Assembly (NCBI RefSeq): GCF_006714895.1
Contig: NZ_VFME01000001.1
Span: forward strand, 1,054,001 to 1,118,000
Direction: 5' to 3'
DNA: 64,000 bases
From: Gramella sp. Hel_I_59
Lineage (GTDB): Bacteria > Bacteroidota > Bacteroidia > Flavobacteriales > Flavobacteriaceae
Shown here piece after piece: positions 1-64,000 of this stretch (within the stretch, counting starts at the first letter, position 1; each line of letters begins with the position of its first letter). A model generated the notes under the pieces. That model had not been told where the DNA came from, did not search any database, and was given only the letters and a program-made list of their open reading frames with translations. Both the position numbers and the translations under genes were made by a program.

Positions 1-222
1 ATACCTCCAGAGCAGGAAACACCCAATACTTACAAGAGCGTAAAAAACGAAAAAGAGATCGTTTCGTTCCCACCAGCTACTATGGTCTTTGTGGTGGTGA
101 TCCTTATGCAATTTCCATAAGAAACCGTGCATCACATATTTGTGTGTGAACCACGCCATTCCCTCCATCATCATAAAGGTTCCAAAAAATACTAATAGCC
201 ATAATATCACTTGCATCATCAT
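1..222 (-). CDS. crtZ: Beta-carotene hydroxylase, N-terminal part (runs off the window)
   Basis: The first 74 codons are visible and the gene continues past base 1. The product is a membrane di-iron hydroxylase that adds 3-hydroxyl groups to beta-carotene rings, giving zeaxanthin. The translation has one hydrophobic helix (about residues 5-19), then the histidine clusters HKYVMH (27-32) and HKDHHH (39-44), which are iron-ligand motifs of the CrtZ/fatty-acid hydroxylase superfamily. The start is one of three consecutive ATG codons at 222, 219 and 216. It lies only 3 bases after the crtB stop, so it is the last visible gene of the carotenoid operon. A lycopene cyclase may follow outside the window, but that is inference. 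Confidence 0.88.
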   Translation of the reverse strand, partial: MMMQVILWLLVFFGTFMMMEGMAWFTHKYVMHGFLWKLHKDHHHKDHSSWWERNDLFFVFYALVSIGCFLLWRY

Positions 223-225
223 CAA

Positions 226-1065
226 TTATATTAAATTCAATCTATAAGAAATATAGGATTTTGCCAGTAGTCCTGCCTTTTGATAATTAGGAACACGAAC
301 CCGGCAATTTTTAATCTCCAAAGATGGGACGTTTTTAAGTTTCTGAAGTAATTTTCTATAATATATATAAGCAGTATACACACCAAACTTAGCTTCAACC
401 GGAAGATGAGCGATCCCGCTTAAACCTTTACTGAAGTCTTCTTCAATTTCAGCAACTATCTGTTGTTTATTCACCTCGTCTAATTCTGAAAGGTCCACAT
501 TTGGGAAATAGGATCTGCTAAGATCTTCATAATCTGCTTTTAGATCTCTTAAGAAATTAACCTTTTGAAAAGCCGAACCAAGACTCATCGCCGATGATTT
601 TAATTCTTCGTATTTCGCCTGATCACCTTTTACAAAAACTTTTAAACACATCAGACCAACAACATCTGCACTGCCATAGATATACTGGCGGTATTCCTCA
701 ACGCTCAAGTACTCAGATTTATGAAGATCCAGCCGCATACTATCCATAAAAGCCTTGTAAAGTTGAGGTTCTATATCGTACCGGTGTACCGTTTCCTGAA
801 AAGCATTCAGAATTGGATTAAGAGAAATTCTTTGATTTAGTGACTTATATAGATCGGCTTCAAAATCTTTAAATAATAATTCCTTGTCATAATCATGAAA
901 GCTATCCACAATCTCATCTGCAAATCTTACAAATCCATAAATATTATAAATATCCTGCCTGATAGAGGGGGCCAGCATCTTAGTGGCCAGGCTAAAAGAA
1001 GTACTATAGCTGTTAGTAACAGTTTTGCTACAGGACCGGGATACCGTATCAAAAATCGCTTTCAT
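226..1065 (-). CDS. crtB: Phytoene synthase
   Basis: This 279-residue trans-isoprenyl diphosphate synthase condenses two geranylgeranyl diphosphates to phytoene, the first committed carotenoid step. Both aspartate-rich Mg2+/diphosphate motifs are visible: ADEIVD at residues 49-54 and NFLRDLKAD at 170-178, with the helix YGSADVVG at 130-137 between them. The length is normal for bacterial CrtB. It starts 3 bases after the crtI stop and is followed 3 bases later by crtZ, so crtI, crtB and crtZ are almost certainly one transcript. A squalene synthase paralogue is the only real alternative; the operon context argues for phytoene. Confidence 0.95.
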   Translation of the reverse strand: MKAIFDTVSRSCSKTVTNSYSTSFSLATKMLAPSIRQDIYNIYGFVRFADEIVDSFHDYDKELLFKDFEADLYKSLNQRISLNPILNAFQETVHRYDIEPQLYKAFMDSMRLDLHKSEYLSVEEYRQYIYGSADVVGLMCLKVFVKGDQAKYEELKSSAMSLGSAFQKVNFLRDLKADYEDLSRSYFPNVDLSELDEVNKQQIVAEIEEDFSKGLSGIAHLPVEAKFGVYTAYIYYRKLLQKLKNVPSLEIKNCRVRVPNYQKAGLLAKSYISYRLNLI

Positions 1066-1068
1066 AAA

Positions 1069-2535
1069 TTAGTTTTGTTCATTTTGTTGTATCAATCCAG
1101 CTGCAAGTTTCCCTGAAATAAGGGATGGTGGTACACCTGGTCCAGGAACGGTTAGCTGCCCGGTAAAATATAATTTTTCCACCTTTTTGCTTCTAATTTT
1201 AGGTCTTAAAAATGCGGTTTGGAAAAGTGTATTTGCCATTCCATAAGCATTTCCTTTATAGGAATTATAAGCTTCCTTAAAGTCCTTTACACAAAAGGAT
1301 TCCTTAAATATAATATTTCCTTTTATTTCCTGCCCTGTAAGCGCCTGAAAACGTTCAATTATCATATTAAAATAACGTTCCCTAATCTCATCGGTATCTT
1401 CAAGGTCTGGTGCAAGCGGAATTAAGAATATACCTGCTTCCTTTCCTTCAGGAGCTACGGAATCATCAGTTTTTGATGGAAAACTGGCATAGAAGAGTGG
1501 ATCTTCAGGCCATGCGGCGACATCATATATGGCTTTTGCATGATCTTTAAAACTGCTATCGAAGAATAAAGTGTGGTGAGATACATTTTTCAGTTTCTTG
1601 TCAAAGCCCACATAAAAGAGTAGGGAAGAGGGTGCAAATGTTTTCTTCTTCCAGTATTTTTCAGAATATTGCCTATCAAACTCTGGAAGCAAAGTTTCTG
1701 TGTGGTGATAATCTGCCCCAGAAAGAATGATATCTGCAGGATAAAGTTTCCCGTCTATTTTTAGCGCTTTTGCTGCGCGATCTTCAGTAGTAATAGCCTC
1801 GACATTAGCATTGAGGTGAAACTTAACGCCTAAGGACTCTGCGAGCTCTGTAATGCCTTCAATAACTTTATACATACCTCCATGAGGATGCCAGGTACCC
1901 AATCCAAAGTCGGCATAATTCATGAAACTGTAAAAAGCCGGGGTATCACTAGGTTTTGCTCCCAGGAACAATACCGGAAATTCAAGGATCTGTCTTAGTT
2001 TTTCATTGGAAAACTCTTTTCGAACATCTCCACTAATATTTGTAAAAAAGCGCCCCAGTCTTGTTGCGGTCGCAGTTGTTACAAGTTCCATTGGAGAAAC
2101 TCCAGGACGATAAACCAGATCTTTAATGGCGATGTCATAGTTGTCACGGGCTCTTTTGATGAATTTCTTCAGTTTTTCTGAGCTTCCCTTTTCGACTTCT
2201 TCAAAAGTCTCATAGATCTCTTCCAGGCTACCCGGAATTATTACGGAGTCATCTTTACCGAAATAAACTTCGTAGGCTGGATCTAATTTGTTCAGTTGAA
2301 AGTAATCTGAAGCGGATTTTCCGAAGTCAGAAAAGAAACGTTCAAAAACATCTGGCATCCAGTACCAGGTTGGCCCAATATCAAAAGTAAAACCATCACG
2401 TTTTAATTGACGGGCTCTACCACCTACGGTATCATTCTTTTCGAATACTTCTACCTCGTAACCGGCCTGAGCCAGGTAGCAGGAAGCTGCTAGAGATGAA
2501 AAACCGGATCCTATAATATTTATCTTTTTTGGCAT
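1069..2535 (-). CDS. crtI: Phytoene desaturase (CrtI-type)
   Basis: This 488-residue FAD flavoprotein desaturates phytoene stepwise to lycopene at the membrane. The N-terminus carries the Rossmann dinucleotide motif GSGFSSLAASCYLAQAG from residue 9 and the following VFEKNDTVGGRAR. The C-terminus has the family signature YFTGQLTVPGPGVPPSLISG near residues 455-475. Length matches bacterial CrtI (about 490). It begins 9 bases downstream of the MerR-type regulator gene and is immediately followed by crtB. The number of desaturation steps cannot be read from sequence; the neighbouring crtZ suggests a product that goes on to beta-carotene and zeaxanthin. Confidence 0.95.
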   Translation of the reverse strand: MPKKINIIGSGFSSLAASCYLAQAGYEVEVFEKNDTVGGRARQLKRDGFTFDIGPTWYWMPDVFERFFSDFGKSASDYFQLNKLDPAYEVYFGKDDSVIIPGSLEEIYETFEEVEKGSSEKLKKFIKRARDNYDIAIKDLVYRPGVSPMELVTTATATRLGRFFTNISGDVRKEFSNEKLRQILEFPVLFLGAKPSDTPAFYSFMNYADFGLGTWHPHGGMYKVIEGITELAESLGVKFHLNANVEAITTEDRAAKALKIDGKLYPADIILSGADYHHTETLLPEFDRQYSEKYWKKKTFAPSSLLFYVGFDKKLKNVSHHTLFFDSSFKDHAKAIYDVAAWPEDPLFYASFPSKTDDSVAPEGKEAGIFLIPLAPDLEDTDEIRERYFNMIIERFQALTGQEIKGNIIFKESFCVKDFKEAYNSYKGNAYGMANTLFQTAFLRPKIRSKKVEKLYFTGQLTVPGPGVPPSLISGKLAAGLIQQNEQN

Positions 2536-2544
2536 TGGGGATTT

Positions 2545-3447
2545 TTAGAGACTATTTATAAAATCTTTGATCGATGTCTGTACTTTGATGTTTCCAGGAA
2601 GACCATCCTGATCAATTTCTTTCGTTCTTTGTCCAAATAACAGGAATTCTCTTGGTTTATCCTGACATAACTTCTCCTGGAACTCATTTATAAATTCTGA
2701 AACATCTGTATTTACAGGAGAGATGGTAAGATAACTTACGAATACCGGGTCATTATGGATTTTCATCAGGTAATCCATATTATCCAATGGCAAACTCGGG
2801 CCGACATAAATAACATTTTTACCTGCGTTTAAAAGCTCATAATTAAGATACAAAATACCAATATCATGGATTTCATTATAGGGAAGAAAAAGAACATACA
2901 ATTTGTCGTTATTCTCTTCCTCGCCGTTAGATTTTAGTTCGGCGATATTGATATAGATCTTTTGTTTAATAAGTTCAATAATATAGTGCTCATGAATAGG
3001 TTTGATGGTATCAGTTTGCCACAGCAGCCCAATCTCTTCAAGCAGAGGAATAAAAACATCGTAAAAAACATCTCTAAATGACAATTTTGAGACCAGATCA
3101 TTGTAAGTCTTCTGAAACAACCTGTCATCAAAATTCATCATTGCGAGCTTGAAAGCATTTTTGGCTCTGTTCTCTACACTAGAAGAAGCTGAGATTCTTC
3201 TTACAAGCGCATGAACTTCATCTTCTTTCATTTTCGAGATACGTGAAATCTTGTATCCATGAATGTTCAAAAAAGAAATATTGAGCAGCTTCTGCAGGTC
3301 TTCACCATCGTAGGTACGAATATTAGTATCTGTTCTTTCAGGATTAAGAATATTATATCTCTTTTCCCAGATCCTAATAGTGTGAGCTTTAATTCCACTT
3401 AGATGCTCCAGATCCTTAATGCTAAAATTTTGTTTGATGTGTTCCAT
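2545..3447 (-). CDS. CarH/LitR-like MerR regulator with B12-binding domain
   Basis: 300 residues. An N-terminal MerR winged helix (about 7-75, with IRIWEKRYNIL and the wing TDTNIRTY) is joined to a B12-binding helical bundle and a Rossmann-type B12 domain (about 95-285). Photoreceptor landmarks of CarH are present: W143-x9-E153-H154 in the helical cap, and NEIHDIG with H194 at the place of the lower cobalt ligand. The position just after the tryptophan, which in Thermus CarH is the His that binds cobalt after light exposure, is Gln here. Known CarH proteins repress carotenoid genes in the dark and release DNA when light breaks adenosylcobalamin. It is the first gene of the crt operon, so autoregulation is likely (inferred). 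Confidence 0.88.
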   Translation of the reverse strand: MEHIKQNFSIKDLEHLSGIKAHTIRIWEKRYNILNPERTDTNIRTYDGEDLQKLLNISFLNIHGYKISRISKMKEDEVHALVRRISASSSVENRAKNAFKLAMMNFDDRLFQKTYNDLVSKLSFRDVFYDVFIPLLEEIGLLWQTDTIKPIHEHYIIELIKQKIYINIAELKSNGEEENNDKLYVLFLPYNEIHDIGILYLNYELLNAGKNVIYVGPSLPLDNMDYLMKIHNDPVFVSYLTISPVNTDVSEFINEFQEKLCQDKPREFLLFGQRTKEIDQDGLPGNIKVQTSIKDFINSL

Positions 3448-3461
3448 ACTTCTTTTAAGCT

Positions 3462-3545
3462 ATTAAACAAATCTAAACAATTATTAAGGTGAAAGTAATA
3501 GAGAAAAGTTAAAATGTTTAATTAAACATAATTTACATTAAACAA
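3462..3545 (-). promoter_or_regulatory. crt operon promoter with repeated ATTAAACAA boxes
   Basis: Four near-identical 9-base boxes lie in the leader of the regulator gene, given here on the plus strand: ATTAAACAA at 3462-3470, TCTAAACAA at 3472-3480, ATTAAACAT at 3521-3529 and ATTAAACAA at 3537-3545. A fifth in inverse orientation completes the palindrome TGTTTAATTAAACA at 3516-3529. The first two boxes are spaced exactly 10 bases and overlap a minus-strand TAGATTTG (-7 type element, 3468-3475). This looks like an operator for the CarH-like regulator; the assignment is inference. Confidence 0.55.
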
Positions 3546-3561
3546 AATTAAGATGGGATAT

Positions 3562-3582
3562 AAAAAAAAGCCTTAGCGGCTA
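3562..3582 (-). terminator. Terminator of the Lys-Lys-Leu tRNA operon
   Basis: Read on the minus strand, AGCC-GCTA-AGGCT is a short hairpin followed by a run of eight T. It sits 24 bases beyond the 3' end of tRNA-Leu. The stem is short, so efficiency is uncertain. Confidence 0.5.
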
Positions 3583-3605
3583 ATTGTATATTTCCTGGAA
3601 AGTAG

Positions 3606-3689
3606 TACCCGAGGCGGGACTTGAACCCGCACGCCCTAATGGACACATGGCCCTCAACCATGCCTGTCTACCAATTCCAGCACTCGGGT
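3606..3689 (-). tRNA. tRNA-Leu (anticodon GAG)
   Basis: The 84-base sequence folds as a class II tRNA with acceptor stem ACCCGAG/CTCGGGT, a long variable arm and a T arm with GGTTCAAGTCC. The anticodon loop TTGAGGG gives anticodon GAG, reading CUC/CUU leucine codons. No CCA is encoded. It is the last of three tRNAs on the minus strand. Confidence 0.95.
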
Positions 3690-3758
3690 GTGAGTTTATG
3701 GAAAGCTTCCATAAGGCTGGTCAACAAGTTCCGATAAAAAATCGGAGCGAGCAAATAG

Positions 3759-3831
3759 TGATCTGGCTGGGGCTCGAACCCAGGACCCTCTCCTTAAAAG
3801 GGAGATGCTCTACCAACTGAGCTACCAGATC
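3759..3831 (-). tRNA. tRNA-Lys (anticodon TTT), copy 1
   Basis: A 73-base cloverleaf with acceptor stem GATCTGG/CCAGATC, D arm GCTCAGTTGGTAGAGC and anticodon loop CTTTTAA (TTT, lysine). It is identical to the copy 27 bases upstream on the same strand. CCA is not encoded. Confidence 0.97.
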
Positions 3832-3858
3832 TTGAACAATAAAATAGGAACTTATTTG

Positions 3859-3931
3859 TGATCTGGCTGGGGCTCGAACCCAGGACCCTCTCCTTAAAAG
3901 GGAGATGCTCTACCAACTGAGCTACCAGATC
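3859..3931 (-). tRNA. tRNA-Lys (anticodon TTT), copy 2
   Basis: Identical in sequence to the neighbouring tRNA-Lys at 3759-3831, forming a tandem pair. It is promoter-proximal in the operon: the promoter at 3967-3996 reads into it. Confidence 0.97.
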
Positions 3932-3966
3932 ATTAAAAAGCATCCGTCTTTTTGCGAATGCGGGTG

Positions 3967-3996
3967 CAAATATACATGCATTAATTTATTTTTCAA
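3967..3996 (-). promoter_or_regulatory. Promoter of the Lys-Lys-Leu tRNA operon
   Basis: On the minus strand a -33 TTG (3994-3996) is separated by exactly 19 bases from the -7 element TATATTTG (3967-3974). This matches the Bacteroidota consensus TTG/TAnnTTTG, about 35 bases before the first tRNA. Confidence 0.7.
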
Positions 3997-4056
3997 GACA
4001 TAATTGCTATAATTTTACCATAGTTTTGCCTTTTGCTCATTTTAAGTGATTTACAG

Positions 4057-4578
4057 ATGAAAATTTTTTTGATTGGATACATGGGAAGCGGTAAATCCAC
4101 CGTTGGAAAACTGCTTTCTGAAGAATTAAACTACAAATTTTATGATCTTGACCAAGAGATCGAAAATGAGTACGACATGGCGATCTCTGAAATCTTTGCG
4201 AGAAAGGGAGAAATTTTCTTCAGAAAAGCTGAACGAAAGATGCTGGAGAAATTAATTAACCTTGATGAGGACGCGGTAGTTTCACTTGGCGGTGGCACGC
4301 CGTGTTATGGTGACAACATGGAGCTTATAAAAAATGCAGATTCGGTACGATCTATTTATCTTAAGCTGAACATTCAAACCTTATTAGAGAGATTGCAACG
4401 TGAAAAAGCAGACAGGCCAGTGATAAGTCATTTGGATACCGAAGAGCTGCTGGAAGAGTTTATCAGAAAACATTTGTTCGAAAGAGGCTTTTATTACAAT
4501 CAAAGTGAACTAATTTTAAGTTGTAATGATAAAGATCCTTCTGAAATCACCCGGGAATTAGTGGAGACTTTAAGATAA
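4057..4578 (+). CDS. aroK: Shikimate kinase
   Basis: This 173-residue cytosolic kinase phosphorylates shikimate at O3 in the aromatic amino-acid pathway. The Walker A loop GYMGSGKST is at residues 7-15, the shikimate/Mg2+ motif DLD at 30-32, the GGG loop SLGGGTPCY near 76-84, and the lid region contains ADRPVI. I chose the ATG at 4057, which gives the family's MKIFLIGYMGSGKS start; an in-frame TTG at 4033 lies too close to a -7-like TAGTTTTG at 4021-4028. The last 9 bases overlap the convergent phosphoribosyltransferase gene. Confidence 0.95.
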   Translation: MKIFLIGYMGSGKSTVGKLLSEELNYKFYDLDQEIENEYDMAISEIFARKGEIFFRKAERKMLEKLINLDEDAVVSLGGGTPCYGDNMELIKNADSVRSIYLKLNIQTLLERLQREKADRPVISHLDTEELLEEFIRKHLFERGFYYNQSELILSCNDKDPSEITRELVETLR

Positions 4579-5070
4579 CTCTACACGTTCATGATCCTTT
4601 TCAAAAATAACTTTTACCGTTTCGCTTAGAGAAGTCGAAAGAGATAGACCTTTAAAATCGGCTTTCACCGGGTAGCGTTTATGATTCCGGTCCACAAGTA
4701 CGGCGGTCTTAAAATTTTTAATTGGAACGTCCAGAAAGTATCGTACTCCGTAAATAAGGGTGGAACCTGAATTCAATACATCGTCCACCAGGATCAAAGA
4801 TTTATTTTGATAATCTTCGGGTTTTAAAGAAACACTTATAGGATCCAACGGTGCTTTTTTGTTAATCACCACTTTACCCAAAGTAGTTTTTAAAGGTGAA
4901 ATTTCCTGAAGTTCTTTTTCCAGTTTCTGAGCTAGAATATATCCATTATTAGCGATTCCTGCGATAATGATCTCTTTCTCATCCACATTACTCTCATAGA
5001 TCTGGTATGCTATTCTCCTGATTTTATGCTTGATCTCATCCTGGTTGAGAATTGAATGCTTGGCTTTCAT
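4570..5070 (-). CDS. Phosphoribosyltransferase family protein
   Basis: 166 residues with a type I PRTase fold. The PRPP-binding signature SLILVDDVLNSGSTL lies at residues 91-105, and a flexible-loop region precedes it. It probably transfers or recognises phosphoribosyl groups in nucleotide salvage or regulation; PyrR-like and hypoxanthine-type enzymes are both possible and the substrate cannot be told from sequence. It is third in an operon with the TPMT-like and Hsp15-like genes (3-base gap after the methyltransferase stop). Its 3' end overlaps aroK by 9 bases on the opposite strand. Confidence 0.85.
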   Translation of the reverse strand: MKAKHSILNQDEIKHKIRRIAYQIYESNVDEKEIIIAGIANNGYILAQKLEKELQEISPLKTTLGKVVINKKAPLDPISVSLKPEDYQNKSLILVDDVLNSGSTLIYGVRYFLDVPIKNFKTAVLVDRNHKRYPVKADFKGLSLSTSLSETVKVIFEKDHERVELS

Positions 5071-5073
5071 AAA

Positions 5074-5649
5074 TTACTTTTTTCGGAATTTGAAGAATAG
5101 TTCATTTCCTAAACGAGGTTTTATGGAATTGTGTGCTTTCTCCAGAATTTCAATATGATAATACGGACTAAAATAAGTTAAATATTCTTCACGACTGCCG
5201 CCAAAAGGTGGGCCGTCTTCCTTTAATTCAAAATCAAATAATAAACCTGCCAGTACTCCTTCAGATCTTAGAAGTTCACTGGTTTTTTGAGCGTATGCAT
5301 TTCGTTTAGTAACCGGTAATGCGCAGAAAAATGATTGTTCCAGGATTAGGTCGAAGGATTTTTCAATTTCAAAAAAATTCTGGTGCAGCATTTGTTGCTC
5401 AGGAAATTCAGGATTGCGAAGTGAAAATGAGTTTAGAGGAATTTCAGCAATATCACAGAGAAAGACATTTTTGAAACCACTTTTAAAAAGATATTCAGCT
5501 TCATAAGCATTGCCTGCTCCGGGAATTAGAATGTATAGTTCTTTGTTCTCAATACCATCTGCAAATTTCCTAATTGGAGGCGAAACAGCGCCAAGATCCC
5601 ATCCGGTTTGATTATTTTTATATCTATCGTTCCAGTAATCTTTAGTCAT
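5074..5649 (-). CDS. TPMT-family SAM-dependent methyltransferase
   Basis: 191 residues. The N-terminal YWNDRYKNNQTGWDLG and the SAM-binding loop IPGAGNAYEAEYL are characteristic of the thiopurine S-methyltransferase family. Later motifs include LCDIAEIPL and the active-site-like FDLILEQSFFCALP. Bacterial members methylate thiols, selenium or tellurium compounds, or unknown small molecules, so the substrate here is unknown. It overlaps the upstream S4-domain gene by 8 bases, implying translational coupling in one transcript. Confidence 0.85.
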   Translation of the reverse strand: MTKDYWNDRYKNNQTGWDLGAVSPPIRKFADGIENKELYILIPGAGNAYEAEYLFKSGFKNVFLCDIAEIPLNSFSLRNPEFPEQQMLHQNFFEIEKSFDLILEQSFFCALPVTKRNAYAQKTSELLRSEGVLAGLLFDFELKEDGPPFGGSREEYLTYFSPYYHIEILEKAHNSIKPRLGNELFFKFRKK

Positions 5650-6064
5650 CTTTTTTCTTCTCTAAGCCATCATCCTTCTTTTCGTCTAAACCGTCATCTG
5701 TATTTTCAAACCAGTCATCAATATCACGACGGTCTTTCTTAGTAGGGCGGCCAGTACCTTTTTTGCGGTAATAGTCCTTGGAGTATTTTAAAAGATCCAG
5801 TTTCTCAAAGGCTTCTTTCGGGGTGATATCATGAACATAGATATTAACAAGTTTGGCCCCAACACGACTTTTAGGAAGATCGAGGATCTCTAATTCATAA
5901 TTGATCTGATTTTTCCGAACTCTCAGTTTATCACCAGGAAATACATCTTTACTTGGTTTCTGGATCTCATCGTTCAATCTTACCTTTCCTTGCTTGCAGG
6001 CAGTTGTTGCCAGACTTCGGGTCTTAAAATAGCGTACGCACCATAAAAACTTATCAACTCTCAT
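5642..6064 (-). CDS. hslR: Hsp15-like RNA-binding S4-domain protein
   Basis: 140 residues from the ATG at 6064; an upstream in-frame ATG at 6100 would add 12 residues, but the MRVDKFLWCVRYFKTRS start is typical of the family. The S4 RNA-binding domain occupies about residues 1-65 (ACKQGKVRLNDE, PGDKLRVRKN). Hsp15 binds free 50S subunits carrying stalled nascent chains. The C-terminus is a charged tail with repeated DDGL/EKK blocks, probably disordered. First gene of a three-gene minus-strand operon. Confidence 0.85.
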   Translation of the reverse strand: MRVDKFLWCVRYFKTRSLATTACKQGKVRLNDEIQKPSKDVFPGDKLRVRKNQINYELEILDLPKSRVGAKLVNIYVHDITPKEAFEKLDLLKYSKDYYRKKGTGRPTKKDRRDIDDWFENTDDGLDEKKDDGLEKKKDD

Positions 6065-6092
6065 ACTTATACCTTCAAATCGCCGTTCAATA

Positions 6093-6124
6093 TTGAACAA
6101 AAATACAAGATTATTGTATCTTGC
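6093..6124 (+). promoter_or_regulatory. Promoter of the FKBP lipoprotein gene
   Basis: TTG at 6093-6095, 21 bases, then TATCTTGC at 6117-6124, close to the TTG/TAnnTTTG consensus. The ATG follows 20 bases later. It lies in the gap between divergent hslR and the lipoprotein gene. Confidence 0.5.
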
Positions 6125-6144
6125 GGCTCCAAAATAAAATTCTG

Positions 6145-7092
6145 ATGAGAATAAACAAATTGATGCTGGTTGGTCTTACGGCTTTTCTTGCATTTGCATG
6201 TAATAATGATGATGATGGCGGTCTGGCCCAGGTTGAAGTTCGTGACCGTACAGAGGTTGCGGTCGAAGACGACCAGGCACTTTTAGACTACCTGTCAACG
6301 CACTTCTATAACTATGAAGACTTCGAAAGTCCTTCTGAAGATTTCAACTATCAAATCGTATTCGATACGATCGCTGGCGAAAATGCAGACAAAGAGCCGA
6401 TCATCAGTTCAGATAAATTAATAACGAAAACCGTTAATCATGAAGGTGTAGACCAGAATCTATATGTACTACGAGTACGTGAAGGTGCTGGTGCGAAACC
6501 TACCTTTGCAGATTCTACCTTTGTTACTTATGAAGGAGAACTTCTCACAGGGACTGTTTTCGACTCTAACTTAAGAAACCCTGTTTGGTTTAATCTTTCA
6601 CCATATTTTGGGATCGTTGATAACCGTGTAACACCGCTTGGCGGAGTTATTAAAGGATTTCAGGCTGGATTAACTGAGTTTGGTGCAGCTACTGGTTTTA
6701 AAGTAAATGCAGACAATTCTGTAGAATGGAATAATGACTACGGGATTGGTGCTATTTTTATGCCTTCCGGGTTGGCCTATTACTTTAATTCACCTGAGAC
6801 GATACCGGTTTACTCACCGCTTGTTTTTCAAATTAGTAGTTATGTGGTAAATCAGGCAGATCATGATAATGATGGTATTCCTTCATTTATGGAAGATCTG
6901 GATGGAGATAATGATGTAACTACAGATGATACCGATGAGGACGGACTTCCAAATTTATCAGATCCAGATGATGATGGTGATGGTACTCCAACAAGAGATG
7001 AAATTGAAATTACGGAAGATGGAACTTTGATCTTAACCGATTCAGATAACGACGGAACTCCAGATTACCTGGATCCAGACGTATTTCAATAG
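6145..7092 (+). CDS. FKBP-type peptidyl-prolyl isomerase lipoprotein with TSP3-like repeats
   Basis: 315 residues from the ATG at 6145; the longer TTG frame at 6121 begins inside the promoter. A lipoprotein signal peptide ends at LAFAC with Cys19. The middle (about 100-215) resembles an FKBP domain (FVTYEGELLTGTVFDSN, GVIKGFQAGL). The last 90 residues are Asp-rich with the pattern DxDxDGxxxxxDxDDDGDG, like calcium-binding thrombospondin type 3 repeats. It is probably a surface- or periplasm-anchored folding factor. GldI-type gliding lipoproteins share the FKBP fold, but nothing here ties it to gliding. Confidence 0.85.
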   Translation: MRINKLMLVGLTAFLAFACNNDDDGGLAQVEVRDRTEVAVEDDQALLDYLSTHFYNYEDFESPSEDFNYQIVFDTIAGENADKEPIISSDKLITKTVNHEGVDQNLYVLRVREGAGAKPTFADSTFVTYEGELLTGTVFDSNLRNPVWFNLSPYFGIVDNRVTPLGGVIKGFQAGLTEFGAATGFKVNADNSVEWNNDYGIGAIFMPSGLAYYFNSPETIPVYSPLVFQISSYVVNQADHDNDGIPSFMEDLDGDNDVTTDDTDEDGLPNLSDPDDDGDGTPTRDEIEITEDGTLILTDSDNDGTPDYLDPDVFQ

Positions 7093-7117
7093 TGGAATAG
7101 CTATTATAAATTAATTT

Positions 7118-7146
7118 AAAAAAACCTGGCGATCGCCGGGTTTTTT
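7118..7146. terminator. Bidirectional terminator
   Basis: A GC-rich hairpin around the perfect palindrome GGCGATCGCC is flanked by A6 on the left and T6 on the right. It can therefore end both the FKBP gene and the convergent metalloprotease gene. Confidence 0.85.
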
Positions 7147-7921
7147 ATTTTCCGCCCGCAGATTGTAAGTCTAGAATACAGGCATCATCAAGTTGAGGAA
7201 GATTATTATTGTCGATAGTATTAATGACCCCGCTACCAAATTCAATACTGGCCTTCATTAAGCATTTATCGGTAATACAGTGTGCAGTATTATTCGGGTC
7301 TTCGTGATCTGTAACTGGCTCTACACCCAGATTGACCAAACCAAACAAATGTCCAAATTCATGATTCAAAGTAGCGGCCTCAATAATTGCCTTACTTGGA
7401 GCGTTGAACTTGTTTGCAAAGTTCTTGATAGTTTCCCCGTACAAGATGATCGAAGTATTTCTGAATGCCGTGCCGAGAGTGATCTTAGTTTCGGAGTCAT
7501 TGATCTTCTTACCAGCGGCAAAATATATCCAGACTCCAATTTCATCGCCTATGGTATAAACCGTACGTGTATTGGATTCTACAGTTCTCAAATCATCTTC
7601 ATCGAAAGGAGTAAGTCCCGAACTTGCAACAGAGCGTAAATTGATGGTAATTCCATCGGGTTTATAAACTCTACTTTCCAGGAAATCTCTAAATGCATCG
7701 ATCGCTTCTGTCTCAGGTTTAAATCCTTCAGCATACACGATCTCAATATTCATTGAAGTAAATTCGGTATCACTTAATAGATCTGAAGCAGATGAACCGG
7801 TAACCTTTAAGTTAGCCGCTTTATTGTTTCCTTCTTCGGAATCATTATCAGAATCCTTACTACACGATACAGCGAGGCTGCTCAAAAACAGGATTAAAAA
7901 AGCTTTATAAATTTTATTCAT
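7145..7921 (-). CDS. Zinc metalloprotease lipoprotein
   Basis: 258 residues with a lipoprotein signal (SSLAVSC, Cys20). The zinc-binding helix NHEFGHLFGLVNLG supplies H187, E188 and H191; a third ligand could be H206 or H214. Two cysteines (C215, C220) and M222 in CLM resemble the disulfide and Met-turn of metzincin-like secreted peptidases found in flavobacteria. It probably acts at the cell envelope; the substrate is unknown. Its stop abuts the bidirectional terminator it shares with the FKBP gene. Confidence 0.82.
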   Translation of the reverse strand: MNKIYKAFLILFLSSLAVSCSKDSDNDSEEGNNKAANLKVTGSSASDLLSDTEFTSMNIEIVYAEGFKPETEAIDAFRDFLESRVYKPDGITINLRSVASSGLTPFDEDDLRTVESNTRTVYTIGDEIGVWIYFAAGKKINDSETKITLGTAFRNTSIILYGETIKNFANKFNAPSKAIIEAATLNHEFGHLFGLVNLGVEPVTDHEDPNNTAHCITDKCLMKASIEFGSGVINTIDNNNLPQLDDACILDLQSAGGK

Positions 7922-7961
7922 TCTGTATTAGATCTTGCGCAAAAATATGAAAAATAACGAG

Positions 7962-8663
7962 TTAGACTTTTTTGAGAATCGCCAGATAATCATAATGTTC
8001 TCCTTCAAGAACGATCTCACAGGAAAAATTGTTATTGTTTGCTGCCTTCTGAAGAATTTCTTTGTCCACATATAACCATTCAAAAGGATCTGAAGTTTCT
8101 CCTTTGTAACTTAATTCATAAGTGAGTTCTCCGTAATATTCTTCGGAATCGATAAATTCATCATCGAAAAGATAAATAAGGTCTGAAGAATCCAGAATCA
8201 GCTGTCCGTCATCATTCAGTAGCTTATGACAGTGCTGAAGGAAATCATCGATATTATCAAGTTTTCCAATGATCCCGGTTCCATTCATCAACATAAGAAT
8301 GCTATCAAATCGTTCCGAAGAGATCTTATAGAAATCCTGAACAACCGCATTGTTTAGTCCGCGTTCTTTTGCGATCTCTATAGCTCCGGAAGATGTATCA
8401 ATAGCCTTAACCTCCAGCTTGCGCTCATTTTGAAGATAAAGTGCATGGCTACCAGCTCCACAACCAACATCAAGAATACTGCCTTTGCAAAGTTTTATTG
8501 CCTCCTGTTCGAGCTTTGGCATTTCTTCAAAGTCCCGAAACAGATAAGCGATGGGTATTTCATCATTTTCAAAGTCTGGTGAATGCACCGTGATGGGAGT
8601 TTCATCTTTTTCTTTGTAGTAGCCTGCAATGGCTTTGCCGAATATATCCTTATTTTTGTCCAA
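7962..8663 (-). CDS. Class I SAM-dependent methyltransferase
   Basis: 233 residues. Motif I SILDVGCGAGSHALYL and the following acidic KAIDTSSGAIEIA define a Rossmann methyltransferase, with NAVVQDFY as motif II. The substrate is unknown. The only start that keeps the conserved N-terminus is a TTG at 8663, whose first base is also the first base of the divergent YkgJ-family ATG. The two genes therefore start back to back with no intergenic DNA. Confidence 0.8.
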   Translation of the reverse strand: MDKNKDIFGKAIAGYYKEKDETPITVHSPDFENDEIPIAYLFRDFEEMPKLEQEAIKLCKGSILDVGCGAGSHALYLQNERKLEVKAIDTSSGAIEIAKERGLNNAVVQDFYKISSERFDSILMLMNGTGIIGKLDNIDDFLQHCHKLLNDDGQLILDSSDLIYLFDDEFIDSEEYYGELTYELSYKGETSDPFEWLYVDKEILQKAANNNNFSCEIVLEGEHYDYLAILKKV

Positions 8664-9163
8664 TGGATGAAGAGCTTAAAAGTTTACCTAATCGCGCCAA
8701 AGATAAGAAGAAGGAAAATAGGAAATTTTTTTCGCGACTAAAGAAGCGTCCTCCAAAGGATCTCGACAAGCTCATGGTGGAATTGCACGAGGAAGAATTC
8801 TCCAGAACCGACTGTTTGCAATGCGCTAATTGCTGTAAGACTACGGGACCTTTGTTTACACAAAAAGATATTGGAAGGATCAGTAAACATTTTCGAATGA
8901 AGCCCGGAGATTTTATAGATACTTATCTCAGGCTGGATGAGGAGAACGATTATGTGCTACAACAGGTGCCATGTCCTTTTTTAGGCGACGACAATTACTG
9001 TGGTATATATGATCAGCGCCCGAAAGCCTGCAGGGAATATCCTCATACAGACCGCAAGGATTTTCATAAAATATCTTCTCTCACTATAAAAAATACCAGC
9101 ATTTGTCCGGCGGCATACAATATCGTCGAGGAAATGAAAAAAAGATTAAATCGTAACACTTAG
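8663..9163 (+). CDS. YkgJ-family cysteine cluster protein
   Basis: 166 residues. The cluster C51-x2-C54-x2-C57-C58 (DCLQCANCCKTTGP) with later cysteines in PCPFLGDDNYC, RPKAC and SICPAAYN matches the YkgJ/CxxCxxCC family (PF03692), thought to bind zinc or an Fe-S cluster. The biochemical role is unknown. A basic N-terminal region (KDKKKENRKFF) precedes the domain. A TATTTTTG just upstream (8651-8658) could be its -7 element and would lie inside the divergent methyltransferase gene. Confidence 0.85.
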   Translation: MDEELKSLPNRAKDKKKENRKFFSRLKKRPPKDLDKLMVELHEEEFSRTDCLQCANCCKTTGPLFTQKDIGRISKHFRMKPGDFIDTYLRLDEENDYVLQQVPCPFLGDDNYCGIYDQRPKACREYPHTDRKDFHKISSLTIKNTSICPAAYNIVEEMKKRLNRNT

Positions 9164-9199
9164 GTCTAAAAAATTTATATTTTTGGGAAAACCTTAACG

Positions 9200-10042
9200 A
9201 TGAAAAGTCTTATTCTTCTCCTGCTTTTATGTGGGTCTAATCTCTTTGCAAGTAATTGGTATACAGATCTTGAAGCGGCGAAAAATGCAGCTATCGCTAG
9301 CAATAAACTGATATTGGTAGACTTCTGGGCTACCTGGTGCGGTCCATGTAAAGCAATGGATCGTGATGTATGGAGTGATCAGGAAATACAGGAAGTGATG
9401 CAAAACTATATTCCTTTAAGAGTTGATTTTGACACGCAGCGTCAATTGAACTTGGAGTATGGGGTAAAAGGGATTCCGTATGTGGTGATCATGGATGCCA
9501 ATGGCAAGGTAATTCATAACAATCTTGGCTATACCAATAAACAGGAGACCATGAGGGTTCTGGAGAAATTCAAACTAAATACGTCGTTTTTGCAGGTAGA
9601 GTCAGCTTATCATAAAAGAAAACCAAGTTACGCTACGGCTCTTAGACTTGCACAGAAATACCTGGATTATAGCTTATACCTGGAAAAGGATCTTCGACGA
9701 CCGATTCTAAATGTAACCGAAGAATATCTTAATGAAGCTCAGGATCTGCTGGACGAAAAACAGTCTAATTATAAGATGATTAGTCAGAAACTGGATCTGC
9801 TTGTGACAAACGTTGATCTCTATCAGGGTAATTATAGAAAGGTTGAACGGTTTCTAAAGAAGAAAATTGACGAAGAAGAATTGCGTAAATATAACTGGGG
9901 CTTATATACTTTTCTAAATTACTGCATGGCCATAGAAAATGGTGAAGAGGCACAAATTAGTAAGTGGACCGAAGAATTGGAAAAACTAAACAATTCAGAT
10001 CTTTATAAAACCAGGGCTAAAAATCTGCAGGAAACTAGCTGA
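9200..10042 (+). CDS. Exported thioredoxin-fold protein
   Basis: 280 residues. A signal peptide (MKSLILLLLLCGSNLFAS) is followed by a thioredoxin domain with active site WATWCGPCKAMD (C47, C50) and cis-Pro region GIPYVVIMD. The C-terminal 140 residues are helical and not recognised. It probably is a periplasmic thiol-disulfide oxidoreductase or reductant for envelope proteins. It lies 36 bases after the YkgJ-family gene in the same direction; a TATTTTTG at 9178-9185 may give it its own promoter. Confidence 0.88.
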   Translation: MKSLILLLLLCGSNLFASNWYTDLEAAKNAAIASNKLILVDFWATWCGPCKAMDRDVWSDQEIQEVMQNYIPLRVDFDTQRQLNLEYGVKGIPYVVIMDANGKVIHNNLGYTNKQETMRVLEKFKLNTSFLQVESAYHKRKPSYATALRLAQKYLDYSLYLEKDLRRPILNVTEEYLNEAQDLLDEKQSNYKMISQKLDLLVTNVDLYQGNYRKVERFLKKKIDEEELRKYNWGLYTFLNYCMAIENGEEAQISKWTEELEKLNNSDLYKTRAKNLQETS

Positions 10043-10046
10043 TCAT

Positions 10047-11288
10047 CTAAGGGTACATCAAATATTTTTTACGAGTCTTTTGAAAAGCTTCGAGACCTGG
10101 CTTCCAGGATTCCCGGATTTCTTCAGCAGAGAGACCTTTTATAATTTGATCTTTCAGTAAAGAAGTTCCAGCCAGTTTCAGGAAGAAATCGTTAAAAAAC
10201 TGTTCCTGATCTTCTGTATTGTGATAAGCTTCCAGCAACCATTCCAGGTTGATGAAATTCAATGTTTCCGCAGTGCTTAAATTGCGCCCGAAACATTCCT
10301 TATTCTCATGCTTTGGATATTTGGCACCCTCCATCGACTTTGGAGTATAAGCATAATCGAAATGCTCCTCATCCAGAAAAGGGGAGCCAAAAACCTGGAA
10401 TTGAAGATTCGTACCGCGGCCGGCATTCACATTCGTTCCTTCAAAAAAGCAAAGACTTGGGTAGAGATTGACCGATTTAGCGTTGGGGAGGTTTGGGGAT
10501 GGTTTTACAGGTAGTTTATACTTCATCGAATGCTGGTAATTCTGCATAGCAATTGTTTCCAGATCACACTGAATTCCGTTCTCGAACCATTTTTCTCCGT
10601 TGATCATTTTTGCATATTCAGCAATGGTCATTCCGTGCACTACCGGTACGGGATGCATTCCCACAAAGCTCTGATGTTGTTTTTCGAGAATTGGACCGTC
10701 AATATAATGTCCGTTAGGATTTGGTCTGTCCAGAATTAGAACCGGAATTCCTTGTTCTGCACAGGCTTCCATGACATAATGCATGGTTGAGATGTACGTA
10801 TAGAACCTGGCTCCAACATCCTGAATATCGAAGATTAGTAATTCTATGCCTTTCAGGTCTTCAGCAGTTGGTTTTTTATGGCTTCCGTAGAGAGAAATAA
10901 CCGGAAGGCCACTAATTGGGTCTTTACCGCTTTTGACGGTTTCGCCAGCATCTGCAGTTCCGCGAAAACCATGTTCGGGAGCGAAAACCTTTTTTATCTG
11001 GACATTCTTGCTTAATAAAGTGTCCACAAGATGAGTGTATCCTCCGTTCTCTCTTTTTACTACGGAAGTTTGATTTCCCACGATCCCGATAGTTCTATTT
11101 GCAATCTTCGGAAGTATAAGATCCATCCTGTTTGCGGCTGGTAAAATTTCAGAAGGAACCGAATCTGAAAGTTTTTCCGGTGAGACAACTTCAGGATTTT
11201 CCGAAGAGCTTTCACTATGAGCGTTTCCGCAGGAAAGAATTCCAAAAACAAAGAATAATAATGTACTTTTGACCAACCTCTTAATCAT
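10047..11288 (-). CDS. DUF1343 / NamZ-like exo-N-acetylmuramidase lipoprotein
   Basis: 413 residues from the ATG at 11288; the frame is open for 66 more codons but would run through the divergent permease gene. A lipoprotein signal ends at GILSC (Cys20). Family motifs are APEHGFRG, LIFDIQDVGARFYTY and LILDRPNPNG. NamZ of Bacillus, the characterised DUF1343 member, removes N-acetylmuramic acid from the non-reducing end of peptidoglycan fragments, so wall recycling or turnover in the periplasm is the likely role. Its start is 6 bases from the start of the divergent permease gene. Confidence 0.85.
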   Translation of the reverse strand: MIKRLVKSTLLFFVFGILSCGNAHSESSSENPEVVSPEKLSDSVPSEILPAANRMDLILPKIANRTIGIVGNQTSVVKRENGGYTHLVDTLLSKNVQIKKVFAPEHGFRGTADAGETVKSGKDPISGLPVISLYGSHKKPTAEDLKGIELLIFDIQDVGARFYTYISTMHYVMEACAEQGIPVLILDRPNPNGHYIDGPILEKQHQSFVGMHPVPVVHGMTIAEYAKMINGEKWFENGIQCDLETIAMQNYQHSMKYKLPVKPSPNLPNAKSVNLYPSLCFFEGTNVNAGRGTNLQFQVFGSPFLDEEHFDYAYTPKSMEGAKYPKHENKECFGRNLSTAETLNFINLEWLLEAYHNTEDQEQFFNDFFLKLAGTSLLKDQIIKGLSAEEIRESWKPGLEAFQKTRKKYLMYP

Positions 11289-11294
11289 AGCAAT

Positions 11295-12527
11295 TTGAAT
11301 TTCGAGTACTTTATAGTAAAGCGCCTTATTAGCGCGAAAAAATATAAAAATAGCATATCTGCTCCTATAATAAAAATAGCGATTACTGCAATTGCTATAG
11401 GGGTTGTGATGATGCTCGTGTCTTTCGCGACCGGTCTTGGATTGCAGGAAAAAATTAGGGATAAGATCGCTGCTTTTAACGGTCATATTAGTATCTCCAG
11501 CTATGATAACAATAGCTCTAAAGTTTCATTAACACCAGTTTCAACAGATCAGGATTTTTATCCCGAATTCACTAGCGTAGACGGCATCGCTCATGTGCAG
11601 GCAGTTGCAAGTACTTTTGGCGTTATTCGAACAGAGGAAGATTTTGAAGGGATCGTGGCCAAAGGTGTAGGCGCCGATTACAAATGGGATTATTTCGAGG
11701 AATTCCTTACGCAGGGTAGATTGCCCAACTATTCTGAAAACCTTAATAACGAAATTCTAATCTCTGAATATCTCGCCAATAGGCTTAAGCTGAAGAATGG
11801 CGACCGGGTGGCTACGTATTTTATGCGTGATGATAGTGATCTGCCGCTACAGCGTAGTTTTGAAATTGTAGGTGTTTACGAATCAGGTTTTCAGGAATTT
11901 GATGAGCTTTATATGCTTACAGATATTAGGCACATCCAAAGAATAAACCGTTGGGAAGAGGATGAGATCGGTAATTTTGAAGTTTTCGTAGAAGATTTTG
12001 ATGAACTTGATGCCAAGGGCAACGAAGTTTATGAGAATACAGGATCTTTCCTGGATACCCAAACTATAAGTCAGAAATACTACTCCATTTTCGAATGGTT
12101 GTCCCTTTTCGATTTTAATATGGCGCTGATTCTGGGCATAATGATCCTAGTTTCAGGGATCAACATGATCACCGCATTATTGGTTTTAATCCTGGAAAGA
12201 ACCCAAATGATCGGGATGCTGAAAGGACTTGGAGCAGCCGACTGGAGTATTCGAAAGATCTTTCTTTATAACGCTGCTTATCTAATAGTGCTGGGACTTT
12301 TCTGGGGAAATTTAATTGGAATTGGCCTGCTGGCGCTTCAGAAATATTTTAAATTGATTCCTTTGGATCCAAGAACTTATTATGTAACCGAAGTTCCAAT
12401 CTATCTAAGCTGGGATTATATTCTACTCGTAAATACCGGTACTTTGATTCTCTGCATGCTTATGCTGCTAATTCCATCGGTAATTATCTCCAAAATCTCT
12501 CCGGTTAAGGCGATCAAATTCGATTAA
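11295..12527 (+). CDS. LolC/LolE-like ABC transporter permease
   Basis: 410 residues starting at TTG 11295, which gives the conserved N-terminus NFEYFIVKRLI. Topology is one N-terminal helix (about 26-48), a large periplasmic MacB-type domain, and three C-terminal helices of the FtsX domain (LVSGINMITALLVLILERTQ, LKGLGAADWSIRKIF). In proteobacteria LolCDE extracts lipoproteins from the inner membrane, and lipoprotein sorting is the best guess here. No ATPase gene is adjacent. It starts 6 bases from the divergent NamZ-like gene. Confidence 0.82.
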   Translation: MNFEYFIVKRLISAKKYKNSISAPIIKIAITAIAIGVVMMLVSFATGLGLQEKIRDKIAAFNGHISISSYDNNSSKVSLTPVSTDQDFYPEFTSVDGIAHVQAVASTFGVIRTEEDFEGIVAKGVGADYKWDYFEEFLTQGRLPNYSENLNNEILISEYLANRLKLKNGDRVATYFMRDDSDLPLQRSFEIVGVYESGFQEFDELYMLTDIRHIQRINRWEEDEIGNFEVFVEDFDELDAKGNEVYENTGSFLDTQTISQKYYSIFEWLSLFDFNMALILGIMILVSGINMITALLVLILERTQMIGMLKGLGAADWSIRKIFLYNAAYLIVLGLFWGNLIGIGLLALQKYFKLIPLDPRTYYVTEVPIYLSWDYILLVNTGTLILCMLMLLIPSVIISKISPVKAIKFD

Positions 12528-12560
12528 TAATTGCAGCTCTCATAGTTGACGTTGTAAAGC

Positions 12561-12592
12561 TTGGTTTAAGGCCAAAGGTTTTTTTACATTTG
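12561..12592 (+). promoter_or_regulatory. Promoter of the cysteine synthase gene
   Basis: TTG at 12561-12563, 21 bases, then TACATTTG at 12585-12592. The ATG at 12617 follows 24 bases later. This placement also shows that the in-frame TTG at 12590 is promoter, not start codon. Confidence 0.7.
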
Positions 12593-12616
12593 CAGACGTT
12601 AAAGAAAAATGAAAGC

Positions 12617-13597
12617 ATGGATTACGCTGAGAATATATTAGGAACCATTGGGAATACTCCTATGGTTAAGATGAACAAGATCGTTGAGGATATCGATGCG
12701 CTTGTACTCGCAAAGTATGAAACCTTTAATCCCGGGAATTCGGTAAAGGATAGAATGGCTGTGAGAATGGTAGAAGACGCCGAAGCCAAAGGTTTATTAA
12801 AACCAGGAGGAACCATCATTGAAGGAACTTCAGGAAATACCGGAATGGGACTGGCACTTGCAGCGATCGTTAAAGGATATAAAATGATCTGCGTGATGAG
12901 TGACAAGCAGAGTAAGGAAAAAATGGATATTCTTCGTGCAGTTGGAAGTGAAGTGGTTGTTTGTCCTACAGATGTGGAACCAGATGATCCACAATCTTAT
13001 TATTCTACTTCCCGTAGACTTGCAGAAGAAACTCCGAATAGCTGGTATGTAAATCAATATGATAACCTCGCTAACCGAGAAGCTCATTACGAATCTACTG
13101 GACCTGAGATCTGGAAACAAACAGACGGGAAAGTTACCCATTTTGTTGTTGGAGTAGGGACTGGTGGAACTATTTCTGGAGTGGGAAAGTATTTGAAAGA
13201 AAAAAATCCCGATATTAAGGTTTGGGGAATAGATACCTACGGTTCAGTATTCAAGAAATATCACGAAACTGGTGAATTCGATGAAAAGGAGATCTATCCT
13301 TACGTGACCGAAGGAATTGGAGAGGATATTTTACCTAAGAACGTTGATTTTGATGTGATCGACGGTTTTACGAAGGTAACAGATAAAGATGCAGCCGTTT
13401 ATACCCAGAAATTATCCAAGGAAGAAGGATTTTTCTTAGGTAATAGTGCAGGTGCAGCGGTAAAAGGGCTGTTGCAACTAAAAGAACATTTTACTAAGGA
13501 TGATGTCGTGGTAGTGCTTTTCCATGACCACGGAAGCCGGTATGTAGGTAAAATGTATAATGATGACTGGATGAGAAAAATGGGTTACATCGACTAA
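12617..13597 (+). CDS. cysK: Cysteine synthase (PLP-dependent, CysK/CBS family)
   Basis: 326 residues. The fold-type II PLP enzyme joins sulfide to O-acetylserine to give cysteine, or acts as a cystathionine beta-synthase. The PLP lysine is K44 in NPGNSVKDRM; the substrate loop is EGTSGNTGMG, the phosphate-binding loop VGTGGTISGVGKYL, and the C-terminal PLP contact GNSAGAA. No CBS regulatory domain follows. The start is the ATG at 12617, since the longer frame begins in the promoter. The two activities cannot be separated by eye. Confidence 0.9.
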   Translation: MDYAENILGTIGNTPMVKMNKIVEDIDALVLAKYETFNPGNSVKDRMAVRMVEDAEAKGLLKPGGTIIEGTSGNTGMGLALAAIVKGYKMICVMSDKQSKEKMDILRAVGSEVVVCPTDVEPDDPQSYYSTSRRLAEETPNSWYVNQYDNLANREAHYESTGPEIWKQTDGKVTHFVVGVGTGGTISGVGKYLKEKNPDIKVWGIDTYGSVFKKYHETGEFDEKEIYPYVTEGIGEDILPKNVDFDVIDGFTKVTDKDAAVYTQKLSKEEGFFLGNSAGAAVKGLLQLKEHFTKDDVVVVLFHDHGSRYVGKMYNDDWMRKMGYID

Positions 13598-13635
13598 CAC
13601 CAGTTATAGAATGTAGGAACTAATTGATTTTTTAT

Positions 13636-15741
13636 ATGACTAAGAATGCATGGTTTTTAACCAGTTTATTCTTTATGCTGACGCTCTCGATACATGCGCA
13701 GGATGATGAAAGGAAAGAATCAGATCTTAAAGTAACTTTAGATCTAAACAATCCTACCAGGGAGATCAATGATGGGGTCACCATGGTTAATGTTGAAGGA
13801 GGGAAAGCTCCTTACACTTATAAATGGACAAAGCAAAGCACTTCCCTTCAATCTAATAAATCCACAGGTATAACTGAAGGTCAGGAAGAATCGGTAACTG
13901 TGACCGATGCCAACGGAGTAAGTGTTACTAAAAAATTTAAAATACCTGCTGAAGCGATTACTGAAGTTGTAAACAGTAAGGTGCAGCCGGCAGTAGATTT
14001 TTTAGGCGGAATATTATTCTGGGATCCTTTTGCTGCAGTTGGGATCTACGACCCGGTAGTTTATACGAACGATAGAGAGATACCAATCCCGAACTGGGAT
14101 GCTACTACAAGTAAAACCTTCAGTTTAAAGCAATGGCTGGTTGAGGATGGTGGTCAGGTAGAAGCAGGTGATAAAATTGCTATTATAGAAAGTGAATCTG
14201 GAGAGGAGAAAGAGATCTTTTCAGAAGTTGACGGTACCATGAACTACCTGGTTCTGGAAGGCAACGAAATTTTCGACCCTAATGACCAGGATGATGTTAT
14301 TGAGCAAAATGCTCATATGATCGCCAAAATTGAATTCGACGAGCCTCAGCCTTTGCATCATCCCAATGGTAATGTGATCACTAACTCTATTCCTTTTATC
14401 GTGATCTGGCTTATTCTGGGAAGTATCTTCTTTACTATAAGACTTGGTTTCGTAAATATTCGTGGTTTTTCTCATTCTATTCAATTGGCCAAAGGGAAAT
14501 ACGACGATCCCGATGCTCCGGGTAGAATTACACATTTCCAGGCAATGGCTACTGCAGTTTCTGCAACCGTTGGTCTTGGGAATATAGCCGGTGTTGCGGT
14601 TGCAATTTCACTTGGTGGGGCCGGAGCAACTTTCTGGATGTTCTGTGCCGGATTCTTCGCGATGTCACTAAAGTTTACTGAGTGTACATTAGGGGTGAAA
14701 TATAGAGAGATCAACGAAGACGGTAGAATCTTTGGTGGACCTATGAATTATCTACGTTACGGCCTGGAGAAAAGAAATATGAAAGGTCTTGGGAAATTCC
14801 TTGCCAGCCTATTTGCAATATTAGGAGTTGGAGCTTCTTTTGGAGGTGGTAATATGATACAGTCCAACCAGGCATTTAAAATAGTTTCTGAACAATTACC
14901 TTTTCTGGAAGGTCAGGGATTCTTGTTTGGAGTTGGATTCGCCATCCTGGTTGGAGCGGTGATCCTTGGAGGAATTAATAGTATTGCCCGGGTAACTGGA
15001 AAAGTAGTACCTGTAATGGCGATTATCTATATCCTTGGTTGCGCAGTTGTGATCGGGGTGAATATTGAAAATATTGGCGCTGCATTTTCAGCGATTTATA
15101 ACGGAGCCTTTTCGGCAGATGCTCTAAAAGGTGGTTTTATCGGAGTTCTAATTGTTGGTCTGCAAAGAGCAGCATTTTCCAGTGAAGCCGGTGTTGGTTC
15201 AGCAGCTATCGCGCATAGTGCTACCAAAACCAATAATCCTATTGCAGATGGGTTTACTTCTTTAGTAGAACCTTTTATCGATACTATGGTCGTGTGTACT
15301 ATGACGGCATTGGTTCTTATTTTTACCGGAATGCATGAAGTAGGCGGTGGAATGAAAGGGGTTGAACTGACTTCAGATGCTTTTGGAAGCGTGATTTCCT
15401 GGTTCCCGGCAGTACTGGCACTTGCGGTTTTCTTATTTGCTTTTTCCACGATGGTTTCCTGGTCATATTACGGGATGCGTTCCTGGACCTATCTATTCGG
15501 GCAAAGCAAGAAATCTGAAATTATCTATAAAGTCCTGTTCCTGATATTCGTTGTCGTAGGAGCATCAGTAAGTCTTGGAGCAGTCTTAAGCTTCTCTGAT
15601 ATGATGATTCTCGCGATGTCATTTCCGAATATCATTGGATTATATATTATGTCTGCGGAAGTCAGAGCAGATATGGAAAATTACTGGGAGCGACTCAAAA
15701 ACGGAGAGTTGTTTATCAATCCTAAATTCAGAGATGCCTGA
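13636..15741 (+). CDS. AGCS sodium:amino-acid symporter with SprB-like and lipoyl-like N-terminal domains
   Basis: 701 residues from ATG 13636. A signal peptide (1-22, ending SIHAQ) is followed by a SprB-type repeat (about 35-95: GGKAPYTYKW and VTVTDANG). Next come an amphipathic stretch with ILFWDPFAAVGIYDP (124-140) and a lipoyl/biotinyl-like hairpin domain (about 148-235: WLVEDGGQVEAGDKIAIIES and EVDGTMNYLVLEGNEI). The AGCS transporter core begins at TM1 (252-270) and has [17 protein letters not shown]. The Lys that carries lipoate or biotin is replaced by Ser188. The core should import alanine- or glycine-type amino acids with Na+; the added domains would be periplasmic. A close paralogue lies at 19968. 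Confidence 0.9.
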   Translation: MTKNAWFLTSLFFMLTLSIHAQDDERKESDLKVTLDLNNPTREINDGVTMVNVEGGKAPYTYKWTKQSTSLQSNKSTGITEGQEESVTVTDANGVSVTKKFKIPAEAITEVVNSKVQPAVDFLGGILFWDPFAAVGIYDPVVYTNDREIPIPNWDATTSKTFSLKQWLVEDGGQVEAGDKIAIIESESGEEKEIFSEVDGTMNYLVLEGNEIFDPNDQDDVIEQNAHMIAKIEFDEPQPLHHPNGNVITNSIPFIVIWLILGSIFFTIRLGFVNIRGFSHSIQLAKGKYDDPDAPGRITHFQAMATAVSATVGLGNIAGVAVAISLGGAGATFWMFCAGFFAMSLKFTECTLGVKYREINEDGRIFGGPMNYLRYGLEKRNMKGLGKFLASLFAILGVGASFGGGNMIQSNQAFKIVSEQLPFLEGQGFLFGVGFAILVGAVILGGINSIARVTGKVVPVMAIIYILGCAVVIGVNIENIGAAFSAIYNGAFSADALKGGFIGVLIVGLQRAAFSSEAGVGSAAIAHSATKTNNPIADGFTSLVEPFIDTMVVCTMTALVLIFTGMHEVGGGMKGVELTSDAFGSVISWFPAVLALAVFLFAFSTMVSWSYYGMRSWTYLFGQSKKSEIIYKVLFLIFVVVGASVSLGAVLSFSDMMILAMSFPNIIGLYIMSAEVRADMENYWERLKNGELFINPKFRDA

Positions 15742-15766
15742 TAAGGCTTTTATTGAAAGATTTATA

Positions 15767-15796
15767 AAAACTCTTCCTTCTACGGAAGAGTTTTTT
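15767..15796 (+). terminator. Terminator of the first long AGCS gene
   Basis: AAAACTCTTCC - six-base loop - GGAAGAGTTTTTT, an 11-base stem followed by T run, 25 bases after the stop. It overlaps the last codons of the convergent gene ending at 15780. Confidence 0.85.
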
Positions 15797-16151
15797 GTTT
15801 CATATTACCAGATGCTTGTAAAAAGAGAAATAGAATAGCTCCTGAAAAATAGAGCAGAACATCAACAGGATCTGCAGTATATCTATCTACGAACTGCGGA
15901 AGTATTAATTCGAAATAAATAGCATAGAAAAAAGTAAGTGCGAGCGCTTGAGCAATACTTATTTTGACCGCTCTATCCTTAGTGAGGTAATGCACCGTTT
16001 TTAGACAAATAGTCAGAATGATAGGCATGCATAAAAAATCGTTGAGGTAGGATGTGGTCCATTCTGGAAAGTTCGCTCCAGTAAATTTTAGAGCTTCAAA
16101 TAGTATAAAGATCAGGACGAATAGTATAAAGCTGATGTTCAGTAATCTCAT
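15780..16151 (-). CDS. Small integral membrane protein, unknown function
   Basis: 123 residues with about four hydrophobic helices (4-25, 36-52, 68-86, 97-115). I do not recognise a characterised family; similar flavobacterial proteins are sometimes named magnesium-citrate transporter-like, without support visible here. Its ATG overlaps the stop of the upstream small gene by 4 bases, so the two are translationally coupled. Its 3' end lies in the terminator hairpin of the convergent AGCS gene. Confidence 0.7.
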   Translation of the reverse strand: MRLLNISFILFVLIFILFEALKFTGANFPEWTTSYLNDFLCMPIILTICLKTVHYLTKDRAVKISIAQALALTFFYAIYFELILPQFVDRYTADPVDVLLYFSGAILFLFLQASGNMKQKTLP

Positions 16152-16378
16152 AGAAGCGCAACAGATACTACAAAGGCGATTACAATGCCTATTCCAAGTA
16201 CAATAAGCCAGACTGTGTACCCGGTTTTGGCAAGGAAGCGTACAATAGGATTCTTATGTTCTTCTGCAGGTTCCGGTGCTGACTTTCGTTTATATTCTCC
16301 GGGTCTACGACTGGATTTTAGTTTAGTTTTCTTCGGATTTTTCTCCATGTTGTACTGCGCTTTCTCGATTAGTTCCAT
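16148..16378 (-). CDS. Small single-pass membrane protein, unknown function
   Basis: 76 residues. A strongly basic, Pro/Lys-rich N-terminal half (KNPKKTKLKSSRRPGEYKRK) precedes one C-terminal helix (about 54-75, YTVWLIVLGIGIVIAFVVSV). A shorter start at Met11 (MEKNPKK) is possible. No family recognised. It is coupled to the next membrane protein through a 4-base overlap, which supports that both are real genes. Confidence 0.65.
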   Translation of the reverse strand: MELIEKAQYNMEKNPKKTKLKSSRRPGEYKRKSAPEPAEEHKNPIVRFLAKTGYTVWLIVLGIGIVIAFVVSVALL

Positions 16379-16558
16379 TGCAGGAACTCAACTGCTGAAA
16401 TTCTATTGATCTTTAAATTGAATTCTAAGATAAAAAATCTGGACATCCATCCATTCCAATTAATGAAGCTTTATGAAAATCCTGAGTCTTCAGAATTATG
16501 CTGAATTCTATTTTAGAATAAATTTATATAAAGTATTTTCATTGCTGAAATTGAACTT

Positions 16559-17251
16559 ATGAAAAATCTATACTTTTTACTTTTAGCAATACTAATGGTA
16601 TCCTGCAATGCAACCATGGATACTACGAGTAACGAAACTCCGGAAAATCCCAAATATACTTACCTGGCACTCGGTGATTCTTATACAATAGGGGAGAGCG
16701 TTCGGGAAACTGAACGATGGCCGGTACAATTAACGGAGCAACTTCGAAATAGAAATTATGAGATGGCGGCGCCTATGATCATTGCAAAAACGGGATGGAC
16801 GACTTCAGATCTCTTGCGAGGAATGGACCAGAACCTGGAAGTGCAACGTGATTTTGACCTGGTTTCTATATTGATTGGGGTTAACAACCAATATCAGGGA
16901 AAACTTATTACAGAATATGAGGAAGAACTACGCCAGATTTTCAGGCGTGCGATCAATCATTCCAAAACACTTGAAAAAGGAGTTTTTGCTGTAAGTATTC
17001 CAGATTACGGTTATACACCTTTTGGATCTTCAAACCAGGAGAAAATAAGTGCTGAAATTGACAGGTTCAACCAGGTTTTTAAAAGAGTAGCAGATGAATT
17101 TGGAGTAGTGTTCTATAATATCACTCCAATTTCAAGAGATAGCAACAACCCTGAACTGGTAGCAAGTGATGGTTTGCATCCAAGTGCTTTACAGTATCAG
17201 CTTTGGGTAGAACAATACATTTCTCAGGTAGCAGAAAAATTACCTAATTAA
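16559..17251 (+). CDS. SGNH/GDSL-hydrolase lipoprotein
   Basis: 230 residues with lipobox LMVSC (Cys16). Block I is YLALGDSYTIGES with nucleophile S41, block III is IGVNNQYQG with the conserved Asn, and block V is SDGLHPS with the Asp/His pair. The fold hydrolyses esters of lipids, acetylated sugars or similar, outside the cytoplasm. The substrate cannot be predicted. It stands alone, 47 bases before the DUF2851 operon in the same orientation. Confidence 0.88.
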   Translation: MKNLYFLLLAILMVSCNATMDTTSNETPENPKYTYLALGDSYTIGESVRETERWPVQLTEQLRNRNYEMAAPMIIAKTGWTTSDLLRGMDQNLEVQRDFDLVSILIGVNNQYQGKLITEYEEELRQIFRRAINHSKTLEKGVFAVSIPDYGYTPFGSSNQEKISAEIDRFNQVFKRVADEFGVVFYNITPISRDSNNPELVASDGLHPSALQYQLWVEQYISQVAEKLPN

Positions 17252-17298
17252 TTTTTTAGCGCTTCATTTTCAAATGAATAATTTGATACATTCGGAGA

Positions 17299-18576
17299 GT
17301 GAAGGAAGACTTTCTTTATTATCTCTGGAAGTTTCAGAAGTTTGATTCCGAATGTCTTAGAACTTCGGAAGCTGAGCCTTTACAGATCATTTCGACCGGT
17401 GCTCAAAACAATTTATCCGGCCCCGATTTCTTCAATGCTCATTTAATAATCTCGGGCATCAAGTGGGCTGGCAATGTTGAGATGCATTTAAAATCATCAG
17501 ACTGGTACCTACATAATCATGAAACAGATCCTGCCTATGACAATGTAATTCTGCATGTGGTATGGGAACACGATGAAAATATCTTCCGAAGAGATCGTAG
17601 CCTTATACCAGTATTTGAACTAAAGAATATCGTCGATTATTCTATGATCGCAAAATACCGTCACCTGCTGGAAAGTCGTCATAATAGTATCAATTGTGAA
17701 GACAGTTTTTCAGAATTATCCAGTTTTGAGATCGATCACTGGTTTGAAAGACTATATTTTGAAAGACTTGAAAGAAAATCAGAACTGATATTTGCAGTAT
17801 TACAACGCTCCAACAATGATTGGAATAGGGCATGCATGATTCTGCTTTTTAGAGCATTCGGTTTAAATATTAATGGAGAGTACTTTTCCAACATGGCGGA
17901 AAATCTGAGCTATTCTCTGGTTGCAAAATTAGGTGGGAATCAGTTTTCTCTCGAAGCACTATTTTTGGGTTACTCCAATTTGATCCATGGAGCAGATCAG
18001 TATTCAAAGGAACTACTAACAGAATTCGAGTTTCTAAAACATAAGTTCAATATACCTTTGATCGATTCTAAACCAGAATTCTTCAGATTACGACCAGATA
18101 ATTTTCCTACAATAAGGCTGGCTCAGCTCGCAAGTTTGTATGCTCAGAGACCCTCATTTTTTTCAGGCATTATCGCAGCGAAAGATTTCAATGAAATAAA
18201 ATTCCTTTTTATTACTGAAGTTTCTGCTCACTGGAAGACTCACTATAATTTCGATAAATCACATAATTCCAGGTCAAAAAAATTAAGCAACTCTTTCTTA
18301 GAACTATTGGTGATCAATTTTGTAATCCCACTGAAATTTGCATTCTCAAAAAGTTCAGGAGAACCGGCGTCCAGTCTCTATGAGATAGTAACAAGCTTGA
18401 AAGCTGAAAAGAACTCAATTACTAGATTGTACAATAGTTTGAGACCTGGTACCGTAAAGAATGCACTGGAATCACAGGCAGTGCTTGAACTCAAAAAGAA
18501 CTACTGTAGCAAGTGTAGATGTTTGCACTGTGAATTAGGCGCGACATTATTGAGAAATTCTGTTAAATACGTTTAA
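17299..18576 (+). CDS. DUF2851 family protein
   Basis: 425 residues starting at GTG 17299, which gives the family's typical KEDFLYYLWKFQKFD N-terminus. DUF2851 proteins are widespread in Bacteroidota and have no known function. Near the C-terminus a CSKCRCLHC cluster (four Cys and one His) could bind metal. It is followed 9 bases later by the PspC-like gene and then the K+ channel, suggesting one transcript. No catalytic motif is recognised. Confidence 0.8.
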   Translation: MKEDFLYYLWKFQKFDSECLRTSEAEPLQIISTGAQNNLSGPDFFNAHLIISGIKWAGNVEMHLKSSDWYLHNHETDPAYDNVILHVVWEHDENIFRRDRSLIPVFELKNIVDYSMIAKYRHLLESRHNSINCEDSFSELSSFEIDHWFERLYFERLERKSELIFAVLQRSNNDWNRACMILLFRAFGLNINGEYFSNMAENLSYSLVAKLGGNQFSLEALFLGYSNLIHGADQYSKELLTEFEFLKHKFNIPLIDSKPEFFRLRPDNFPTIRLAQLASLYAQRPSFFSGIIAAKDFNEIKFLFITEVSAHWKTHYNFDKSHNSRSKKLSNSFLELLVINFVIPLKFAFSKSSGEPASSLYEIVTSLKAEKNSITRLYNSLRPGTVKNALESQAVLELKKNYCSKCRCLHCELGATLLRNSVKYV

Positions 18577-18585
18577 ATTTGTAAC

Positions 18586-18816
18586 ATGGCAGGAATGGTA
18601 TCGAACATGAGGCATTATCTCGAGAAGCACGGATTCTACGTATCCACCAGGATGGCAGATAAGATGGGAATTCGCGCAAAGAATGTTCGGTTATTCTTTA
18701 TATATGCAAGCTTTTTCACCATGGGTGCAGGCTTTATCGTATATCTGATCCTTGCTTTCTGGCTCAAACTTAAAGACCTAATCTACACTAAGAGAACCTC
18801 TGTATTCGATTTATGA
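18586..18816 (+). CDS. PspC-domain membrane protein
   Basis: 76 residues. An N-terminal segment (YLEKHGFYVSTRMADKMGIRAKNVRLFFIY) and one helix (about 45-63, FTMGAGFIVYLILAFWL) match the PspC domain of phage-shock or envelope-stress proteins. Its TGA overlaps the ATG of the potassium channel gene by 4 bases, so the two products are probably made together. PspC's partners PspA and PspB are not in the window. Confidence 0.78.
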   Translation: MAGMVSNMRHYLEKHGFYVSTRMADKMGIRAKNVRLFFIYASFFTMGAGFIVYLILAFWLKLKDLIYTKRTSVFDL

Positions 18817-19823
18817 GACAATTGATAGATTCCAGGATCAGGCTGGCCGTAGTATTGATTATTATGGTGTTCGTTACCGGAATCGTTGGTTTCAGGTTCT
18901 TATACGATTATACTTGGGTCGATGCGCTCTATATGACCATCATTACCGTAAGTACAGTAGGTTACGGGGAGGTTCAGCCTATGGGGGCTTACGGAAAATT
19001 ATTCACATCCTTTTTTATTATTTCCGGACTATTCATCTTTGGTTTCGGTCTCTCCACGATCACAGAACATATTCTGAATAAGAACAATATTGGTAATCTA
19101 AAACGTAATAAAATGAAGAAGAGGATAGACTCCCTAAACGATCATATCATTGTTTGCGGTTACGGTCAGAACGGAAAACAGGCAGTTCAGAAATTGCTGG
19201 ATTACCGAAAGAATTTCGTAATCATAGATGACCATGAGGAAGTCTTTCAGAATCTGGAAAATGACAGGCTTAATTATATTGTAGGAAATGCTACTGAAGA
19301 TGAGGTGCTAACCCTTGCCGGTGTGGAAAGAGCATCGACTTTAATTTGTGCACTACCCAGGGATGCGGATAACCTGTTCATCGTTCTTTCTGCAAGACAG
19401 TTGAAAAAGGATTTGAAGATTATTAGCAGAGCTACGGAAGAAAATAGTTATAAAAAATTGAAACTTGCCGGTGCAGATAATGTGATCATGCCAGATAGAA
19501 TAGGGGGGAGTCATATGGCTTCACTCGTAGTAGTTCCAGATCTGGTCGAATTTCTGGACAATCTTTCTGTTTCTGGCGAACAGGACAGTATCAATGTTGA
19601 ACAGGTCTCATTTTCCAAAATTTGCACAGATGGAGTGGAAAGGTCAATTTCTGAAACCGATATTCGGAAAAAAACCGGTTGCTCTGTTATTGGCTATAAA
19701 TCGCCGTCTGGAACCTATGTGGTAAACCCGGAACCATCTCAACGTATCGAGCGTGATTCTAAGTTGATTATGATTGGCAGACCCGATCAAATTGAGCACT
19801 TAAAAAAGTATTATTCGGTTTAG
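18813..19823 (+). CDS. Two-helix potassium channel with RCK (TrkA-N) domain
   Basis: 336 residues. TM1 is about 10-30, the pore loop with selectivity filter TVGYG is at 48-52, and TM2 at 64-85. A cytoplasmic RCK domain starts near 110 (HIIVCGYGQNGKQAV, a Rossmann nucleotide-binding motif; IIDDHEE) and is followed by a TrkA-C-like domain. The architecture is that of MthK/YugO-type ligand-gated K+ channels. Met101 just before the RCK domain could serve as an internal start for a free RCK subunit, as in MthK. Coupled to the PspC-like gene. Confidence 0.9.
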   Translation: MRQLIDSRIRLAVVLIIMVFVTGIVGFRFLYDYTWVDALYMTIITVSTVGYGEVQPMGAYGKLFTSFFIISGLFIFGFGLSTITEHILNKNNIGNLKRNKMKKRIDSLNDHIIVCGYGQNGKQAVQKLLDYRKNFVIIDDHEEVFQNLENDRLNYIVGNATEDEVLTLAGVERASTLICALPRDADNLFIVLSARQLKKDLKIISRATEENSYKKLKLAGADNVIMPDRIGGSHMASLVVVPDLVEFLDNLSVSGEQDSINVEQVSFSKICTDGVERSISETDIRKKTGCSVIGYKSPSGTYVVNPEPSQRIERDSKLIMIGRPDQIEHLKKYYSV

Positions 19824-19967
19824 AAATCGGACTTAAATTTTAATAAATGCTCCGTTTTCTTTAACATGACATTCACAATTTAACTACCAAAAGTTTGTTT
19901 TAGCCCAATTTTTTAGCATATTCACGCGCTGAAAATTTAACTTCATTATTAATAACCAAATTTCCAT

Positions 19968-22040
19968 ATGAGAAAGTATTTGCTTTCAATGTTCTTTTTA
20001 TTTTCGATTGTAGGACTATCTGCACAGGAACTAGACGTAAAAGCCCAGGTAGGAAACCCCTCCAAAGTAATAAATAATGGATTCATTGAACTGGATGTAA
20101 CAGGGGGAACTCCTCCTTACCAGTATAAATGGTCCAACCAGGGAACCAGCCTGGAATCTAATAAGACTGCAGGTCTTACAGAAGGTGTTCCTTACACGGT
20201 AGTAGTAACAGATGCTGCAGGAAACAAATTTGAAGGCGAGTACCAAGTAGAGGCAGAAGCTATCACCGAACACTTCAATGGAACTTTTTCTCCTATTGTT
20301 GCAAGTATGGGAAGCGTTCTTTTCTGGGATCCATTCACAGCTATGGGAGTTTACGATCCTGTTATTTATGCTGATATCAAAAGAATTGAAGCTCCAACCT
20401 GGAGTGCTTCTGAAGATGCTAAATTTGTACTTGAAGAATGGCTGGTGGAAGATGGCGAGCATGTGAACGAAGGAGATCCTATTGCAGTTGTTACCAAGAA
20501 TGGTGAAAGCATCGAAGTGCTTGCGAACGCTGATGGTACATTAGATCAATTTCAAGCTGAAGGTGAAGTAATCTACAATTCTGAAAATAAGCAACATGTT
20601 ATTGAGCAGGGAGCTCAATACTTTGGTAGCATTATATATGATGAGCCAGTAGCGCTTCTACATCCAAATGGAGACCCTCAAACTAAGAACATTCCATTTA
20701 TTGTGGTTTGGCTTGTATTGGGAGCATTGTTCTTCACGATCAGGTTAGGTTTTATCAATATTAGAGGTTTTAAACACTCTTTACAGTTAGCTAAAGGTAA
20801 ATATGACGATCCAAACGCTCCTGGACAGGTAACTCACTTCCAGGCTTTGGCGACAGCAGTTTCTGGGACTGTAGGTCTTGGGAATATTGCTGGTGTGGCA
20901 GTGGCGATCTCATTAGGAGGTGCCGGTGCAACCATGTGGATGATCCTTGCAGGACTTCTTGGAATGTCTTCCAAATTTGTGGAGTGTACTTTAGGTGTAA
21001 AATATAGATTTATTAATGCTGATGGTCGTGTATTTGGTGGTCCAATGAACTACCTGAGATATGGTCTTGAAAAAAGAAATAAAAGAGGTCTTGGTAAATT
21101 CCTTGCAGCATTTTTCGCGATACTTGCGATCGGTGCATCTTTTGGTGGCGGAAACATGTTCCAGGCGAACCAGTCTTTCTCTATTCTTGCTGGAGAATTT
21201 CCAATGCTGGAAGGAAACGGATTTATCTTTGGGATCGTAGTAGCAGTACTGGTAGGTATTGTAATTATTGGAGGTATTAGCAGTATTGCTAAGGTTACTG
21301 GTAAGATCGTACCAATTATGGCAGCAGTTTATGTACTGGGTGCTTTAGTGGTAATAGGTGTAAATATTGAAAATATTGGTCCTGCATTCACTGCGATCTG
21401 GGATGGAGCTTTTAATCCTAGTGCTCTTAAAGGAGGAGTTATTGGTGTTCTAATCGTTGGATTCCAGCGTGCGGCATTTTCCAATGAGGCTGGTGTAGGT
21501 TCCGCAGCGATTGCGCATAGTGCAGCTAAAACGAACCATCCTCCTTCTGAAGGTTTTGTAGCTCTTCTAGAGCCATTTATCGATACCGTAGTAGTTTGTA
21601 CGCTAACGGCATTAGTGTTGATCTTTACTGGAATGCATGAAGTAGAAGGTGTTGGAGGAGTAGAATTAACATCTAGTGCTTTTGGAAGTGTGATCTCATG
21701 GTTCCCATATGTTCTGGCAACTGCAGTATTCTTGTTCGCATTTTCTACAATGATCTCATGGTCTTATTATGGAATGAGAGCCTGGACTTACCTGTTTGGA
21801 AAAAGTAAAATAAACGAAATTATCTATAAAGTTTTATTCTTAATCTTTGTAGTAGTTGGAGCCTCAGTTAGTTTAGGAGCGGTGCTGGATTTCTCAGATA
21901 TGATGATCCTGGCTATGTCCTTCCCTAATATTATAGGTCTCTATATTATGATTGGAGAAGTAAGTAATGATCTTAAGGATTACTCTAAGAAGCTTAAAGC
22001 TGGAGAGTTATTCCATAAAACTGAAGAGCCAGCCGCCTAG
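19968..22040 (+). CDS. AGCS sodium:amino-acid symporter with SprB-like and lipoyl-like N-terminal domains (paralogue)
   Basis: 690 residues with the same domain order as the gene at 13636. There is a signal peptide (1-20, ending GLSAQ), a SprB-like repeat (about 25-95: [26 protein letters not shown]), and [15 protein letters not shown] (117-131). A lipoyl-like domain follows (about 155-225: [20 protein letters not shown] and [16 protein letters not shown]). The eleven-helix AGCS core starts with [21 protein letters not shown]. Aligned with lipoyl domains, the modified Lys is Gly179. The two cores are nearly collinear, so they arose by duplication after the fusion. The HHH gene follows 12 bases later. 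Confidence 0.9.
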
Positions 22041-22052
22041 GCCCTCTCTAGT

Positions 22053-22916
22053 ATGAAATTACTAAAATCCCATTTTGCGCTTTCAAGAAGTCAGCAGAAT
22101 GGGATTTTTGTTTTGGTCCTGGTCATAATCATCCTGCAGTTGATTCTCTTCGGAAGTGATTATATCTCTAAAGATAGCATACCGGTAAATGATGAGAAAC
22201 TTCAGAAATTCCAGAGTCAGTTAGATTCTATCCGTAAGCTGAAACCTAAGATGAAGGATACCATCTATCCTTTCAATCCAAATTATTTGTCAGATTTCAA
22301 AGCATACCAGATAGGATTGAGCGTAGAAGAGATCGATAAATTATTGAAGTACCGGGCAACCAATAAATGGATTAACTCTGCTGAAGATTTCCAGAGGGTT
22401 ACAGGAGTAAGTGATAGTTTGATGATGATCATAAAGCCATCTTTTCGATTCCCTGAATGGGTTAAGAACTCCGGGAAGCTTCAGAAACCCATAACAGGAA
22501 AGGCTGAAGTGATTTCGATTGCCGACCTTAATACTGTTTCTGCTGAAGATCTTCAGGTTGTAAATGGAATTGGTGAAAAACTTTCAGAGAGGATCGTGAA
22601 ATACAGAAACAGGATTGGCGGTTTTCTTTCCGAAGAACAATTGAAGGATGTGTATGGATTAAGTCCTGAAGTGATCGCCAGGATCAGTGAAAAGTTCCAG
22701 GTTATCAATAAACCACAGGTAATCCTCCAGAATATAAATTCCATCACAGAAGCTGAACTTGCAGAATTGCCATATTTTAATCCTGCTCTGGCCAAGAAAA
22801 TTATAAATCACAGAACCATGAATGAAGGGATTCGGTCTTTTGAAGAATTGACAAAAATCAGTGGTTTTCCTTCCGATAAAATCGACAGAATTAAATTATA
22901 TTTGTCAGTACAGTGA
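22053..22916 (+). CDS. Membrane-anchored helix-hairpin-helix (ComEA-like) protein
   Basis: 287 residues. One N-terminal helix (about 16-34, GIFVLVLVIIILQLILF) anchors it; the rest contains four HhH-type units (for example LNTVSAEDLQVVNGIGEKLSERIVKYR, split here by IGEKL) of the ComEA kind that bind DNA without sequence preference. ComEA is a DNA-uptake receptor, but Bacteroidota carry several such proteins of unknown role, some fused to other modules. It lies 12 bases downstream of the second long AGCS gene and may be cotranscribed. Confidence 0.8.
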   Translation: MKLLKSHFALSRSQQNGIFVLVLVIIILQLILFGSDYISKDSIPVNDEKLQKFQSQLDSIRKLKPKMKDTIYPFNPNYLSDFKAYQIGLSVEEIDKLLKYRATNKWINSAEDFQRVTGVSDSLMMIIKPSFRFPEWVKNSGKLQKPITGKAEVISIADLNTVSAEDLQVVNGIGEKLSERIVKYRNRIGGFLSEEQLKDVYGLSPEVIARISEKFQVINKPQVILQNINSITEAELAELPYFNPALAKKIINHRTMNEGIRSFEELTKISGFPSDKIDRIKLYLSVQ

Positions 22917-22996
22917 TTTTTGTTAGAAAATCGATCTGAAATTGTAAATATAATAATTGCTAATACGGCCTTTTAGCCGGGAAAAAATAAATAGAA

Positions 22997-24163
22997 ATGA
23001 GTAGATATTTTACAGAGGAACATGACCTTTTCAGGAAGAGTTTCCAGGAATTTCTTCAGAAGGAAGTAGTGCCTCACGTAGATAAATGGGAAGAAACCGG
23101 TACCATTGAAAGGTTTATCTGGAAGAAGTTTGGTGAGATGGGTTATTTCGGCCTTAATCAACCGGAAGAGTATGGAGGAATGGCTTTAGACCTGTTCTAT
23201 ACGATTATATTTCTTGAGGAACTTCAGAAAGTAAATTCAGGTGGTTTTGCAGCAGCAATGTGGGCGCATGCTTATCTTGCTATGACACATTTAAAGGTTG
23301 AAGCCAGTCATGAACTCAAAGAGAAATACCTGACACCTGCGATTGAAGGTGAAATGATAGGTTGTCTAGGGATATCAGAACCATTTGGAGGATCTGATGT
23401 TGCTGGTATGAAAACTACTGCTGTAAAGAAAGGTGATCATTATGTGATCAATGGTTCAAAGACTTTTATTACCAATGGAGTTTATGCAGATTTTTATGTG
23501 GTAGCTGCTAAAACAGATCCTGAAAAAGGAAACAAAGGAATGAGTATGTTCCTGTTAGATAAAGAGTTTGCAGGAATTTCAGCAAATAAACTAAATAAGC
23601 TGGGCTGGAGAGCATCAGATACTGCAGAGCTTGCCTTTGATAATGTAAAAGTACCTGTTGAGAACTTACTTGGTGAAGAGGGAATGGGCTTCAATTACAT
23701 CATGCAACATTTCGCTCTGGAACGTTTGATCATGGGTGTAAATGCTCATGCACGCTCAGAATTTGCACTGGAATACACTATGGGTTATATGCAGGAGCGT
23801 GAAGCTTTTGGACGTTCCCTGGATAAATTTCAGGCATTGAGACATACTGTTGCTGAAATGGTAAGTGAAGTTGAGGTGATCAAAGAGTTTAACTATGCAA
23901 CGACTCAAAGGTTGAATGATGGGGAATATGTGGTAAAAGAGGCTAGCATGTCTAAACTGCTTGCGACTAAAATTTCAGATGAAGTAATGTATAAATGTCT
24001 GCAAATGCTAGGAGGGTATGGATATATGGAAGATTATCCAATGGCAAGAATGTTCCGTGATAGTAGGTTAGGACCAATTGGCGGGGGAACTTCTGAAATT
24101 CTAAAAGAGATTATCGCAAAAATGGTGATCGATAAAAAAGAATACAAGCCTGCAGCTAAATAG
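22997..24163 (+). CDS. Acyl-CoA dehydrogenase
   Basis: 388 residues with the full ACAD fold: N-terminal helical domain, middle beta domain (GCLGISEPFGGSDVAGM, FITNGVYADFYVV) and C-terminal helical bundle (ERLIMGVNAHARSEFALEY, QMLGGYGYMEDYPM). FAD-dependent alpha,beta-dehydrogenation of an acyl-CoA is expected. The end motif is IGGGTSEI rather than YEGTSQ, so the catalytic base is probably the Glu in ALERL, as in isovaleryl-CoA dehydrogenase. Branched-chain or long-chain substrates are more likely than medium-chain. Its last 48 bases are the first unit of a tandem repeat. Confidence 0.9.
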   Translation: MSRYFTEEHDLFRKSFQEFLQKEVVPHVDKWEETGTIERFIWKKFGEMGYFGLNQPEEYGGMALDLFYTIIFLEELQKVNSGGFAAAMWAHAYLAMTHLKVEASHELKEKYLTPAIEGEMIGCLGISEPFGGSDVAGMKTTAVKKGDHYVINGSKTFITNGVYADFYVVAAKTDPEKGNKGMSMFLLDKEFAGISANKLNKLGWRASDTAELAFDNVKVPVENLLGEEGMGFNYIMQHFALERLIMGVNAHARSEFALEYTMGYMQEREAFGRSLDKFQALRHTVAEMVSEVEVIKEFNYATTQRLNDGEYVVKEASMSKLLATKISDEVMYKCLQMLGGYGYMEDYPMARMFRDSRLGPIGGGTSEILKEIIAKMVIDKKEYKPAAK

Positions 24164-24387
24164 CATTTTTGCGAAAATTCATTTTCGCGCAAAAATGGTA
24201 ATCGATAAGAAGGAATACAAGCCTGCAGCTAAATAGCGTTTTTGCGAAAATTCATTTTCGCGCAAAAATGGTAATCGATAAGAAGGAATATAAGCCTGCA
24301 GCTAAATAGCATATTTGCGAATATTCATTTTTCGCGCAAAGATGTTGATCGATAAGAAATAATACGAGCCTGCAGCTAAGTAGGCGT
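24115..24387 (+). repeat. 73-base tandem repeat of the acyl-CoA dehydrogenase 3' end
   Basis: Units begin at 24115, 24188, 24261 and 24335 (periods 73, 73, 74); the fourth is partial. Each unit holds the gene's last codons (mini-frame MVIDKKEYKPAAK and stop) and a hairpin of the type TTTTTGCGAAAAT/ATTTTCGCGCAAAAA. Unit 1 lies inside the real gene; units 2 and 3 keep the mini-frame with only silent changes, unit 4 has an early stop. The period is not a multiple of three. This fills most of the 262-base gap before the next gene. Confidence 0.9.
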
Positions 24388-24406
24388 ATTATTAAAATAA
24401 GAAACC

Positions 24407-24437
24407 AGCCCTGGAAATTCCGGGGCTATTTTTTTAA
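24407..24437. terminator. Terminator between acyl-CoA dehydrogenase and MBL-fold genes
   Basis: AGCCCTGG-AAATT-CCGGGGCT forms an 8-pair stem with a seven-T tail on the plus strand. Its right flank overlaps the last codons of the convergent MBL-fold gene, which it may also serve. Confidence 0.75.
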
Positions 24438-25298
24438 ACTCTTATAAAAGGTTCTTCTAATCTTTTCTCCATTAATGAAAAATTCACTGGCTTCTTTATC
24501 AGTATAAAATTCAGAAGTGAGCGATTCATCGAGTGCAATTTCCTCTTCAGTAGCTCCCTGATCGATTTTCTGCTGAACATTTTCCCGGATATTTTTCAGC
24601 ATAGACACATAATTTGAATAATCCTGATAGTTTGCGAGATCACCATGTCCCGGAATTATTTTTGTTTTTTCATTGATGATAGACAAGCCTTTTTCCGCAG
24701 CTTCAATATCGCCGTCTACACTACCGCCGCTACTCAAGTCTATATAAGGAAACATTCCGTTGAAAAAAGTATCACCAGTGTGTAAAACATTGCTTTGGGG
24801 CAGGTAAACAAGCGCATCACCATCTGTATGAGCATTATGAACATGCAGCACCATCACATCGTTTGCATTTATATGGAGATTCAACTGGTCATTAAAGGTA
24901 ATAACCGGAATGCCTGCAGTACTGTCTGTCGCTTTCTCTTTTAATCGCTCGCGAACATTTTCATGTGCCAGAATAAGCGCTCCCTGATCATCAAAATTTT
25001 CATTCCCGCCGGTATGATCTCCATGATGATGTGTGTTCACCAGAAATCGAACAGGCTGTTCGCTAATTTTGGCAATAGCCGCGATCAATTTATCTGATAG
25101 AGCAGCGAATTGATCATCTATCATGAACACTCCATCCGGTCCTGTAAGTATGCCAATATTCCCGCCAGCACCCTGTAAAAGGTACACCTCTTCGGTGATC
25201 TGTTGCGTTTTAATTTCTACCTGATCCATATTCTGGAAAGCAAAACTGCTAAAACTGCATGCTAAACCGAATACTATTAATGTTGTAAGTTTTTTCAT
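24426..25298 (-). CDS. Exported MBL-fold metallo-hydrolase
   Basis: 290 residues with a signal peptide (1-21, ending SSFAF). The metallo-beta-lactamase motif H90-x-H92-x-D94-H95 (NTHHHGDHTGGN) and later HNAHTDGDALVY and IPGHGDLA supply a complete di-metal site, and residues IGILTGPDGVFMIDDQF match the beta-sheet start. Related proteins include quinoprotein relay proteins and SoxH-like hydrolases as well as B3-like lactamases; antibiotic hydrolysis should not be assumed. Probably periplasmic. Confidence 0.87.
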   Translation of the reverse strand: MKKLTTLIVFGLACSFSSFAFQNMDQVEIKTQQITEEVYLLQGAGGNIGILTGPDGVFMIDDQFAALSDKLIAAIAKISEQPVRFLVNTHHHGDHTGGNENFDDQGALILAHENVRERLKEKATDSTAGIPVITFNDQLNLHINANDVMVLHVHNAHTDGDALVYLPQSNVLHTGDTFFNGMFPYIDLSSGGSVDGDIEAAEKGLSIINEKTKIIPGHGDLANYQDYSNYVSMLKNIRENVQQKIDQGATEEEIALDESLTSEFYTDKEASEFFINGEKIRRTFYKSLKK

Positions 25299-25373
25299 GA
25301 GATATTCATTATCGACGGAAGTTAGGTAAAATAGGCGTAGATCATATTCATGCTGAAATAAATCGCTAAAATA

Positions 25374-25403
25374 TTGGAGGTTGAAATAAATGATTTATCT
25401 TTG
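25374..25403 (+). promoter_or_regulatory. Promoter of rpsU
   Basis: TTG at 25374-25376, 19 bases, TATCTTTG at 25396-25403: an exact match to the Bacteroidota consensus. The mRNA would begin about 30 bases before the start codon. Confidence 0.75.
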
Positions 25404-25421
25404 CAGCCGATTCCAAAAGAG

Positions 25422-25428
25422 AGGAGGT
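25422..25428 (+). promoter_or_regulatory. Unusually strong Shine-Dalgarno of rpsU
   Basis: AGGAGGT, a 7-base complement to the 16S 3' end, ends 9 bases before the rpsU ATG at 25438. The other ribosomal and elongation-factor genes in this window lack such a site. In Flavobacterium johnsoniae rpsU is known to have a strong SD and to be controlled by the level of its product, so the same feedback is likely here. Confidence 0.8.
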
Positions 25429-25437
25429 TATGACACT

Positions 25438-25632
25438 ATGTTAATTATACCAGTTAAAGACGGAGAAAATATAGATAGAGCTCTTAAGCGTTTCAAGCGA
25501 AAGTTCGACAAGACAGGAACTATGCGCCAGCTAAGAAGCCGCCAGCATTTTACGAAGCCATCTGTAGAGCGTAGAGCTCAGGTTCAAAAAGCGGAGTACA
25601 TCCAGCATTTGAGAGACGCAGAAGATATCTAG
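25438..25632 (+). CDS. rpsU: 30S ribosomal protein bS21
   Basis: 64 residues starting MLIIPVKDGENIDRALKRF, basic throughout, matching bS21. In Bacteroidota ribosomes bS21 helps to sequester the anti-SD end of 16S rRNA, which explains the rarity of SD sequences. The in-frame extension upstream to 25390 overlaps the promoter and is not coding. A four-codon frame (ATG at 25430, MTLC and stop) begins 2 bases after the SD and overlaps the rpsU start out of frame. Confidence 0.95.
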   Translation: MLIIPVKDGENIDRALKRFKRKFDKTGTMRQLRSRQHFTKPSVERRAQVQKAEYIQHLRDAEDI

Positions 25633-25721
25633 AGATATCAACAGGCTTTTGTAAAGCTGATAATTATAAGAACTGTTGCTAGTTTAAAGTTTACTAACTT
25701 TGACTATCAACAGTTTTTTTT

Positions 25722-26612
25722 ATGCCTTTTAAATCCTTCCTTGAGTATCTTCAGTTAGAGAAGAATTATGCCGAAACTACTATAAGAGCATATAAGGCAG
25801 ATCTCACACAATTTCAGAAATTTATAAAAAAGGAATTTTCCGAAGAAAAGATTGAGAAAGTCTCATACAACCAGGTTCGAAACTGGATCGTGGAGCTTTC
25901 AGATTCTGGTATTTCGAACCAAAGCATCAATCGAAAAATGTCTTCTCTTAAAGCTTACTATAAATTTCTTCTGAAAACTTCAGCGATAGAAAGTTCTCCA
26001 CTCGCAAAACATCGATCGCTAAAAGCTGCAAAGAAAATTCAGGTTCCGTTCTCTGAAAAAGAGGTGGTGGCCGTACTGGAAGATTTCGATGATGATACTT
26101 TTGAAGGACTCCGCGATAAATTGATGATAGAGCTGTTTTATTCTACAGGAATAAGAAGGGCAGAATTGATTAATATTAAAGAGCAGGATCTTGATTTAGG
26201 TAGTAATATGCTAAAAGTCCTTGGAAAAAGAAATAAGGAACGTTATATCCCGTTATTGAATCAGGTGGTTAGCACGGCAGAGAAGTATGTATCAGTTAAG
26301 CATTCTGATCCATTACTGCGAGATTGTCCTTACTTGTTTATTACCGCAAAGGGACACAAAAGCTACGAAAGCCTTGTTTATAGAATTATAAATAATTATT
26401 TTAGTAAGGTGTCTGGTAAGGTAAAAAAGAGTCCGCATATACTGCGTCACACTTTTGCCACACATTTATTGAACCAGGGAGCAAACATGAATGCTGTAAA
26501 AGAATTGCTGGGACATTCAAGTCTGGCATCTACGCAAGTTTACACGCATAATAGTATTGCTGAATTGAGTAAAATTCATAAGAATGCTCATCCCAGGAAC
26601 AATAATAAGTAA
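25722..26612 (+). CDS. xerC: Tyrosine recombinase XerC/XerD
   Basis: 296 residues. An N-terminal SAM-like DNA-binding domain (1-90, FLEYLQLEKNYAETTIRAY) precedes a catalytic domain with all expected residues: Arg in STGIRRAELINI, HILRHTFATHLL (HxxR) and LGHSSLASTQVYTH (His and the nucleophile Tyr). XerC/D resolve chromosome dimers at dif. The position after rpsU and before hpf is the usual Bacteroidota order, which favours the housekeeping recombinase over an integron or transposon enzyme. Confidence 0.92.
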   Translation: MPFKSFLEYLQLEKNYAETTIRAYKADLTQFQKFIKKEFSEEKIEKVSYNQVRNWIVELSDSGISNQSINRKMSSLKAYYKFLLKTSAIESSPLAKHRSLKAAKKIQVPFSEKEVVAVLEDFDDDTFEGLRDKLMIELFYSTGIRRAELINIKEQDLDLGSNMLKVLGKRNKERYIPLLNQVVSTAEKYVSVKHSDPLLRDCPYLFITAKGHKSYESLVYRIINNYFSKVSGKVKKSPHILRHTFATHLLNQGANMNAVKELLGHSSLASTQVYTHNSIAELSKIHKNAHPRNNNK

Positions 26613-26649
26613 CCGATCATTTTTTTGTTTAATTAAATTCAACCTGATT

Positions 26650-26952
26650 ATGAAAATGAATCTGCAGTCTGTGAACTTTAATGCTGATCCAAAGCTAATT
26701 GACTTCACTCAGAAAAAACTAGATAAGCTTGAAAATTATTTTGATAAAATTATCCATGCGGATGTATTTTTTAAAGTTGAAAATACCAGTGGTAAGGATA
26801 ATAAGATAACAGAGATCTTGTTGAGTATTCCTGGGGGTGAGCTAATGGTTAAAAAGACCTGTAATAAATTCGAAGCTTGTGTGGATGAATGTGTTAGTTC
26901 ATTACAAAGGCAGCTCATCAAGAAAAAAGAAAAAATGAGTACTCATGTTTAG
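26650..26952 (+). CDS. hpf: Ribosome hibernation-promoting factor (HPF/YfiA family)
   Basis: 100 residues from ATG 26650 (MKMNLQSVNFNADPKLIDF); the longer open frame overlaps xerC. The beta-alpha-beta-beta-beta-alpha fold with basic C-terminus (CVSSLQRQLIKKKEKM) matches short HPF. It binds the 30S decoding centre in stationary phase to stop translation and stabilise ribosomes. It is 37 bases behind xerC, and the tRNA-Thr promoter follows. Confidence 0.9.
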   Translation: MKMNLQSVNFNADPKLIDFTQKKLDKLENYFDKIIHADVFFKVENTSGKDNKITEILLSIPGGELMVKKTCNKFEACVDECVSSLQRQLIKKKEKMSTHV

Positions 26953-26975
26953 GAGATTTTTTTTCTAATAATGTT

Positions 26976-27004
26976 TTGATAAAGAAATAATTTATATACA
27001 TTTG
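26976..27004 (+). promoter_or_regulatory. Promoter of the tRNA cluster before tuf
   Basis: TTG at 26976-26978, 18 bases, TACATTTG at 26997-27004; tRNA-Thr begins 51 bases later. Confidence 0.7.
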
Positions 27005-27055
27005 CAGTCCGTTAGAAATAGCGGACTTTTTTATGCGGAATTTTAAGCATAAAAG

Positions 27056-27129
27056 GCCGATGTAGCTCAGCTGGCTAGAGCAGCTGATTTGTAATCAGCA
27101 GGTCGTGGGTTCGAGTCCCTCCATCGGCT
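27056..27129 (+). tRNA. tRNA-Thr (anticodon TGT)
   Basis: A 74-base cloverleaf with acceptor GCCGATG/CATCGGC, anticodon loop TTTGTAA (TGT) and T arm GGGTTCGAGTCCC. It is identical to the copy at 46551. First of four tRNAs leading to tuf, with spacers of 138-202 bases. Confidence 0.97.
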
Positions 27130-27331
27130 CTTGAAATACTGAAAACACCGAAGTTTCTGTAGAACTTTCAAGTTTAAATCATTGCTGATGAATAGCTTGC
27201 AAAAAAACTGACAGAAATTTTAAAAAATGCTTTGGATGGTGCTGTAAAATTACTTTAATTTGCAGCCGTTAAAAAAACCATTATAAGCTAAGCTGTTTCA
27301 GTAATGGTTCTATGAAATAGTGGTAATTATT

Positions 27332-27413
<82 letters not shown>

Positions 27414-27551
27414 CAAAGGTTTTAAATGAAGCTGTTGTCTAAAGCTTGCTTTTGAAAGACAGTAATTTTAAAATCGAAGTTCGGGGCCACCCGAACAGGA
27501 TCATCGAGCAAAAGCGAGATAATCCTAAAGGTGAAAGTCTAAAATGGTAAT

Positions 27552-27624
27552 GCGGGAGTAGCTCAGTTGGTAGAGCGTCAGCCTTCCAAGCTGAATGTCG
27601 CCGGTTCGAACCCGGTCTCCCGCT
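27552..27624 (+). tRNA. tRNA-Gly (anticodon TCC)
   Basis: A 73-base cloverleaf with acceptor GCGGGAG/CTCCCGC and anticodon loop CTTCCAA (TCC). The spacer before it contains the hairpin GTTCGGG/CCCGAAC near 27480, perhaps a processing site. Confidence 0.96.
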
Positions 27625-27780
27625 CTAAATTTAATTGAATCAGGATTTATCCGGTCACTAGAACCGACTTTTATCGGTTTACTCATAAAGAGTTAAAATG
27701 ACTGAAGTACCTCGAGCCTGATCTTTTCCATAAGCCTGATAGGTTTATGGATATCGCTGTTTAAAACAGTCAATTGTCTG

Positions 27781-27852
27781 GCCGACGTAGCTCAGGGGTA
27801 GAGCGTTTCCTTGGTAAGGAAGAGGTCACGGGTTCAATTCCCGTCGTTGGCT
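27781..27852 (+). tRNA. tRNA-Thr (anticodon GGT)
   Basis: A 72-base cloverleaf with acceptor GCCGACG/CGTTGGC (one G-T pair) and anticodon loop TTGGTAA (GGT). It ends 57 bases before tuf. Confidence 0.96.
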
Positions 27853-27909
27853 CTAGTTTTGTATAAAATTGAACACTAATATATAACTAAGATTAAATAA
27901 GTATTAATT

Positions 27910-29097
27910 ATGGCAAAGGAAACTTACGATCGTTCCAAACCGCACCTAAATATTGGTACAATTGGACACGTAGATCACGGAAAAACTACTTTAACTGCAG
28001 CTATTACTAAAGTAATGGCTGATGCTGGATATTCAGAAGCTAGTGCGTTTGATCAAATTGACAACGCTCCTGAAGAAAAGGAAAGAGGTATTACAATTAA
28101 CTCTTCTCACGTTGAGTACTCAACAGCTAACCGTCACTACGCTCACGTTGACTGTCCTGGTCACGCCGATTACGTAAAGAACATGGTAACTGGTGCTGCT
28201 CAAATGGACGGTGCTATTCTTGTTGTGGCTGCGACTGATGGTCCTATGCCTCAAACTCGTGAGCACATCCTTCTTGGACGCCAGGTAGGTATTCCAAGAA
28301 TCGTTGTATTCTTGAATAAAGTTGACCTTGTAGATGATGAGGAACTTCTTGAACTAGTTGAAATGGAAGTAAGAGATCTTCTTTCTTTCTACGAGTATGA
28401 TGGTGATAATGGTCCTGTAATTTCAGGTTCTGCACTTGGAGCGCTAGAAGGAGATGAGAAATGGTCTAAGACTGTTCTTGATCTTATGGAAGCGGTTGAT
28501 AGCTGGATTGAACTTCCAGAACGTGATGTTGATAAGCCTTTCTTGATGCCTATCGAAGATGTATTCTCTATTACAGGTCGTGGTACAGTTGCAACTGGAC
28601 GTATCGAAACAGGTGTTGCAAACACTGGAGATCCTGTAGAGATCATTGGTATGGGAGCTGGAAAACTTACTTCTACTATTACTGGAGTTGAAATGTTCCG
28701 TAAGATTCTTGATAGAGGTGAAGCTGGTGATAACGTAGGTATCCTACTAAGAGGAATTGAGAAGTCTCAAATTTCTAGAGGTATGGTAATTACTAAGCCA
28801 GGATCTGTAACTCCACACGCTAAATTCAAAGCTGAGGTTTACATCCTTAAGAAAGAAGAAGGTGGACGTCACACTCCATTCCATAATAACTACCGTCCAC
28901 AGTTCTACGTACGTACAACTGATGTAACAGGAACAATCAACCTTCCTGATGGTGTAGAAATGGTAATGCCAGGTGATAACCTTACTATTACTGTTGAACT
29001 TATTCAGCCAATCGCAATGAATACTGGTCTACGTTTCGCAATTCGTGAAGGTGGTAGAACTGTAGGTGCTGGACAGGTAACTGAAATTCTAGACTAA
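27910..29097 (+). CDS. tuf: Elongation factor Tu
   Basis: 395 residues. GTPase motifs GHVDHGKTT (near residue 19), DCPGHADY and NKVD are intact, followed by domains 2 and 3 ([38 protein letters not shown]). It delivers aminoacyl-tRNA to the ribosome. Strong use of codons such as CGT, GGT and CTT marks high expression. The tRNA-tRNA-tuf-trnW-secE arrangement is the standard one in the phylum. Confidence 0.99.
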
Positions 29098-29115
29098 GAA
29101 TTTTCAATATATAAA

Positions 29116-29144
29116 AAGGTATCCCGTGACAAGCGGGATACCTT
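29116..29144 (+). terminator. Stem-loop after tuf
   Basis: AAGGTATCCCG - TGACAAG - CGGGATACCTT is a perfect 11-base stem 18 bases after the tuf stop. There is no T run behind it, so partial termination or mRNA end protection/processing before tRNA-Trp is likelier than full termination. Confidence 0.6.
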
Positions 29145-29155
29145 CACTTATATTT

Positions 29156-29228
29156 ACGGGTTTAGCTCAGTTGGTAGAGCACTGGTCTCCAAAACCAGGT
29201 GTCGGGAGTTCGAGCCTCTCAACCCGTG
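29156..29228 (+). tRNA. tRNA-Trp (anticodon CCA)
   Basis: A 73-base cloverleaf with acceptor ACGGGTT/AACCCGT and anticodon loop CTCCAAA (CCA). It sits between tuf and secE, as in most Bacteroidota. Confidence 0.97.
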
Positions 29229-29246
29229 CAAATATTTTTTTAGAAC

Positions 29247-29444
29247 ATGGCAGGATTTGTTAATTACATTTCAGAATCATATAACGAGTTAAAAAACCAC
29301 GTTACCTGGACAAGCTGGTCTGAAGCTCAGAGGCTAACAGTGATTGTTGCTGTATTCTCGATTGTTTTTTCATTGGCAATTTGGGGTGTTGATACGCTTT
29401 TTAGTGGAGCGATTGAGCAATACTTCGAATGGGTTAAATCTTAA
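29247..29444 (+). CDS. secE: Preprotein translocase subunit SecE
   Basis: 65 residues: an amphipathic region (YISESYNELKNHVTWTSWSEAQR) and one C-terminal membrane helix (about 30-50, LTVIVAVFSIVFSLAIWGV), the short single-span SecE form. It clamps SecY in the translocon. 12 bases upstream of nusG. Confidence 0.95.
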   Translation: MAGFVNYISESYNELKNHVTWTSWSEAQRLTVIVAVFSIVFSLAIWGVDTLFSGAIEQYFEWVKS

Positions 29445-29456
29445 AACAAAAGAGTA

Positions 29457-30008
29457 ATGGCTGAAGCAAAGGAGAAAAAGTGGTATGTGGTTCGCGCTGT
29501 AAGTGGACAGGAAAATAAGGTTAAGGACTATATAGAGAAAGAAATTGCTCATATGGGTCTTGAAGATTTTGTGGACCAGGTTCTTGTGCCTACTGAAAAA
29601 GTAATACAAATTCGTAACGGGAAAAAAGTAAATAAAGAAAGAGTTTATTTTCCTGGTTATGTAATGATTCAAGCTAATATCAGCGGTGAGATTCCTCACA
29701 TTATTAAAGGAATTAATGGCGTTATTGGATTTCTAGGTGAAACTAAAGGTGGAGACCCGGTGCCACTCAGGAAATCTGAAGTGAATAGAATGCTAGGAAA
29801 GGTAGATGAGCTATCTGTGAAGACAGACAATGTTGCAATTCCATTCACAATAGGAGAAACAATCAAAGTAATCGATGGTCCCTTTAATGGTTTCAATGGA
29901 ACTGTTGAGAAGATCAACGAAGAAAAGCGTAAGCTTGAAGTAATGGTTAAGATTTTCGGAAGAAAAACTCCATTAGAGTTGAGTTATATGCAGGTAGAGA
30001 AAGTATAA
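29457..30008 (+). CDS. nusG: Transcription termination/antitermination factor NusG
   Basis: 183 residues. The NGN domain starts KKWYVVRAVSGQENKVKDYIE and includes RVYFPGYVMIQ; the KOW domain contains VIDGPFNGFNGTVEKINEEKRKLEV. It tethers RNA polymerase to ribosomes or Rho and modulates pausing. secE-nusG-rplK order is conserved. Confidence 0.98.
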   Translation: MAEAKEKKWYVVRAVSGQENKVKDYIEKEIAHMGLEDFVDQVLVPTEKVIQIRNGKKVNKERVYFPGYVMIQANISGEIPHIIKGINGVIGFLGETKGGDPVPLRKSEVNRMLGKVDELSVKTDNVAIPFTIGETIKVIDGPFNGFNGTVEKINEEKRKLEVMVKIFGRKTPLELSYMQVEKV

Positions 30009-30033
30009 AAAATTACTGTTACATATATTTTTT

Positions 30034-30069
30034 GATAGTTTTTTCAGCTTCCACTCAATAAACTATCAT
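30034..30069 (+). promoter_or_regulatory. Leader hairpin upstream of rplK
   Basis: TGATAGTTT (30034-30042) and AAACTATCA (30061-30069) form a perfect 9-base stem with an 18-base loop, 15 bases before the rplK start. It could be a site for autogenous control of the L11-L1 genes or simply a processing hairpin. Confidence 0.4.
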
Positions 30070-30084
30070 TTAAAAATTTGAAAA

Positions 30085-30522
30085 ATGGCAAAAGAAGTAA
30101 GTAAAGTTGTAAAACTACAAGTTCGCGGAGGTGCTGCTAACCCATCACCACCAGTTGGACCTGCTTTAGGTGCTGCCGGAGTGAACATCATGGAATTCTG
30201 TAAGCAATTCAATGGTAGAACTCAGGACAAGCAAGGAAAGGTACTTCCAGTAGCAATTACTGTTTATAAGGATAAGTCTTTTGATTTTGTGATCAAAACA
30301 CCACCTGCAGCAGTGCAATTGATGGAAGCGGCAAAGACTAAAAAAGGTTCAGGTGAGCCGAACAGAAAAAAAGTAGCTAGTGTTTCTTGGGATCAGGTTA
30401 AAGCGATTGCAGAAGACAAAATGCAGGATCTTAACGCATTTACTGTAGAATCTGCAATGAAAATGGTTGCCGGAACAGCTCGTTCGATGGGAATAACTGT
30501 AAAAGGTGAAGCACCGTTTTAA
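30085..30522 (+). CDS. rplK: 50S ribosomal protein uL11
   Basis: 145 residues with the N-terminal [20 protein letters not shown] signature and C-terminal rRNA-binding half ending [14 protein letters not shown]. It forms the GTPase-associated stalk base with 23S rRNA. 19 bases before rplA. Confidence 0.99.
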
Positions 30523-30541
30523 TCCAAAAAGAAATTAGAAA

Positions 30542-31240
30542 ATGGCAAAATTAACTAAAAAGCAAAAAGAAGCTCAGGGAAAGATCGAGAACGGTAAAAC
30601 GTACACGGTTGCTGAAGCGTCTGCTTTGATAAAAGATGTTACCAACGCAAATTTCGATCCTTCTGTAGATCTAGCAGTTCGTTTGAATGTAGATCCACGT
30701 AAAGCTAACCAAATGGTTAGAGGTGTTGTAACTCTTCCGCATGGAACAGGTAAGGATGTTAAAGTTCTTGCGCTTGTTACTCCAGATAAAGAAGAGGAAG
30801 CAAAAGAAGCTGGTGCAGATTTCGTTGGATTAGATGAATACCTTGAGAAAATCAAAGGTGGTTGGACAGATGTTGATGTTATCATCACTATGCCTAGCGT
30901 TATGGGGAAACTTGGACCACTAGGACGTGTTCTAGGACCAAGAGGGCTTATGCCTAACCCAAAAACCGGTACGGTAACTATGGATATCGCTAAGGCAGTA
31001 TCTGATGTGAAGGCTGGTAAGATCGACTTTAAAGTTGACAAAACAGGGATTGTACATGCTGCAATTGGAAAAGCGTCTTTCGATGCTGAGAAGATCGCAG
31101 GTAATGCAAGAGAATTATTAACTACGCTGGTAAAATTGAAGCCTCAGGCATCCAAAGGTCTTTATATAAAGAGTATTTATATGACTAGCACCATGAGCCC
31201 GAGTGTAGAGATAGATACTAAAAGGTTTACTGAGCAATAA
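30542..31240 (+). CDS. rplA: 50S ribosomal protein uL1
   Basis: 232 residues with the L1 signature [20 protein letters not shown]. It builds the L1 stalk that moves deacyl-tRNA out of the E site; L1 often represses its own operon by binding the mRNA leader. Followed 9 bases later by rplJ. Confidence 0.99.
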
Positions 31241-31249
31241 TTTACGATT

Positions 31250-31771
31250 ATGACAAGAGAAGAAAAATCACAAGTTATAGAAGACTTAACTGCCCAGCTA
31301 GCCGGATTCCAAACTATCTATTTAGCTGACATTTCTGGCCTTGACGCTGGAAGTACTTCTAACTTACGTAGAGCTTGTTTCAAAGCAGACGTTAAGTTAT
31401 CGGTAGTTAAAAATACGTTGCTTGCTAAAGCTATGGAGGCATCCGATAAAGATTTCGGAGAACTTCCTACAGTTTTAAAAGGTAACACATCAATACTGCT
31501 TTCGGAAACTGGAAATGCTCCAGCGAAAGTAATTAAGGATTTCAGAAAGAAATCTGATAAGCCTCTACTTAAAGGTGCTTTTGTTGAAGAAGCTATCTAC
31601 GTAGGTGATGATTATCTTGAGACATTGGTTAACATCAAGTCTAAAGAAGAAGTTATCGGGGATATTATTGGATTACTTCAGTCTCCTGCTAAAAATGTTG
31701 TTTCTGCACTTAAATCGGGTGGTGGAAAGATCGCAGGAATCCTTAAGACCCTTTCAGAAAAGGAAGGATAA
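31250..31771 (+). CDS. rplJ: 50S ribosomal protein uL10
   Basis: 173 residues: rRNA-binding N-terminal domain (TREEKSQVIEDLTAQLAGF, VVKNTLLAKAM) and C-terminal helix that holds L7/L12 dimers. 56 bases separate it from rplL. Confidence 0.98.
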   Translation: MTREEKSQVIEDLTAQLAGFQTIYLADISGLDAGSTSNLRRACFKADVKLSVVKNTLLAKAMEASDKDFGELPTVLKGNTSILLSETGNAPAKVIKDFRKKSDKPLLKGAFVEEAIYVGDDYLETLVNIKSKEEVIGDIIGLLQSPAKNVVSALKSGGGKIAGILKTLSEKEG

Positions 31772-31827
31772 TATAGTACGCACTTTTTAACAATTATAAT
31801 TAAAGAACTTTTTAAAAACGATAGAAA

Positions 31828-32202
31828 ATGGCAGATTTAAAAGATTTCGCAGAACAACTAGTTAACCTTACTGTAAAAGAAGTAAACGAGTTAGCTGATA
31901 TTTTGAAAGAAGAATACGGTATCGAGCCTGCAGCTGCTGCTGTAGCTGTTGCTGGTGGTGCTGCTGCTGGTGGTGAAGAAGCTGAAGAGCAAACAGAATT
32001 TGACGTAATTCTTACAGCTCCAGGTGGATCTAAGCTTGCTGTAGTTAAGCTTGTAAAAGAACTTACAGGTCTTGGTCTTAAAGACGCTAAAGCATTAGTT
32101 GATGGTGCTCCAGCTCCAGTAAAAGAAGGAGTAGCTAAAGACGAAGCAGAAGCTCTAAAATCACAATTAGAAGAAGCAGGAGCTGAGGTTGAGCTTAAAT
32201 AA
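31828..32202 (+). CDS. rplL: 50S ribosomal protein bL12 (L7/L12)
   Basis: 124 residues: N-terminal dimer domain, an Ala/Gly-rich hinge ([18 protein letters not shown]) and the C-terminal factor-binding domain ([20 protein letters not shown]). It recruits translational GTPases. A long hairpin follows before rpoB. Confidence 0.99.
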
Positions 32203-32226
32203 GCTTAGCACAAGCAATATTATTTA

Positions 32227-32264
32227 GGTTTAGACCTCAGGAATTACTCCTGGAGGTCTAAACC
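32227..32264 (+). terminator. Strong hairpin between rplL and rpoB (attenuator-like)
   Basis: GGTTTAGACCTC-AGGA pairs with TCCTGGAGGTCTAAACC, about 16 pairs with one bulged base. The downstream sequence has only CATTTTG, so it is a weak terminator at best. In enterobacteria the same gap holds an attenuator and RNase III site that lower rpoBC relative to rplL; a similar role is inferred. Confidence 0.65.
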
Positions 32265-32338
32265 ATTTTGCGTATATAGAACTCAACGTTTAACAAGCGC
32301 ACTATTTTTTATATAATAAATTATAATCCCGTCCATTG

Positions 32339-35300
32339 ATGTTAGCAAAGCAAACTGAAAGATTGAGTTTCTCTTCTGTTAAGAACAAGCCTGCTTATCC
32401 GGACTTTCTGGATCTGCAGATTAAGTCTTTTCAGGACTTCTTTCAATTAGAGACAAAATCAGAAGCGCGGGGAAATGAAGGTCTTTACAACACCTTCCTA
32501 GAAAACTTCCCCATTACGGACACCCGTAATCAATTTGTACTAGAATTCTTAGATTATTTTGTGGACCCACCAAGATACTCCATCCAGGAATGTATCGAAC
32601 GTGGATTGACCTACAGTGTACCACTTAAGGCTAGACTTAAATTATACTGTACCGACCCTGAACACGAAGATTTTGAAACAATCGTACAGGACGTATACTT
32701 GGGAACTATCCCATATATGACACCTAGTGGAACTTTCTGCATTAACGGTGCTGAACGAGTAGTAGTTTCTCAGCTACACCGTTCTCCAGGGGTTTTCTTT
32801 GGACAATCTTTCCATGCAAATGGAACAAAACTTTATTCTGCCCGTGTAATTCCTTTCAAAGGATCATGGATAGAATTTGCGACCGATATCAATAGCGTTA
32901 TGTACGCTTATATTGACCGTAAGAAAAAATTACCTGTAACAACTCTTTTCCGTGCAATCGGGTTTGAGCGTGATAAGGATATCCTTGAAATCTTCGACCT
33001 TGCGGAAGAAGTGAAGGTGTCTAAAACAGGACTAAAAAAATACCTTGGTCGTAAATTAGCGGCTAGAGTACTTAATACATGGTACGAAGATTTCGTAGAT
33101 GAAGATACTGGTGAAGTTGTTTCTATCGAGCGTAACGAAATTGTTCTTGACCGTGATACTGAACTTGAAAAAGATCACATAGAAGAAATTCTTGAAACCG
33201 GATCTAAGACTATCCTACTTCACAAGGAGGATAACCAGACTGGTGATTATGCGATCATTCACAATACATTACAAAAAGATCCTACTAACTCTGAAAAAGA
33301 GGCAGTAGAACATATCTACCGTCAGCTTCGTAATGCTGAACCGCCAGATGAGGAAACTGCTCGTGGAATTATCGACAAGCTTTTCTTCTCAGATCAGCGT
33401 TACAGCCTTGGAGAAGTTGGTAGATATAGAATGAACAAAAAACTTGGTCTTGAAGTTGAAATGGATAAGCAAGTGCTTACCAAATTAGACATCATTACCA
33501 TTGTAAAATATCTTATCGAGCTTATTAACTCTAAAGCTGAGATTGATGATATTGATCACTTATCTAACCGTCGTGTTAGAACTGTAGGTGAGCAATTATC
33601 TCAGCAGTTCGGTGTTGGTCTTGCACGTATGGCAAGAACAATTCGTGAGAGAATGAACGTTCGTGATAACGAGGTGTTTACTCCAATCGATTTGATCAAT
33701 GCGAAGACATTATCTTCTGTGATCAACTCATTCTTTGGAACAAACCAGTTATCTCAGTTCATGGACCAGACGAACCCTCTTGCAGAAATCACGCACAAAC
33801 GTAGACTTTCAGCATTAGGACCAGGTGGTTTATCAAGAGAAAGAGCAGGGTTCGAGGTACGTGATGTGCACTATACTCACTACGGAAGACTTTGTCCTAT
33901 TGAAACTCCTGAGGGACCAAACATTGGTCTTATTTCATCACTTTCGGTTTATGCTAAAGTAAACGGAATGGGATTCATTGAAACACCTTATAGAAGTGTT
34001 ACTGATGGTAAGATAAATATTTCCGAAGAGCCTATTTATTTAAGTGCTGAAGAGGAAGAAGGTAAAAAAATTGCTCAGGCTAACATTCCATTGAAGGATG
34101 ATGGTACTATAAATACTGATCGTGTAATTGCACGAATGGAAGGTGACTTCCCGGTTGTAGATCCAAATGAGATCCACTATACCGATGTTGCACCAAACCA
34201 GATATCATCAATCTCTGCATCTCTTATTCCATTCTTGGAACATGATGATGCCAACCGTGCGTTGATGGGATCAAACATGATGCGTCAGGCTGTACCACTT
34301 TTAAGAACAGATTCTCCTATCGTTGGAACTGGACTTGAAAGACAGGTAGCAACAGACTCTCGTGTATTGATCAATGCCGAAGGTGAAGGAGAGGTTGAGT
34401 ATGTTGATGCAAACAAGATTGTGATCAAGTACGATCGTACGGATGAAGCAAGAATGGTAAGTTTTGATGATGATTCAAAATCTTATAATCTTATCAAATT
34501 CCGTAAAACTAACCAGGGATCCTGTATCAACCTGAAACCAATCGTTAGTGTTGGGGACAGAGTTACTAAAGGACAGGTTCTTTGCCAGGGTTATGCAACC
34601 GAAGAAGGTGAGCTGGCACTTGGTAGAAACATGAAGGTTGCCTTCATGCCTTGGAAAGGTTATAACTTTGAGGATGCGATCGTAATTTCAGAAAAAGTGG
34701 TAAGAGATGATATTTTCACCTCTATCCATATTGATGAGTACTCTCTTGAAGTTAGAGATACAAAACTGGGTAACGAAGAATTGACAAATGATATTCCTAA
34801 TGTTTCTGAAGAGGCTACTAAAGACCTTGATGAGCACGGAATGATTAGAGTTGGTGCTGAAGTAAAGCCTGGTGATATTCTTATTGGTAAGATCACTCCT
34901 AAAGGAGAAAGTGATCCTACGCCAGAAGAAAAATTATTACGTGCAATCTTTGGTGACAAAGCTGGTGATGTAAAGGATGCTTCTCTTAAAGCTTCTCCAT
35001 CGCTAAGTGGTGTTGTTATCAATAAGAAATTGTTCGCAAGAGCGATTAAGGACAAACGTAAGAGAGCTCAGGATAAAGAAGATGTTGCTGCATTAGAGAA
35101 AAAGTATGATGCTAAATTCGCTAATTTAAAAGCTGAACTTATCGAGAAGCTATTCGCCATTATAGGTGGAAAGACTGCTCAGGGAGTACAGAATGATCTT
35201 GGTGAAGAAGTAATGCCGAAAGGTAAGAAGTACACTCTTAAGATGCTTAACGCTGTAGACGATTATGCTCACTTAACTACGGGTACATGGACTACAGATG

Positions 35301-36151
35301 ATCATCTTAACGAACTTGTAGCTGATCTTTTACATAATTATAAAATCAAGGAGAACGATCTTCAGGGTAACCTTAGAAGAGAGAAATTCACCATATCTGT
35401 TGGAGATGAACTTCCATCAGGAATTCTTAAACTGGCTAAAGTTTATATCGCTAAGAAGCGTAAACTTAAAGTAGGGGATAAGATGGCAGGACGTCACGGT
35501 AACAAAGGTATTGTTGCGAGAATCGTTCGTCAGGAAGATATGCCATTCCTTGAGGACGGAACACCAGTGGATATCGTGTTGAACCCACTTGGGGTACCAT
35601 CACGTATGAACATTGGACAGATCTACGAAACAGTTCTTGGATGGGCTGGACAGAAGAACGGGAAGAAGTACGCAACACCAATTTTTGATGGTGCTACTAT
35701 TGAAGAGATCAATGATCTAACCGACAAAGCTGGAATACCTAGATACGGTCATACTTATCTTTATGATGGTGGAACCGGGGAAAGATTTGACCAGCGTGCA
35801 ACTGTTGGTGTGATCTACATGCTAAAACTTGGTCATATGATCGACGATAAAATGCATGCTCGTTCTATTGGACCATACTCACTTATTACTCAGCAGCCGC
35901 TTGGTGGTAAGGCACAATTTGGTGGTCAGAGATTTGGAGAGATGGAGGTTTGGGCTCTTGAAGCTTACGGAGCATCTAGTACTCTAAGAGAAATTCTAAC
36001 AGTGAAGTCTGATGACGTTATTGGAAGAGCTAAGACTTACGAGGCTATTGTGAAGGGTGAGCCAATGCCGGAACCAGGATTGCCGGAATCTTTCAACGTA
36101 CTTATGCACGAATTGAAAGGTCTAGGTTTGGATATTAAACTTGAAGAATAA
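32339..36151 (+). CDS. rpoB: RNA polymerase beta subunit
   Basis: 1270 residues from ATG 32339 (an in-frame TTG lies just before). The rifampicin-binding segment reads [20 protein letters not shown], with the usual wild-type residues at the common resistance positions; later motifs include [12 protein letters not shown] and the C-terminal [13 protein letters not shown]. Length is typical for Bacteroidota. It forms the catalytic core with beta'. rpoC begins 72 bases later. Confidence 0.99.
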
Positions 36152-36165
36152 CATTCTGTTTTTAC

Positions 36166-36185
36166 CGGGACGTTACGGCGTCCCG
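36166..36185 (+). terminator. Hairpin between rpoB and rpoC
   Basis: CGGGACG - TTACGG - CGTCCCG, a perfect 7-base GC-rich stem with a short TTT behind. It may pause polymerase or protect mRNA ends; it is unlikely to stop rpoC transcription. Confidence 0.45.
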
Positions 36186-36223
36186 TTTAAACTGAATATT
36201 CACAATAATTAGCAGCAGTTATT

Positions 36224-39200
36224 ATGGCTAGAAATAATGATAAAAATACAGTACAGAGGTTTAACCAGATCTCTATAGGTTTAGCTTCTCCAGAGTCCAT
36301 CCTTGCGGAATCTCGTGGTGAAGTTCTTAAGCCTGAAACGATCAATTACCGTACGCACAAACCAGAGCGTGACGGTTTGTTCTGTGAGCGTATTTTTGGT
36401 CCTGTAAAGGATTATGAGTGTGCCTGTGGAAAATACAAAAGAATCCGATACAAAGGAATCGTTTGTGACCGTTGTGGTGTGGAAGTTACAGAGAAAAAGG
36501 TTCGTAGAGATCGTGTAGGTCACATCAACCTTGTAGTACCTGTAGCACATATCTGGTATTTCCGTTCTTTACCTAACAAAATTGGTTATTTGCTAGGTCT
36601 GCCGTCTAAAAAACTTGATATGATCATCTACTACGAAAGATATGTAGTGATCCAGGCAGGTAATGCGACAGATGAAGAAGGAAAAGCTTTACAAAAAATG
36701 GACTTCCTTACTGAAGAAGAATATCTAAATATTTTAGATGAACTTCCTCAGGAGAACCAATATCTGGACGATAGCGATCCAAATAAATTTATCGCTAAAA
36801 TGGGAGCTGAATGTCTAATCGAGATTCTTAAGAGAATCGATCTTGACGAGCTTTCATATGAACTAAGACACAAAGCGAATAACGAAACTTCAAAGCAACG
36901 TAAAACTGAAGCACTTAAACGTCTTCAGGTTGTGGAAGCTTTCCGTGATGCGAACAAGAACAGAGAGAACAATCCAGAGTGGATGATCATGAAAGTTGTG
37001 CCGGTAATTCCGCCAGAACTTAGACCTTTGGTGCCTCTTGACGGTGGTCGTTTTGCGACTTCAGATTTAAATGATCTTTACCGTCGTGTGATTATTCGTA
37101 ACAATCGTTTGAAGAGATTAATGGAGATCAAAGCTCCTGAAGTGATCTTACGTAATGAAAAACGTATGCTTCAGGAATCTGTAGATTCATTATTTGATAA
37201 TACAAGAAAATCTTCAGCAGTAAAAACTGACTCTAACCGTCCTCTTAAATCACTTTCAGATTCATTGAAAGGTAAGCAGGGACGTTTCCGTCAGAACTTA
37301 CTTGGTAAGCGTGTGGATTATTCAGCACGTTCTGTAATCGTTGTAGGACCAGAACTTAAAATGTTTGAGTGTGGTCTTCCGAAGAATATGGCAGCTGAGC
37401 TTTACAAGCCTTTTATCATCAGAAAACTGATAGAAAGAGGTATTGTAAAAACAGTGAAGTCTGCGAAGAAGATCATAGACAAAAAAGAACCTGTAGTTTG
37501 GGACATTCTGGAAAATGTGCTTAAAGGGCATCCGGTACTATTAAACCGTGCTCCTACACTTCACCGTCTGGGAATCCAGGCATTCCAGCCTAAACTTATT
37601 GAAGGTAAGGCAATTCAGCTTCACCCACTTGCATGTACTGCATTCAACGCCGATTTCGATGGTGACCAGATGGCAGTTCATTTACCACTTGGGCCTGAGG
37701 CTATCTTGGAGGCACAGTTATTAATGCTTGCTTCTCATAATATATTGAACCCTGCAAATGGTTCTCCAATTACAGTACCTTCTCAGGATATGGTCTTGGG
37801 TCTTTACTACATGACCAAACATAAGATTGGTACGAAAGAGGAGCCGGTAAAAGGTGAAGGACTTACATTCTATTCTGCGGAAGAGCTAGTTATTGCTTAC
37901 AACCAGAAGCGTGTAGACCTTAATGCAGGTATTAAGATTAGAACTAAAGATTTCAACGAAGCAGGAGAATTGGTCATGATGATCAAGGATACCACTGTTG
38001 GTAGAGTATTATTTAATGAAGCTGTTCCTGAAAAGGCTGGTTATATTAATGAAGTACTTACTAAGAAATCACTTCGTGAGATCATTGGTAATATTCTAAG
38101 AATTACTAGTGTTCCGGAAACTTCAGAATTCCTTGATGAGATCAAAGGTCTTGGATATGGATTCGCTTTCCGTGGTGGACTTTCCTTCAGTTTAGGTGAT
38201 ATTATTATCCCTGAAGAGAAGCAATCCATGATTGATGAAGCTAACGAACAGGTTGAAGGTATTATAGGAAACTATAACATGGGTCTTATAACCAACAACG
38301 AACGTTACAATCAGGTAATTGATATCTGGACTTCTACTAACGCAGGTCTTACAGACCTAGCCATGAAGCGTATTCGTGAAGACAAGCAAGGGTTTAACTC
38401 TGTGTATATGATGCTTGATTCTGGTGCGCGTGGTTCGAAGGAACAGATTCGTCAGTTAACCGGTATGCGTGGATTGATGGCTAAGCCTAAGAAATCCAAC
38501 TCTGGTGGTGGTGAAATTATTGAAAACCCGATTCTTTCTAACTTTAAGGAAGGTCTTTCAATTCTTGAATACTTTATCTCCACTCACGGTGCTCGTAAAG
38601 GTCTTGCCGATACAGCACTGAAAACTGCCGATGCTGGTTACTTAACCCGTCGTCTGGTAGATGTTTCACAGGATGTAATTGTTAATGAAGATGATTGTGG
38701 AACTTTAAGAGGTGTCGAAGTTAAGCCACTTAAAAAGAATGAAGAGATTGTAGAATCATTAGGAGAGAGAATCCTTGGACGTATTTCTCTACATGATGTA
38801 GTAAATCCTTCTACAGAAGAACTTATCGTTGGAACGAACGAAGAGATTACTGAAGAAATTGTAGCTAAGATCGAAGCTGCGCCAATCGAAGGTGTTGAAG
38901 TACGTTCACCACTTACCTGTGAGGCGAAGAAAGGGATCTGTATCAAGTGTTACGGTAGAAACCTTGCAACTAACAAGATCGTACAAACAGGTGAAGCTGT
39001 TGGTGTTGTTGCTGCACAATCTATTGGAGAACCTGGTACACAGCTTACACTACGTACATTCCACGTTGGAGGTATTGCAGGTAACATTTCTGAAGACAAT
39101 AAGCTTGAAGCAAGATTTGATGGTGTTGCAGAGATCGAAGATCTAAAAGTTGTTAAAGGTGAAGCCCCTGATGGTGGAACTGCAGACATCGTGATCTCTC

Positions 39201-40525
39201 GTACTGCTGAACTTAAGATTAAGGATAAGAAAACAGGTGTTGTATTAAGTAATAACAACATCCCTTACGGTTCTCAGATCAATATCGAGAATGGCGCCAA
39301 GGTAACTAAAGGTGATGTCATCTGTACCTGGGATCCATATAACGGTGTGATTATTTCTGAATTTGCCGGTAAAATCAAATACGAAAATGTAGACCAGGGT
39401 GTTACTTACCAGGTTGAGATTGATGAGCAGACAGGATTCCAGGAGAAAGTGATCTCTGAATCCAGAAACAAGAAATTGATCCCAACATTACATATCTTAG
39501 GGAAGAAGGATGAAGTAATTCGTTCTTATAACCTACCGGTAGGAGCTCACCTTATGGTGGACAATGCTGAAAAGATTGGTGTAGGTAAGATTTTGGTTAA
39601 GATTCCACGTAAATCATCCAAAGCGGGTGATATTACCGGAGGTCTTCCAAGAGTTACTGAACTTTTCGAAGCACGTAACCCGTCTAATCCAGCTGTAGTA
39701 TCTGAGATTGATGGTGTTGTTTCCTTCGGAAAGATTAAAAGAGGTAACCGTGAGATCATCGTAGAATCTAAACTTGGAGAGGTTAAGAAATACTTGGTTA
39801 AATTATCTAACCAGATCCTCGTACAGGAGAATGACTACGTGAGAGCGGGAATGCCATTATCTGATGGATCTATTACTCCTGAAGATATCTTGAATATTAA
39901 AGGACCAAACGCGGTACAACAGTATCTTGTAAACGAAGTTCAGGAAGTTTATCGACTACAGGGTGTGAAGATTAATGATAAGCACTTTGAGGTTGTTGTA
40001 AGACAAATGATGCGTAAAGTAAGAATTGTTGATCCAGGTGATACGATCTTCCTTGAGAATCAACTAGTACATAAAGCTGATTTCATTGACGAAAACAATA
40101 AGTTATTCGGAATGAAAGTAGTTGAAGATGCTGGTGATTCAGAAAGACTGAAAGCTGGACAGATCATTACTCCGCGAGATCTAAGAGATGAGAATTCAAT
40201 TCTTAGAAGAGAGGATAAGAATCTTGCAACTGCAAGAGACGTGATCACTGCAACTGCTAATCCGGTACTTCAGGGTATTACGAGAGCGTCACTACAGACT
40301 AAGTCATTCATCTCGGCTGCTTCCTTCCAGGAAACAACTAAGGTGTTGAACGAAGCTGCAGTTAATGGTAAGATCGACAAACTTGAAGGTTTGAAGGAAA
40401 ATGTAATTGTTGGGCATAGAATTCCAGCAGGTACAGGTATGAGAAAGTACGATAGTATTATCGTTGGTTCTAAGGAGGAATTTGACGAAATGCTTGAGAA
40501 GAAACAGGAAGTTAATTATAACTAA
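36224..40525 (+). CDS. rpoC: RNA polymerase beta' subunit
   Basis: 1433 residues. The N-terminal zinc site is [20 protein letters not shown], the catalytic Mg2+ loop [12 protein letters not shown] is near residues 475-485, and the second zinc site includes [15 protein letters not shown]. The trigger loop and C-terminal AIL(A)-type regions are present ([22 protein letters not shown]). Complete and of normal length. Confidence 0.99.
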
Positions 40526-40545
40526 TTCCCTGATAAGTTTATCTT

Positions 40546-40576
40546 AAAAGGCTCCGCTCACCGCGGGGCCTTTTTT
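40546..40576 (+). terminator. Terminator of the rpoBC operon
   Basis: AAAAGGCTCCGC - TCACC - GCGGGGCCTTTTTT, a 12-pair stem (one G-T) followed by T's, 21 bases after rpoC. Confidence 0.92.
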
Positions 40577-40597
40577 ATTTATACTCATCTTTGTAAT

Positions 40598-41050
40598 ATG
40601 AAGAAATTTATGAAAGAGATACTGCAGTATTCTCATGAAACTAACCTTGAAATCATTTCGAAATTTAACGATGGAGATCTACACTATGTGATCGCGGAAA
40701 GCTCAAAAAAACTCATTTCCCATATATTAAATTCTCAGACCTTATGGAATAATAGAATTACTGATGGTGAAGTGATTGATATCTGGAAAGTTTGGGAACC
40801 TGAGAAATTAAAAGAGATCGAAGAGCGTAATTATCAGACAGCCGTCGAAATCCTGGACGATAGAGAACTGGACGAAAATATATCATTCTCAGATACTAAA
40901 AATGAATCCCATCAGAATTCAATCAGCGATATTATATTTCACGTTGTGAACCGTGCTACTTATTATCGTGGACAGATCGCTGCAGAATTCAGGGAAAAGA
41001 AGATCGAGCCTGTAAGTGCGGATTTTGTTAACTACAAGAGAAAAGCCTAA
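40598..41050 (+). CDS. DinB-like four-helix protein
   Basis: 150 residues, all-helical. HILNSQTLWNNRI and IIFHVVNRATYYRGQIAAEFR match the DinB/YfiT-like superfamily, whose three metal-binding histidines would be H42, a mid-protein residue and H129-type; here His in SHILN and FHVVN are visible. Members include metal-dependent thiol transferases with unknown partners. It starts 22 bases after the rpoC terminator, with its own promoter not clearly visible. Confidence 0.75.
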   Translation: MKKFMKEILQYSHETNLEIISKFNDGDLHYVIAESSKKLISHILNSQTLWNNRITDGEVIDIWKVWEPEKLKEIEERNYQTAVEILDDRELDENISFSDTKNESHQNSISDIIFHVVNRATYYRGQIAAEFREKKIEPVSADFVNYKRKA

Positions 41051-41087
41051 GCAATATTTTATATCTTATGAGCTTAAAAATTAAATT

Positions 41088-41408
41088 ATGAGTGACGACA
41101 ATAAAAAGAATCAGGATAAAGGTAAGATCAATATAGAATTAGATGAGGCGGTGGCAGAAGGGACATATTCCAATCTCGCTATTATCAATCATTCAGTATC
41201 TGAATTTGTAGTTGATTTTGTGAATATCATGCCGGGAAGACCTAAGAGCAAAGTGAAATCGAGGATCATCCTGACTCCGCAGCATGCTAAGCGTTTATTA
41301 AAAGCTCTGGGGGATAATATCCAACGTTTTGAGAAAGCTCATGGAGAGATCAAGGATTACGACAAAGCACCAGTGCCGCTAAATTTCGGACCAACTGGTC
41401 AGGCTTAA
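41088..41408 (+). CDS. DUF3467 family protein
   Basis: 106 residues. The central IINHSVSEFVVDFVNIMPGRPKSKVKSRIILTP region (split motif: EFVVDFVNIMPG) matches DUF3467, a small family of unknown function common in Bacteroidota and usually found near rpoC or alone. No catalytic residues recognised. Confidence 0.85.
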   Translation: MSDDNKKNQDKGKINIELDEAVAEGTYSNLAIINHSVSEFVVDFVNIMPGRPKSKVKSRIILTPQHAKRLLKALGDNIQRFEKAHGEIKDYDKAPVPLNFGPTGQA

Positions 41409-41476
41409 TTCAGTAACAATACTTCAGTAAAAAGATTTCTATAGTATGGTTTTATTTCCGGACTATGGAAATCTTT

Positions 41477-42844
41477 TTATTTATACTTCGCAAAATATAT
41501 TTTAGCAGCTTTCATAACACGTGGAGCCATAATTAGAGTCGCGATCATTGTAGGAATTGCCATTAATGCGAAAAACCCATCAATAAGATTCAGAATAAAG
41601 CTTAAAGATGTGGTAGCTCCTACGAGAATACTAAGAACATAGACGTAGTTGTAATACTTCTTATTTTCAGCACCGGCCAGGAATGATAAACATTTTGTTC
41701 CGTAGTAGGAATAGGAGAATAATGAGGATACGCTAAAAGCTAGTATACAAAGCAGTAATAAATAATTTCCTACATATGGTATTGCTTCGTCAAAAGCGGC
41801 CGCAGTTAGGCTAACTCCGTTTACATCTTCAGTTTTCCAGACACCAGTGACCAGAATAGCCATTGCTGTTAGCGTACAGACAACCAGCGTATCAATTGCC
41901 GGTCCCAGCATAGCTATAAGACCTTCGCGAACAGGTTCAGATGTTTTGCTAGCTCCATGCGCCATCGTAGCGGTACCAATTCCAGCTTCATTGGAAAATG
42001 CACCTCTGCGTATCCCAAGTAAGATCAGGCCTCCCAGAACACCTCCTAGTAAAGGATCTCCTTTATAGTTTTCCGCAGCGAAAGCGTCAGTAAAGATCAT
42101 GCTAAAGTAGCTTAGTACTACATCATAATGCACGAACAGAATCAGGACCACAGACACAAAATATAGAAGCACCATTGCAGGCACCAATTTTGAAACCGTT
42201 TTGCTAATACGATCCAGTCCGCCAATGATGACAATGGTGGTGATTATAGTCAGCATAATTCCTATGACTAAACTTGTTCCAAAACCTGTTTGCACCCCAT
42301 TAGGCTCGAGCAGAATATAATTAATAGCCTGAGTTAACTGATTTACATTAAAAACTGGCAGTGCACCTACCAGACCAGCGACCGCAAAAAATGCAGCCAT
42401 TGGTTTCCATTTTTTACCGAGACCTTCAACGATAAAATACATCACACCTCCCTGAATCTTTCCTTCGGAATCTTTTCCACGATACATGACCGCAAGGGTA
42501 TTGGTGAAAAACTTCGTAGCCATACCAACGATCGCACTTATCCACAACCAGAATATAGCGCCAGGTCCACCAACGGCAATAGCAACGGCCACACCAGCGA
42601 TGTTTCCCATTCCAACTGTAGAGGAAAGGGCTGTGGATAATGCCTGGAAATGGTTAATGTCTCCCGGATCATCAGGATTGTTATACTTCCCTCGAAGTAC
42701 TTCTACAGAATGCCCTAAATAGCGAAAAGGTAAAAAACGTGAATAGATCAGGAGATAGATTCCGCCACCAATCAACAAAATTACCAGTGGAATCCCCCAA
42801 ACGAGGGAAGCGAAATCTGCAATGAAATGATCTATCTGGGACAT
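41477..42844 (-). CDS. AGCS sodium:alanine/glycine symporter (canonical)
   Basis: 455 residues with about eleven helices and no N-terminal extension. The family signature [20 protein letters not shown] is near residue 75 and FSNEAGIGTATMAHGASKT near 270. TM1 follows directly after the amphipathic start IDHFIADFASLVWGIP. It imports small neutral amino acids with Na+. It shares the GKYNNPDDPGDINHFQALSTA motif with the two long paralogues at 13636 and 19968, so it is a good baseline for what was added in those. Confidence 0.93.
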   Translation of the reverse strand: MSQIDHFIADFASLVWGIPLVILLIGGGIYLLIYSRFLPFRYLGHSVEVLRGKYNNPDDPGDINHFQALSTALSSTVGMGNIAGVAVAIAVGGPGAIFWLWISAIVGMATKFFTNTLAVMYRGKDSEGKIQGGVMYFIVEGLGKKWKPMAAFFAVAGLVGALPVFNVNQLTQAINYILLEPNGVQTGFGTSLVIGIMLTIITTIVIIGGLDRISKTVSKLVPAMVLLYFVSVVLILFVHYDVVLSYFSMIFTDAFAAENYKGDPLLGGVLGGLILLGIRRGAFSNEAGIGTATMAHGASKTSEPVREGLIAMLGPAIDTLVVCTLTAMAILVTGVWKTEDVNGVSLTAAAFDEAIPYVGNYLLLLCILAFSVSSLFSYSYYGTKCLSFLAGAENKKYYNYVYVLSILVGATTSLSFILNLIDGFFALMAIPTMIATLIMAPRVMKAAKIYFAKYK

Positions 42845-42932
42845 AGTAAGGATTTGTCCCGAAAATAGTGAATTTTATAAGTCTATTTTCAGGATGTTTT
42901 AGTTTCTATAATTATCAATATTTCTAGTAATT

Positions 42933-44522
42933 CTAAAATTCAGATGTACTATGGAATTTGATAGAAGGATATTTTTGCTGAGTCATTTGAAGTGAGAACT
43001 GAGAATCTGCTAGAAATACCAATTGTCCAGATTTGTCTTTCGCAAGATATTTTGCCTTCACACGCTTAAATTCCTTGAACTCTTCAGATTTCTCATTTTC
43101 TGCTTCAACCCAGGTTGCTTTGTGTACATTGAGATTTTCATAGGTACATTTTGCTCCGTATTCATGTTCCAGTCTGTATTGAATAACCTCGAACTGTAAC
43201 GCACCAACGGTTCCAATAACTTTCCTACCATTAAGTTCCAGGGTAAATAACTGTGCAACACCTTCATCCATCAACTGGTCAATTCCTTTTTCCAATTGCT
43301 TGGATTTCATAGGATCTGCATTATTGATATATCTAAAGTGTTCTGGTGAAAAGCTAGGAATACCTTTGTACATGAGGTTCTCACCTTCAGTTAATGTATC
43401 ACCAATCTTAAAACTACCGGTATCGTGAAGACCTACAATGTCCCCAGGGTAGGAAGTGTCTACAATTTCTTTCTTTTCAGCAAAGAATGCATTTGGAGAA
43501 GAAAACTTCATGTTCTTATTATTCCGAACATGTAGATAATTTTTATTTCGTTCGAACTTACCTGAAACAATTTTTATGAACGCCAATCGATCCCTGTGTT
43601 TAGGGTCCATATTAGCGTGAATTTTAAATACAAAACCAGTAAACTTTTCTTCTTCGGGTCTTACAAGTCGGGTATCACTTTCTTTTGGGCGGGGAGGTGG
43701 AGCTATTGTTATAAAACAGTCCAGTAGTTCACGTACACCGAAATTATTTAAAGCAGATCCAAAAAATACAGGTTGTAATTTACCATCCAGGTAGTCCTGT
43801 CTGTCAAAATCTGGATAAACTCCTTGTGCTAATTCCAGCTCTTCACGTAAGTCATTAGCAGCTTTATCACCAATCAATTGATCAAGTTCTTCATTCTGCA
43901 GATCATCGATCTCAATAGTTTCTTCAATATCTCTTCTAGGATCACCCGTGAAAAGGTTTACATTCTTTTCCCAGATATTATAGATTCCTTTAAAGTCATA
44001 ACCCATCCCAATTGGAAAACTAAGAGGAGTTACTTTTAGATTCAATTTTTGTTCTATTTCATCCAGGAGTTCAAAAGCATCTTTTCCTTCACGATCCAGT
44101 TTATTGATAAAAACAATCATGGGAATATTCCGCATACGGCAAACTTCCACAAGTTTTTCAGTTTGCTCTTCTACACCTTTGGCAACATCGATCACAACGA
44201 TCACACTATCTACAGCAGTTAGTGTTCGAAATGTATCTTCAGCAAAATCCTTGTGCCCGGGAGTATCCAGGATATTGATTTTGATATCTCTGTATTCAAA
44301 AGCAAGTACAGATGTTGCTACCGAGATCCCACGTTGACGTTCGATCTCCATAAAGTCACTAGTAGCTCCTTTTTTGATCTTGTTAGATTTCACGGCTCCA
44401 GCTTCCTGGATGGCTCCTCCAAACAAAAGTAGTTTTTCAGTTAAGGTAGTTTTACCGGCATCTGGGTGAGATATGATCCCGAATGTTCTTCTTTTATTGA
44501 TCTCTTTCTGGTACTGCTTCAT
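42933..44522 (-). CDS. prfC: Peptide chain release factor 3
   Basis: 529 residues from the ATG at 44522, the same length as E. coli RF3; the open frame extends 7 codons upstream into likely leader. GTPase motifs are SHPDAGKTTLTE, DTPGHKDF and NKLD, followed by EF-G-like domain II and the RF3 C-terminal domain. RF3 recycles RF1/RF2 from the ribosome. A minus-strand TACTTTTG (44541-44548) may be its -7 element. Confidence 0.96.
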   Translation of the reverse strand: MKQYQKEINKRRTFGIISHPDAGKTTLTEKLLLFGGAIQEAGAVKSNKIKKGATSDFMEIERQRGISVATSVLAFEYRDIKINILDTPGHKDFAEDTFRTLTAVDSVIVVIDVAKGVEEQTEKLVEVCRMRNIPMIVFINKLDREGKDAFELLDEIEQKLNLKVTPLSFPIGMGYDFKGIYNIWEKNVNLFTGDPRRDIEETIEIDDLQNEELDQLIGDKAANDLREELELAQGVYPDFDRQDYLDGKLQPVFFGSALNNFGVRELLDCFITIAPPPRPKESDTRLVRPEEEKFTGFVFKIHANMDPKHRDRLAFIKIVSGKFERNKNYLHVRNNKNMKFSSPNAFFAEKKEIVDTSYPGDIVGLHDTGSFKIGDTLTEGENLMYKGIPSFSPEHFRYINNADPMKSKQLEKGIDQLMDEGVAQLFTLELNGRKVIGTVGALQFEVIQYRLEHEYGAKCTYENLNVHKATWVEAENEKSEEFKEFKRVKAKYLAKDKSGQLVFLADSQFSLQMTQQKYPSIKFHSTSEF

Positions 44523-44619
44523 AACGGATATTTGCAGCTGCAAAAGTAAGATTATTTTAAGGATTTATGTGCGTGCCAATTACTTTCAATGATTGATTAA
44601 CTAGAAGTTTAGGGAAATG

Positions 44620-44652
44620 AAAAAGGAGTCCCCCACAGACTCCTATTTTTTC
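44620..44652. terminator. Bidirectional terminator near a small gene
   Basis: AGGAGTC - CCCCACA - GACTCCT is flanked by A's on the left and a T run (TATTTTTT) on the right. On the minus strand it begins exactly at the stop codon of the 47-codon frame at 44643-44786. Confidence 0.7.
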
Positions 44653-44786
44653 ATAGCGATCGTTTCCCCAACAATTGCAAACATATTTACGCAATCAGAG
44701 GATCGCTGGTTTTGAAAGATCGGCTTTAAATAATGTTTAGAATGGCTGTATTCTTCGGAAAACTTTAGGAATTGCTTAATCGGCAT
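44643..44786 (-). CDS. Possible small protein (47 residues)
   Basis: The frame starts MPIKQFLKFSEEYSHSKHYL and ends IVGETIAMKK. It has a minus-strand TAAATTTG (44825-44832) about 40 bases before the ATG, and its TAG opens directly into a terminator hairpin. This promoter-frame-terminator fit is why I list it. A longer frame from 44828 would start inside the promoter. No family recognised. It is divergent from idi. Confidence 0.42.
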   Translation of the reverse strand: MPIKQFLKFSEEYSHSKHYLKPIFQNQRSSDCVNMFAIVGETIAMKK

Positions 44787-44812
44787 CTTTATGAAACAAA
44801 ACCCTGATTTTG

Positions 44813-44832
44813 TACATTTGAGCTTCAAATTT
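44813..44832. promoter_or_regulatory. Face-to-face -7 elements between idi and the small gene
   Basis: TACATTTG on the plus strand (44813-44820) reads toward idi and TAAATTTG on the minus strand (44825-44832) reads toward the small frame. The two elements form the inverted repeat CATTTGAGCTTCAAATTTA-like core. No good -33 TTG is seen for idi, so the plus promoter is less certain. Confidence 0.45.
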
Positions 44833-44836
44833 AATA

Positions 44837-45355
44837 ATGGCGCAGGAAAGAGTAATTTTAGTTAACGAAAAAGATGAGCAAATAGGGCTGATGGAGAAGA
44901 TCGAAGCCCACGAAAAAGCATTGCTTCATAGAGCTTTTTCGGTATTTGTTTTTAATGATAAGAATGAATTGATGATTCAACAAAGAGCTTTGTCGAAATA
45001 TCATTCACCTGGTCTCTGGACAAACACCTGCTGTAGTCACCAGCGTGAGGGGGAATCCAATATTGAAGCTGGAAAGCGTAGATTACAGGAAGAGATGGGT
45101 TTTTCAACAGAACTTAAAGACACCATTTCTTTTATATATAAAGCGCCATTTGATAATGGTCTTACGGAGCATGAATTCGACCATATTCTCGTAGGATATT
45201 TTGAAGGTGAGCCAGATTTAAATCCAGATGAGGTAGCAGAGTGGAAGTGGATGTCCCTGGAAGCTATAGAAAAGGATATGCAAACGAACCCTTCTATTTA
45301 TACTGAATGGTTTAAGATCATCTTTGATAAATATTATTCACACATTCAGCAATGA
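44837..45355 (+). CDS. idi: Isopentenyl-diphosphate delta-isomerase (type 1)
   Basis: 172 residues with a Nudix-type fold. The catalytic Cys lies in TNTCCSHQREGES and the catalytic Glu in EHEFDHILVG; AFSVFVFNDKNELMIQQRA is the N-terminal signature. It interconverts IPP and DMAPP, feeding quinone and carotenoid synthesis, including the crt operon at the other end of the window. Its stop overlaps the queD start by 4 bases. Confidence 0.96.
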   Translation: MAQERVILVNEKDEQIGLMEKIEAHEKALLHRAFSVFVFNDKNELMIQQRALSKYHSPGLWTNTCCSHQREGESNIEAGKRRLQEEMGFSTELKDTISFIYKAPFDNGLTEHEFDHILVGYFEGEPDLNPDEVAEWKWMSLEAIEKDMQTNPSIYTEWFKIIFDKYYSHIQQ

Positions 45356-45762
45356 GAGTAACCGTTCACAGAAAAGCTCATTTTAATGCAGCCCATCGAC
45401 TTTTTAGAAAAGACTGGGATGATGCCAGGAACCTTGAGGTTTTTGGAAAATGCAGTAATCCAAACTATCATGGGCATAATTATGAACTCATAGTATCTGT
45501 GACTGGAAATATTGATCCTGAAACTGGTTTTGTGATGGATTTGAAAATCCTAAAGGATCTTATTCGAACTGAAGTTGAAGATGCGTTTGATCATAAGAAC
45601 CTGAATGTTGAGGTAGCCGAATTTAAAAACCTGAATCCCACTGCTGAGAATATTTCGGTAGTCATATGGAATAAACTTCGTAAACAAATTCAAGAAACAC
45701 ATGACCTGGAAGTTACGCTGTATGAGACTCCGCGTAATTATGTCACTTATAAAGGAGAATAA
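45352..45762 (+). CDS. queD: 6-carboxytetrahydropterin synthase (QueD/PTPS family)
   Basis: 136 residues. Zinc ligands are in HFNAAHRL and YHGHNYEL, the catalytic Cys in GKCSNPNYHGH, and the Asp-His pair in EDAFDHKNLN; PTAENIS and the closing Glu of LYETPRNYV are also present. QueD makes 6-carboxy-tetrahydropterin for queuosine. It overlaps idi by 4 bases and bcp by one (TAATG). Confidence 0.9.
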   Translation: MRVTVHRKAHFNAAHRLFRKDWDDARNLEVFGKCSNPNYHGHNYELIVSVTGNIDPETGFVMDLKILKDLIRTEVEDAFDHKNLNVEVAEFKNLNPTAENISVVIWNKLRKQIQETHDLEVTLYETPRNYVTYKGE

Positions 45763-46214
45763 TGAAGAAGGGAGATTTAGTACCAGATTTAAGGTTAAAG
45801 GATCAGAATCGCAAGGAATTTAATTTTAGAGATCTTGTGGGTGAGAAAGCATTTGTAGTTTATTTTTATCCAAAGGATTTTACTCCGGGATGTACCAAGG
45901 AAGCCTGCAGCTTTCGTGATAGCTACCAGGAATTTCAGGATCTGGGTGCTGAGGTTATTGGGATTAGTGCAGATACTACTGCCTCCCATGCGAAATTCAG
46001 TGAAAAATATAATTTGCCATACATTTTCCTTTCTGATAGAGACAAAAAAGCGAGAAACGCATTCAATGTGAAAGCCAGTCTTTTAGGACTTCTTCCCGGA
46101 AGAGAAACCTTTGTTTTTGGTAAGGATGGCAAACTACTGCACAGGTTCAATAGTATGAACGCTTCTAGACATATGCCGGAAGCACTTGAAATCCTGAAAA
46201 AATATCAGAATTAA
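45762..46214 (+). CDS. bcp: Thiol peroxidase of the BCP/PrxQ family
   Basis: 150 residues. The peroxidatic Cys is in FTPGCTKEACSFRD, with the second Cys five residues later as in two-Cys PrxQ. It reduces hydroperoxides in the cytoplasm using thioredoxin. Third gene of the idi-queD-bcp transcript; start overlaps the queD stop by one base. Confidence 0.95.
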   Translation: MKKGDLVPDLRLKDQNRKEFNFRDLVGEKAFVVYFYPKDFTPGCTKEACSFRDSYQEFQDLGAEVIGISADTTASHAKFSEKYNLPYIFLSDRDKKARNAFNVKASLLGLLPGRETFVFGKDGKLLHRFNSMNASRHMPEALEILKKYQN

Positions 46215-46277
46215 ATTTTGATAAAATCATTTTCATTTCGAAAAATAGTTTAAATTCGCAGCCGAAATTAAATGATA

Positions 46278-46544
46278 ATGGCTAGTAAAAGACTGCTTAA
46301 GAAAAACGTGAATTATGTAATGGGAGACATCATCGATGCTGCCTATATTCACCAAATGGCTAATCCGAAGAAAGATGATAATAAGTCTGAAGCTATCGTG
46401 GACGAAGCTATCAGCGACTACGATGAATTGATCAGAGAGATCAATCGACGTGACGTTGAGAACAAACAAAAACACTTTAGAGATATCGAGAAGGATCTTG
46501 AGAAGAAGGCGAAAGATCTTGTCGAGAAACTGAATGCACTTTAA
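46278..46544 (+). CDS. Conserved small helical protein, unknown function
   Basis: 88 residues from ATG 46278 (MASKRLLKKNVNYVMGDI); an ATG two codons earlier at 46272 is equally possible. It is highly charged; the C-terminal 40 residues (YDELIREINRRDVENKQKHF) look like a coiled coil. I have the impression it is conserved across flavobacteria but know no function. It ends 6 bases before tRNA-Thr and may be cotranscribed with it. Confidence 0.75.
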   Translation: MASKRLLKKNVNYVMGDIIDAAYIHQMANPKKDDNKSEAIVDEAISDYDELIREINRRDVENKQKHFRDIEKDLEKKAKDLVEKLNAL

Positions 46545-46550
46545 TAAGTT

Positions 46551-46624
46551 GCCGATGTAGCTCAGCTGGCTAGAGCAGCTGATTTGTAATCAGCAGGTCG
46601 TGGGTTCGAGTCCCTCCATCGGCT
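46551..46624 (+). tRNA. tRNA-Thr (anticodon TGT), second copy
   Basis: Identical over 74 bases to the tRNA at 27056. Its 3' end and the terminator behind it are duplicated 103 bases downstream (see the repeat entry). Confidence 0.97.
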
Positions 46625-46772
46625 CTTAATGAAAAGCTTCCCCAAAAGGGGGAGCTTTTTTGTTTGAAATATGATAGGGACGAGAAGCCTGTCCTGAGCG
46701 CAGTCGAAGGGAGTCCCTCCATCGGCTCTTGATGAAAAGCTTCTCCGAAAGGGGGAGCTTTTTTGTTTGAAA
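46608..46772 (+). repeat. Direct repeat of tRNA 3' tail plus terminator
   Basis: Copy A (46608-46669) and copy B (46711-46772) are 62 bases long with three mismatches. Each contains the last 17 bases of tRNA-Thr and a hairpin of type AAAAGCTTCCCC/GGGGGAGCTTTTTT. The 41-base spacer contains CCTGAGCGCAGTCGAAGG, which I recall as an interspersed sequence in many bacterial genomes. The pattern resembles paired att sites or a tandem duplication. Confidence 0.85.
46632..46661 (+). terminator. Terminator of tRNA-Thr
   Basis: AAAAGCTTCCCC - AAAA - GGGGGAGCTTTTTT hairpin with T tail directly after the tRNA. A second, nearly identical terminator lies at 46735-46765 in the duplicated copy. Confidence 0.85.
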
Positions 46773-46829
46773 ATTATTTGGTTTAACGCCAGTTCTTAGC
46801 GAGATTGGAAGCAAATCTCCTTCGGTATA

Positions 46830-46860
46830 AAAAAGCCTCTCATTAGAGAGGCCTTATTTT
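46830..46860. terminator. Terminator between tRNA region and mqo
   Basis: GCCTCTC - ATTA - GAGAGGC with A6 on the left and TTATTTT on the right; it best serves the minus-strand mqo gene, 18 bases after its stop. Confidence 0.8.
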
Positions 46861-46878
46861 GTAAGTAAAATTTTAATC

Positions 46879-48375
46879 TTAGTGTAGCGCGTCAAGTTGC
46901 AATAACTTACTGGTGCGCTCCTGAACTGCTTTAAAGCCTTCTTTGTCTTCACGAACATCTCTGTTCCAGAATGGGATCATCTTATCCAATTGTTTACGAT
47001 ATTCTTTAGTTCTTAACTTCTCTGGAAATGCAATCTGCATCACCTCGAGCATAATATGAACAGCAGTAGATGCACCTGGGGAAGCTCCAAGCAAGGCCGT
47101 TATTTTACCATCCTTGCTATGTACTACGTCTGTACCAAATTCCAGAACTCCTCCTTGTTCTTTATCTCGTTTAATGATCTGAACTCGTTGGCCAGCAACT
47201 TTTAGTTCCCAATCCTCCGGTTTAGCATCCTTAAGAAAAACCCTTAATTCATCAACCCGGTCTTCGTGATTCATTCTTACTTGATCGATGAGATAGGTGG
47301 TAAGCGGAAGATTGTGCCAGAAAACTCCCCACATAGATGGAATATTGTCAAAACTTAAAGATTTAGGTAGGTCAAGAATAGATCCTTCCTTTAGAAATTT
47401 AGTGCTAAAACCTGCAAATGGTCCAAACAGTAATTCTTTCTTACCATCAATGAATCTAGAATCCAGATGAGGTACCGACATTGGTGGTGCATCCACACCA
47501 GCCTTACTATAAACTTTGGCATCATGTTTTGCGATAACATCTCTGTTCGTGCACGAAAGCCATTGTCCGCTTACTGGAAAGCCACCATACCCATCTTTTT
47601 CAGGGATCTCGACTTTTTGTAATAGAGGCAAAGCTCCTCCTCCAGTACCAATAAAAATATGTTCCGCGTCGTAATAGGATTTTTTGCCGGTATTCAGATC
47701 TTTAACTATAGCCGACCAGTCATCGGGTCCATCAGGATCAATGTCCAGAACCTCCGTGTTTCTTATAACCGGAACTTTAAAATGATTTTCTAAGAGATCA
47801 AAGTATTGTTCAGTAAGAGAACCAAAGTTCACGCCAGTTCCTAATTCCATTCGGGTTGCCGCCATTTGTTCATCCGGTTCACGATCTTTCATGATGAGGG
47901 GAAACCACTTTTGCATCGTCTCCTGATCTTTGGTGAATTCCATTTTTTCAAACATAAATTCAGAGCTCATACGTTCGAACCTCTTTTTGAGAAAATTGAC
48001 ATTATCTTCCCCGCGCACCCATGCATGATGCGGAATACTATGAATAAAACTCTGAGGGTCTTTTATTAATTCCTGACTGGTTAAATGAGCCCAGAACTGT
48101 TTTGATTTCTCAAATTGTTGAAAGGTATCAATCGCCTTGGAAATATCTATGGAGCCATCTTCCTGCTCTGGAGTATAGTTAAGTTCACAGAATGCTGAAT
48201 GCCCTGTACCTGCATTATTCCATGCTTTGGTACTCTCCTGGGCGATCTTATCCAGTCGTTCAAAGATGATGATCTTAATTTCCGGATCTATTAATTTCAG
48301 CATTAGAGCAAGGCTTGCACTCATGATACCTCCGCCGGCACAGATCAGGTCATATTCTGTATTCGTCTTATTCAT
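46879..48375 (-). CDS. mqo: Malate:quinone oxidoreductase
   Basis: 498 residues from ATG 48375; the 16 upstream codons lack conservation. The FAD motif DLICAGGGIMSASLALML is at the N-terminus; STKAWNNAGTGHSAFCELNYTP and VSGQWLSCTN are family landmarks, and ALLGASPGASTAVHIMLEVM closes the FAD site. It oxidises malate to oxaloacetate at the inner membrane and reduces menaquinone, standing in for NAD-malate dehydrogenase in the TCA cycle. Confidence 0.95.
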   Translation of the reverse strand: MNKTNTEYDLICAGGGIMSASLALMLKLIDPEIKIIIFERLDKIAQESTKAWNNAGTGHSAFCELNYTPEQEDGSIDISKAIDTFQQFEKSKQFWAHLTSQELIKDPQSFIHSIPHHAWVRGEDNVNFLKKRFERMSSEFMFEKMEFTKDQETMQKWFPLIMKDREPDEQMAATRMELGTGVNFGSLTEQYFDLLENHFKVPVIRNTEVLDIDPDGPDDWSAIVKDLNTGKKSYYDAEHIFIGTGGGALPLLQKVEIPEKDGYGGFPVSGQWLSCTNRDVIAKHDAKVYSKAGVDAPPMSVPHLDSRFIDGKKELLFGPFAGFSTKFLKEGSILDLPKSLSFDNIPSMWGVFWHNLPLTTYLIDQVRMNHEDRVDELRVFLKDAKPEDWELKVAGQRVQIIKRDKEQGGVLEFGTDVVHSKDGKITALLGASPGASTAVHIMLEVMQIAFPEKLRTKEYRKQLDKMIPFWNRDVREDKEGFKAVQERTSKLLQLDALH

Positions 48376-48440
48376 AGTTGTTTTTTCTACAAAATATGGA
48401 ACACTGTTCTTCTTTTGACCCAAAGAAATATTAAGAAATA

Positions 48441-48468
48441 AAAAAAGGAGCCATTAGGCTCCATTTTC
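48441..48468 (-). terminator. Terminator of the DUF4369 lipoprotein gene
   Basis: On the minus strand GGAGCC - TAAT - GGCTCC is followed by TTTTTT, 19 bases after the stop at 48487. Confidence 0.8.
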
Positions 48469-48486
48469 ATATTATTTTCTGCTAAA

Positions 48487-49233
48487 CTAGGAATTTTCAA
48501 CTTCCTGTGCCTGCACTTTATCTTCCAGTTTTTCCTCTTTTCTGCGTTCCTTCAAGAAGCTTTTCAATTCCTCACCATACTTAGACTTTTTGATCTTTGG
48601 TTCTAGGGAATTATAAATAGTATCAAGGTACTTGATGTTTGCATCAAAAACTTCAGAAAGTGCAAGATAAGGTGCTATTTCATGTTGCTTGTTATTCAGT
48701 GCAAAATTTACAGTATAGAGATATTTTCTACGTAGCAATTTATCATACTTCTGGTCGATCTCCATAAGTTTCTCTTCGTCCTGATCTTTTTCTGCTTCGA
48801 AACTTGCTTTGATTAAATCGAGGTTTTGATCATTGAACCTACTTATCATTTTCCTGTATTCAACTAATTTCTCCTGGTTCACAGATCCAATAACTTCTGC
48901 ACTGGTTTCAAACTTATCCAGTTTTGTGTTGATAGTGATCTGTCCTTGATCTGCGAAGAAATCTATGCGATCATCATACTGATTATTATCAACCTTTTCA
49001 AGATACAGGTACATGATCTGAGGACTCTCCAGATAGGTTTCCATAGTAAAATTTGGATCTCCGGTTACCTGAACTGAGTCTACATTTACCAATGCAGTGT
49101 CTTCAATTTTTTGAAGGTACAAAGTTCCTTTTTTCAGGCCTTTGATCTCTCCATTTACAATCAGGTTGCTTTCTTTTTCGGAACAGGCGCTAATGCTGAT
49201 CAGAATAACTAAAAGAAGAGCTAATTTTTTCAT
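48487..49233 (-). CDS. DUF4369-type lipoprotein
   Basis: 248 residues from ATG 49233. The lipobox is LISISAC with Cys18. The following beta-rich domain (LIVNGEIKGLKKGTLYLQKI) matches DUF4369, often found fused to thioredoxin domains; here the second half is helical and charged and contains no CxxC. The function is unknown, and envelope location is likely. It ends at the terminator before mqo. Confidence 0.8.
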   Translation of the reverse strand: MKKLALLLVILISISACSEKESNLIVNGEIKGLKKGTLYLQKIEDTALVNVDSVQVTGDPNFTMETYLESPQIMYLYLEKVDNNQYDDRIDFFADQGQITINTKLDKFETSAEVIGSVNQEKLVEYRKMISRFNDQNLDLIKASFEAEKDQDEEKLMEIDQKYDKLLRRKYLYTVNFALNNKQHEIAPYLALSEVFDANIKYLDTIYNSLEPKIKKSKYGEELKSFLKERRKEEKLEDKVQAQEVENS

Positions 49234-49285
49234 TGTGGGATGCAGTTTTAAAGTGCGCAAATATCTTATATTTTTCTGTTTATTA

Positions 49286-50551
49286 CTAACTGGTAGCCGC
49301 TAATTGCATTAAAATTGTACACAAAATAGCGCCATAAGTACCCACTACATAACCAAAGACTGCCAGTAGCACACCTACGGTAGCAAGGGATGGATGAAAT
49401 GCTGCTGCAACTACCGGAGCTGAGGCTGCCCCGCCTACGTTGGCCTGGCTTCCTACCGCAAGGAAAAAGTACGGAGCCTTTATAAGTTTCGCTGTGATAA
49501 CCAATACGATCACATGAATTAGAATCCATACGAGACCTATCGCCAGAAGTCCGGGATTATCAAAAACCGATGTCAGGTCCATTTTCATACCGATGGTAGC
49601 AACAAGGATATAGATAAATATGCTTCCAATTTTACTGGCACCAGCACCTTCGTATTTTTTGAATTTCGTGAATGAGAACATGATACCCAGGGCAGTAGCG
49701 ATGGTGATCATCCAGAAAAACTGGGAAGAGAAGGAGGAAAGTGCGCTTTTACCATCATTGAAAATATCAAAATTAGCGGTTAGGTATGTAGAAATTCCAT
49801 CTGCTCCCCAATGCGCTATACCAACTGCTCCAAATGCCAGAGCCAGCATGATCATAAAATCTGGTAACATTGGAATCCTGTTAACACTTTCAGCATAACT
49901 GCTAACTTTAACTTTCAGTTCTTCAATGGCTGAATTGTCTGCCTGTAGCCATCGATCAATTGCTTCATTTTTCCCGATTCCCATCAAGACAATAGCCATC
50001 CAGAGGTTGGCAACGATAATGTCGACAAGAACCATCCCTCCATAAAGATCCTGATTGTATTCGTAGATCTCGAGCATTGCGGCCTGGTTTGCACCGCCAC
50101 CAATCCAACTACCAGCAATTGTAGAGAGGCCTCGCCAAACTGCGTCTGGACCAACACCGCCTACAGTTTCCGGAGAAAATGCAGAGATGAGTAATATCGC
50201 GAGCGGTCCCCCAAGAACGATACCCAGAGTTCCTGCAAAAAACATGATAAGAGCTTTGGGACCAAGGTTGAATACTGCCTTCAGGTCTATACTTAAAGTC
50301 ATTAATACCAGAGCCGCAGGTAAAAGGTAGCGACTGGCAACAAAATAAAGTTGTGAAATGTCATCATCTATGAGTCCAACCGAATTAAAAATCGCCGGGA
50401 TAAGGTAGCACATAAGTAGTGCGGGAACGACTTTATAAAATTTACTCCAGAATCCTTCTTTTTGAGAAGAGGTGTAAAACACAAAACCCAGAGCGATCAT
50501 TAATAGTCCAAAGACAATCGCATCATTGGTGAATAAGGCAGATGTTTCCAT
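49286..50551 (-). CDS. DUF819 family membrane protein
   Basis: 421 residues with about eleven hydrophobic helices. PALLMCYLIPAIFNSVG, YLLPAALVLMTLSIDLKAV, GSWIGGGANQAAMLE and SQANVGGAASAPVVAAAFHPSL are DUF819 (YjcL) motifs. The family resembles secondary transporters of the gluconate or CPA type, without assigned substrate. It stands between the HAD gene and the DUF4369 lipoprotein gene, all on the minus strand but with gaps of 63 and 52 bases. Confidence 0.85.
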   Translation of the reverse strand: METSALFTNDAIVFGLLMIALGFVFYTSSQKEGFWSKFYKVVPALLMCYLIPAIFNSVGLIDDDISQLYFVASRYLLPAALVLMTLSIDLKAVFNLGPKALIMFFAGTLGIVLGGPLAILLISAFSPETVGGVGPDAVWRGLSTIAGSWIGGGANQAAMLEIYEYNQDLYGGMVLVDIIVANLWMAIVLMGIGKNEAIDRWLQADNSAIEELKVKVSSYAESVNRIPMLPDFMIMLALAFGAVGIAHWGADGISTYLTANFDIFNDGKSALSSFSSQFFWMITIATALGIMFSFTKFKKYEGAGASKIGSIFIYILVATIGMKMDLTSVFDNPGLLAIGLVWILIHVIVLVITAKLIKAPYFFLAVGSQANVGGAASAPVVAAAFHPSLATVGVLLAVFGYVVGTYGAILCTILMQLAATS

Positions 50552-50614
50552 AGAATTTTTAAAAGTTGATCGGCAAAATACAATTTTTAAAATTTCTGCC
50601 GGTCTCCTTTTCAG

Positions 50615-51424
50615 TTATTGCAATAAGATCTCACGAATACTTTGCGCTACACCATCTTCCTTTCCTGGTGCGGTAACCATGTGAGCTATTTCAAGTACTT
50701 CGGGCTTGGCATTTCCTACGGCGATTCCTAAACCAACACCCTGCAGCATTTCACGATCATTATAGTTATCTCCAAAAGCCATGCTTTGTGAGAGCGGTAA
50801 ACGAAAATGCTCCTTTAGCAAATGCTCCACTGCAGTAAGCTTCGATATCTTTCGGGGTGCGATCTCGAGATAACTTGGTTTGCTTCGGTACAAATGAAGA
50901 TCCTCACCGTGATTTTTAACAAGAAAGTCCCTGATGCTATCGATCTTTTCTTCTTCGCCCATTGCCATGATCTTATGTGCGCCCTTCCCAGCAGCTTTCC
51001 AGCTTTCTAATACTTCGGCATTACTACTTAATTGCGGTTGTACCTTGGTATTATTAATTTCCCTACGTGTCCAGAAATCTTCTCTGGGAACATACCATTC
51101 ATCAGCATGAAAAAGACTTAGATGTACATCATGTGCGATATTAAATTGATGTAAGCTTTCCAGAGTACTAATTTGAATTTCCGTAGAACTTACAGCTTTT
51201 CCATCTACGAGGATAAGTCCGCCATTATAGGAGATAATCGGTTGATGCGCTATCCCTAGCTTTTGCTGAAGATGGCGCATGGCTGCCGGCATTCTGGAGC
51301 TTATTAAAATGAATGGTATATCTCTTTCTTCCAGCGATTTAATGGTTTGTATGGTAAGTGGTGATAGGTCACGATCTGCATTTAATAGTGTGCCGTCAAT
51401 ATCTGAAAATACTATTTTGAACAT
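50615..51424 (-). CDS. Cof-type HAD-IIB phosphatase
   Basis: 269 residues. Motif I is FSDIDGTLLN (nucleophile Asp near residue 7), motif II VSSR-like ILISSRMP, and motif IV MAFGDNYNDREML. The C2B cap lies between. Members dephosphorylate sugar phosphates or flavin precursors. Its ATG overlaps the stop of the ribbon-helix-helix gene (TAATG), so it is the last gene of a five-gene operon. Confidence 0.93.
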   Translation of the reverse strand: MFKIVFSDIDGTLLNADRDLSPLTIQTIKSLEERDIPFILISSRMPAAMRHLQQKLGIAHQPIISYNGGLILVDGKAVSSTEIQISTLESLHQFNIAHDVHLSLFHADEWYVPREDFWTRREINNTKVQPQLSSNAEVLESWKAAGKGAHKIMAMGEEEKIDSIRDFLVKNHGEDLHLYRSKPSYLEIAPRKISKLTAVEHLLKEHFRLPLSQSMAFGDNYNDREMLQGVGLGIAVGNAKPEVLEIAHMVTAPGKEDGVAQSIREILLQ

Positions 51425-51594
51425 TATTCTTGGTCGTTTTTTGGTTTGGGATGTCGCTTTGCGTCTTTCAGGGCTTTGTTAAGCATCCACTCGATCTGTC
51501 CATTGGTACTTCTGAATTCATCAGCTGCCCATTTCTCAATCGCTTTTAGCATATCTTCATCAACCCGAAGTGCAAATGCCTTTTTCTTACCCAT
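51424..51594 (-). CDS. Arc-type ribbon-helix-helix protein
   Basis: 56 residues: MGKKKAFALRVDEDMLKAIE is the ribbon and first helix, and RSTNGQIEWMLNKAL the second helix, the pattern of Arc/MetJ-type DNA-binding dimers; a charged tail follows. No toxin gene is next to it, so an antitoxin role is not indicated. Its stop overlaps the HAD start by one base and its start is 3 bases from the hydrolase stop. It may regulate this operon. Confidence 0.85.
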   Translation of the reverse strand: MGKKKAFALRVDEDMLKAIEKWAADEFRSTNGQIEWMLNKALKDAKRHPKPKNDQE

Positions 51595-51597
51595 AAT

Positions 51598-52536
51598 TTA
51601 GTCAAGTTCCTTTACAAATTCAGTTAAAATTGAAACTAGCTCGGGGTGCAAAGGTAAGTTTGGTTCATTGTATGATTTTGAATTTACCAGTCGATCTTTC
51701 GTTTCAATTTTTCTGAAAATATGATTCATTTGATCCAGAATCGCTAACTCTGAATTCTCATTTGCCTCTGCCAGTTTTTGTGCCTGCTCTTCACTCACCT
51801 GAATATCTAAAGTTCCATTTACTACAAGGACCGGGATCTTAAGTTTACTGATTTCTTCTGAAGGGTTATATTTCATCCAGCTTGCCATGAATGGTTGAAC
51901 TGAAGGTCTGAACACTGCTTCCAGCATAGGACTATAGTTAGAAGTTTTTCCATTCTCTGCCATTTCATCGAAAGCGGTACGTGCACTCACTCCTAATTCT
52001 GGAGCCATGTTCGTGACCTGCTCAGTGATAATCTCGTCAATAGGATCTGCAGCGCCGGCTAGGGAAATAAATGCGTCAGCATTTTCCTGAGCGACCAGCA
52101 TCCCAATGAGGCTCCCTTCACTGTGTCCGGCTATGATGATCTTGCTGAATTTTTCTTCTTTTCTGAAATGCATTACTACATTTTTAGCATCCTCGACAAA
52201 ATCCTCGAAGATCATGTCTTTTTCGCTTAATTGAAGTTTTTGTGCTTTAAAGATTCGTTTATCATATCTAAAAGAAGCAATCCCATTGGCCGCAAGTTCC
52301 CGAGCTATTTTTTTTATGCCATCGTTCTGCAACATAGGCTGATTCCCATTTCTATCTGTTGGGCCAGATCCCTGGATGAAAATGATGAGGTATTTATCAT
52401 TTTCGTTGACCGGTAATGTTAGCGTACCATCTGTAAATTCATCTATACTTCGTTCAGTTTCTGTGAATGTCGTATCCTGTGCTAATGCGAATAGCGAGGA
52501 GATGATCATCAAAACTAAACAGATTGATTTCTTCAT
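51598..52536 (-). CDS. Exported alpha/beta hydrolase
   Basis: 312 residues with a signal peptide (1-19, ending LFALA). The oxyanion region FIQGSGPTDRNGNQP and nucleophile elbow AGHSEGSLIG (Ser) identify the esterase/peptidase fold; VNGTLDIQVS and DQMNHIFR supply Asp and His. Proteins like this are often annotated as dipeptidyl aminopeptidase/acylaminoacyl peptidase-related; the substrate is unknown. It overlaps the upstream membrane protein gene by 4 bases. Confidence 0.87.
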   Translation of the reverse strand: MKKSICLVLMIISSLFALAQDTTFTETERSIDEFTDGTLTLPVNENDKYLIIFIQGSGPTDRNGNQPMLQNDGIKKIARELAANGIASFRYDKRIFKAQKLQLSEKDMIFEDFVEDAKNVVMHFRKEEKFSKIIIAGHSEGSLIGMLVAQENADAFISLAGAADPIDEIITEQVTNMAPELGVSARTAFDEMAENGKTSNYSPMLEAVFRPSVQPFMASWMKYNPSEEISKLKIPVLVVNGTLDIQVSEEQAQKLAEANENSELAILDQMNHIFRKIETKDRLVNSKSYNEPNLPLHPELVSILTEFVKELD

Positions 52537-53012
52537 TCTTTATGATTTTTAAAATTCTTGTTGATCGCTCTTCTTGCCAGATCAGGTTTTTCTGTACCAA
52601 TTAAAAAGCGTTCATTATTTTTTGTGATGATCTGTATGCCTTTGTTACCTGAAACGTTATAGGCTTTCGCTCTTCCGAAGCCTCGAATTCCCCATCCTCC
52701 ATATTCAGAAACAGGTGCGTAGGTTCTTACATAACATTCCTGAATCTCGTCCCAGTTATAATTTCTTCTGAAGAAAGGTAAAGGTTCAAAACCTGCGCTA
52801 ATTCCTTTGCTGTTAATCCTTGTTTCAAGGTTCAGAATAAATATCAGGATAAAAATCACCAAACTAATTATTGGCGCAATCAGACTTTTAAGCCGTACCT
52901 TATTTATGGATATTTCAGAAAAAAGAGGGAGTGCACTGGCAATTACAATGGTGATCAAAAGAATAATAAGCCACCATTGTCTGAATCTCTGGTTCTCCTT
53001 GAATATGCGCAT
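52533..53012 (-). CDS. Small membrane protein, PH-like tail, unknown function
   Basis: 159 residues. Two helices (about 13-31 and 45-62) precede a beta-rich segment with NWDEIQECYVRTY and KGIQIITKNNERFLIGTEKPD, which looks like a bacterial PH-type domain. The partner is probably the SPFH protein encoded 1 base upstream, and it overlaps the hydrolase gene by 4 bases. No function known. Confidence 0.75.
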   Translation of the reverse strand: MRIFKENQRFRQWWLIILLITIVIASALPLFSEISINKVRLKSLIAPIISLVIFILIFILNLETRINSKGISAGFEPLPFFRRNYNWDEIQECYVRTYAPVSEYGGWGIRGFGRAKAYNVSGNKGIQIITKNNERFLIGTEKPDLARRAINKNFKNHKE

Positions 53013-53013
53013 T

Positions 53014-53874
53014 CTAGTGATTCAAAGTTCCGGCATTTACTACGGGTGTCGCATCCCGATCTCCACATAACACCACCATTAGATTGCTAACCATTGCGGC
53101 TCTGCGTTCCCCATCAAGTTCAACCACTTGCTTTCTGCTAAGTTCCTCGAGTGCCATTTCCACCATACTAACTGCACCTTCTACGATCTTGTGCCTGGCA
53201 GCTACAATTGCCGTAGCCTGTTGTCTTTTTAACATAGCACTGGCAATTTCGTTTGCATAGGCAAGATATCCAATACGAGCTTCTAGAACTTCAATTCCAG
53301 CTATATTCAATCGTTCCTCCAGCTCTTTTTCCAAAGCATCACTTACTTCATTTACACTGGATCTCAAAGTGATATCCTCATCCAGACCTTCATCTGCAAA
53401 GTTATCATATGGGTATAAACTGGCTAATTTCCGAACGGCTGCATCAGTCTGTACCACTACGAAATTCTCAAAATTATCTACATCAAAGGATGCTTTAAAA
53501 GTATCCTGAACCCTCCAAACCAGAATGGTACTAATCATTACTGGATTTCCAAGCTTATCATTCACTTTTAATCTTTCGCTGTCAAAATTTCTCGCTCTTA
53601 GTGAGATCTTCTTTTTAGTATAGAACGGATTCACCCAGAAAAGTCCGTTTTCCTTTACCGTTCCCTTATAATCACCAAAAAGAAGTAGTACTCTCGACTC
53701 GTTTGGATTCACCAGGATAAGTCCGGGAACTATAAGAAAAGCCATTAGAACACCCAATGCCCATGCAGGACTACCGGTATTGAAAATGGCAATAATACTT
53801 CCAAACAAAAGGATCAAAAATGCAAACAGCATAATGTATCCATTAAATCCAGTGATAGTTTTTTCTTCAGTCAT
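53014..53874 (-). CDS. SPFH/stomatin-like membrane protein
   Basis: 286 residues. Two N-terminal hydrophobic segments (about 10-30 and 35-52, ending FLIVPGLILVNPNESRV) lead to an SPFH domain (RVLLLFGDYKGTVKENGLFWVNPF, then VDNFENFVVVQTDAAVRKLA) and a coiled-coil tail (ISAMLKRQQATAIV-like). Such proteins form membrane microdomain scaffolds. It is the first gene of the five-gene operon; a palindromic site lies just upstream at 53882-53902. Confidence 0.9.
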   Translation of the reverse strand: MTEEKTITGFNGYIMLFAFLILLFGSIIAIFNTGSPAWALGVLMAFLIVPGLILVNPNESRVLLLFGDYKGTVKENGLFWVNPFYTKKKISLRARNFDSERLKVNDKLGNPVMISTILVWRVQDTFKASFDVDNFENFVVVQTDAAVRKLASLYPYDNFADEGLDEDITLRSSVNEVSDALEKELEERLNIAGIEVLEARIGYLAYANEIASAMLKRQQATAIVAARHKIVEGAVSMVEMALEELSRKQVVELDGERRAAMVSNLMVVLCGDRDATPVVNAGTLNH

Positions 53875-53881
53875 TTGAAAT

Positions 53882-53902
53882 ATGATATTAAAATGATATC
53901 AT
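53882..53902. promoter_or_regulatory. Candidate operator upstream of the SPFH operon
   Basis: ATGATAT occurs at 53882-53888 and again at 53893-53899, 11 bases apart, and the second copy is part of the perfect palindrome ATGATATCAT (53893-53902). The spacing of about one helical turn suits a dimeric regulator such as the ribbon-helix-helix protein of the same operon. This is inference. Confidence 0.4.
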
Positions 53903-53991
53903 AAATATACTATATTAAATTTAATGAATTTCAATTCTTAACATTAAAATTTTATTGGGAGTCTTATATTTGGATCCTATAAATTACTACT

Positions 53992-54774
53992 ATGAAAAAA
54001 ATATTATTTCTTTTTTCCGTTTTACTGATGTGTGCCAAAGGTCAGGCAGCTGATTCAGATTGGGGGAAAACAGGTCACCGTGCAACTGCAGAGATCGCGC
54101 AAAATCATTTATCTAAAGAAGCTCAGAAGGCGATCAATGATCTACTGGATGGCCATGGACTTGCATTTGTGGCTAATTACGCAGATGACATCAAAAGCGA
54201 TGCTGCATACAGAAAATATGGACCTTGGCACTATGTGAACATTGATCCAGATCAGGATACTTATATCGAAGCTGAAGCAAGTGAAGATGGTGACCTGGTT
54301 CAAGCCATCAGAAAATGCGTAAAAGTTCTAAAGGATAAGTCGGCTTCCAGGGATGAGAAGCAGTTTCATTTAAAAATGCTGGTACATTTTGTTGGAGATC
54401 TGCATCAGCCATTTCATACCGGACATTCTGAAGATAAAGGCGGAAACGATATACAGGTGAGATGGTTCAATGATGGTTCGAACATTCACCGGGTGTGGGA
54501 TAGTGAGATGATCAATTTTTACCAGATGAGCTATACTGAATTAGCGATGAATACAGGAAGGCTTACCAAGAAGCAAAAGGCAACAATACAGAAAGGTGAA
54601 TTGCTGGACTGGGTTTATGAATCGAGAGATATGGCAGATGATCTTTATAATGGAGTAGAGAATGGTGAAAAGCTAGGATATAGATATATGTATGATCATA
54701 TGCCGCAGGTACTGGCCCAATTGCAAAAAGGCGGACTTAGACTTGCGAAGGTATTGAATGATATCTACTCTTAA
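53992..54774 (+). CDS. S1/P1-type zinc nuclease
   Basis: 260 residues with a signal peptide (1-20). The trinuclear zinc ligands are visible: WGKTGHR near the mature start, ANYADDIKSD, WHYVNIDP and HFVGDLHQPFHTGHSEDKGG. It degrades single-stranded DNA and RNA and releases phosphate from nucleotides outside the cytoplasm. The Trp that normally is the mature N-terminus lies at position 24, after ADSD. A TATATTTG at 53965-53972 may be the -7 element. Its 3' end overlaps the AlkB-like gene by 4 bases. Confidence 0.92.
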   Translation: MKKILFLFSVLLMCAKGQAADSDWGKTGHRATAEIAQNHLSKEAQKAINDLLDGHGLAFVANYADDIKSDAAYRKYGPWHYVNIDPDQDTYIEAEASEDGDLVQAIRKCVKVLKDKSASRDEKQFHLKMLVHFVGDLHQPFHTGHSEDKGGNDIQVRWFNDGSNIHRVWDSEMINFYQMSYTELAMNTGRLTKKQKATIQKGELLDWVYESRDMADDLYNGVENGEKLGYRYMYDHMPQVLAQLQKGGLRLAKVLNDIYS

Positions 54775-55349
54775 TATATTTTTCGAAACGTGAGATTTAT
54801 TCTGGGGCCAATCTGCTTCTTTGTTTTAGGCAATTGATGTTTCCAGAATTTCTGAGTTTCACCTCTCATTACTAAAAGGCTGCCGTGTTGCAGCCTTTTT
54901 TTGTAGGTAAGATTTTTATCTTTTCGGTCCTTTAGATGAAACATGCGGGGCTCACCAACACTTACTGAAGCAATAAAAGGATTGGTTCCAAGCTCCTTTT
55001 CATCATCGGCATGCCAGCCCATACTATCCTGACCATCGCGATAGAGATTCGCCAGGCAGGCATTAAAAGACTGTTCACAAATCTCTTCACAGCGTTCCTT
55101 AACACCTGTCAAATAGGTAGGAAATAGCTCCGGATGCATCGTAAGACCAGAATAGGTATATGCATTGTTATTATCACTGAATAAAGCGGTAAGTCTTGGC
55201 TGAAGTATTTCCTTCCCAAACATTTTAATATGATCCTGTCTCCAATGATCGTAATCCATCAAGTTAACAAAGAGTTTATCTGCTTGTTCATTGCTTAGAA
55301 AATTTTCAATATAGAGCAGACTTGCACCTCGTAATTCTATAATTTCCAT
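54771..55349 (-). CDS. alkB: AlkB-like 2-oxoglutarate/Fe(II) dioxygenase
   Basis: 192 residues. Iron ligands are the His and Asp in MGWHADDEKE and the His in WKHQLPK; the 2-oxoglutarate arginines are in GPRINLTFRKIY. LYRDGQDSMGWHADDE and HGSLLVMRGETQ are hallmark segments of the ALKBH2/3-like group. It removes 1-methyladenine and 3-methylcytosine from DNA or RNA. Stop overlaps the convergent nuclease gene; the DoxX-like gene upstream ends 4 bases before its start. Confidence 0.9.
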   Translation of the reverse strand: MEIIELRGASLLYIENFLSNEQADKLFVNLMDYDHWRQDHIKMFGKEILQPRLTALFSDNNNAYTYSGLTMHPELFPTYLTGVKERCEEICEQSFNACLANLYRDGQDSMGWHADDEKELGTNPFIASVSVGEPRMFHLKDRKDKNLTYKKRLQHGSLLVMRGETQKFWKHQLPKTKKQIGPRINLTFRKIY

Positions 55350-55353
55350 AAGC

Positions 55354-55710
55354 CTATGTCAGGTAAAAAAGTGCCCACCATATAAGAACGAACTGTAGGG
55401 GAATTCTCGCAATTAAAATCCAGCGTGAAATTCCTGCTGCGGCCTTTTTTGAGGACAGCATATAAAAGTGTACCAGTAAAAATATAAGCAGCATAATCGC
55501 AATACCATAGATGGAAGCGTTTCGTGTTGAAGTGAATAATAATCCGATCCCAAGAAGTATCTCAGCGAGACCACTGAGTAAAACCAGCTGTTTATGGGAC
55601 GGAAGGTATCTTGGCATAATTCGCATATACATTTTCGGTTTTACAAAATGCATAATACCTGCGAAAATGTACATAAAGGACATTAAAAATAGATGCCACG
55701 GATTTTCCAT
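55354..55710 (-). CDS. DoxX-like membrane protein
   Basis: 118 residues from ATG 55710 (MENPWHLFLMSFMYIFAGIMHF), with four helices. HFVKPKMYMRIMPRYLPSHK and LVLLSGLAEILLGIGLL match the DoxX-like family. Its role is unclear; MauE/DoxX relatives help redox maturation in membranes. A longer start at 55749 is possible but adds an unconvincing N-terminus. It is followed 4 bases later by the AlkB-like gene. Confidence 0.8.
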   Translation of the reverse strand: MENPWHLFLMSFMYIFAGIMHFVKPKMYMRIMPRYLPSHKQLVLLSGLAEILLGIGLLFTSTRNASIYGIAIMLLIFLLVHFYMLSSKKAAAGISRWILIARIPLQFVLIWWALFYLT

Positions 55711-55857
55711 AATTAAGATTTTTGATGAAGATAATGCAAATAAATGCATGGCTAAATTGTTAATAGTTAGATGTTTTTTGAAAATTTTAGTTGTGTAAGT
55801 ACTTTAAATGGAGTAATTTCAGCGTCCAAAATCTATCGATAACCTAATATAAATTAA

Positions 55858-58089
55858 TTGAAAACAAACGTTTCAGTTTATTTTCTCTTGTTTTTTTTAT
55901 GCTTCAGCGTTACTAATGCGCAGCATAGCCTTGAAAAACCGAAAGATACACTTCAAACTCTGCTTGACAAAGTCAACGAGGATATTCTAAAATACCAGTA
56001 TCAGCAAGCGGTAGATAAGGCTTATGATCTAGTCACTTTAGCCAAAGAAAAGGATAATAATCTATATGTTTCTAGAGCTTATCATTCCCTGGGACATATA
56101 TATTCTGATACAAAAGATCTAGACCGTGCCCGGCAGAATTATGCTTTTGGTCTGGAATACGCCGAAAAGACTGGAAATGATTCCATACTTCTAACATCTT
56201 ACAATAATCTTGGGAACGCCCTTTCTGAGAATCCAGCATACAGGGATGAAGGGATCGATTATTATAATAAAGCTATAAAGCTCGCAAGGGACCTAAATAT
56301 GAGGGAAGAGCTTATTGCGCCAACCACCAACATTGGCTGGACCTACCTTGATGCAAATCAATATGATAGAGCATTTCCATTCCTGGATCGTGCACTCGAA
56401 CTAATGCTGGATGAAGTTAAAGAAAACGATTCGCGTTATAATGTCTGGTTATCTCAAATGTATATGCTGCATGGAAGGTATTATGTGCATAAAAAAGCAT
56501 TTGATTCTGCACACGTATATTACGATAAGTCTCTACAGTTAGCAGAAAAGGATAGTCTGTATATTCAAGCGGCTGAGGCTTATAAATATTATGCTGCGTT
56601 TCTCGAAAAGGAAGGAGATTATCAGGGAGCCTTCAATGCACAAAGAAAGTTTACCGAATTCAATGATCTCATATTCGAGAATGAAAAAGTACGGGAGATG
56701 GAGATCGCTGATGCGAAATTCAAACTATCAGAATATGAAAAGGATCTTGAAATTGCCCAGAGAGAAGAGAGCCTTAAGGATGAATTGATAAGTCGTTCTA
56801 AGGAAAAAGTGATCATTATGGTCATTTCTTCAGTAGTACTGGTTTTTATATTGGTGTTTCTTTTCAAAATAAACCGTGATAGAAGAAACCTTATTTCTGA
56901 GCTTCAGAAGAAAAATAAGCAGTATAAATCTGCACGTGACCAGGCTGAAAATTTATCCAGGATGAAAACCAGGTTTTTCAGTACGGTGAGTCACGAGATT
57001 CGAACGCCTTTATACGGAGTGATTGGGCTTACCTCGCTACTATTGGAGGATAAAAGGCTGAAAAAACATAAAACTGATCTGAAATCATTAAAATTTTCTG
57101 CAGATTATCTTCTGGCGCTTATCAACGATGTTCTGCAAATGAATAAGATGGAGAGCAATGAAGTTAAGCTGGAAAGTGTTTCGTTCAACATTCGGGAACT
57201 TCTAAGTAGTATTGTAAACAGTTTTGAGTTTACGAGAGTACAGAATAAGAATGAGATCATTCTGGATATTGACGATCAAATTCCATCATATCTTATAGGC
57301 GATTCAGTTCGTTTGTCGCAAGTTCTTATGAATCTGGTTGGTAATGCCATGAAGTTCACCGAGCGTGGCCTTATTAAAATCAGCATCAATCATCTGGAGG
57401 AGAATACTGATACCGCGAAGATCCATTTTGTAATTGAGGATAATGGTCCAGGGATACCTGAAAGTAAGAAGAAGATGATCTTTGAGGAATTCTCGCAATT
57501 AGAGAATAGCAATTATAATTACCAGGGAACAGGACTAGGTTTACCTATTGTAAAAAAATTACTGAAACTCTTTGGTTCTAAGATCAAACTGGACACTAAA
57601 GAAGGGGAGGGATCGTCATTTAGTTTTACTATAGACTTCGGAATTGATCACACAAAAGCTGAAGTTCCGGTCATAGAAGATGATCTGGATCAACTTGCTT
57701 TGCATGGTAAAAAACGTATCCTGATTGTTGATGATAACCGAATCAATCAAGTAGTTACCAAAAGAATTCTTGAGAAGAAGGATTTTGAATGTGAAGTTGC
57801 CGGCGATGGTACCACAGCCATAGAAATGGTCAGGGAATCTAATTACCATCTTGTACTTATGGATGTAAATATGCCTGGTATTAGCGGACTGGAAGCTACC
57901 AGTGAAATTCGCACCTTCAATAAATATCTTCCTATTGTAGCTTTAACGGCTGTGGAGGTAGAAGAAATTCGTGAGGAGATCCAATCCGCAGGGATGAGCG
58001 ACATCATTATAAAACCATATGATGTCCAGCAATTTTACCAGATCATTTATAAGAACTTAAGCATGTCTGCTATTCCAGAGAAGGTTTAG
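55858..58089 (+). CDS. Hybrid histidine kinase with periplasmic TPR sensor
   Basis: 743 residues starting at TTG 55858, the only start that keeps the signal peptide (1-22, ending VTNAQ). A periplasmic TPR array (about 35-275) and a coiled coil lead to one helix (318-337), then HisKA with H379 in STVSHEIRTPLYG. The HATPase domain has the N box MNLVGNAMKFTERG, DNGPGIP and GTGLGLPIVKKL. A receiver domain has D625/D626 and phospho-acceptor D669 in LVLMDVNMPG. It senses an unknown envelope signal and phosphorylates itself; no separate output regulator is adjacent. Confidence 0.92.
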   Translation: MKTNVSVYFLLFFLCFSVTNAQHSLEKPKDTLQTLLDKVNEDILKYQYQQAVDKAYDLVTLAKEKDNNLYVSRAYHSLGHIYSDTKDLDRARQNYAFGLEYAEKTGNDSILLTSYNNLGNALSENPAYRDEGIDYYNKAIKLARDLNMREELIAPTTNIGWTYLDANQYDRAFPFLDRALELMLDEVKENDSRYNVWLSQMYMLHGRYYVHKKAFDSAHVYYDKSLQLAEKDSLYIQAAEAYKYYAAFLEKEGDYQGAFNAQRKFTEFNDLIFENEKVREMEIADAKFKLSEYEKDLEIAQREESLKDELISRSKEKVIIMVISSVVLVFILVFLFKINRDRRNLISELQKKNKQYKSARDQAENLSRMKTRFFSTVSHEIRTPLYGVIGLTSLLLEDKRLKKHKTDLKSLKFSADYLLALINDVLQMNKMESNEVKLESVSFNIRELLSSIVNSFEFTRVQNKNEIILDIDDQIPSYLIGDSVRLSQVLMNLVGNAMKFTERGLIKISINHLEENTDTAKIHFVIEDNGPGIPESKKKMIFEEFSQLENSNYNYQGTGLGLPIVKKLLKLFGSKIKLDTKEGEGSSFSFTIDFGIDHTKAEVPVIEDDLDQLALHGKKRILIVDDNRINQVVTKRILEKKDFECEVAGDGTTAIEMVRESNYHLVLMDVNMPGISGLEATSEIRTFNKYLPIVALTAVEVEEIREEIQSAGMSDIIIKPYDVQQFYQIIYKNLSMSAIPEKV

Positions 58090-58090
58090 C

Positions 58091-58906
58091 TTATTTCTTA
58101 ACCTCTTTTGAGTTTTCGGGAATCTGAAAATAATTCTCCTCAGGTTGAAAGAACTGGACATTCGAGATCTTTGCCTCTCCAATTTTATCACCTAATCCGC
58201 TTTCTTCATTCCAGTTATGGAAACTCCAGGTAGTGGCAAAACTTACATCTTCGACTGTCTTGTAATCGCTATAGACGATCGCATGTGGATTTTCTTCAGC
58301 TTTAGACTTATCTGTACCAAAAGTCACAATATAGGCGGCGGCCTTTAATAACTTGCTTTTATCGTCCTGATACACCACATACCAGTCGTCTGGTGAATCT
58401 CCGGTATCACTTTTAAAAGTTAATTTAGAGGATGGATATTCTAGGCTATCAAGCTTACGCTGACTTGATTCTTCCCAAACGGTACCTGGATCTGTTAGTT
58501 TGAAAGGCATAGCAAAGAAATATTGCCAAGTGAAAATATCAAAACGAGCGCCATCTGTAGCACTGGAATCTGGTGATATGGCCACCTTACTTCCATCAAA
58601 TACGATGGTAGAACCATTATTCTTTTCAACCTTGATACCACTTGAGTTGGTATTCATAGCCAGTTTTGCATTCAGTCTTTCTGAACCTCCAAAGTTAAGC
58701 TGAATATCAATGGAAACTGCTTCCTTCATTTTAAAGCCAGCTTTGTTGTGAGCCTCTTCGATATTTTCAGAAAAACTTAAAACCTGCGGAGGGCCGGCGC
58801 CATCTCCAATGCCATTATCAGGTTCAACAGGGATTTTCTCTTCTTCGGAAGAATTCTTACAGCTTACGATGCTGACAATTAAGAATAGAACGATCAATTT
58901 CTTCAT
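58091..58906 (-). CDS. DUF6503-like lipoprotein
   Basis: 271 residues with lipobox SIVSC (Cys16) and a linker rich in acidic residues, Pro and Gly (EEEKIPVEPDNGIGDGAG). The remainder is beta-rich, resembling outer-membrane lipoprotein sorting (LolA/LolB-like) folds such as DUF6503: AFKM-like start, then STIVFDGSKVAISPD and DDWYVVYQDDKSKLLKAAAY. The substrate is unknown. Convergent with the histidine kinase gene, one base apart. Confidence 0.72.
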   Translation of the reverse strand: MKKLIVLFLIVSIVSCKNSSEEEKIPVEPDNGIGDGAGPPQVLSFSENIEEAHNKAGFKMKEAVSIDIQLNFGGSERLNAKLAMNTNSSGIKVEKNNGSTIVFDGSKVAISPDSSATDGARFDIFTWQYFFAMPFKLTDPGTVWEESSQRKLDSLEYPSSKLTFKSDTGDSPDDWYVVYQDDKSKLLKAAAYIVTFGTDKSKAEENPHAIVYSDYKTVEDVSFATTWSFHNWNEESGLGDKIGEAKISNVQFFQPEENYFQIPENSKEVKK

Positions 58907-58929
58907 AGTATTTAATTTATTGGTTAATA

Positions 58930-58957
58930 AAAAAGCCGCTGTAAATCAGCGGCTTTG
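58930..58957 (-). terminator. Terminator of htpG
   Basis: AAAGCCGCT - GATTTAC - AGCGGCTTTTTTA on the minus strand, a 9-base stem with T tail, 20 bases after the htpG stop. Confidence 0.9.
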
Positions 58958-58976
58958 TTAGTCGGAAGTAAAGTGA

Positions 58977-60863
58977 TTACTTTACCATATCGAAACTTCT
59001 TTTGATAAAATCAGTAAGTTCTTCACCTTTCAGAAGATTTTGAGACAATCTTGCAAGGTCGAGCGATTGCTTGATCAAGCGTTGTTGTTTCTTCTCAGTT
59101 TTGGTATTTAGAATAGTATTTATCAACTCGTGGTTGGTGTTAACCACAAGGTTATACATTTCAGGCATATTGCCCATTCCAAACATTCCGCCACCACCGG
59201 TTTGCTGCATTTCTTTCATTCTACGCATAAATTCCGGTTGCGTAATGATTAGCGGCGCGGCAGTGCTATCCATTGCTTCCATCTGGATCGTATACTTTTC
59301 CGCAGGAATTACTTTTTCGAAATCACCTTTAAGCTGTTCCTTCTCTTCATCAGATAATTTTGAGATCTTCTCATCATCTGTCTTAATAAGGTTATCTACG
59401 TGATCTGAATCTACTCTTACGAAAGAAATATTTTCGTGAGAGGTTTCAAGCTTTTGAAGCAGGTGAGAAACGATAGGGCTATCCAGCATTAGTACTTTGT
59501 AGCCTTTATCCTTAGCTGCCTGGATATAACTATGTTGCTCGTCTTTATTAGAAGCATATAAAACAACCAGTTTATCATCCTTATCGGTTTGATTATCCTT
59601 GATCGCTTCTTTAAGCTCTTCAAAAGTGAAGAATTCGTTTTCTGTTGTTGGATACAGCGCGAACTTATCAGCTTTTTCGAAGAATTTATCTTCTGAAAGC
59701 ATTCCGTATTCGATCACGATTTTAATATCATTCCATTTTTTCTCGAAATCCTCACGATTGTTGTTGAATAAGCTTTTCAGTTTATCTGCAACTTTACGTG
59801 TGATATAACTCGATATTTTCTTAACGGCACCATCAGCCTGTAAATAAGACCTTGATACGTTTAGTGGAATATCTGGAGAGTCGATCACTCCACGAAGCAT
59901 CGTAAGGAATTCCGGTACGATACCTTCCACATTATCGGTTACATAAACCTGGTTCTGGTATAACTGGATTTTATCCTTCTGGATATTCATATCCTGAGCC
60001 ATTCGAGGGAAATAAAGGATTCCTGTCAGGTTGAAAGGATAATCTACATTTAGGTGGATATGAAATAATGGATCTTCGAATTGCATTGGATACAATTCCT
60101 TATAGAAACCATTATAGTCTTTTTCCTCTAAATCTGTTGGTTGCTTTGTCCAAGCAGGATTTGGATTGTTGATGATATTATCAACGGTTTTTGTTTCCGG
60201 CTTAGCATCCTCTTTAGCATCTTCAGGGAGTGGTAAGGTTTCTTCCTTAGTACCAAACTTAATTGGTATAGGCATAAACTTATTATACTTTACCAAAAGT
60301 TCCTGGATTCTATTCTCTTCCAGAAATTCTTTATCCTCATCGTTAATATGAAGGATCACTTCAGTCCCGTGAGTAGATTTTTCAGCATCTTCAAGTGTGA
60401 ATTCTGTAGTACCTTCACAAATCCAGTGAGCTGCAGGTTCATCTTTATGAGACTTAGTTAAGATCTCTACTTTGTTCGCTACCATAAAAGCAGAATAGAA
60501 ACCAAGACCAAAATGGCCTATTATTCCACTGTCTTTTGCAGAGTCTTTGTATTTGTCAAGAAACTCTTCAGCTCCAGAAAAGGCAACTTCATTAATATAT
60601 TTCTTAACCTCATCTTTCGTCATCCCAATACCCTGATCAATAATATGCAGCGTATTGTTTTCCTCGTTAATTTTTACTTCAATCGTAGGATTGCCATATT
60701 CAACATTAGCTTCACCTAGACTACTAAGGTGCTTTAATTTTAAAGTTGCATCGGTTGCATTTGAGATCAGCTCCCTTAAAAAGATTTCATGATCACTGTA
60801 TAAAAACTTTTTAATAAGCGGAAATATGTTTTCAACAGACACATTTATTTTTCCGGTTGCCAT
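58977..60863 (-). CDS. htpG: Chaperone HtpG (Hsp90)
   Basis: 628 residues with the start ATGKINVSVENIFPLIKKFL. ATP-site motifs are ELISNATDATLKLK, IIDQGIGMTKDEV and IGHFGLGFYSAFMV; the middle-domain DSPDIPLNVSRSYLQ with its catalytic Arg is intact, and the C-terminal dimer domain is present. The length matches bacterial HtpG (E. coli 624). It folds client proteins in the cytoplasm. Confidence 0.98.
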   Translation of the reverse strand: MATGKINVSVENIFPLIKKFLYSDHEIFLRELISNATDATLKLKHLSSLGEANVEYGNPTIEVKINEENNTLHIIDQGIGMTKDEVKKYINEVAFSGAEEFLDKYKDSAKDSGIIGHFGLGFYSAFMVANKVEILTKSHKDEPAAHWICEGTTEFTLEDAEKSTHGTEVILHINDEDKEFLEENRIQELLVKYNKFMPIPIKFGTKEETLPLPEDAKEDAKPETKTVDNIINNPNPAWTKQPTDLEEKDYNGFYKELYPMQFEDPLFHIHLNVDYPFNLTGILYFPRMAQDMNIQKDKIQLYQNQVYVTDNVEGIVPEFLTMLRGVIDSPDIPLNVSRSYLQADGAVKKISSYITRKVADKLKSLFNNNREDFEKKWNDIKIVIEYGMLSEDKFFEKADKFALYPTTENEFFTFEELKEAIKDNQTDKDDKLVVLYASNKDEQHSYIQAAKDKGYKVLMLDSPIVSHLLQKLETSHENISFVRVDSDHVDNLIKTDDEKISKLSDEEKEQLKGDFEKVIPAEKYTIQMEAMDSTAAPLIITQPEFMRRMKEMQQTGGGGMFGMGNMPEMYNLVVNTNHELINTILNTKTEKKQQRLIKQSLDLARLSQNLLKGEELTDFIKRSFDMVK

Positions 60864-61003
60864 ATAATTTGATTTAGAATTTTGTTCGGTTTTAGAGATT
60901 CAAAAAAAATACCAATAATGCTTTGCTGTCAAACTGACACCCTATGTAATGAAAGCCCTAAAAATACGTCTAAGCCATTGTATTTAGCTGAATGAGAACT
61001 TTT

Positions 61004-61057
61004 AACAAAGTTTTGTTTATCGAATAACCTAAATAATTAAACAAAGTAGTATCTTTG
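61004..61057 (+). promoter_or_regulatory. Promoter/operator region of the TetR-like gene
   Basis: TATCTTTG at 61050-61057 is a consensus -7 element 18 bases before the ATG. Upstream lie the palindrome AACAAAGTTTTGTT (61004-61017, 6-base arms) and AATTAAACAAAG (61035-61046), which overlaps the promoter. They could bind the TetR-like product. No clear -33 TTG. Confidence 0.45.
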
Positions 61058-61074
61058 AAAAAGAAATAATAATT

Positions 61075-61746
61075 ATGGCAAAGGCAACAGGAAATAGTAA
61101 GGTGAAGAAGAAGCCAAGTGAGGACAAGTTAATAGCAATCTACATGGATTATGTACTTGTGAATGAAAGTACTCCACGAAGTGTATATAAGTTTGCTAAA
61201 AAAAATGATATAACCGAACAGGAGTTTTATGAATTCTTCGGAAGTTTTGATGGTTTAAGAAAGAAGATCTGGGCTAAGTTTTTTGATAATACCCTATCTG
61301 TCATGGAGAAGTCACCAGATTATCACTCCTTCAGTAATCGCGAAAAGCTACTCACTTTTTTCTATACATTCTTTGAGGTATTAACTGCAAACAGAAGTTA
61401 CGTTCTCTACGCACTTAGTGAGCACGAGGACCGAATGAAGAACCTTGAACAACTTAAAGGTTTGCGTAAAAAGATGCGCAGTTTCGCCAAGGAATTGATT
61501 GCTGACGGAAATAGTGAAAAATCTTTTAAACTATTCGAGCAGAGTGAAAGTATTTTTAGCGAAGGAGTATGGGTTCAATTTCTATTCCTGCTAAAATTCT
61601 GGATGGAGGACAATTCCCCATCCTTTGAAAGTACAGACGTGGCAATTGAAAAATCTGTACATACCGTATTTGATCTATTCGATAATACTCCCTTGGAGCG
61701 TGTAGTAGACTTCGGGAAGTTCTTATGGAAAGAACGAATGGCCTAA
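61075..61746 (+). CDS. TetR-like transcriptional regulator
   Basis: 223 residues. The N-terminal 65 residues form a divergent TetR helix-turn-helix (DKLIAIYMDYVLVNES, then DITEQEFYEFFGSFDGLRKKIW, split here: ITEQEFYEFFGSFDGLRKK). The C-terminal helical domain resembles the TetR C-terminal family found next to ABC1 kinases in flavobacteria. The ligand is unknown. It is followed 10 bases later by the ABC1 kinase gene and probably regulates that pair. Confidence 0.78.
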   Translation: MAKATGNSKVKKKPSEDKLIAIYMDYVLVNESTPRSVYKFAKKNDITEQEFYEFFGSFDGLRKKIWAKFFDNTLSVMEKSPDYHSFSNREKLLTFFYTFFEVLTANRSYVLYALSEHEDRMKNLEQLKGLRKKMRSFAKELIADGNSEKSFKLFEQSESIFSEGVWVQFLFLLKFWMEDNSPSFESTDVAIEKSVHTVFDLFDNTPLERVVDFGKFLWKERMA

Positions 61747-61756
61747 TAAAAAGATT

Positions 61757-63064
61757 ATGAAAACGATAGATAAAATTCCAACAGGTAAAATAGGCCGTAC
61801 CAGCAAACTGGTTCAGACCGGGGTTAAGATTGGTGGGAATTACATCAAATATTACGGTAAAAAGGCATTTAATTCTGAACTAACACGTGATGAATTGGAT
61901 GAAGATAATGCTACAGATATTTATGACGGGCTTAAAAGTCTAAAGGGAAGCGCATTAAAGGTAGCTCAAATGCTATCAATGGAGAAGAATTTACTTCCTG
62001 GTGCGTACGTAGAAAAGTTTAGCCTGGCGCAATTTAGTGTCCCGCCACTTTCAGCTCCATTAGTAAGAAAAACTTTTAAGAAATATAACGGAGCATATCC
62101 GGAAGAACTTTATGATACTTTTGCAACCCAGTCGGTTAATGCCGCCAGTATCGGTCAGGTACACAAGGCGACAAAAGATGGGAAAAAACTTGCTGTGAAA
62201 ATCCAATATCCGGGGGTTGCAGATAGTATCAGTTCAGATCTTGCGATGGTAAAACCAATTGCTTTAAAAATGTTCAATCTTTCAGCAAAGGATTCTGAAA
62301 AGTATTTTAAGGAAGTTGAAGGAAAACTTCTTGAGGAAACTGATTATATTCTGGAAGTGAAGCAAAGTAAGCATATTTCCAAGGCGGCTGCTCACATTCC
62401 TAATATTAAATTCCCAAAATACTATGAAGATCTTTCCAGCGAGAGAATAATTACTATGGACTGGATGAATGGAATGCATCTTAGTGAATTTTCTAAACAG
62501 AATACTTCACAGGAGCTTGCAGATAAAGTAGGTCAGGCTCTTTGGGATTTTTATATGTTCCAGATTCACGGACTACAGATGGTACATGCAGATCCACATC
62601 CGGGAAATTTCATGGTGGATTCTGAGAATAATCTGATCGCCATTGATTTTGGTTGTATTAAACAAATTCCAGATGATTTTTATACTCCTTATTTCTCATT
62701 GACAGATCGCAATAATCTTGATAATTCAGATTATTTCCACGGAAGATTATTGGAGCTGGAAATTCTTCAGGAAAAAGATACAGATAAGGAGAAGAAGTTT
62801 TTCTCTGAAATGTTTTACGAGATGTTTGCAATGTTTTCAACTCCGTATCAATCTGAAGTATTCGATTTTACAGATAAAGAATTCTGGGACAATCTTTCCC
62901 AGCTAAGTGAAAAATATTCTAAGGATCCGGAACTACGTCGTATGAATGGAAATCGAGGAAGTAGGCATTTCCTTTATATGAGTAGAACATTCTTCGGTTT
63001 ATATAATTTGTTACATGATCTCAAAGCTAAAGTTGAGGTTAATAAGTTTAGAGGACTCCTCTAA
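61757..63064 (+). CDS. ABC1/AarF/UbiB-family atypical kinase
   Basis: 435 residues. The KxGQ-like segment reads SLKGSALKVAQMLS, the A-rich loop NAASIGQVHKA replaces the P loop, and the Lys is in LAVKIQYPG. The catalytic region is VHADPHPGNFMVD with AIDFGCIKQ. UbiB acts as an ATPase that helps ubiquinone synthesis; Bacteroidota use menaquinone, so a role in lipid or quinone handling is a guess. Paired with a TetR-like regulator. Confidence 0.9.
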   Translation: MKTIDKIPTGKIGRTSKLVQTGVKIGGNYIKYYGKKAFNSELTRDELDEDNATDIYDGLKSLKGSALKVAQMLSMEKNLLPGAYVEKFSLAQFSVPPLSAPLVRKTFKKYNGAYPEELYDTFATQSVNAASIGQVHKATKDGKKLAVKIQYPGVADSISSDLAMVKPIALKMFNLSAKDSEKYFKEVEGKLLEETDYILEVKQSKHISKAAAHIPNIKFPKYYEDLSSERIITMDWMNGMHLSEFSKQNTSQELADKVGQALWDFYMFQIHGLQMVHADPHPGNFMVDSENNLIAIDFGCIKQIPDDFYTPYFSLTDRNNLDNSDYFHGRLLELEILQEKDTDKEKKFFSEMFYEMFAMFSTPYQSEVFDFTDKEFWDNLSQLSEKYSKDPELRRMNGNRGSRHFLYMSRTFFGLYNLLHDLKAKVEVNKFRGLL

Positions 63065-63134
63065 TGGTTGATTTATTGGTTAGGTTGAAGAGAGCGTAGT
63101 TGTTGGTAGCAGCTGCGCTTTCTTTTTTTTGGTA

Positions 63135-63170
63135 CAAAAAAAGCCCCCGGTTTACCCCGAGGGCTTTTTA
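63135..63170. terminator. Bidirectional terminator before the S9 peptidase gene
   Basis: AAAAAGCCC - CCGGTTTACCCCGA - GGGCTTTTT, with inner CGG/CCG pairing; flanked by A's and T's so it can serve both the ABC1 gene and the convergent peptidase gene. Confidence 0.85.
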
Positions 63171-63189
63171 TTAGGATGAGAAAAATGTA

Positions 63190-64000
63190 TTAATTCCCAG
63201 CTTCCTGCTGTTCAGTATTAGATTCTATTTCTCTATTCTTCACATATTTTTCCAGCCATTGATCCTGTTCCCATAATACGTGCAGTACAGATTCCTTTGC
63301 GCTATAACCATGACTTTCCTTAGGTAACATCACCAATCTTGCAGTTGCTCCTAATCCTTTAAGTGCATTAAAATAACGCTCACTTTGCATTGGATAAGTT
63401 CCTGAGTTATTATCTGCTTCCCCATGGATCATCAATAACGGAGTATCCATTTTTTCTGCATGCATAAAAGGAGACATGGTATTATAAATTTCCGGAGCTT
63501 CCCAGTAATTTCTTTCTTCACTTTGAAACCCAAAAGGGGTAAGGGTACGATTGTAAGCACCACTTCGAGCGATTCCTGCAGCAAAAAGATCTGAATGAGA
63601 AAGCAGGTTAGCAGTCATAAAAGCGCCATAACTGTGTCCGCCAACGGCTACTCGATCACGATCTACAAATCCTCTTTCATCCACAGCATCTATAGCCGCT
63701 TTCGCATTTGCTACCAATTGCTTTCTGAATGTGTCGTTAGGTTCTTCATCACCTTCTCCTACTATTGGGAACGATGCATCATCGAGCACTACATAACCTC
63801 TGTTCACCCAATATACTGGCGATCCGTAATAAGGATATGTAAAATCGTTAGCATTGGAAGTGTTCTGGGAAGCTGAATTTTTATCCTTGAATTCTCTTGG
63901 ATATGCCCACATGAACATAGGAAGTTTTTCAGGGTTAGACATATCATAACCAGCTGGGAGATAAAGAGTGGCATTTAGTTCCAGACCGTCATCTCTCTTA
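63190..64000 (-). CDS. S9-family serine peptidase, C-terminal part
   Basis: 270 codons are visible and the frame stays open to base 64000, so the Met at 63942 is internal. This is the alpha/beta-hydrolase domain of a prolyl oligopeptidase relative: nucleophile Ser in GGHSYGAFMTA, Asp in HGEADNNSGTYP and His in PKESHGYSAKE. The segment DGLELNATLYLPAGYD before it and FMWAYPREFKDK point to the glutamyl-endopeptidase-like S9 subgroup. It is probably exported, but the N-terminus is outside the window. Confidence 0.88.
   Translation of the reverse strand, partial: KRDDGLELNATLYLPAGYDMSNPEKLPMFMWAYPREFKDKNSASQNTSNANDFTYPYYGSPVYWVNRGYVVLDDASFPIVGEGDEEPNDTFRKQLVANAKAAIDAVDERGFVDRDRVAVGGHSYGAFMTANLLSHSDLFAAGIARSGAYNRTLTPFGFQSEERNYWEAPEIYNTMSPFMHAEKMDTPLLMIHGEADNNSGTYPMQSERYFNALKGLGATARLVMLPKESHGYSAKESVLHVLWEQDQWLEKYVKNREIESNTEQQEAGN

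Follow-up and report, generated by a model that had tools for sequence, protein, structure and literature searches.

The window analysed here is a 64,000-nucleotide stretch of the host genome, a 3.44 Mb single contig, and it holds all three AGCS genes that a family search of that genome recovered. Two of them, P1 (13636..15741, + strand, 701 aa) and P2 (19968..22040, + strand, 690 aa), encode AGCS symporters with an N-terminal head that should be periplasmic, while P3 (41477..42844, - strand) is an ordinary AGCS paralogue without the head, as judged from translation and Pfam. P1 is the duplicate copy (translation, Pfam and a TIGRFAM-type match), its start codon being chosen to agree with orthologues, and P2 is the copy at the conserved locus (translation, Pfam and neighbourhood). 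The surrounding genes on the + strand, assigned by domain scan and neighbourhood, include a PLP enzyme resembling cysteate synthase or cystathionine beta-synthase upstream of P1 (12617..13597) and two frequent neighbours of P2, a DUF2851 protein (17299..18576) and a ComEA-like helix-hairpin-helix (HHH) protein (22053..22916), which begins 12 bases past the P2 end. The nearest named relatives among the matches listed are Christiangramia records, and one uncultured Christiangramia MAG encodes a protein with 99% identity to P1.

Both proteins, encoded on the + strand throughout, start with a signal peptide recognised by eye (P1 residues 1-22, 13636..13701, where the model displays a helix at 5-23; P2 residues 1-20, 19968..20027). 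A SprB-type beta domain follows (P1 residues 28-103, 13717..13944; P2 residues 21-94, 20028..20249), assigned by Pfam (PF13573) and the structure models, with 31.4 bits in P2, above the cut-off of 28, and 19.3 bits in P1, below it. The next part is a pre-TM1 helix with an LFWDPF segment (P1 residues 104-141, 13945..14058; P2 residues 95-131, 20250..20360), delimited by alignment, model and conservation; the first residue of LFWDPF is 127 in P1 and 118 in P2, and that of YDPV 138 and 129, respectively. A lipoyl/biotinyl-like insert then precedes the core (P1 residues 142-239, 14059..14352; P2 residues 132-230, 20361..20657), supported by Pfam, model and alignment in both proteins. Its Biotin_lipoyl score is 27.3 bits in P2, above the cut-off of 22.1, and 21.1 bits in P1, just below; on the whole P1 protein, both the SprB and the Biotin_lipoyl matches lie under the Pfam curated score. 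In a PF00364 search of their own genome P1 and P2 both pass, with scores of 31.3 and 24.7 bits for the two. The P2 insert has the barrel-sandwich hairpin lipoyl/biotinyl fold according to the structure model and a fold search, which was run on P2, whereas the whole-chain fold search of P1 covered the core alone and the fold of its insert is supported by the DSSP pattern of the model and by 37% insert identity between P1 and P2.

The AGCS core opens with IPFIV at residue 252 in P1 and 242 in P2 and extends over residues 253-690 (14392..15705) and 243-680 (20694..22007; Pfam and TIGR00835), respectively. Pfam matches the cores with E values of 1.2e-116 (P1) and 2e-122 (P2), and the PF01235/TIGR00835 scores of 390.7/378.2 bits for P1 and 409.7/391.9 bits for P2, against curated cut-offs of 24 and 272.65, place both proteins in the AGCS family (TC 2.A.25). 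Fold comparison gives the core a LeuT fold like that of the solved AgcS. The domain assignments are not due to chance, judging from their recurrence across family genomes and across the 26 members of alignment A3, where at E 1e-3 the SprB model matches 24 and the Biotin_lipoyl model 17, missing the other 9. An earlier note on this DNA had described a signal peptide, SprB-type repeat, LFWDPF/YDP segment, lipoyl-like domain and full AGCS core in both genes; translation, Pfam and the models confirm this order, the signal peptide by eye, and the structure prediction that the note had proposed as a check shows the lipoyl-type hairpin, in agreement with the fold search of P2. The architecture is thus very probably as described. 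As for its first domain, SprB gliding adhesins resemble it in sequence, yet many SprB matches fall in one 1876-residue frame of this genome, against a single copy in each of P1 and P2; because this copy sits on a membrane transporter, membership of a type IX-secreted gliding adhesin is unlikely.

Lipoyl/biotinyl carriers (PF00364; 9yx0, 1ghj, 3crk) have a modifiable lysine at the hairpin tip, which is absent by alignment from P1, P2 and 93 of 95 inserts; in P1 and P2 the domain moreover lies inside a membrane transporter and is probably periplasmic. At the aligned position P2 has Gly179, and P1 has Ser188 or Gly189 according to where a one-residue difference is placed. The loss of the lysine noted earlier therefore stands, as does Gly179, while Ser188 is one of two options. 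Across the 95 inserts the aligned site is lysine in 2 and glycine in 54, with a lysine within one residue in 29, and around it a common glycine is the only shared trait. The count takes in 95 of the 97 long proteins, since the search pattern missed L142 and L143. As controls, six strong matches to PF00364 were drawn from five proteins of the same genome; one was mis-cut, and the five correctly cut ones all have the lysine.

Insertion of the lipoyl-like domain between the LFWDP segment and TM1, as claimed earlier from the paralogue at 41477, is borne out by the alignments and by relatives that lack this part alone. Five proteins of the family (L147-L151, frames of 607-614 residues) have the SprB domain and an LFWDPF-type segment and no lipoyl part, with YDPVVY or its equivalent leading through HPNG or NPNG into TM1; L152, cut by a contig end, is alike, and other families in the order contribute 13 further SprB-only proteins. 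The lipoyl-like part is therefore a clean insertion of about 95 residues. These relatives are a cleaner proof of insertion than the paralogue, whose alignment with P1 gives 38% identity. The SprB-only AGCS proteins of Flavobacteriales (L147-L151, L222-L234) share with P1 and P2 the SprB domain, the LFWDPF-type segment, the core, a signal-like start and mostly the kinds of neighbours, and differ in the missing insert. In Perlabentimonas L041 (54% identical), which has neither SprB nor lipoyl part, the LFWDP segment is joined almost directly to TM1, and AgcS of Methanococcus maripaludis (PDB 6cse) has just 16 residues before the match point of P1-TM1, which leaves no room for a head. The same pre-TM1 loop carries about 80 unrelated residues in L184, whose close relative L182 has no insert. 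The L184 insert has a single Pfam match, at E 0.024 and below the cut-off; it is 45% identical to an insert in L211, and this other insert was found in 2 of 249 family genomes.

LeuT has its N-terminus in the cytoplasm. Since the LeuT (7dix) alignment to P1 in the fold search begins only at residue 295, past TM1, TM1 would run from outside to inside and the head should lie on the periplasmic side of the inner membrane, in agreement with the signal peptides seen by eye in P1 and P2. The periplasmic placement proposed earlier is supported on these two grounds. A signal-like start, again by eye, is also present in 18 of 25 headless Bacteroidota rows, the exceptions being L183 and the six short rows L191-L196.

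Phylogenetic trees were built on the core. From 133 initial rows 72 were picked by hand, and dropping 23 and adding 18 gave 67, comprising 38 with the lipoyl-like insert, 18 SprB-only and 11 with neither (including L184 and L211 with the other insert); both trees exclude L152 (contig-end cut), L153 (split gene) and L216/L221 (broken gene), and the clostridial L044-L083 were left out. In the 67-row tree 37 lipoyl-bearing rows group in one clade (support 96/83), and the SprB-only proteins split off outside it in several consecutive branches, of which some inner ones are weak (e.g. 88/62 and 86/49). The comparison shows a stepwise growth of the head, in which the SprB domain and helix preceded the lipoyl-like module. 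P1-type proteins make up one clade (100/100) nested within the P2-type, which identifies P1 as the duplicate. L040, an insert-bearing protein of a Crocinitomicaceae MAG, branches deeper than the main lipoyl clade. In the 72-row tree, which precedes the addition of 13 order-level SprB-only rows, a single clade of all 53 lipoyl bearers including L040 was rejected (p-AU 0.001), while neither a single SprB-only clade (p 0.196) nor a single clade of SprB bearers (p 0.191) was rejected. The tree requires at least two changes, either two separate gains or an early gain followed by repeated losses, and recombination may also have transferred the insert. Both L040 and L041 are long branches.

The whole extension was detected by profile search in 8 of 395 Bacteroidota genomes, all Flavobacteriaceae. 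At E 1e-20, 55 of 299 genomes of a family sample match, 49 with the whole extension and 6 with the first part only; matches reaching the model end lie at 58 places in these 49 genomes, nine of which have two copies. In an order sample 23 of 196 genomes match (9 whole, 13 SprB-only, 1 broken gene); the samples overlap in some genomes. No SprB or lipoyl-like domain was seen in the N-terminal stretches, read by eye, of 40 clostridial relatives (L044-L083), of which L047 carries another extension. Among the literature matches listed we found no description of this architecture.

Conservation differs along the head. Mean pairwise identities for the P1-type/P2-type proteins (15 and 10, that is 25 of the 28 A1 rows, without L040, L041 and P3) are 0.85/0.86 in the core, 0.77/0.70 in the helix with LFWDPF, 0.62/0.59 in the pre-TM1 stretch, 0.53/0.61 in SprB and 0.40/0.47 in the lipoyl-like module. 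Within the head, conservation is thus highest in the helix and LFWDPF segment that joins the head to the membrane, and the least conserved folded part is the lipoyl module, which together with its tip varies most. Within this module L164, W167 and A182 of P1 are invariant in the 23 extensions of alignment A2, though L217 carries Tyr in place of the Trp. The joining helix is modelled well with the core (P1) and poorly without it (P2), a weak comparison as the proteins differ. The extension-only model of P2 has a pTM of 0.46, leaving the relative orientation of the domains unsure, and part of the P1 core is poorly modelled (residues 496-522, pLDDT <50).

The gene neighbourhoods were then compared. 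P2-type loci have recurring neighbours, namely DUF2851, the ComEA-like HHH protein, an acyl-CoA dehydrogenase and partly a potassium channel gene, and at least one of DUF2851, HHH and acyl-CoA dehydrogenase occurs at 18 of 19 SprB-only loci (none at L148); these counts are matches to relatives of window genes and would not show other neighbours. Several SprB-only loci from other families lack some of these genes or carry them inverted, and the dehydrogenase matches there are only 33-37% identical. Loci that have the insert and loci that lack it largely share these neighbours, so that none of them tracks it. The PLP enzyme precedes P1 in six genera (Christiangramia, Haloflavibacter, Salegentibacter, Mesonia, Zunongwangia and Psychroflexus), and in Aequorivita, Winogradskyella and others P1 has a different location. 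Outside the PLP-enzyme locus no flanking family, grouped from frames of at least 120 aa and up to 8 kb per side, occurs at more than 4 of 13 P1 loci (12 places, L010 being the L155 contig). No outer-membrane family is present among nine scanned window neighbours, and one of the nine, 15780-16151, matches nothing. A fixed neighbour-encoded partner was rejected on the shared neighbours and the lack of a common P1 flank. No riboswitch was found upstream, Rfam at gathering cut-offs returning nine tRNAs only from the whole window.

Characterised AGCS members transport alanine, glycine or glutamine; GutA of C. jejuni is one that carries glutamine, according to PMC12795558. P1 and P2 would be AGCS-type amino-acid importers with an accessory head on their outer face, and with a probability of about 0.5 this head modulates the transporter from outside. 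The conserved helix would rest against the core's outer face and anchor the head there, and the head could stabilise the transporter or shape substrate access to the outward-open site. The lipoyl-like module, placed in the short pre-TM1 loop that takes an unrelated insert in other AGCS proteins, would then be a fast-evolving add-on to the head and not an essential contact.

The same loop raises the possibility, which we consider rather unlikely, that the site merely tolerates insertions and that the lipoyl-like module is a near-neutral passenger kept by descent, at most a spacer. The different insert of L184 and L211, the low conservation of the module and its absence from related proteins with shared neighbours all fit such a passenger, while the fact that it stays in open frame in both paralogues and throughout a clade of 37 tree rows, together with the three invariant residues (the L217 substitution aside), argues against it. 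The adaptors AcrA, HlyD and BesA have a lysine-less lipoyl-type domain on the periplasmic side, as P1 and P2, where it is attached to an importer, are predicted to have, and by this analogy the earlier note had suggested docking to an envelope partner, with gating of substrate access as the alternative. We consider it unlikely that the head uses this domain to link the importer to a partner in the outer membrane or periplasm: the secondary structure of the P1 and P2 models shows no alpha-hairpin separating the two lipoyl halves, related proteins do without the domain, its tip belongs to the most variable part, and the neighbourhoods reported above, without an outer-membrane family among the nine scanned genes, give the claim no support. 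Finally, the fold alone speaks for lipoylation or biotinylation. Attachment enzymes for lipoyl and biotin are cytosolic, and the signal peptide (by eye) would remove the domain from them; with the aligned lysine missing in 93 of 95 inserts, the head is not a cofactor carrier, and the lysines within one residue of the site in 29 inserts, given alignment error, leave such a role slight room at a very low probability.

LeuT-fold importers are usually regarded as bare membrane cores, whereas P1 and P2 put a lipoyl fold that has lost its lysine to new use on such an importer. In a bolder version, for which the odds are rather poor, the pre-TM1 loop of AGCS proteins would be a hot spot at which flavobacteria graft periplasmic sensing or gating domains, and the head would bind an envelope ligand or the substrate and so set activity from outside, to our knowledge a control layer not described for LeuT-fold importers. 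Close natural variants with SprB alone or the full head, in mostly shared neighbourhoods, offer a ready comparison for the effect of a grafted domain on a symporter, which the other AGCS proteins with a different insert in the same loop extend.

The two AGCS symporters of the window that carry a putative periplasmic head (SprB-type and lipoyl-like domains) each have a close neighbour. Downstream of P2, the copy at the conserved locus, a ComEA-like helix-hairpin-helix protein is encoded at 22053-22916, with its start 12 bases past the P2 end, and of the 18 loci from the order-level sample, 15 have a relative close to their P2-type gene. P1, the duplicate copy, is preceded by a gene for a PLP enzyme (12617-13597), whose top scores are 462.7 bits for cysteate synthase, where the cut-off is 600, and 414 for cystathionine beta-synthase, where it is 510; neither reaches the cut-off. 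The substrate of this enzyme might give a clue to the P1 cargo.

P1-type copies from Brumimicrobium aurantiacum (L019, Crocinitomicaceae) and Profundicola (L025, Weeksellaceae) nest among those of Flavobacteriaceae, which suggests either transfer or mislabelled records. We also observed headed genes whose reading frame is not intact. The P2 orthologue L153 (G400:C21:53000-66000) is split into two frames of 373 and 322 residues, reflecting either a pseudogene or a sequencing error. At L216/L221 (G686:C1) the frame of a headed AGCS gene is interrupted within the lipoyl-like region.

Among headless-type AGCS proteins, the flavobacterial L184 (G226) and L211 (G577) have another insert, some 80 residues long, in the loop before TM1 where the headed proteins carry the lipoyl-like domain; the two inserts share 45% identity, and Pfam gave no confident match for them. 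An additional acidic stretch with TLYGD, TLYGE or TLYAD motifs is found in the after-TM1 loop of L182, L184 and L211, probably on the cytoplasmic side. Inspected by eye, the clostridial AGCS proteins L047 and L074 start with a lipoprotein-type signal (FVGC and LTGC, respectively), in agreement with an outside N-terminus; L047 has about 130 more residues ahead of the pre-TM1 helix, which may form a head of another kind.

Elsewhere, the window holds nine tRNA genes in three groups (3606-3931, 27056-29228 and 46551-46624) and two very long adjacent open frames of 1271 and 1433 aa (32336-40525).
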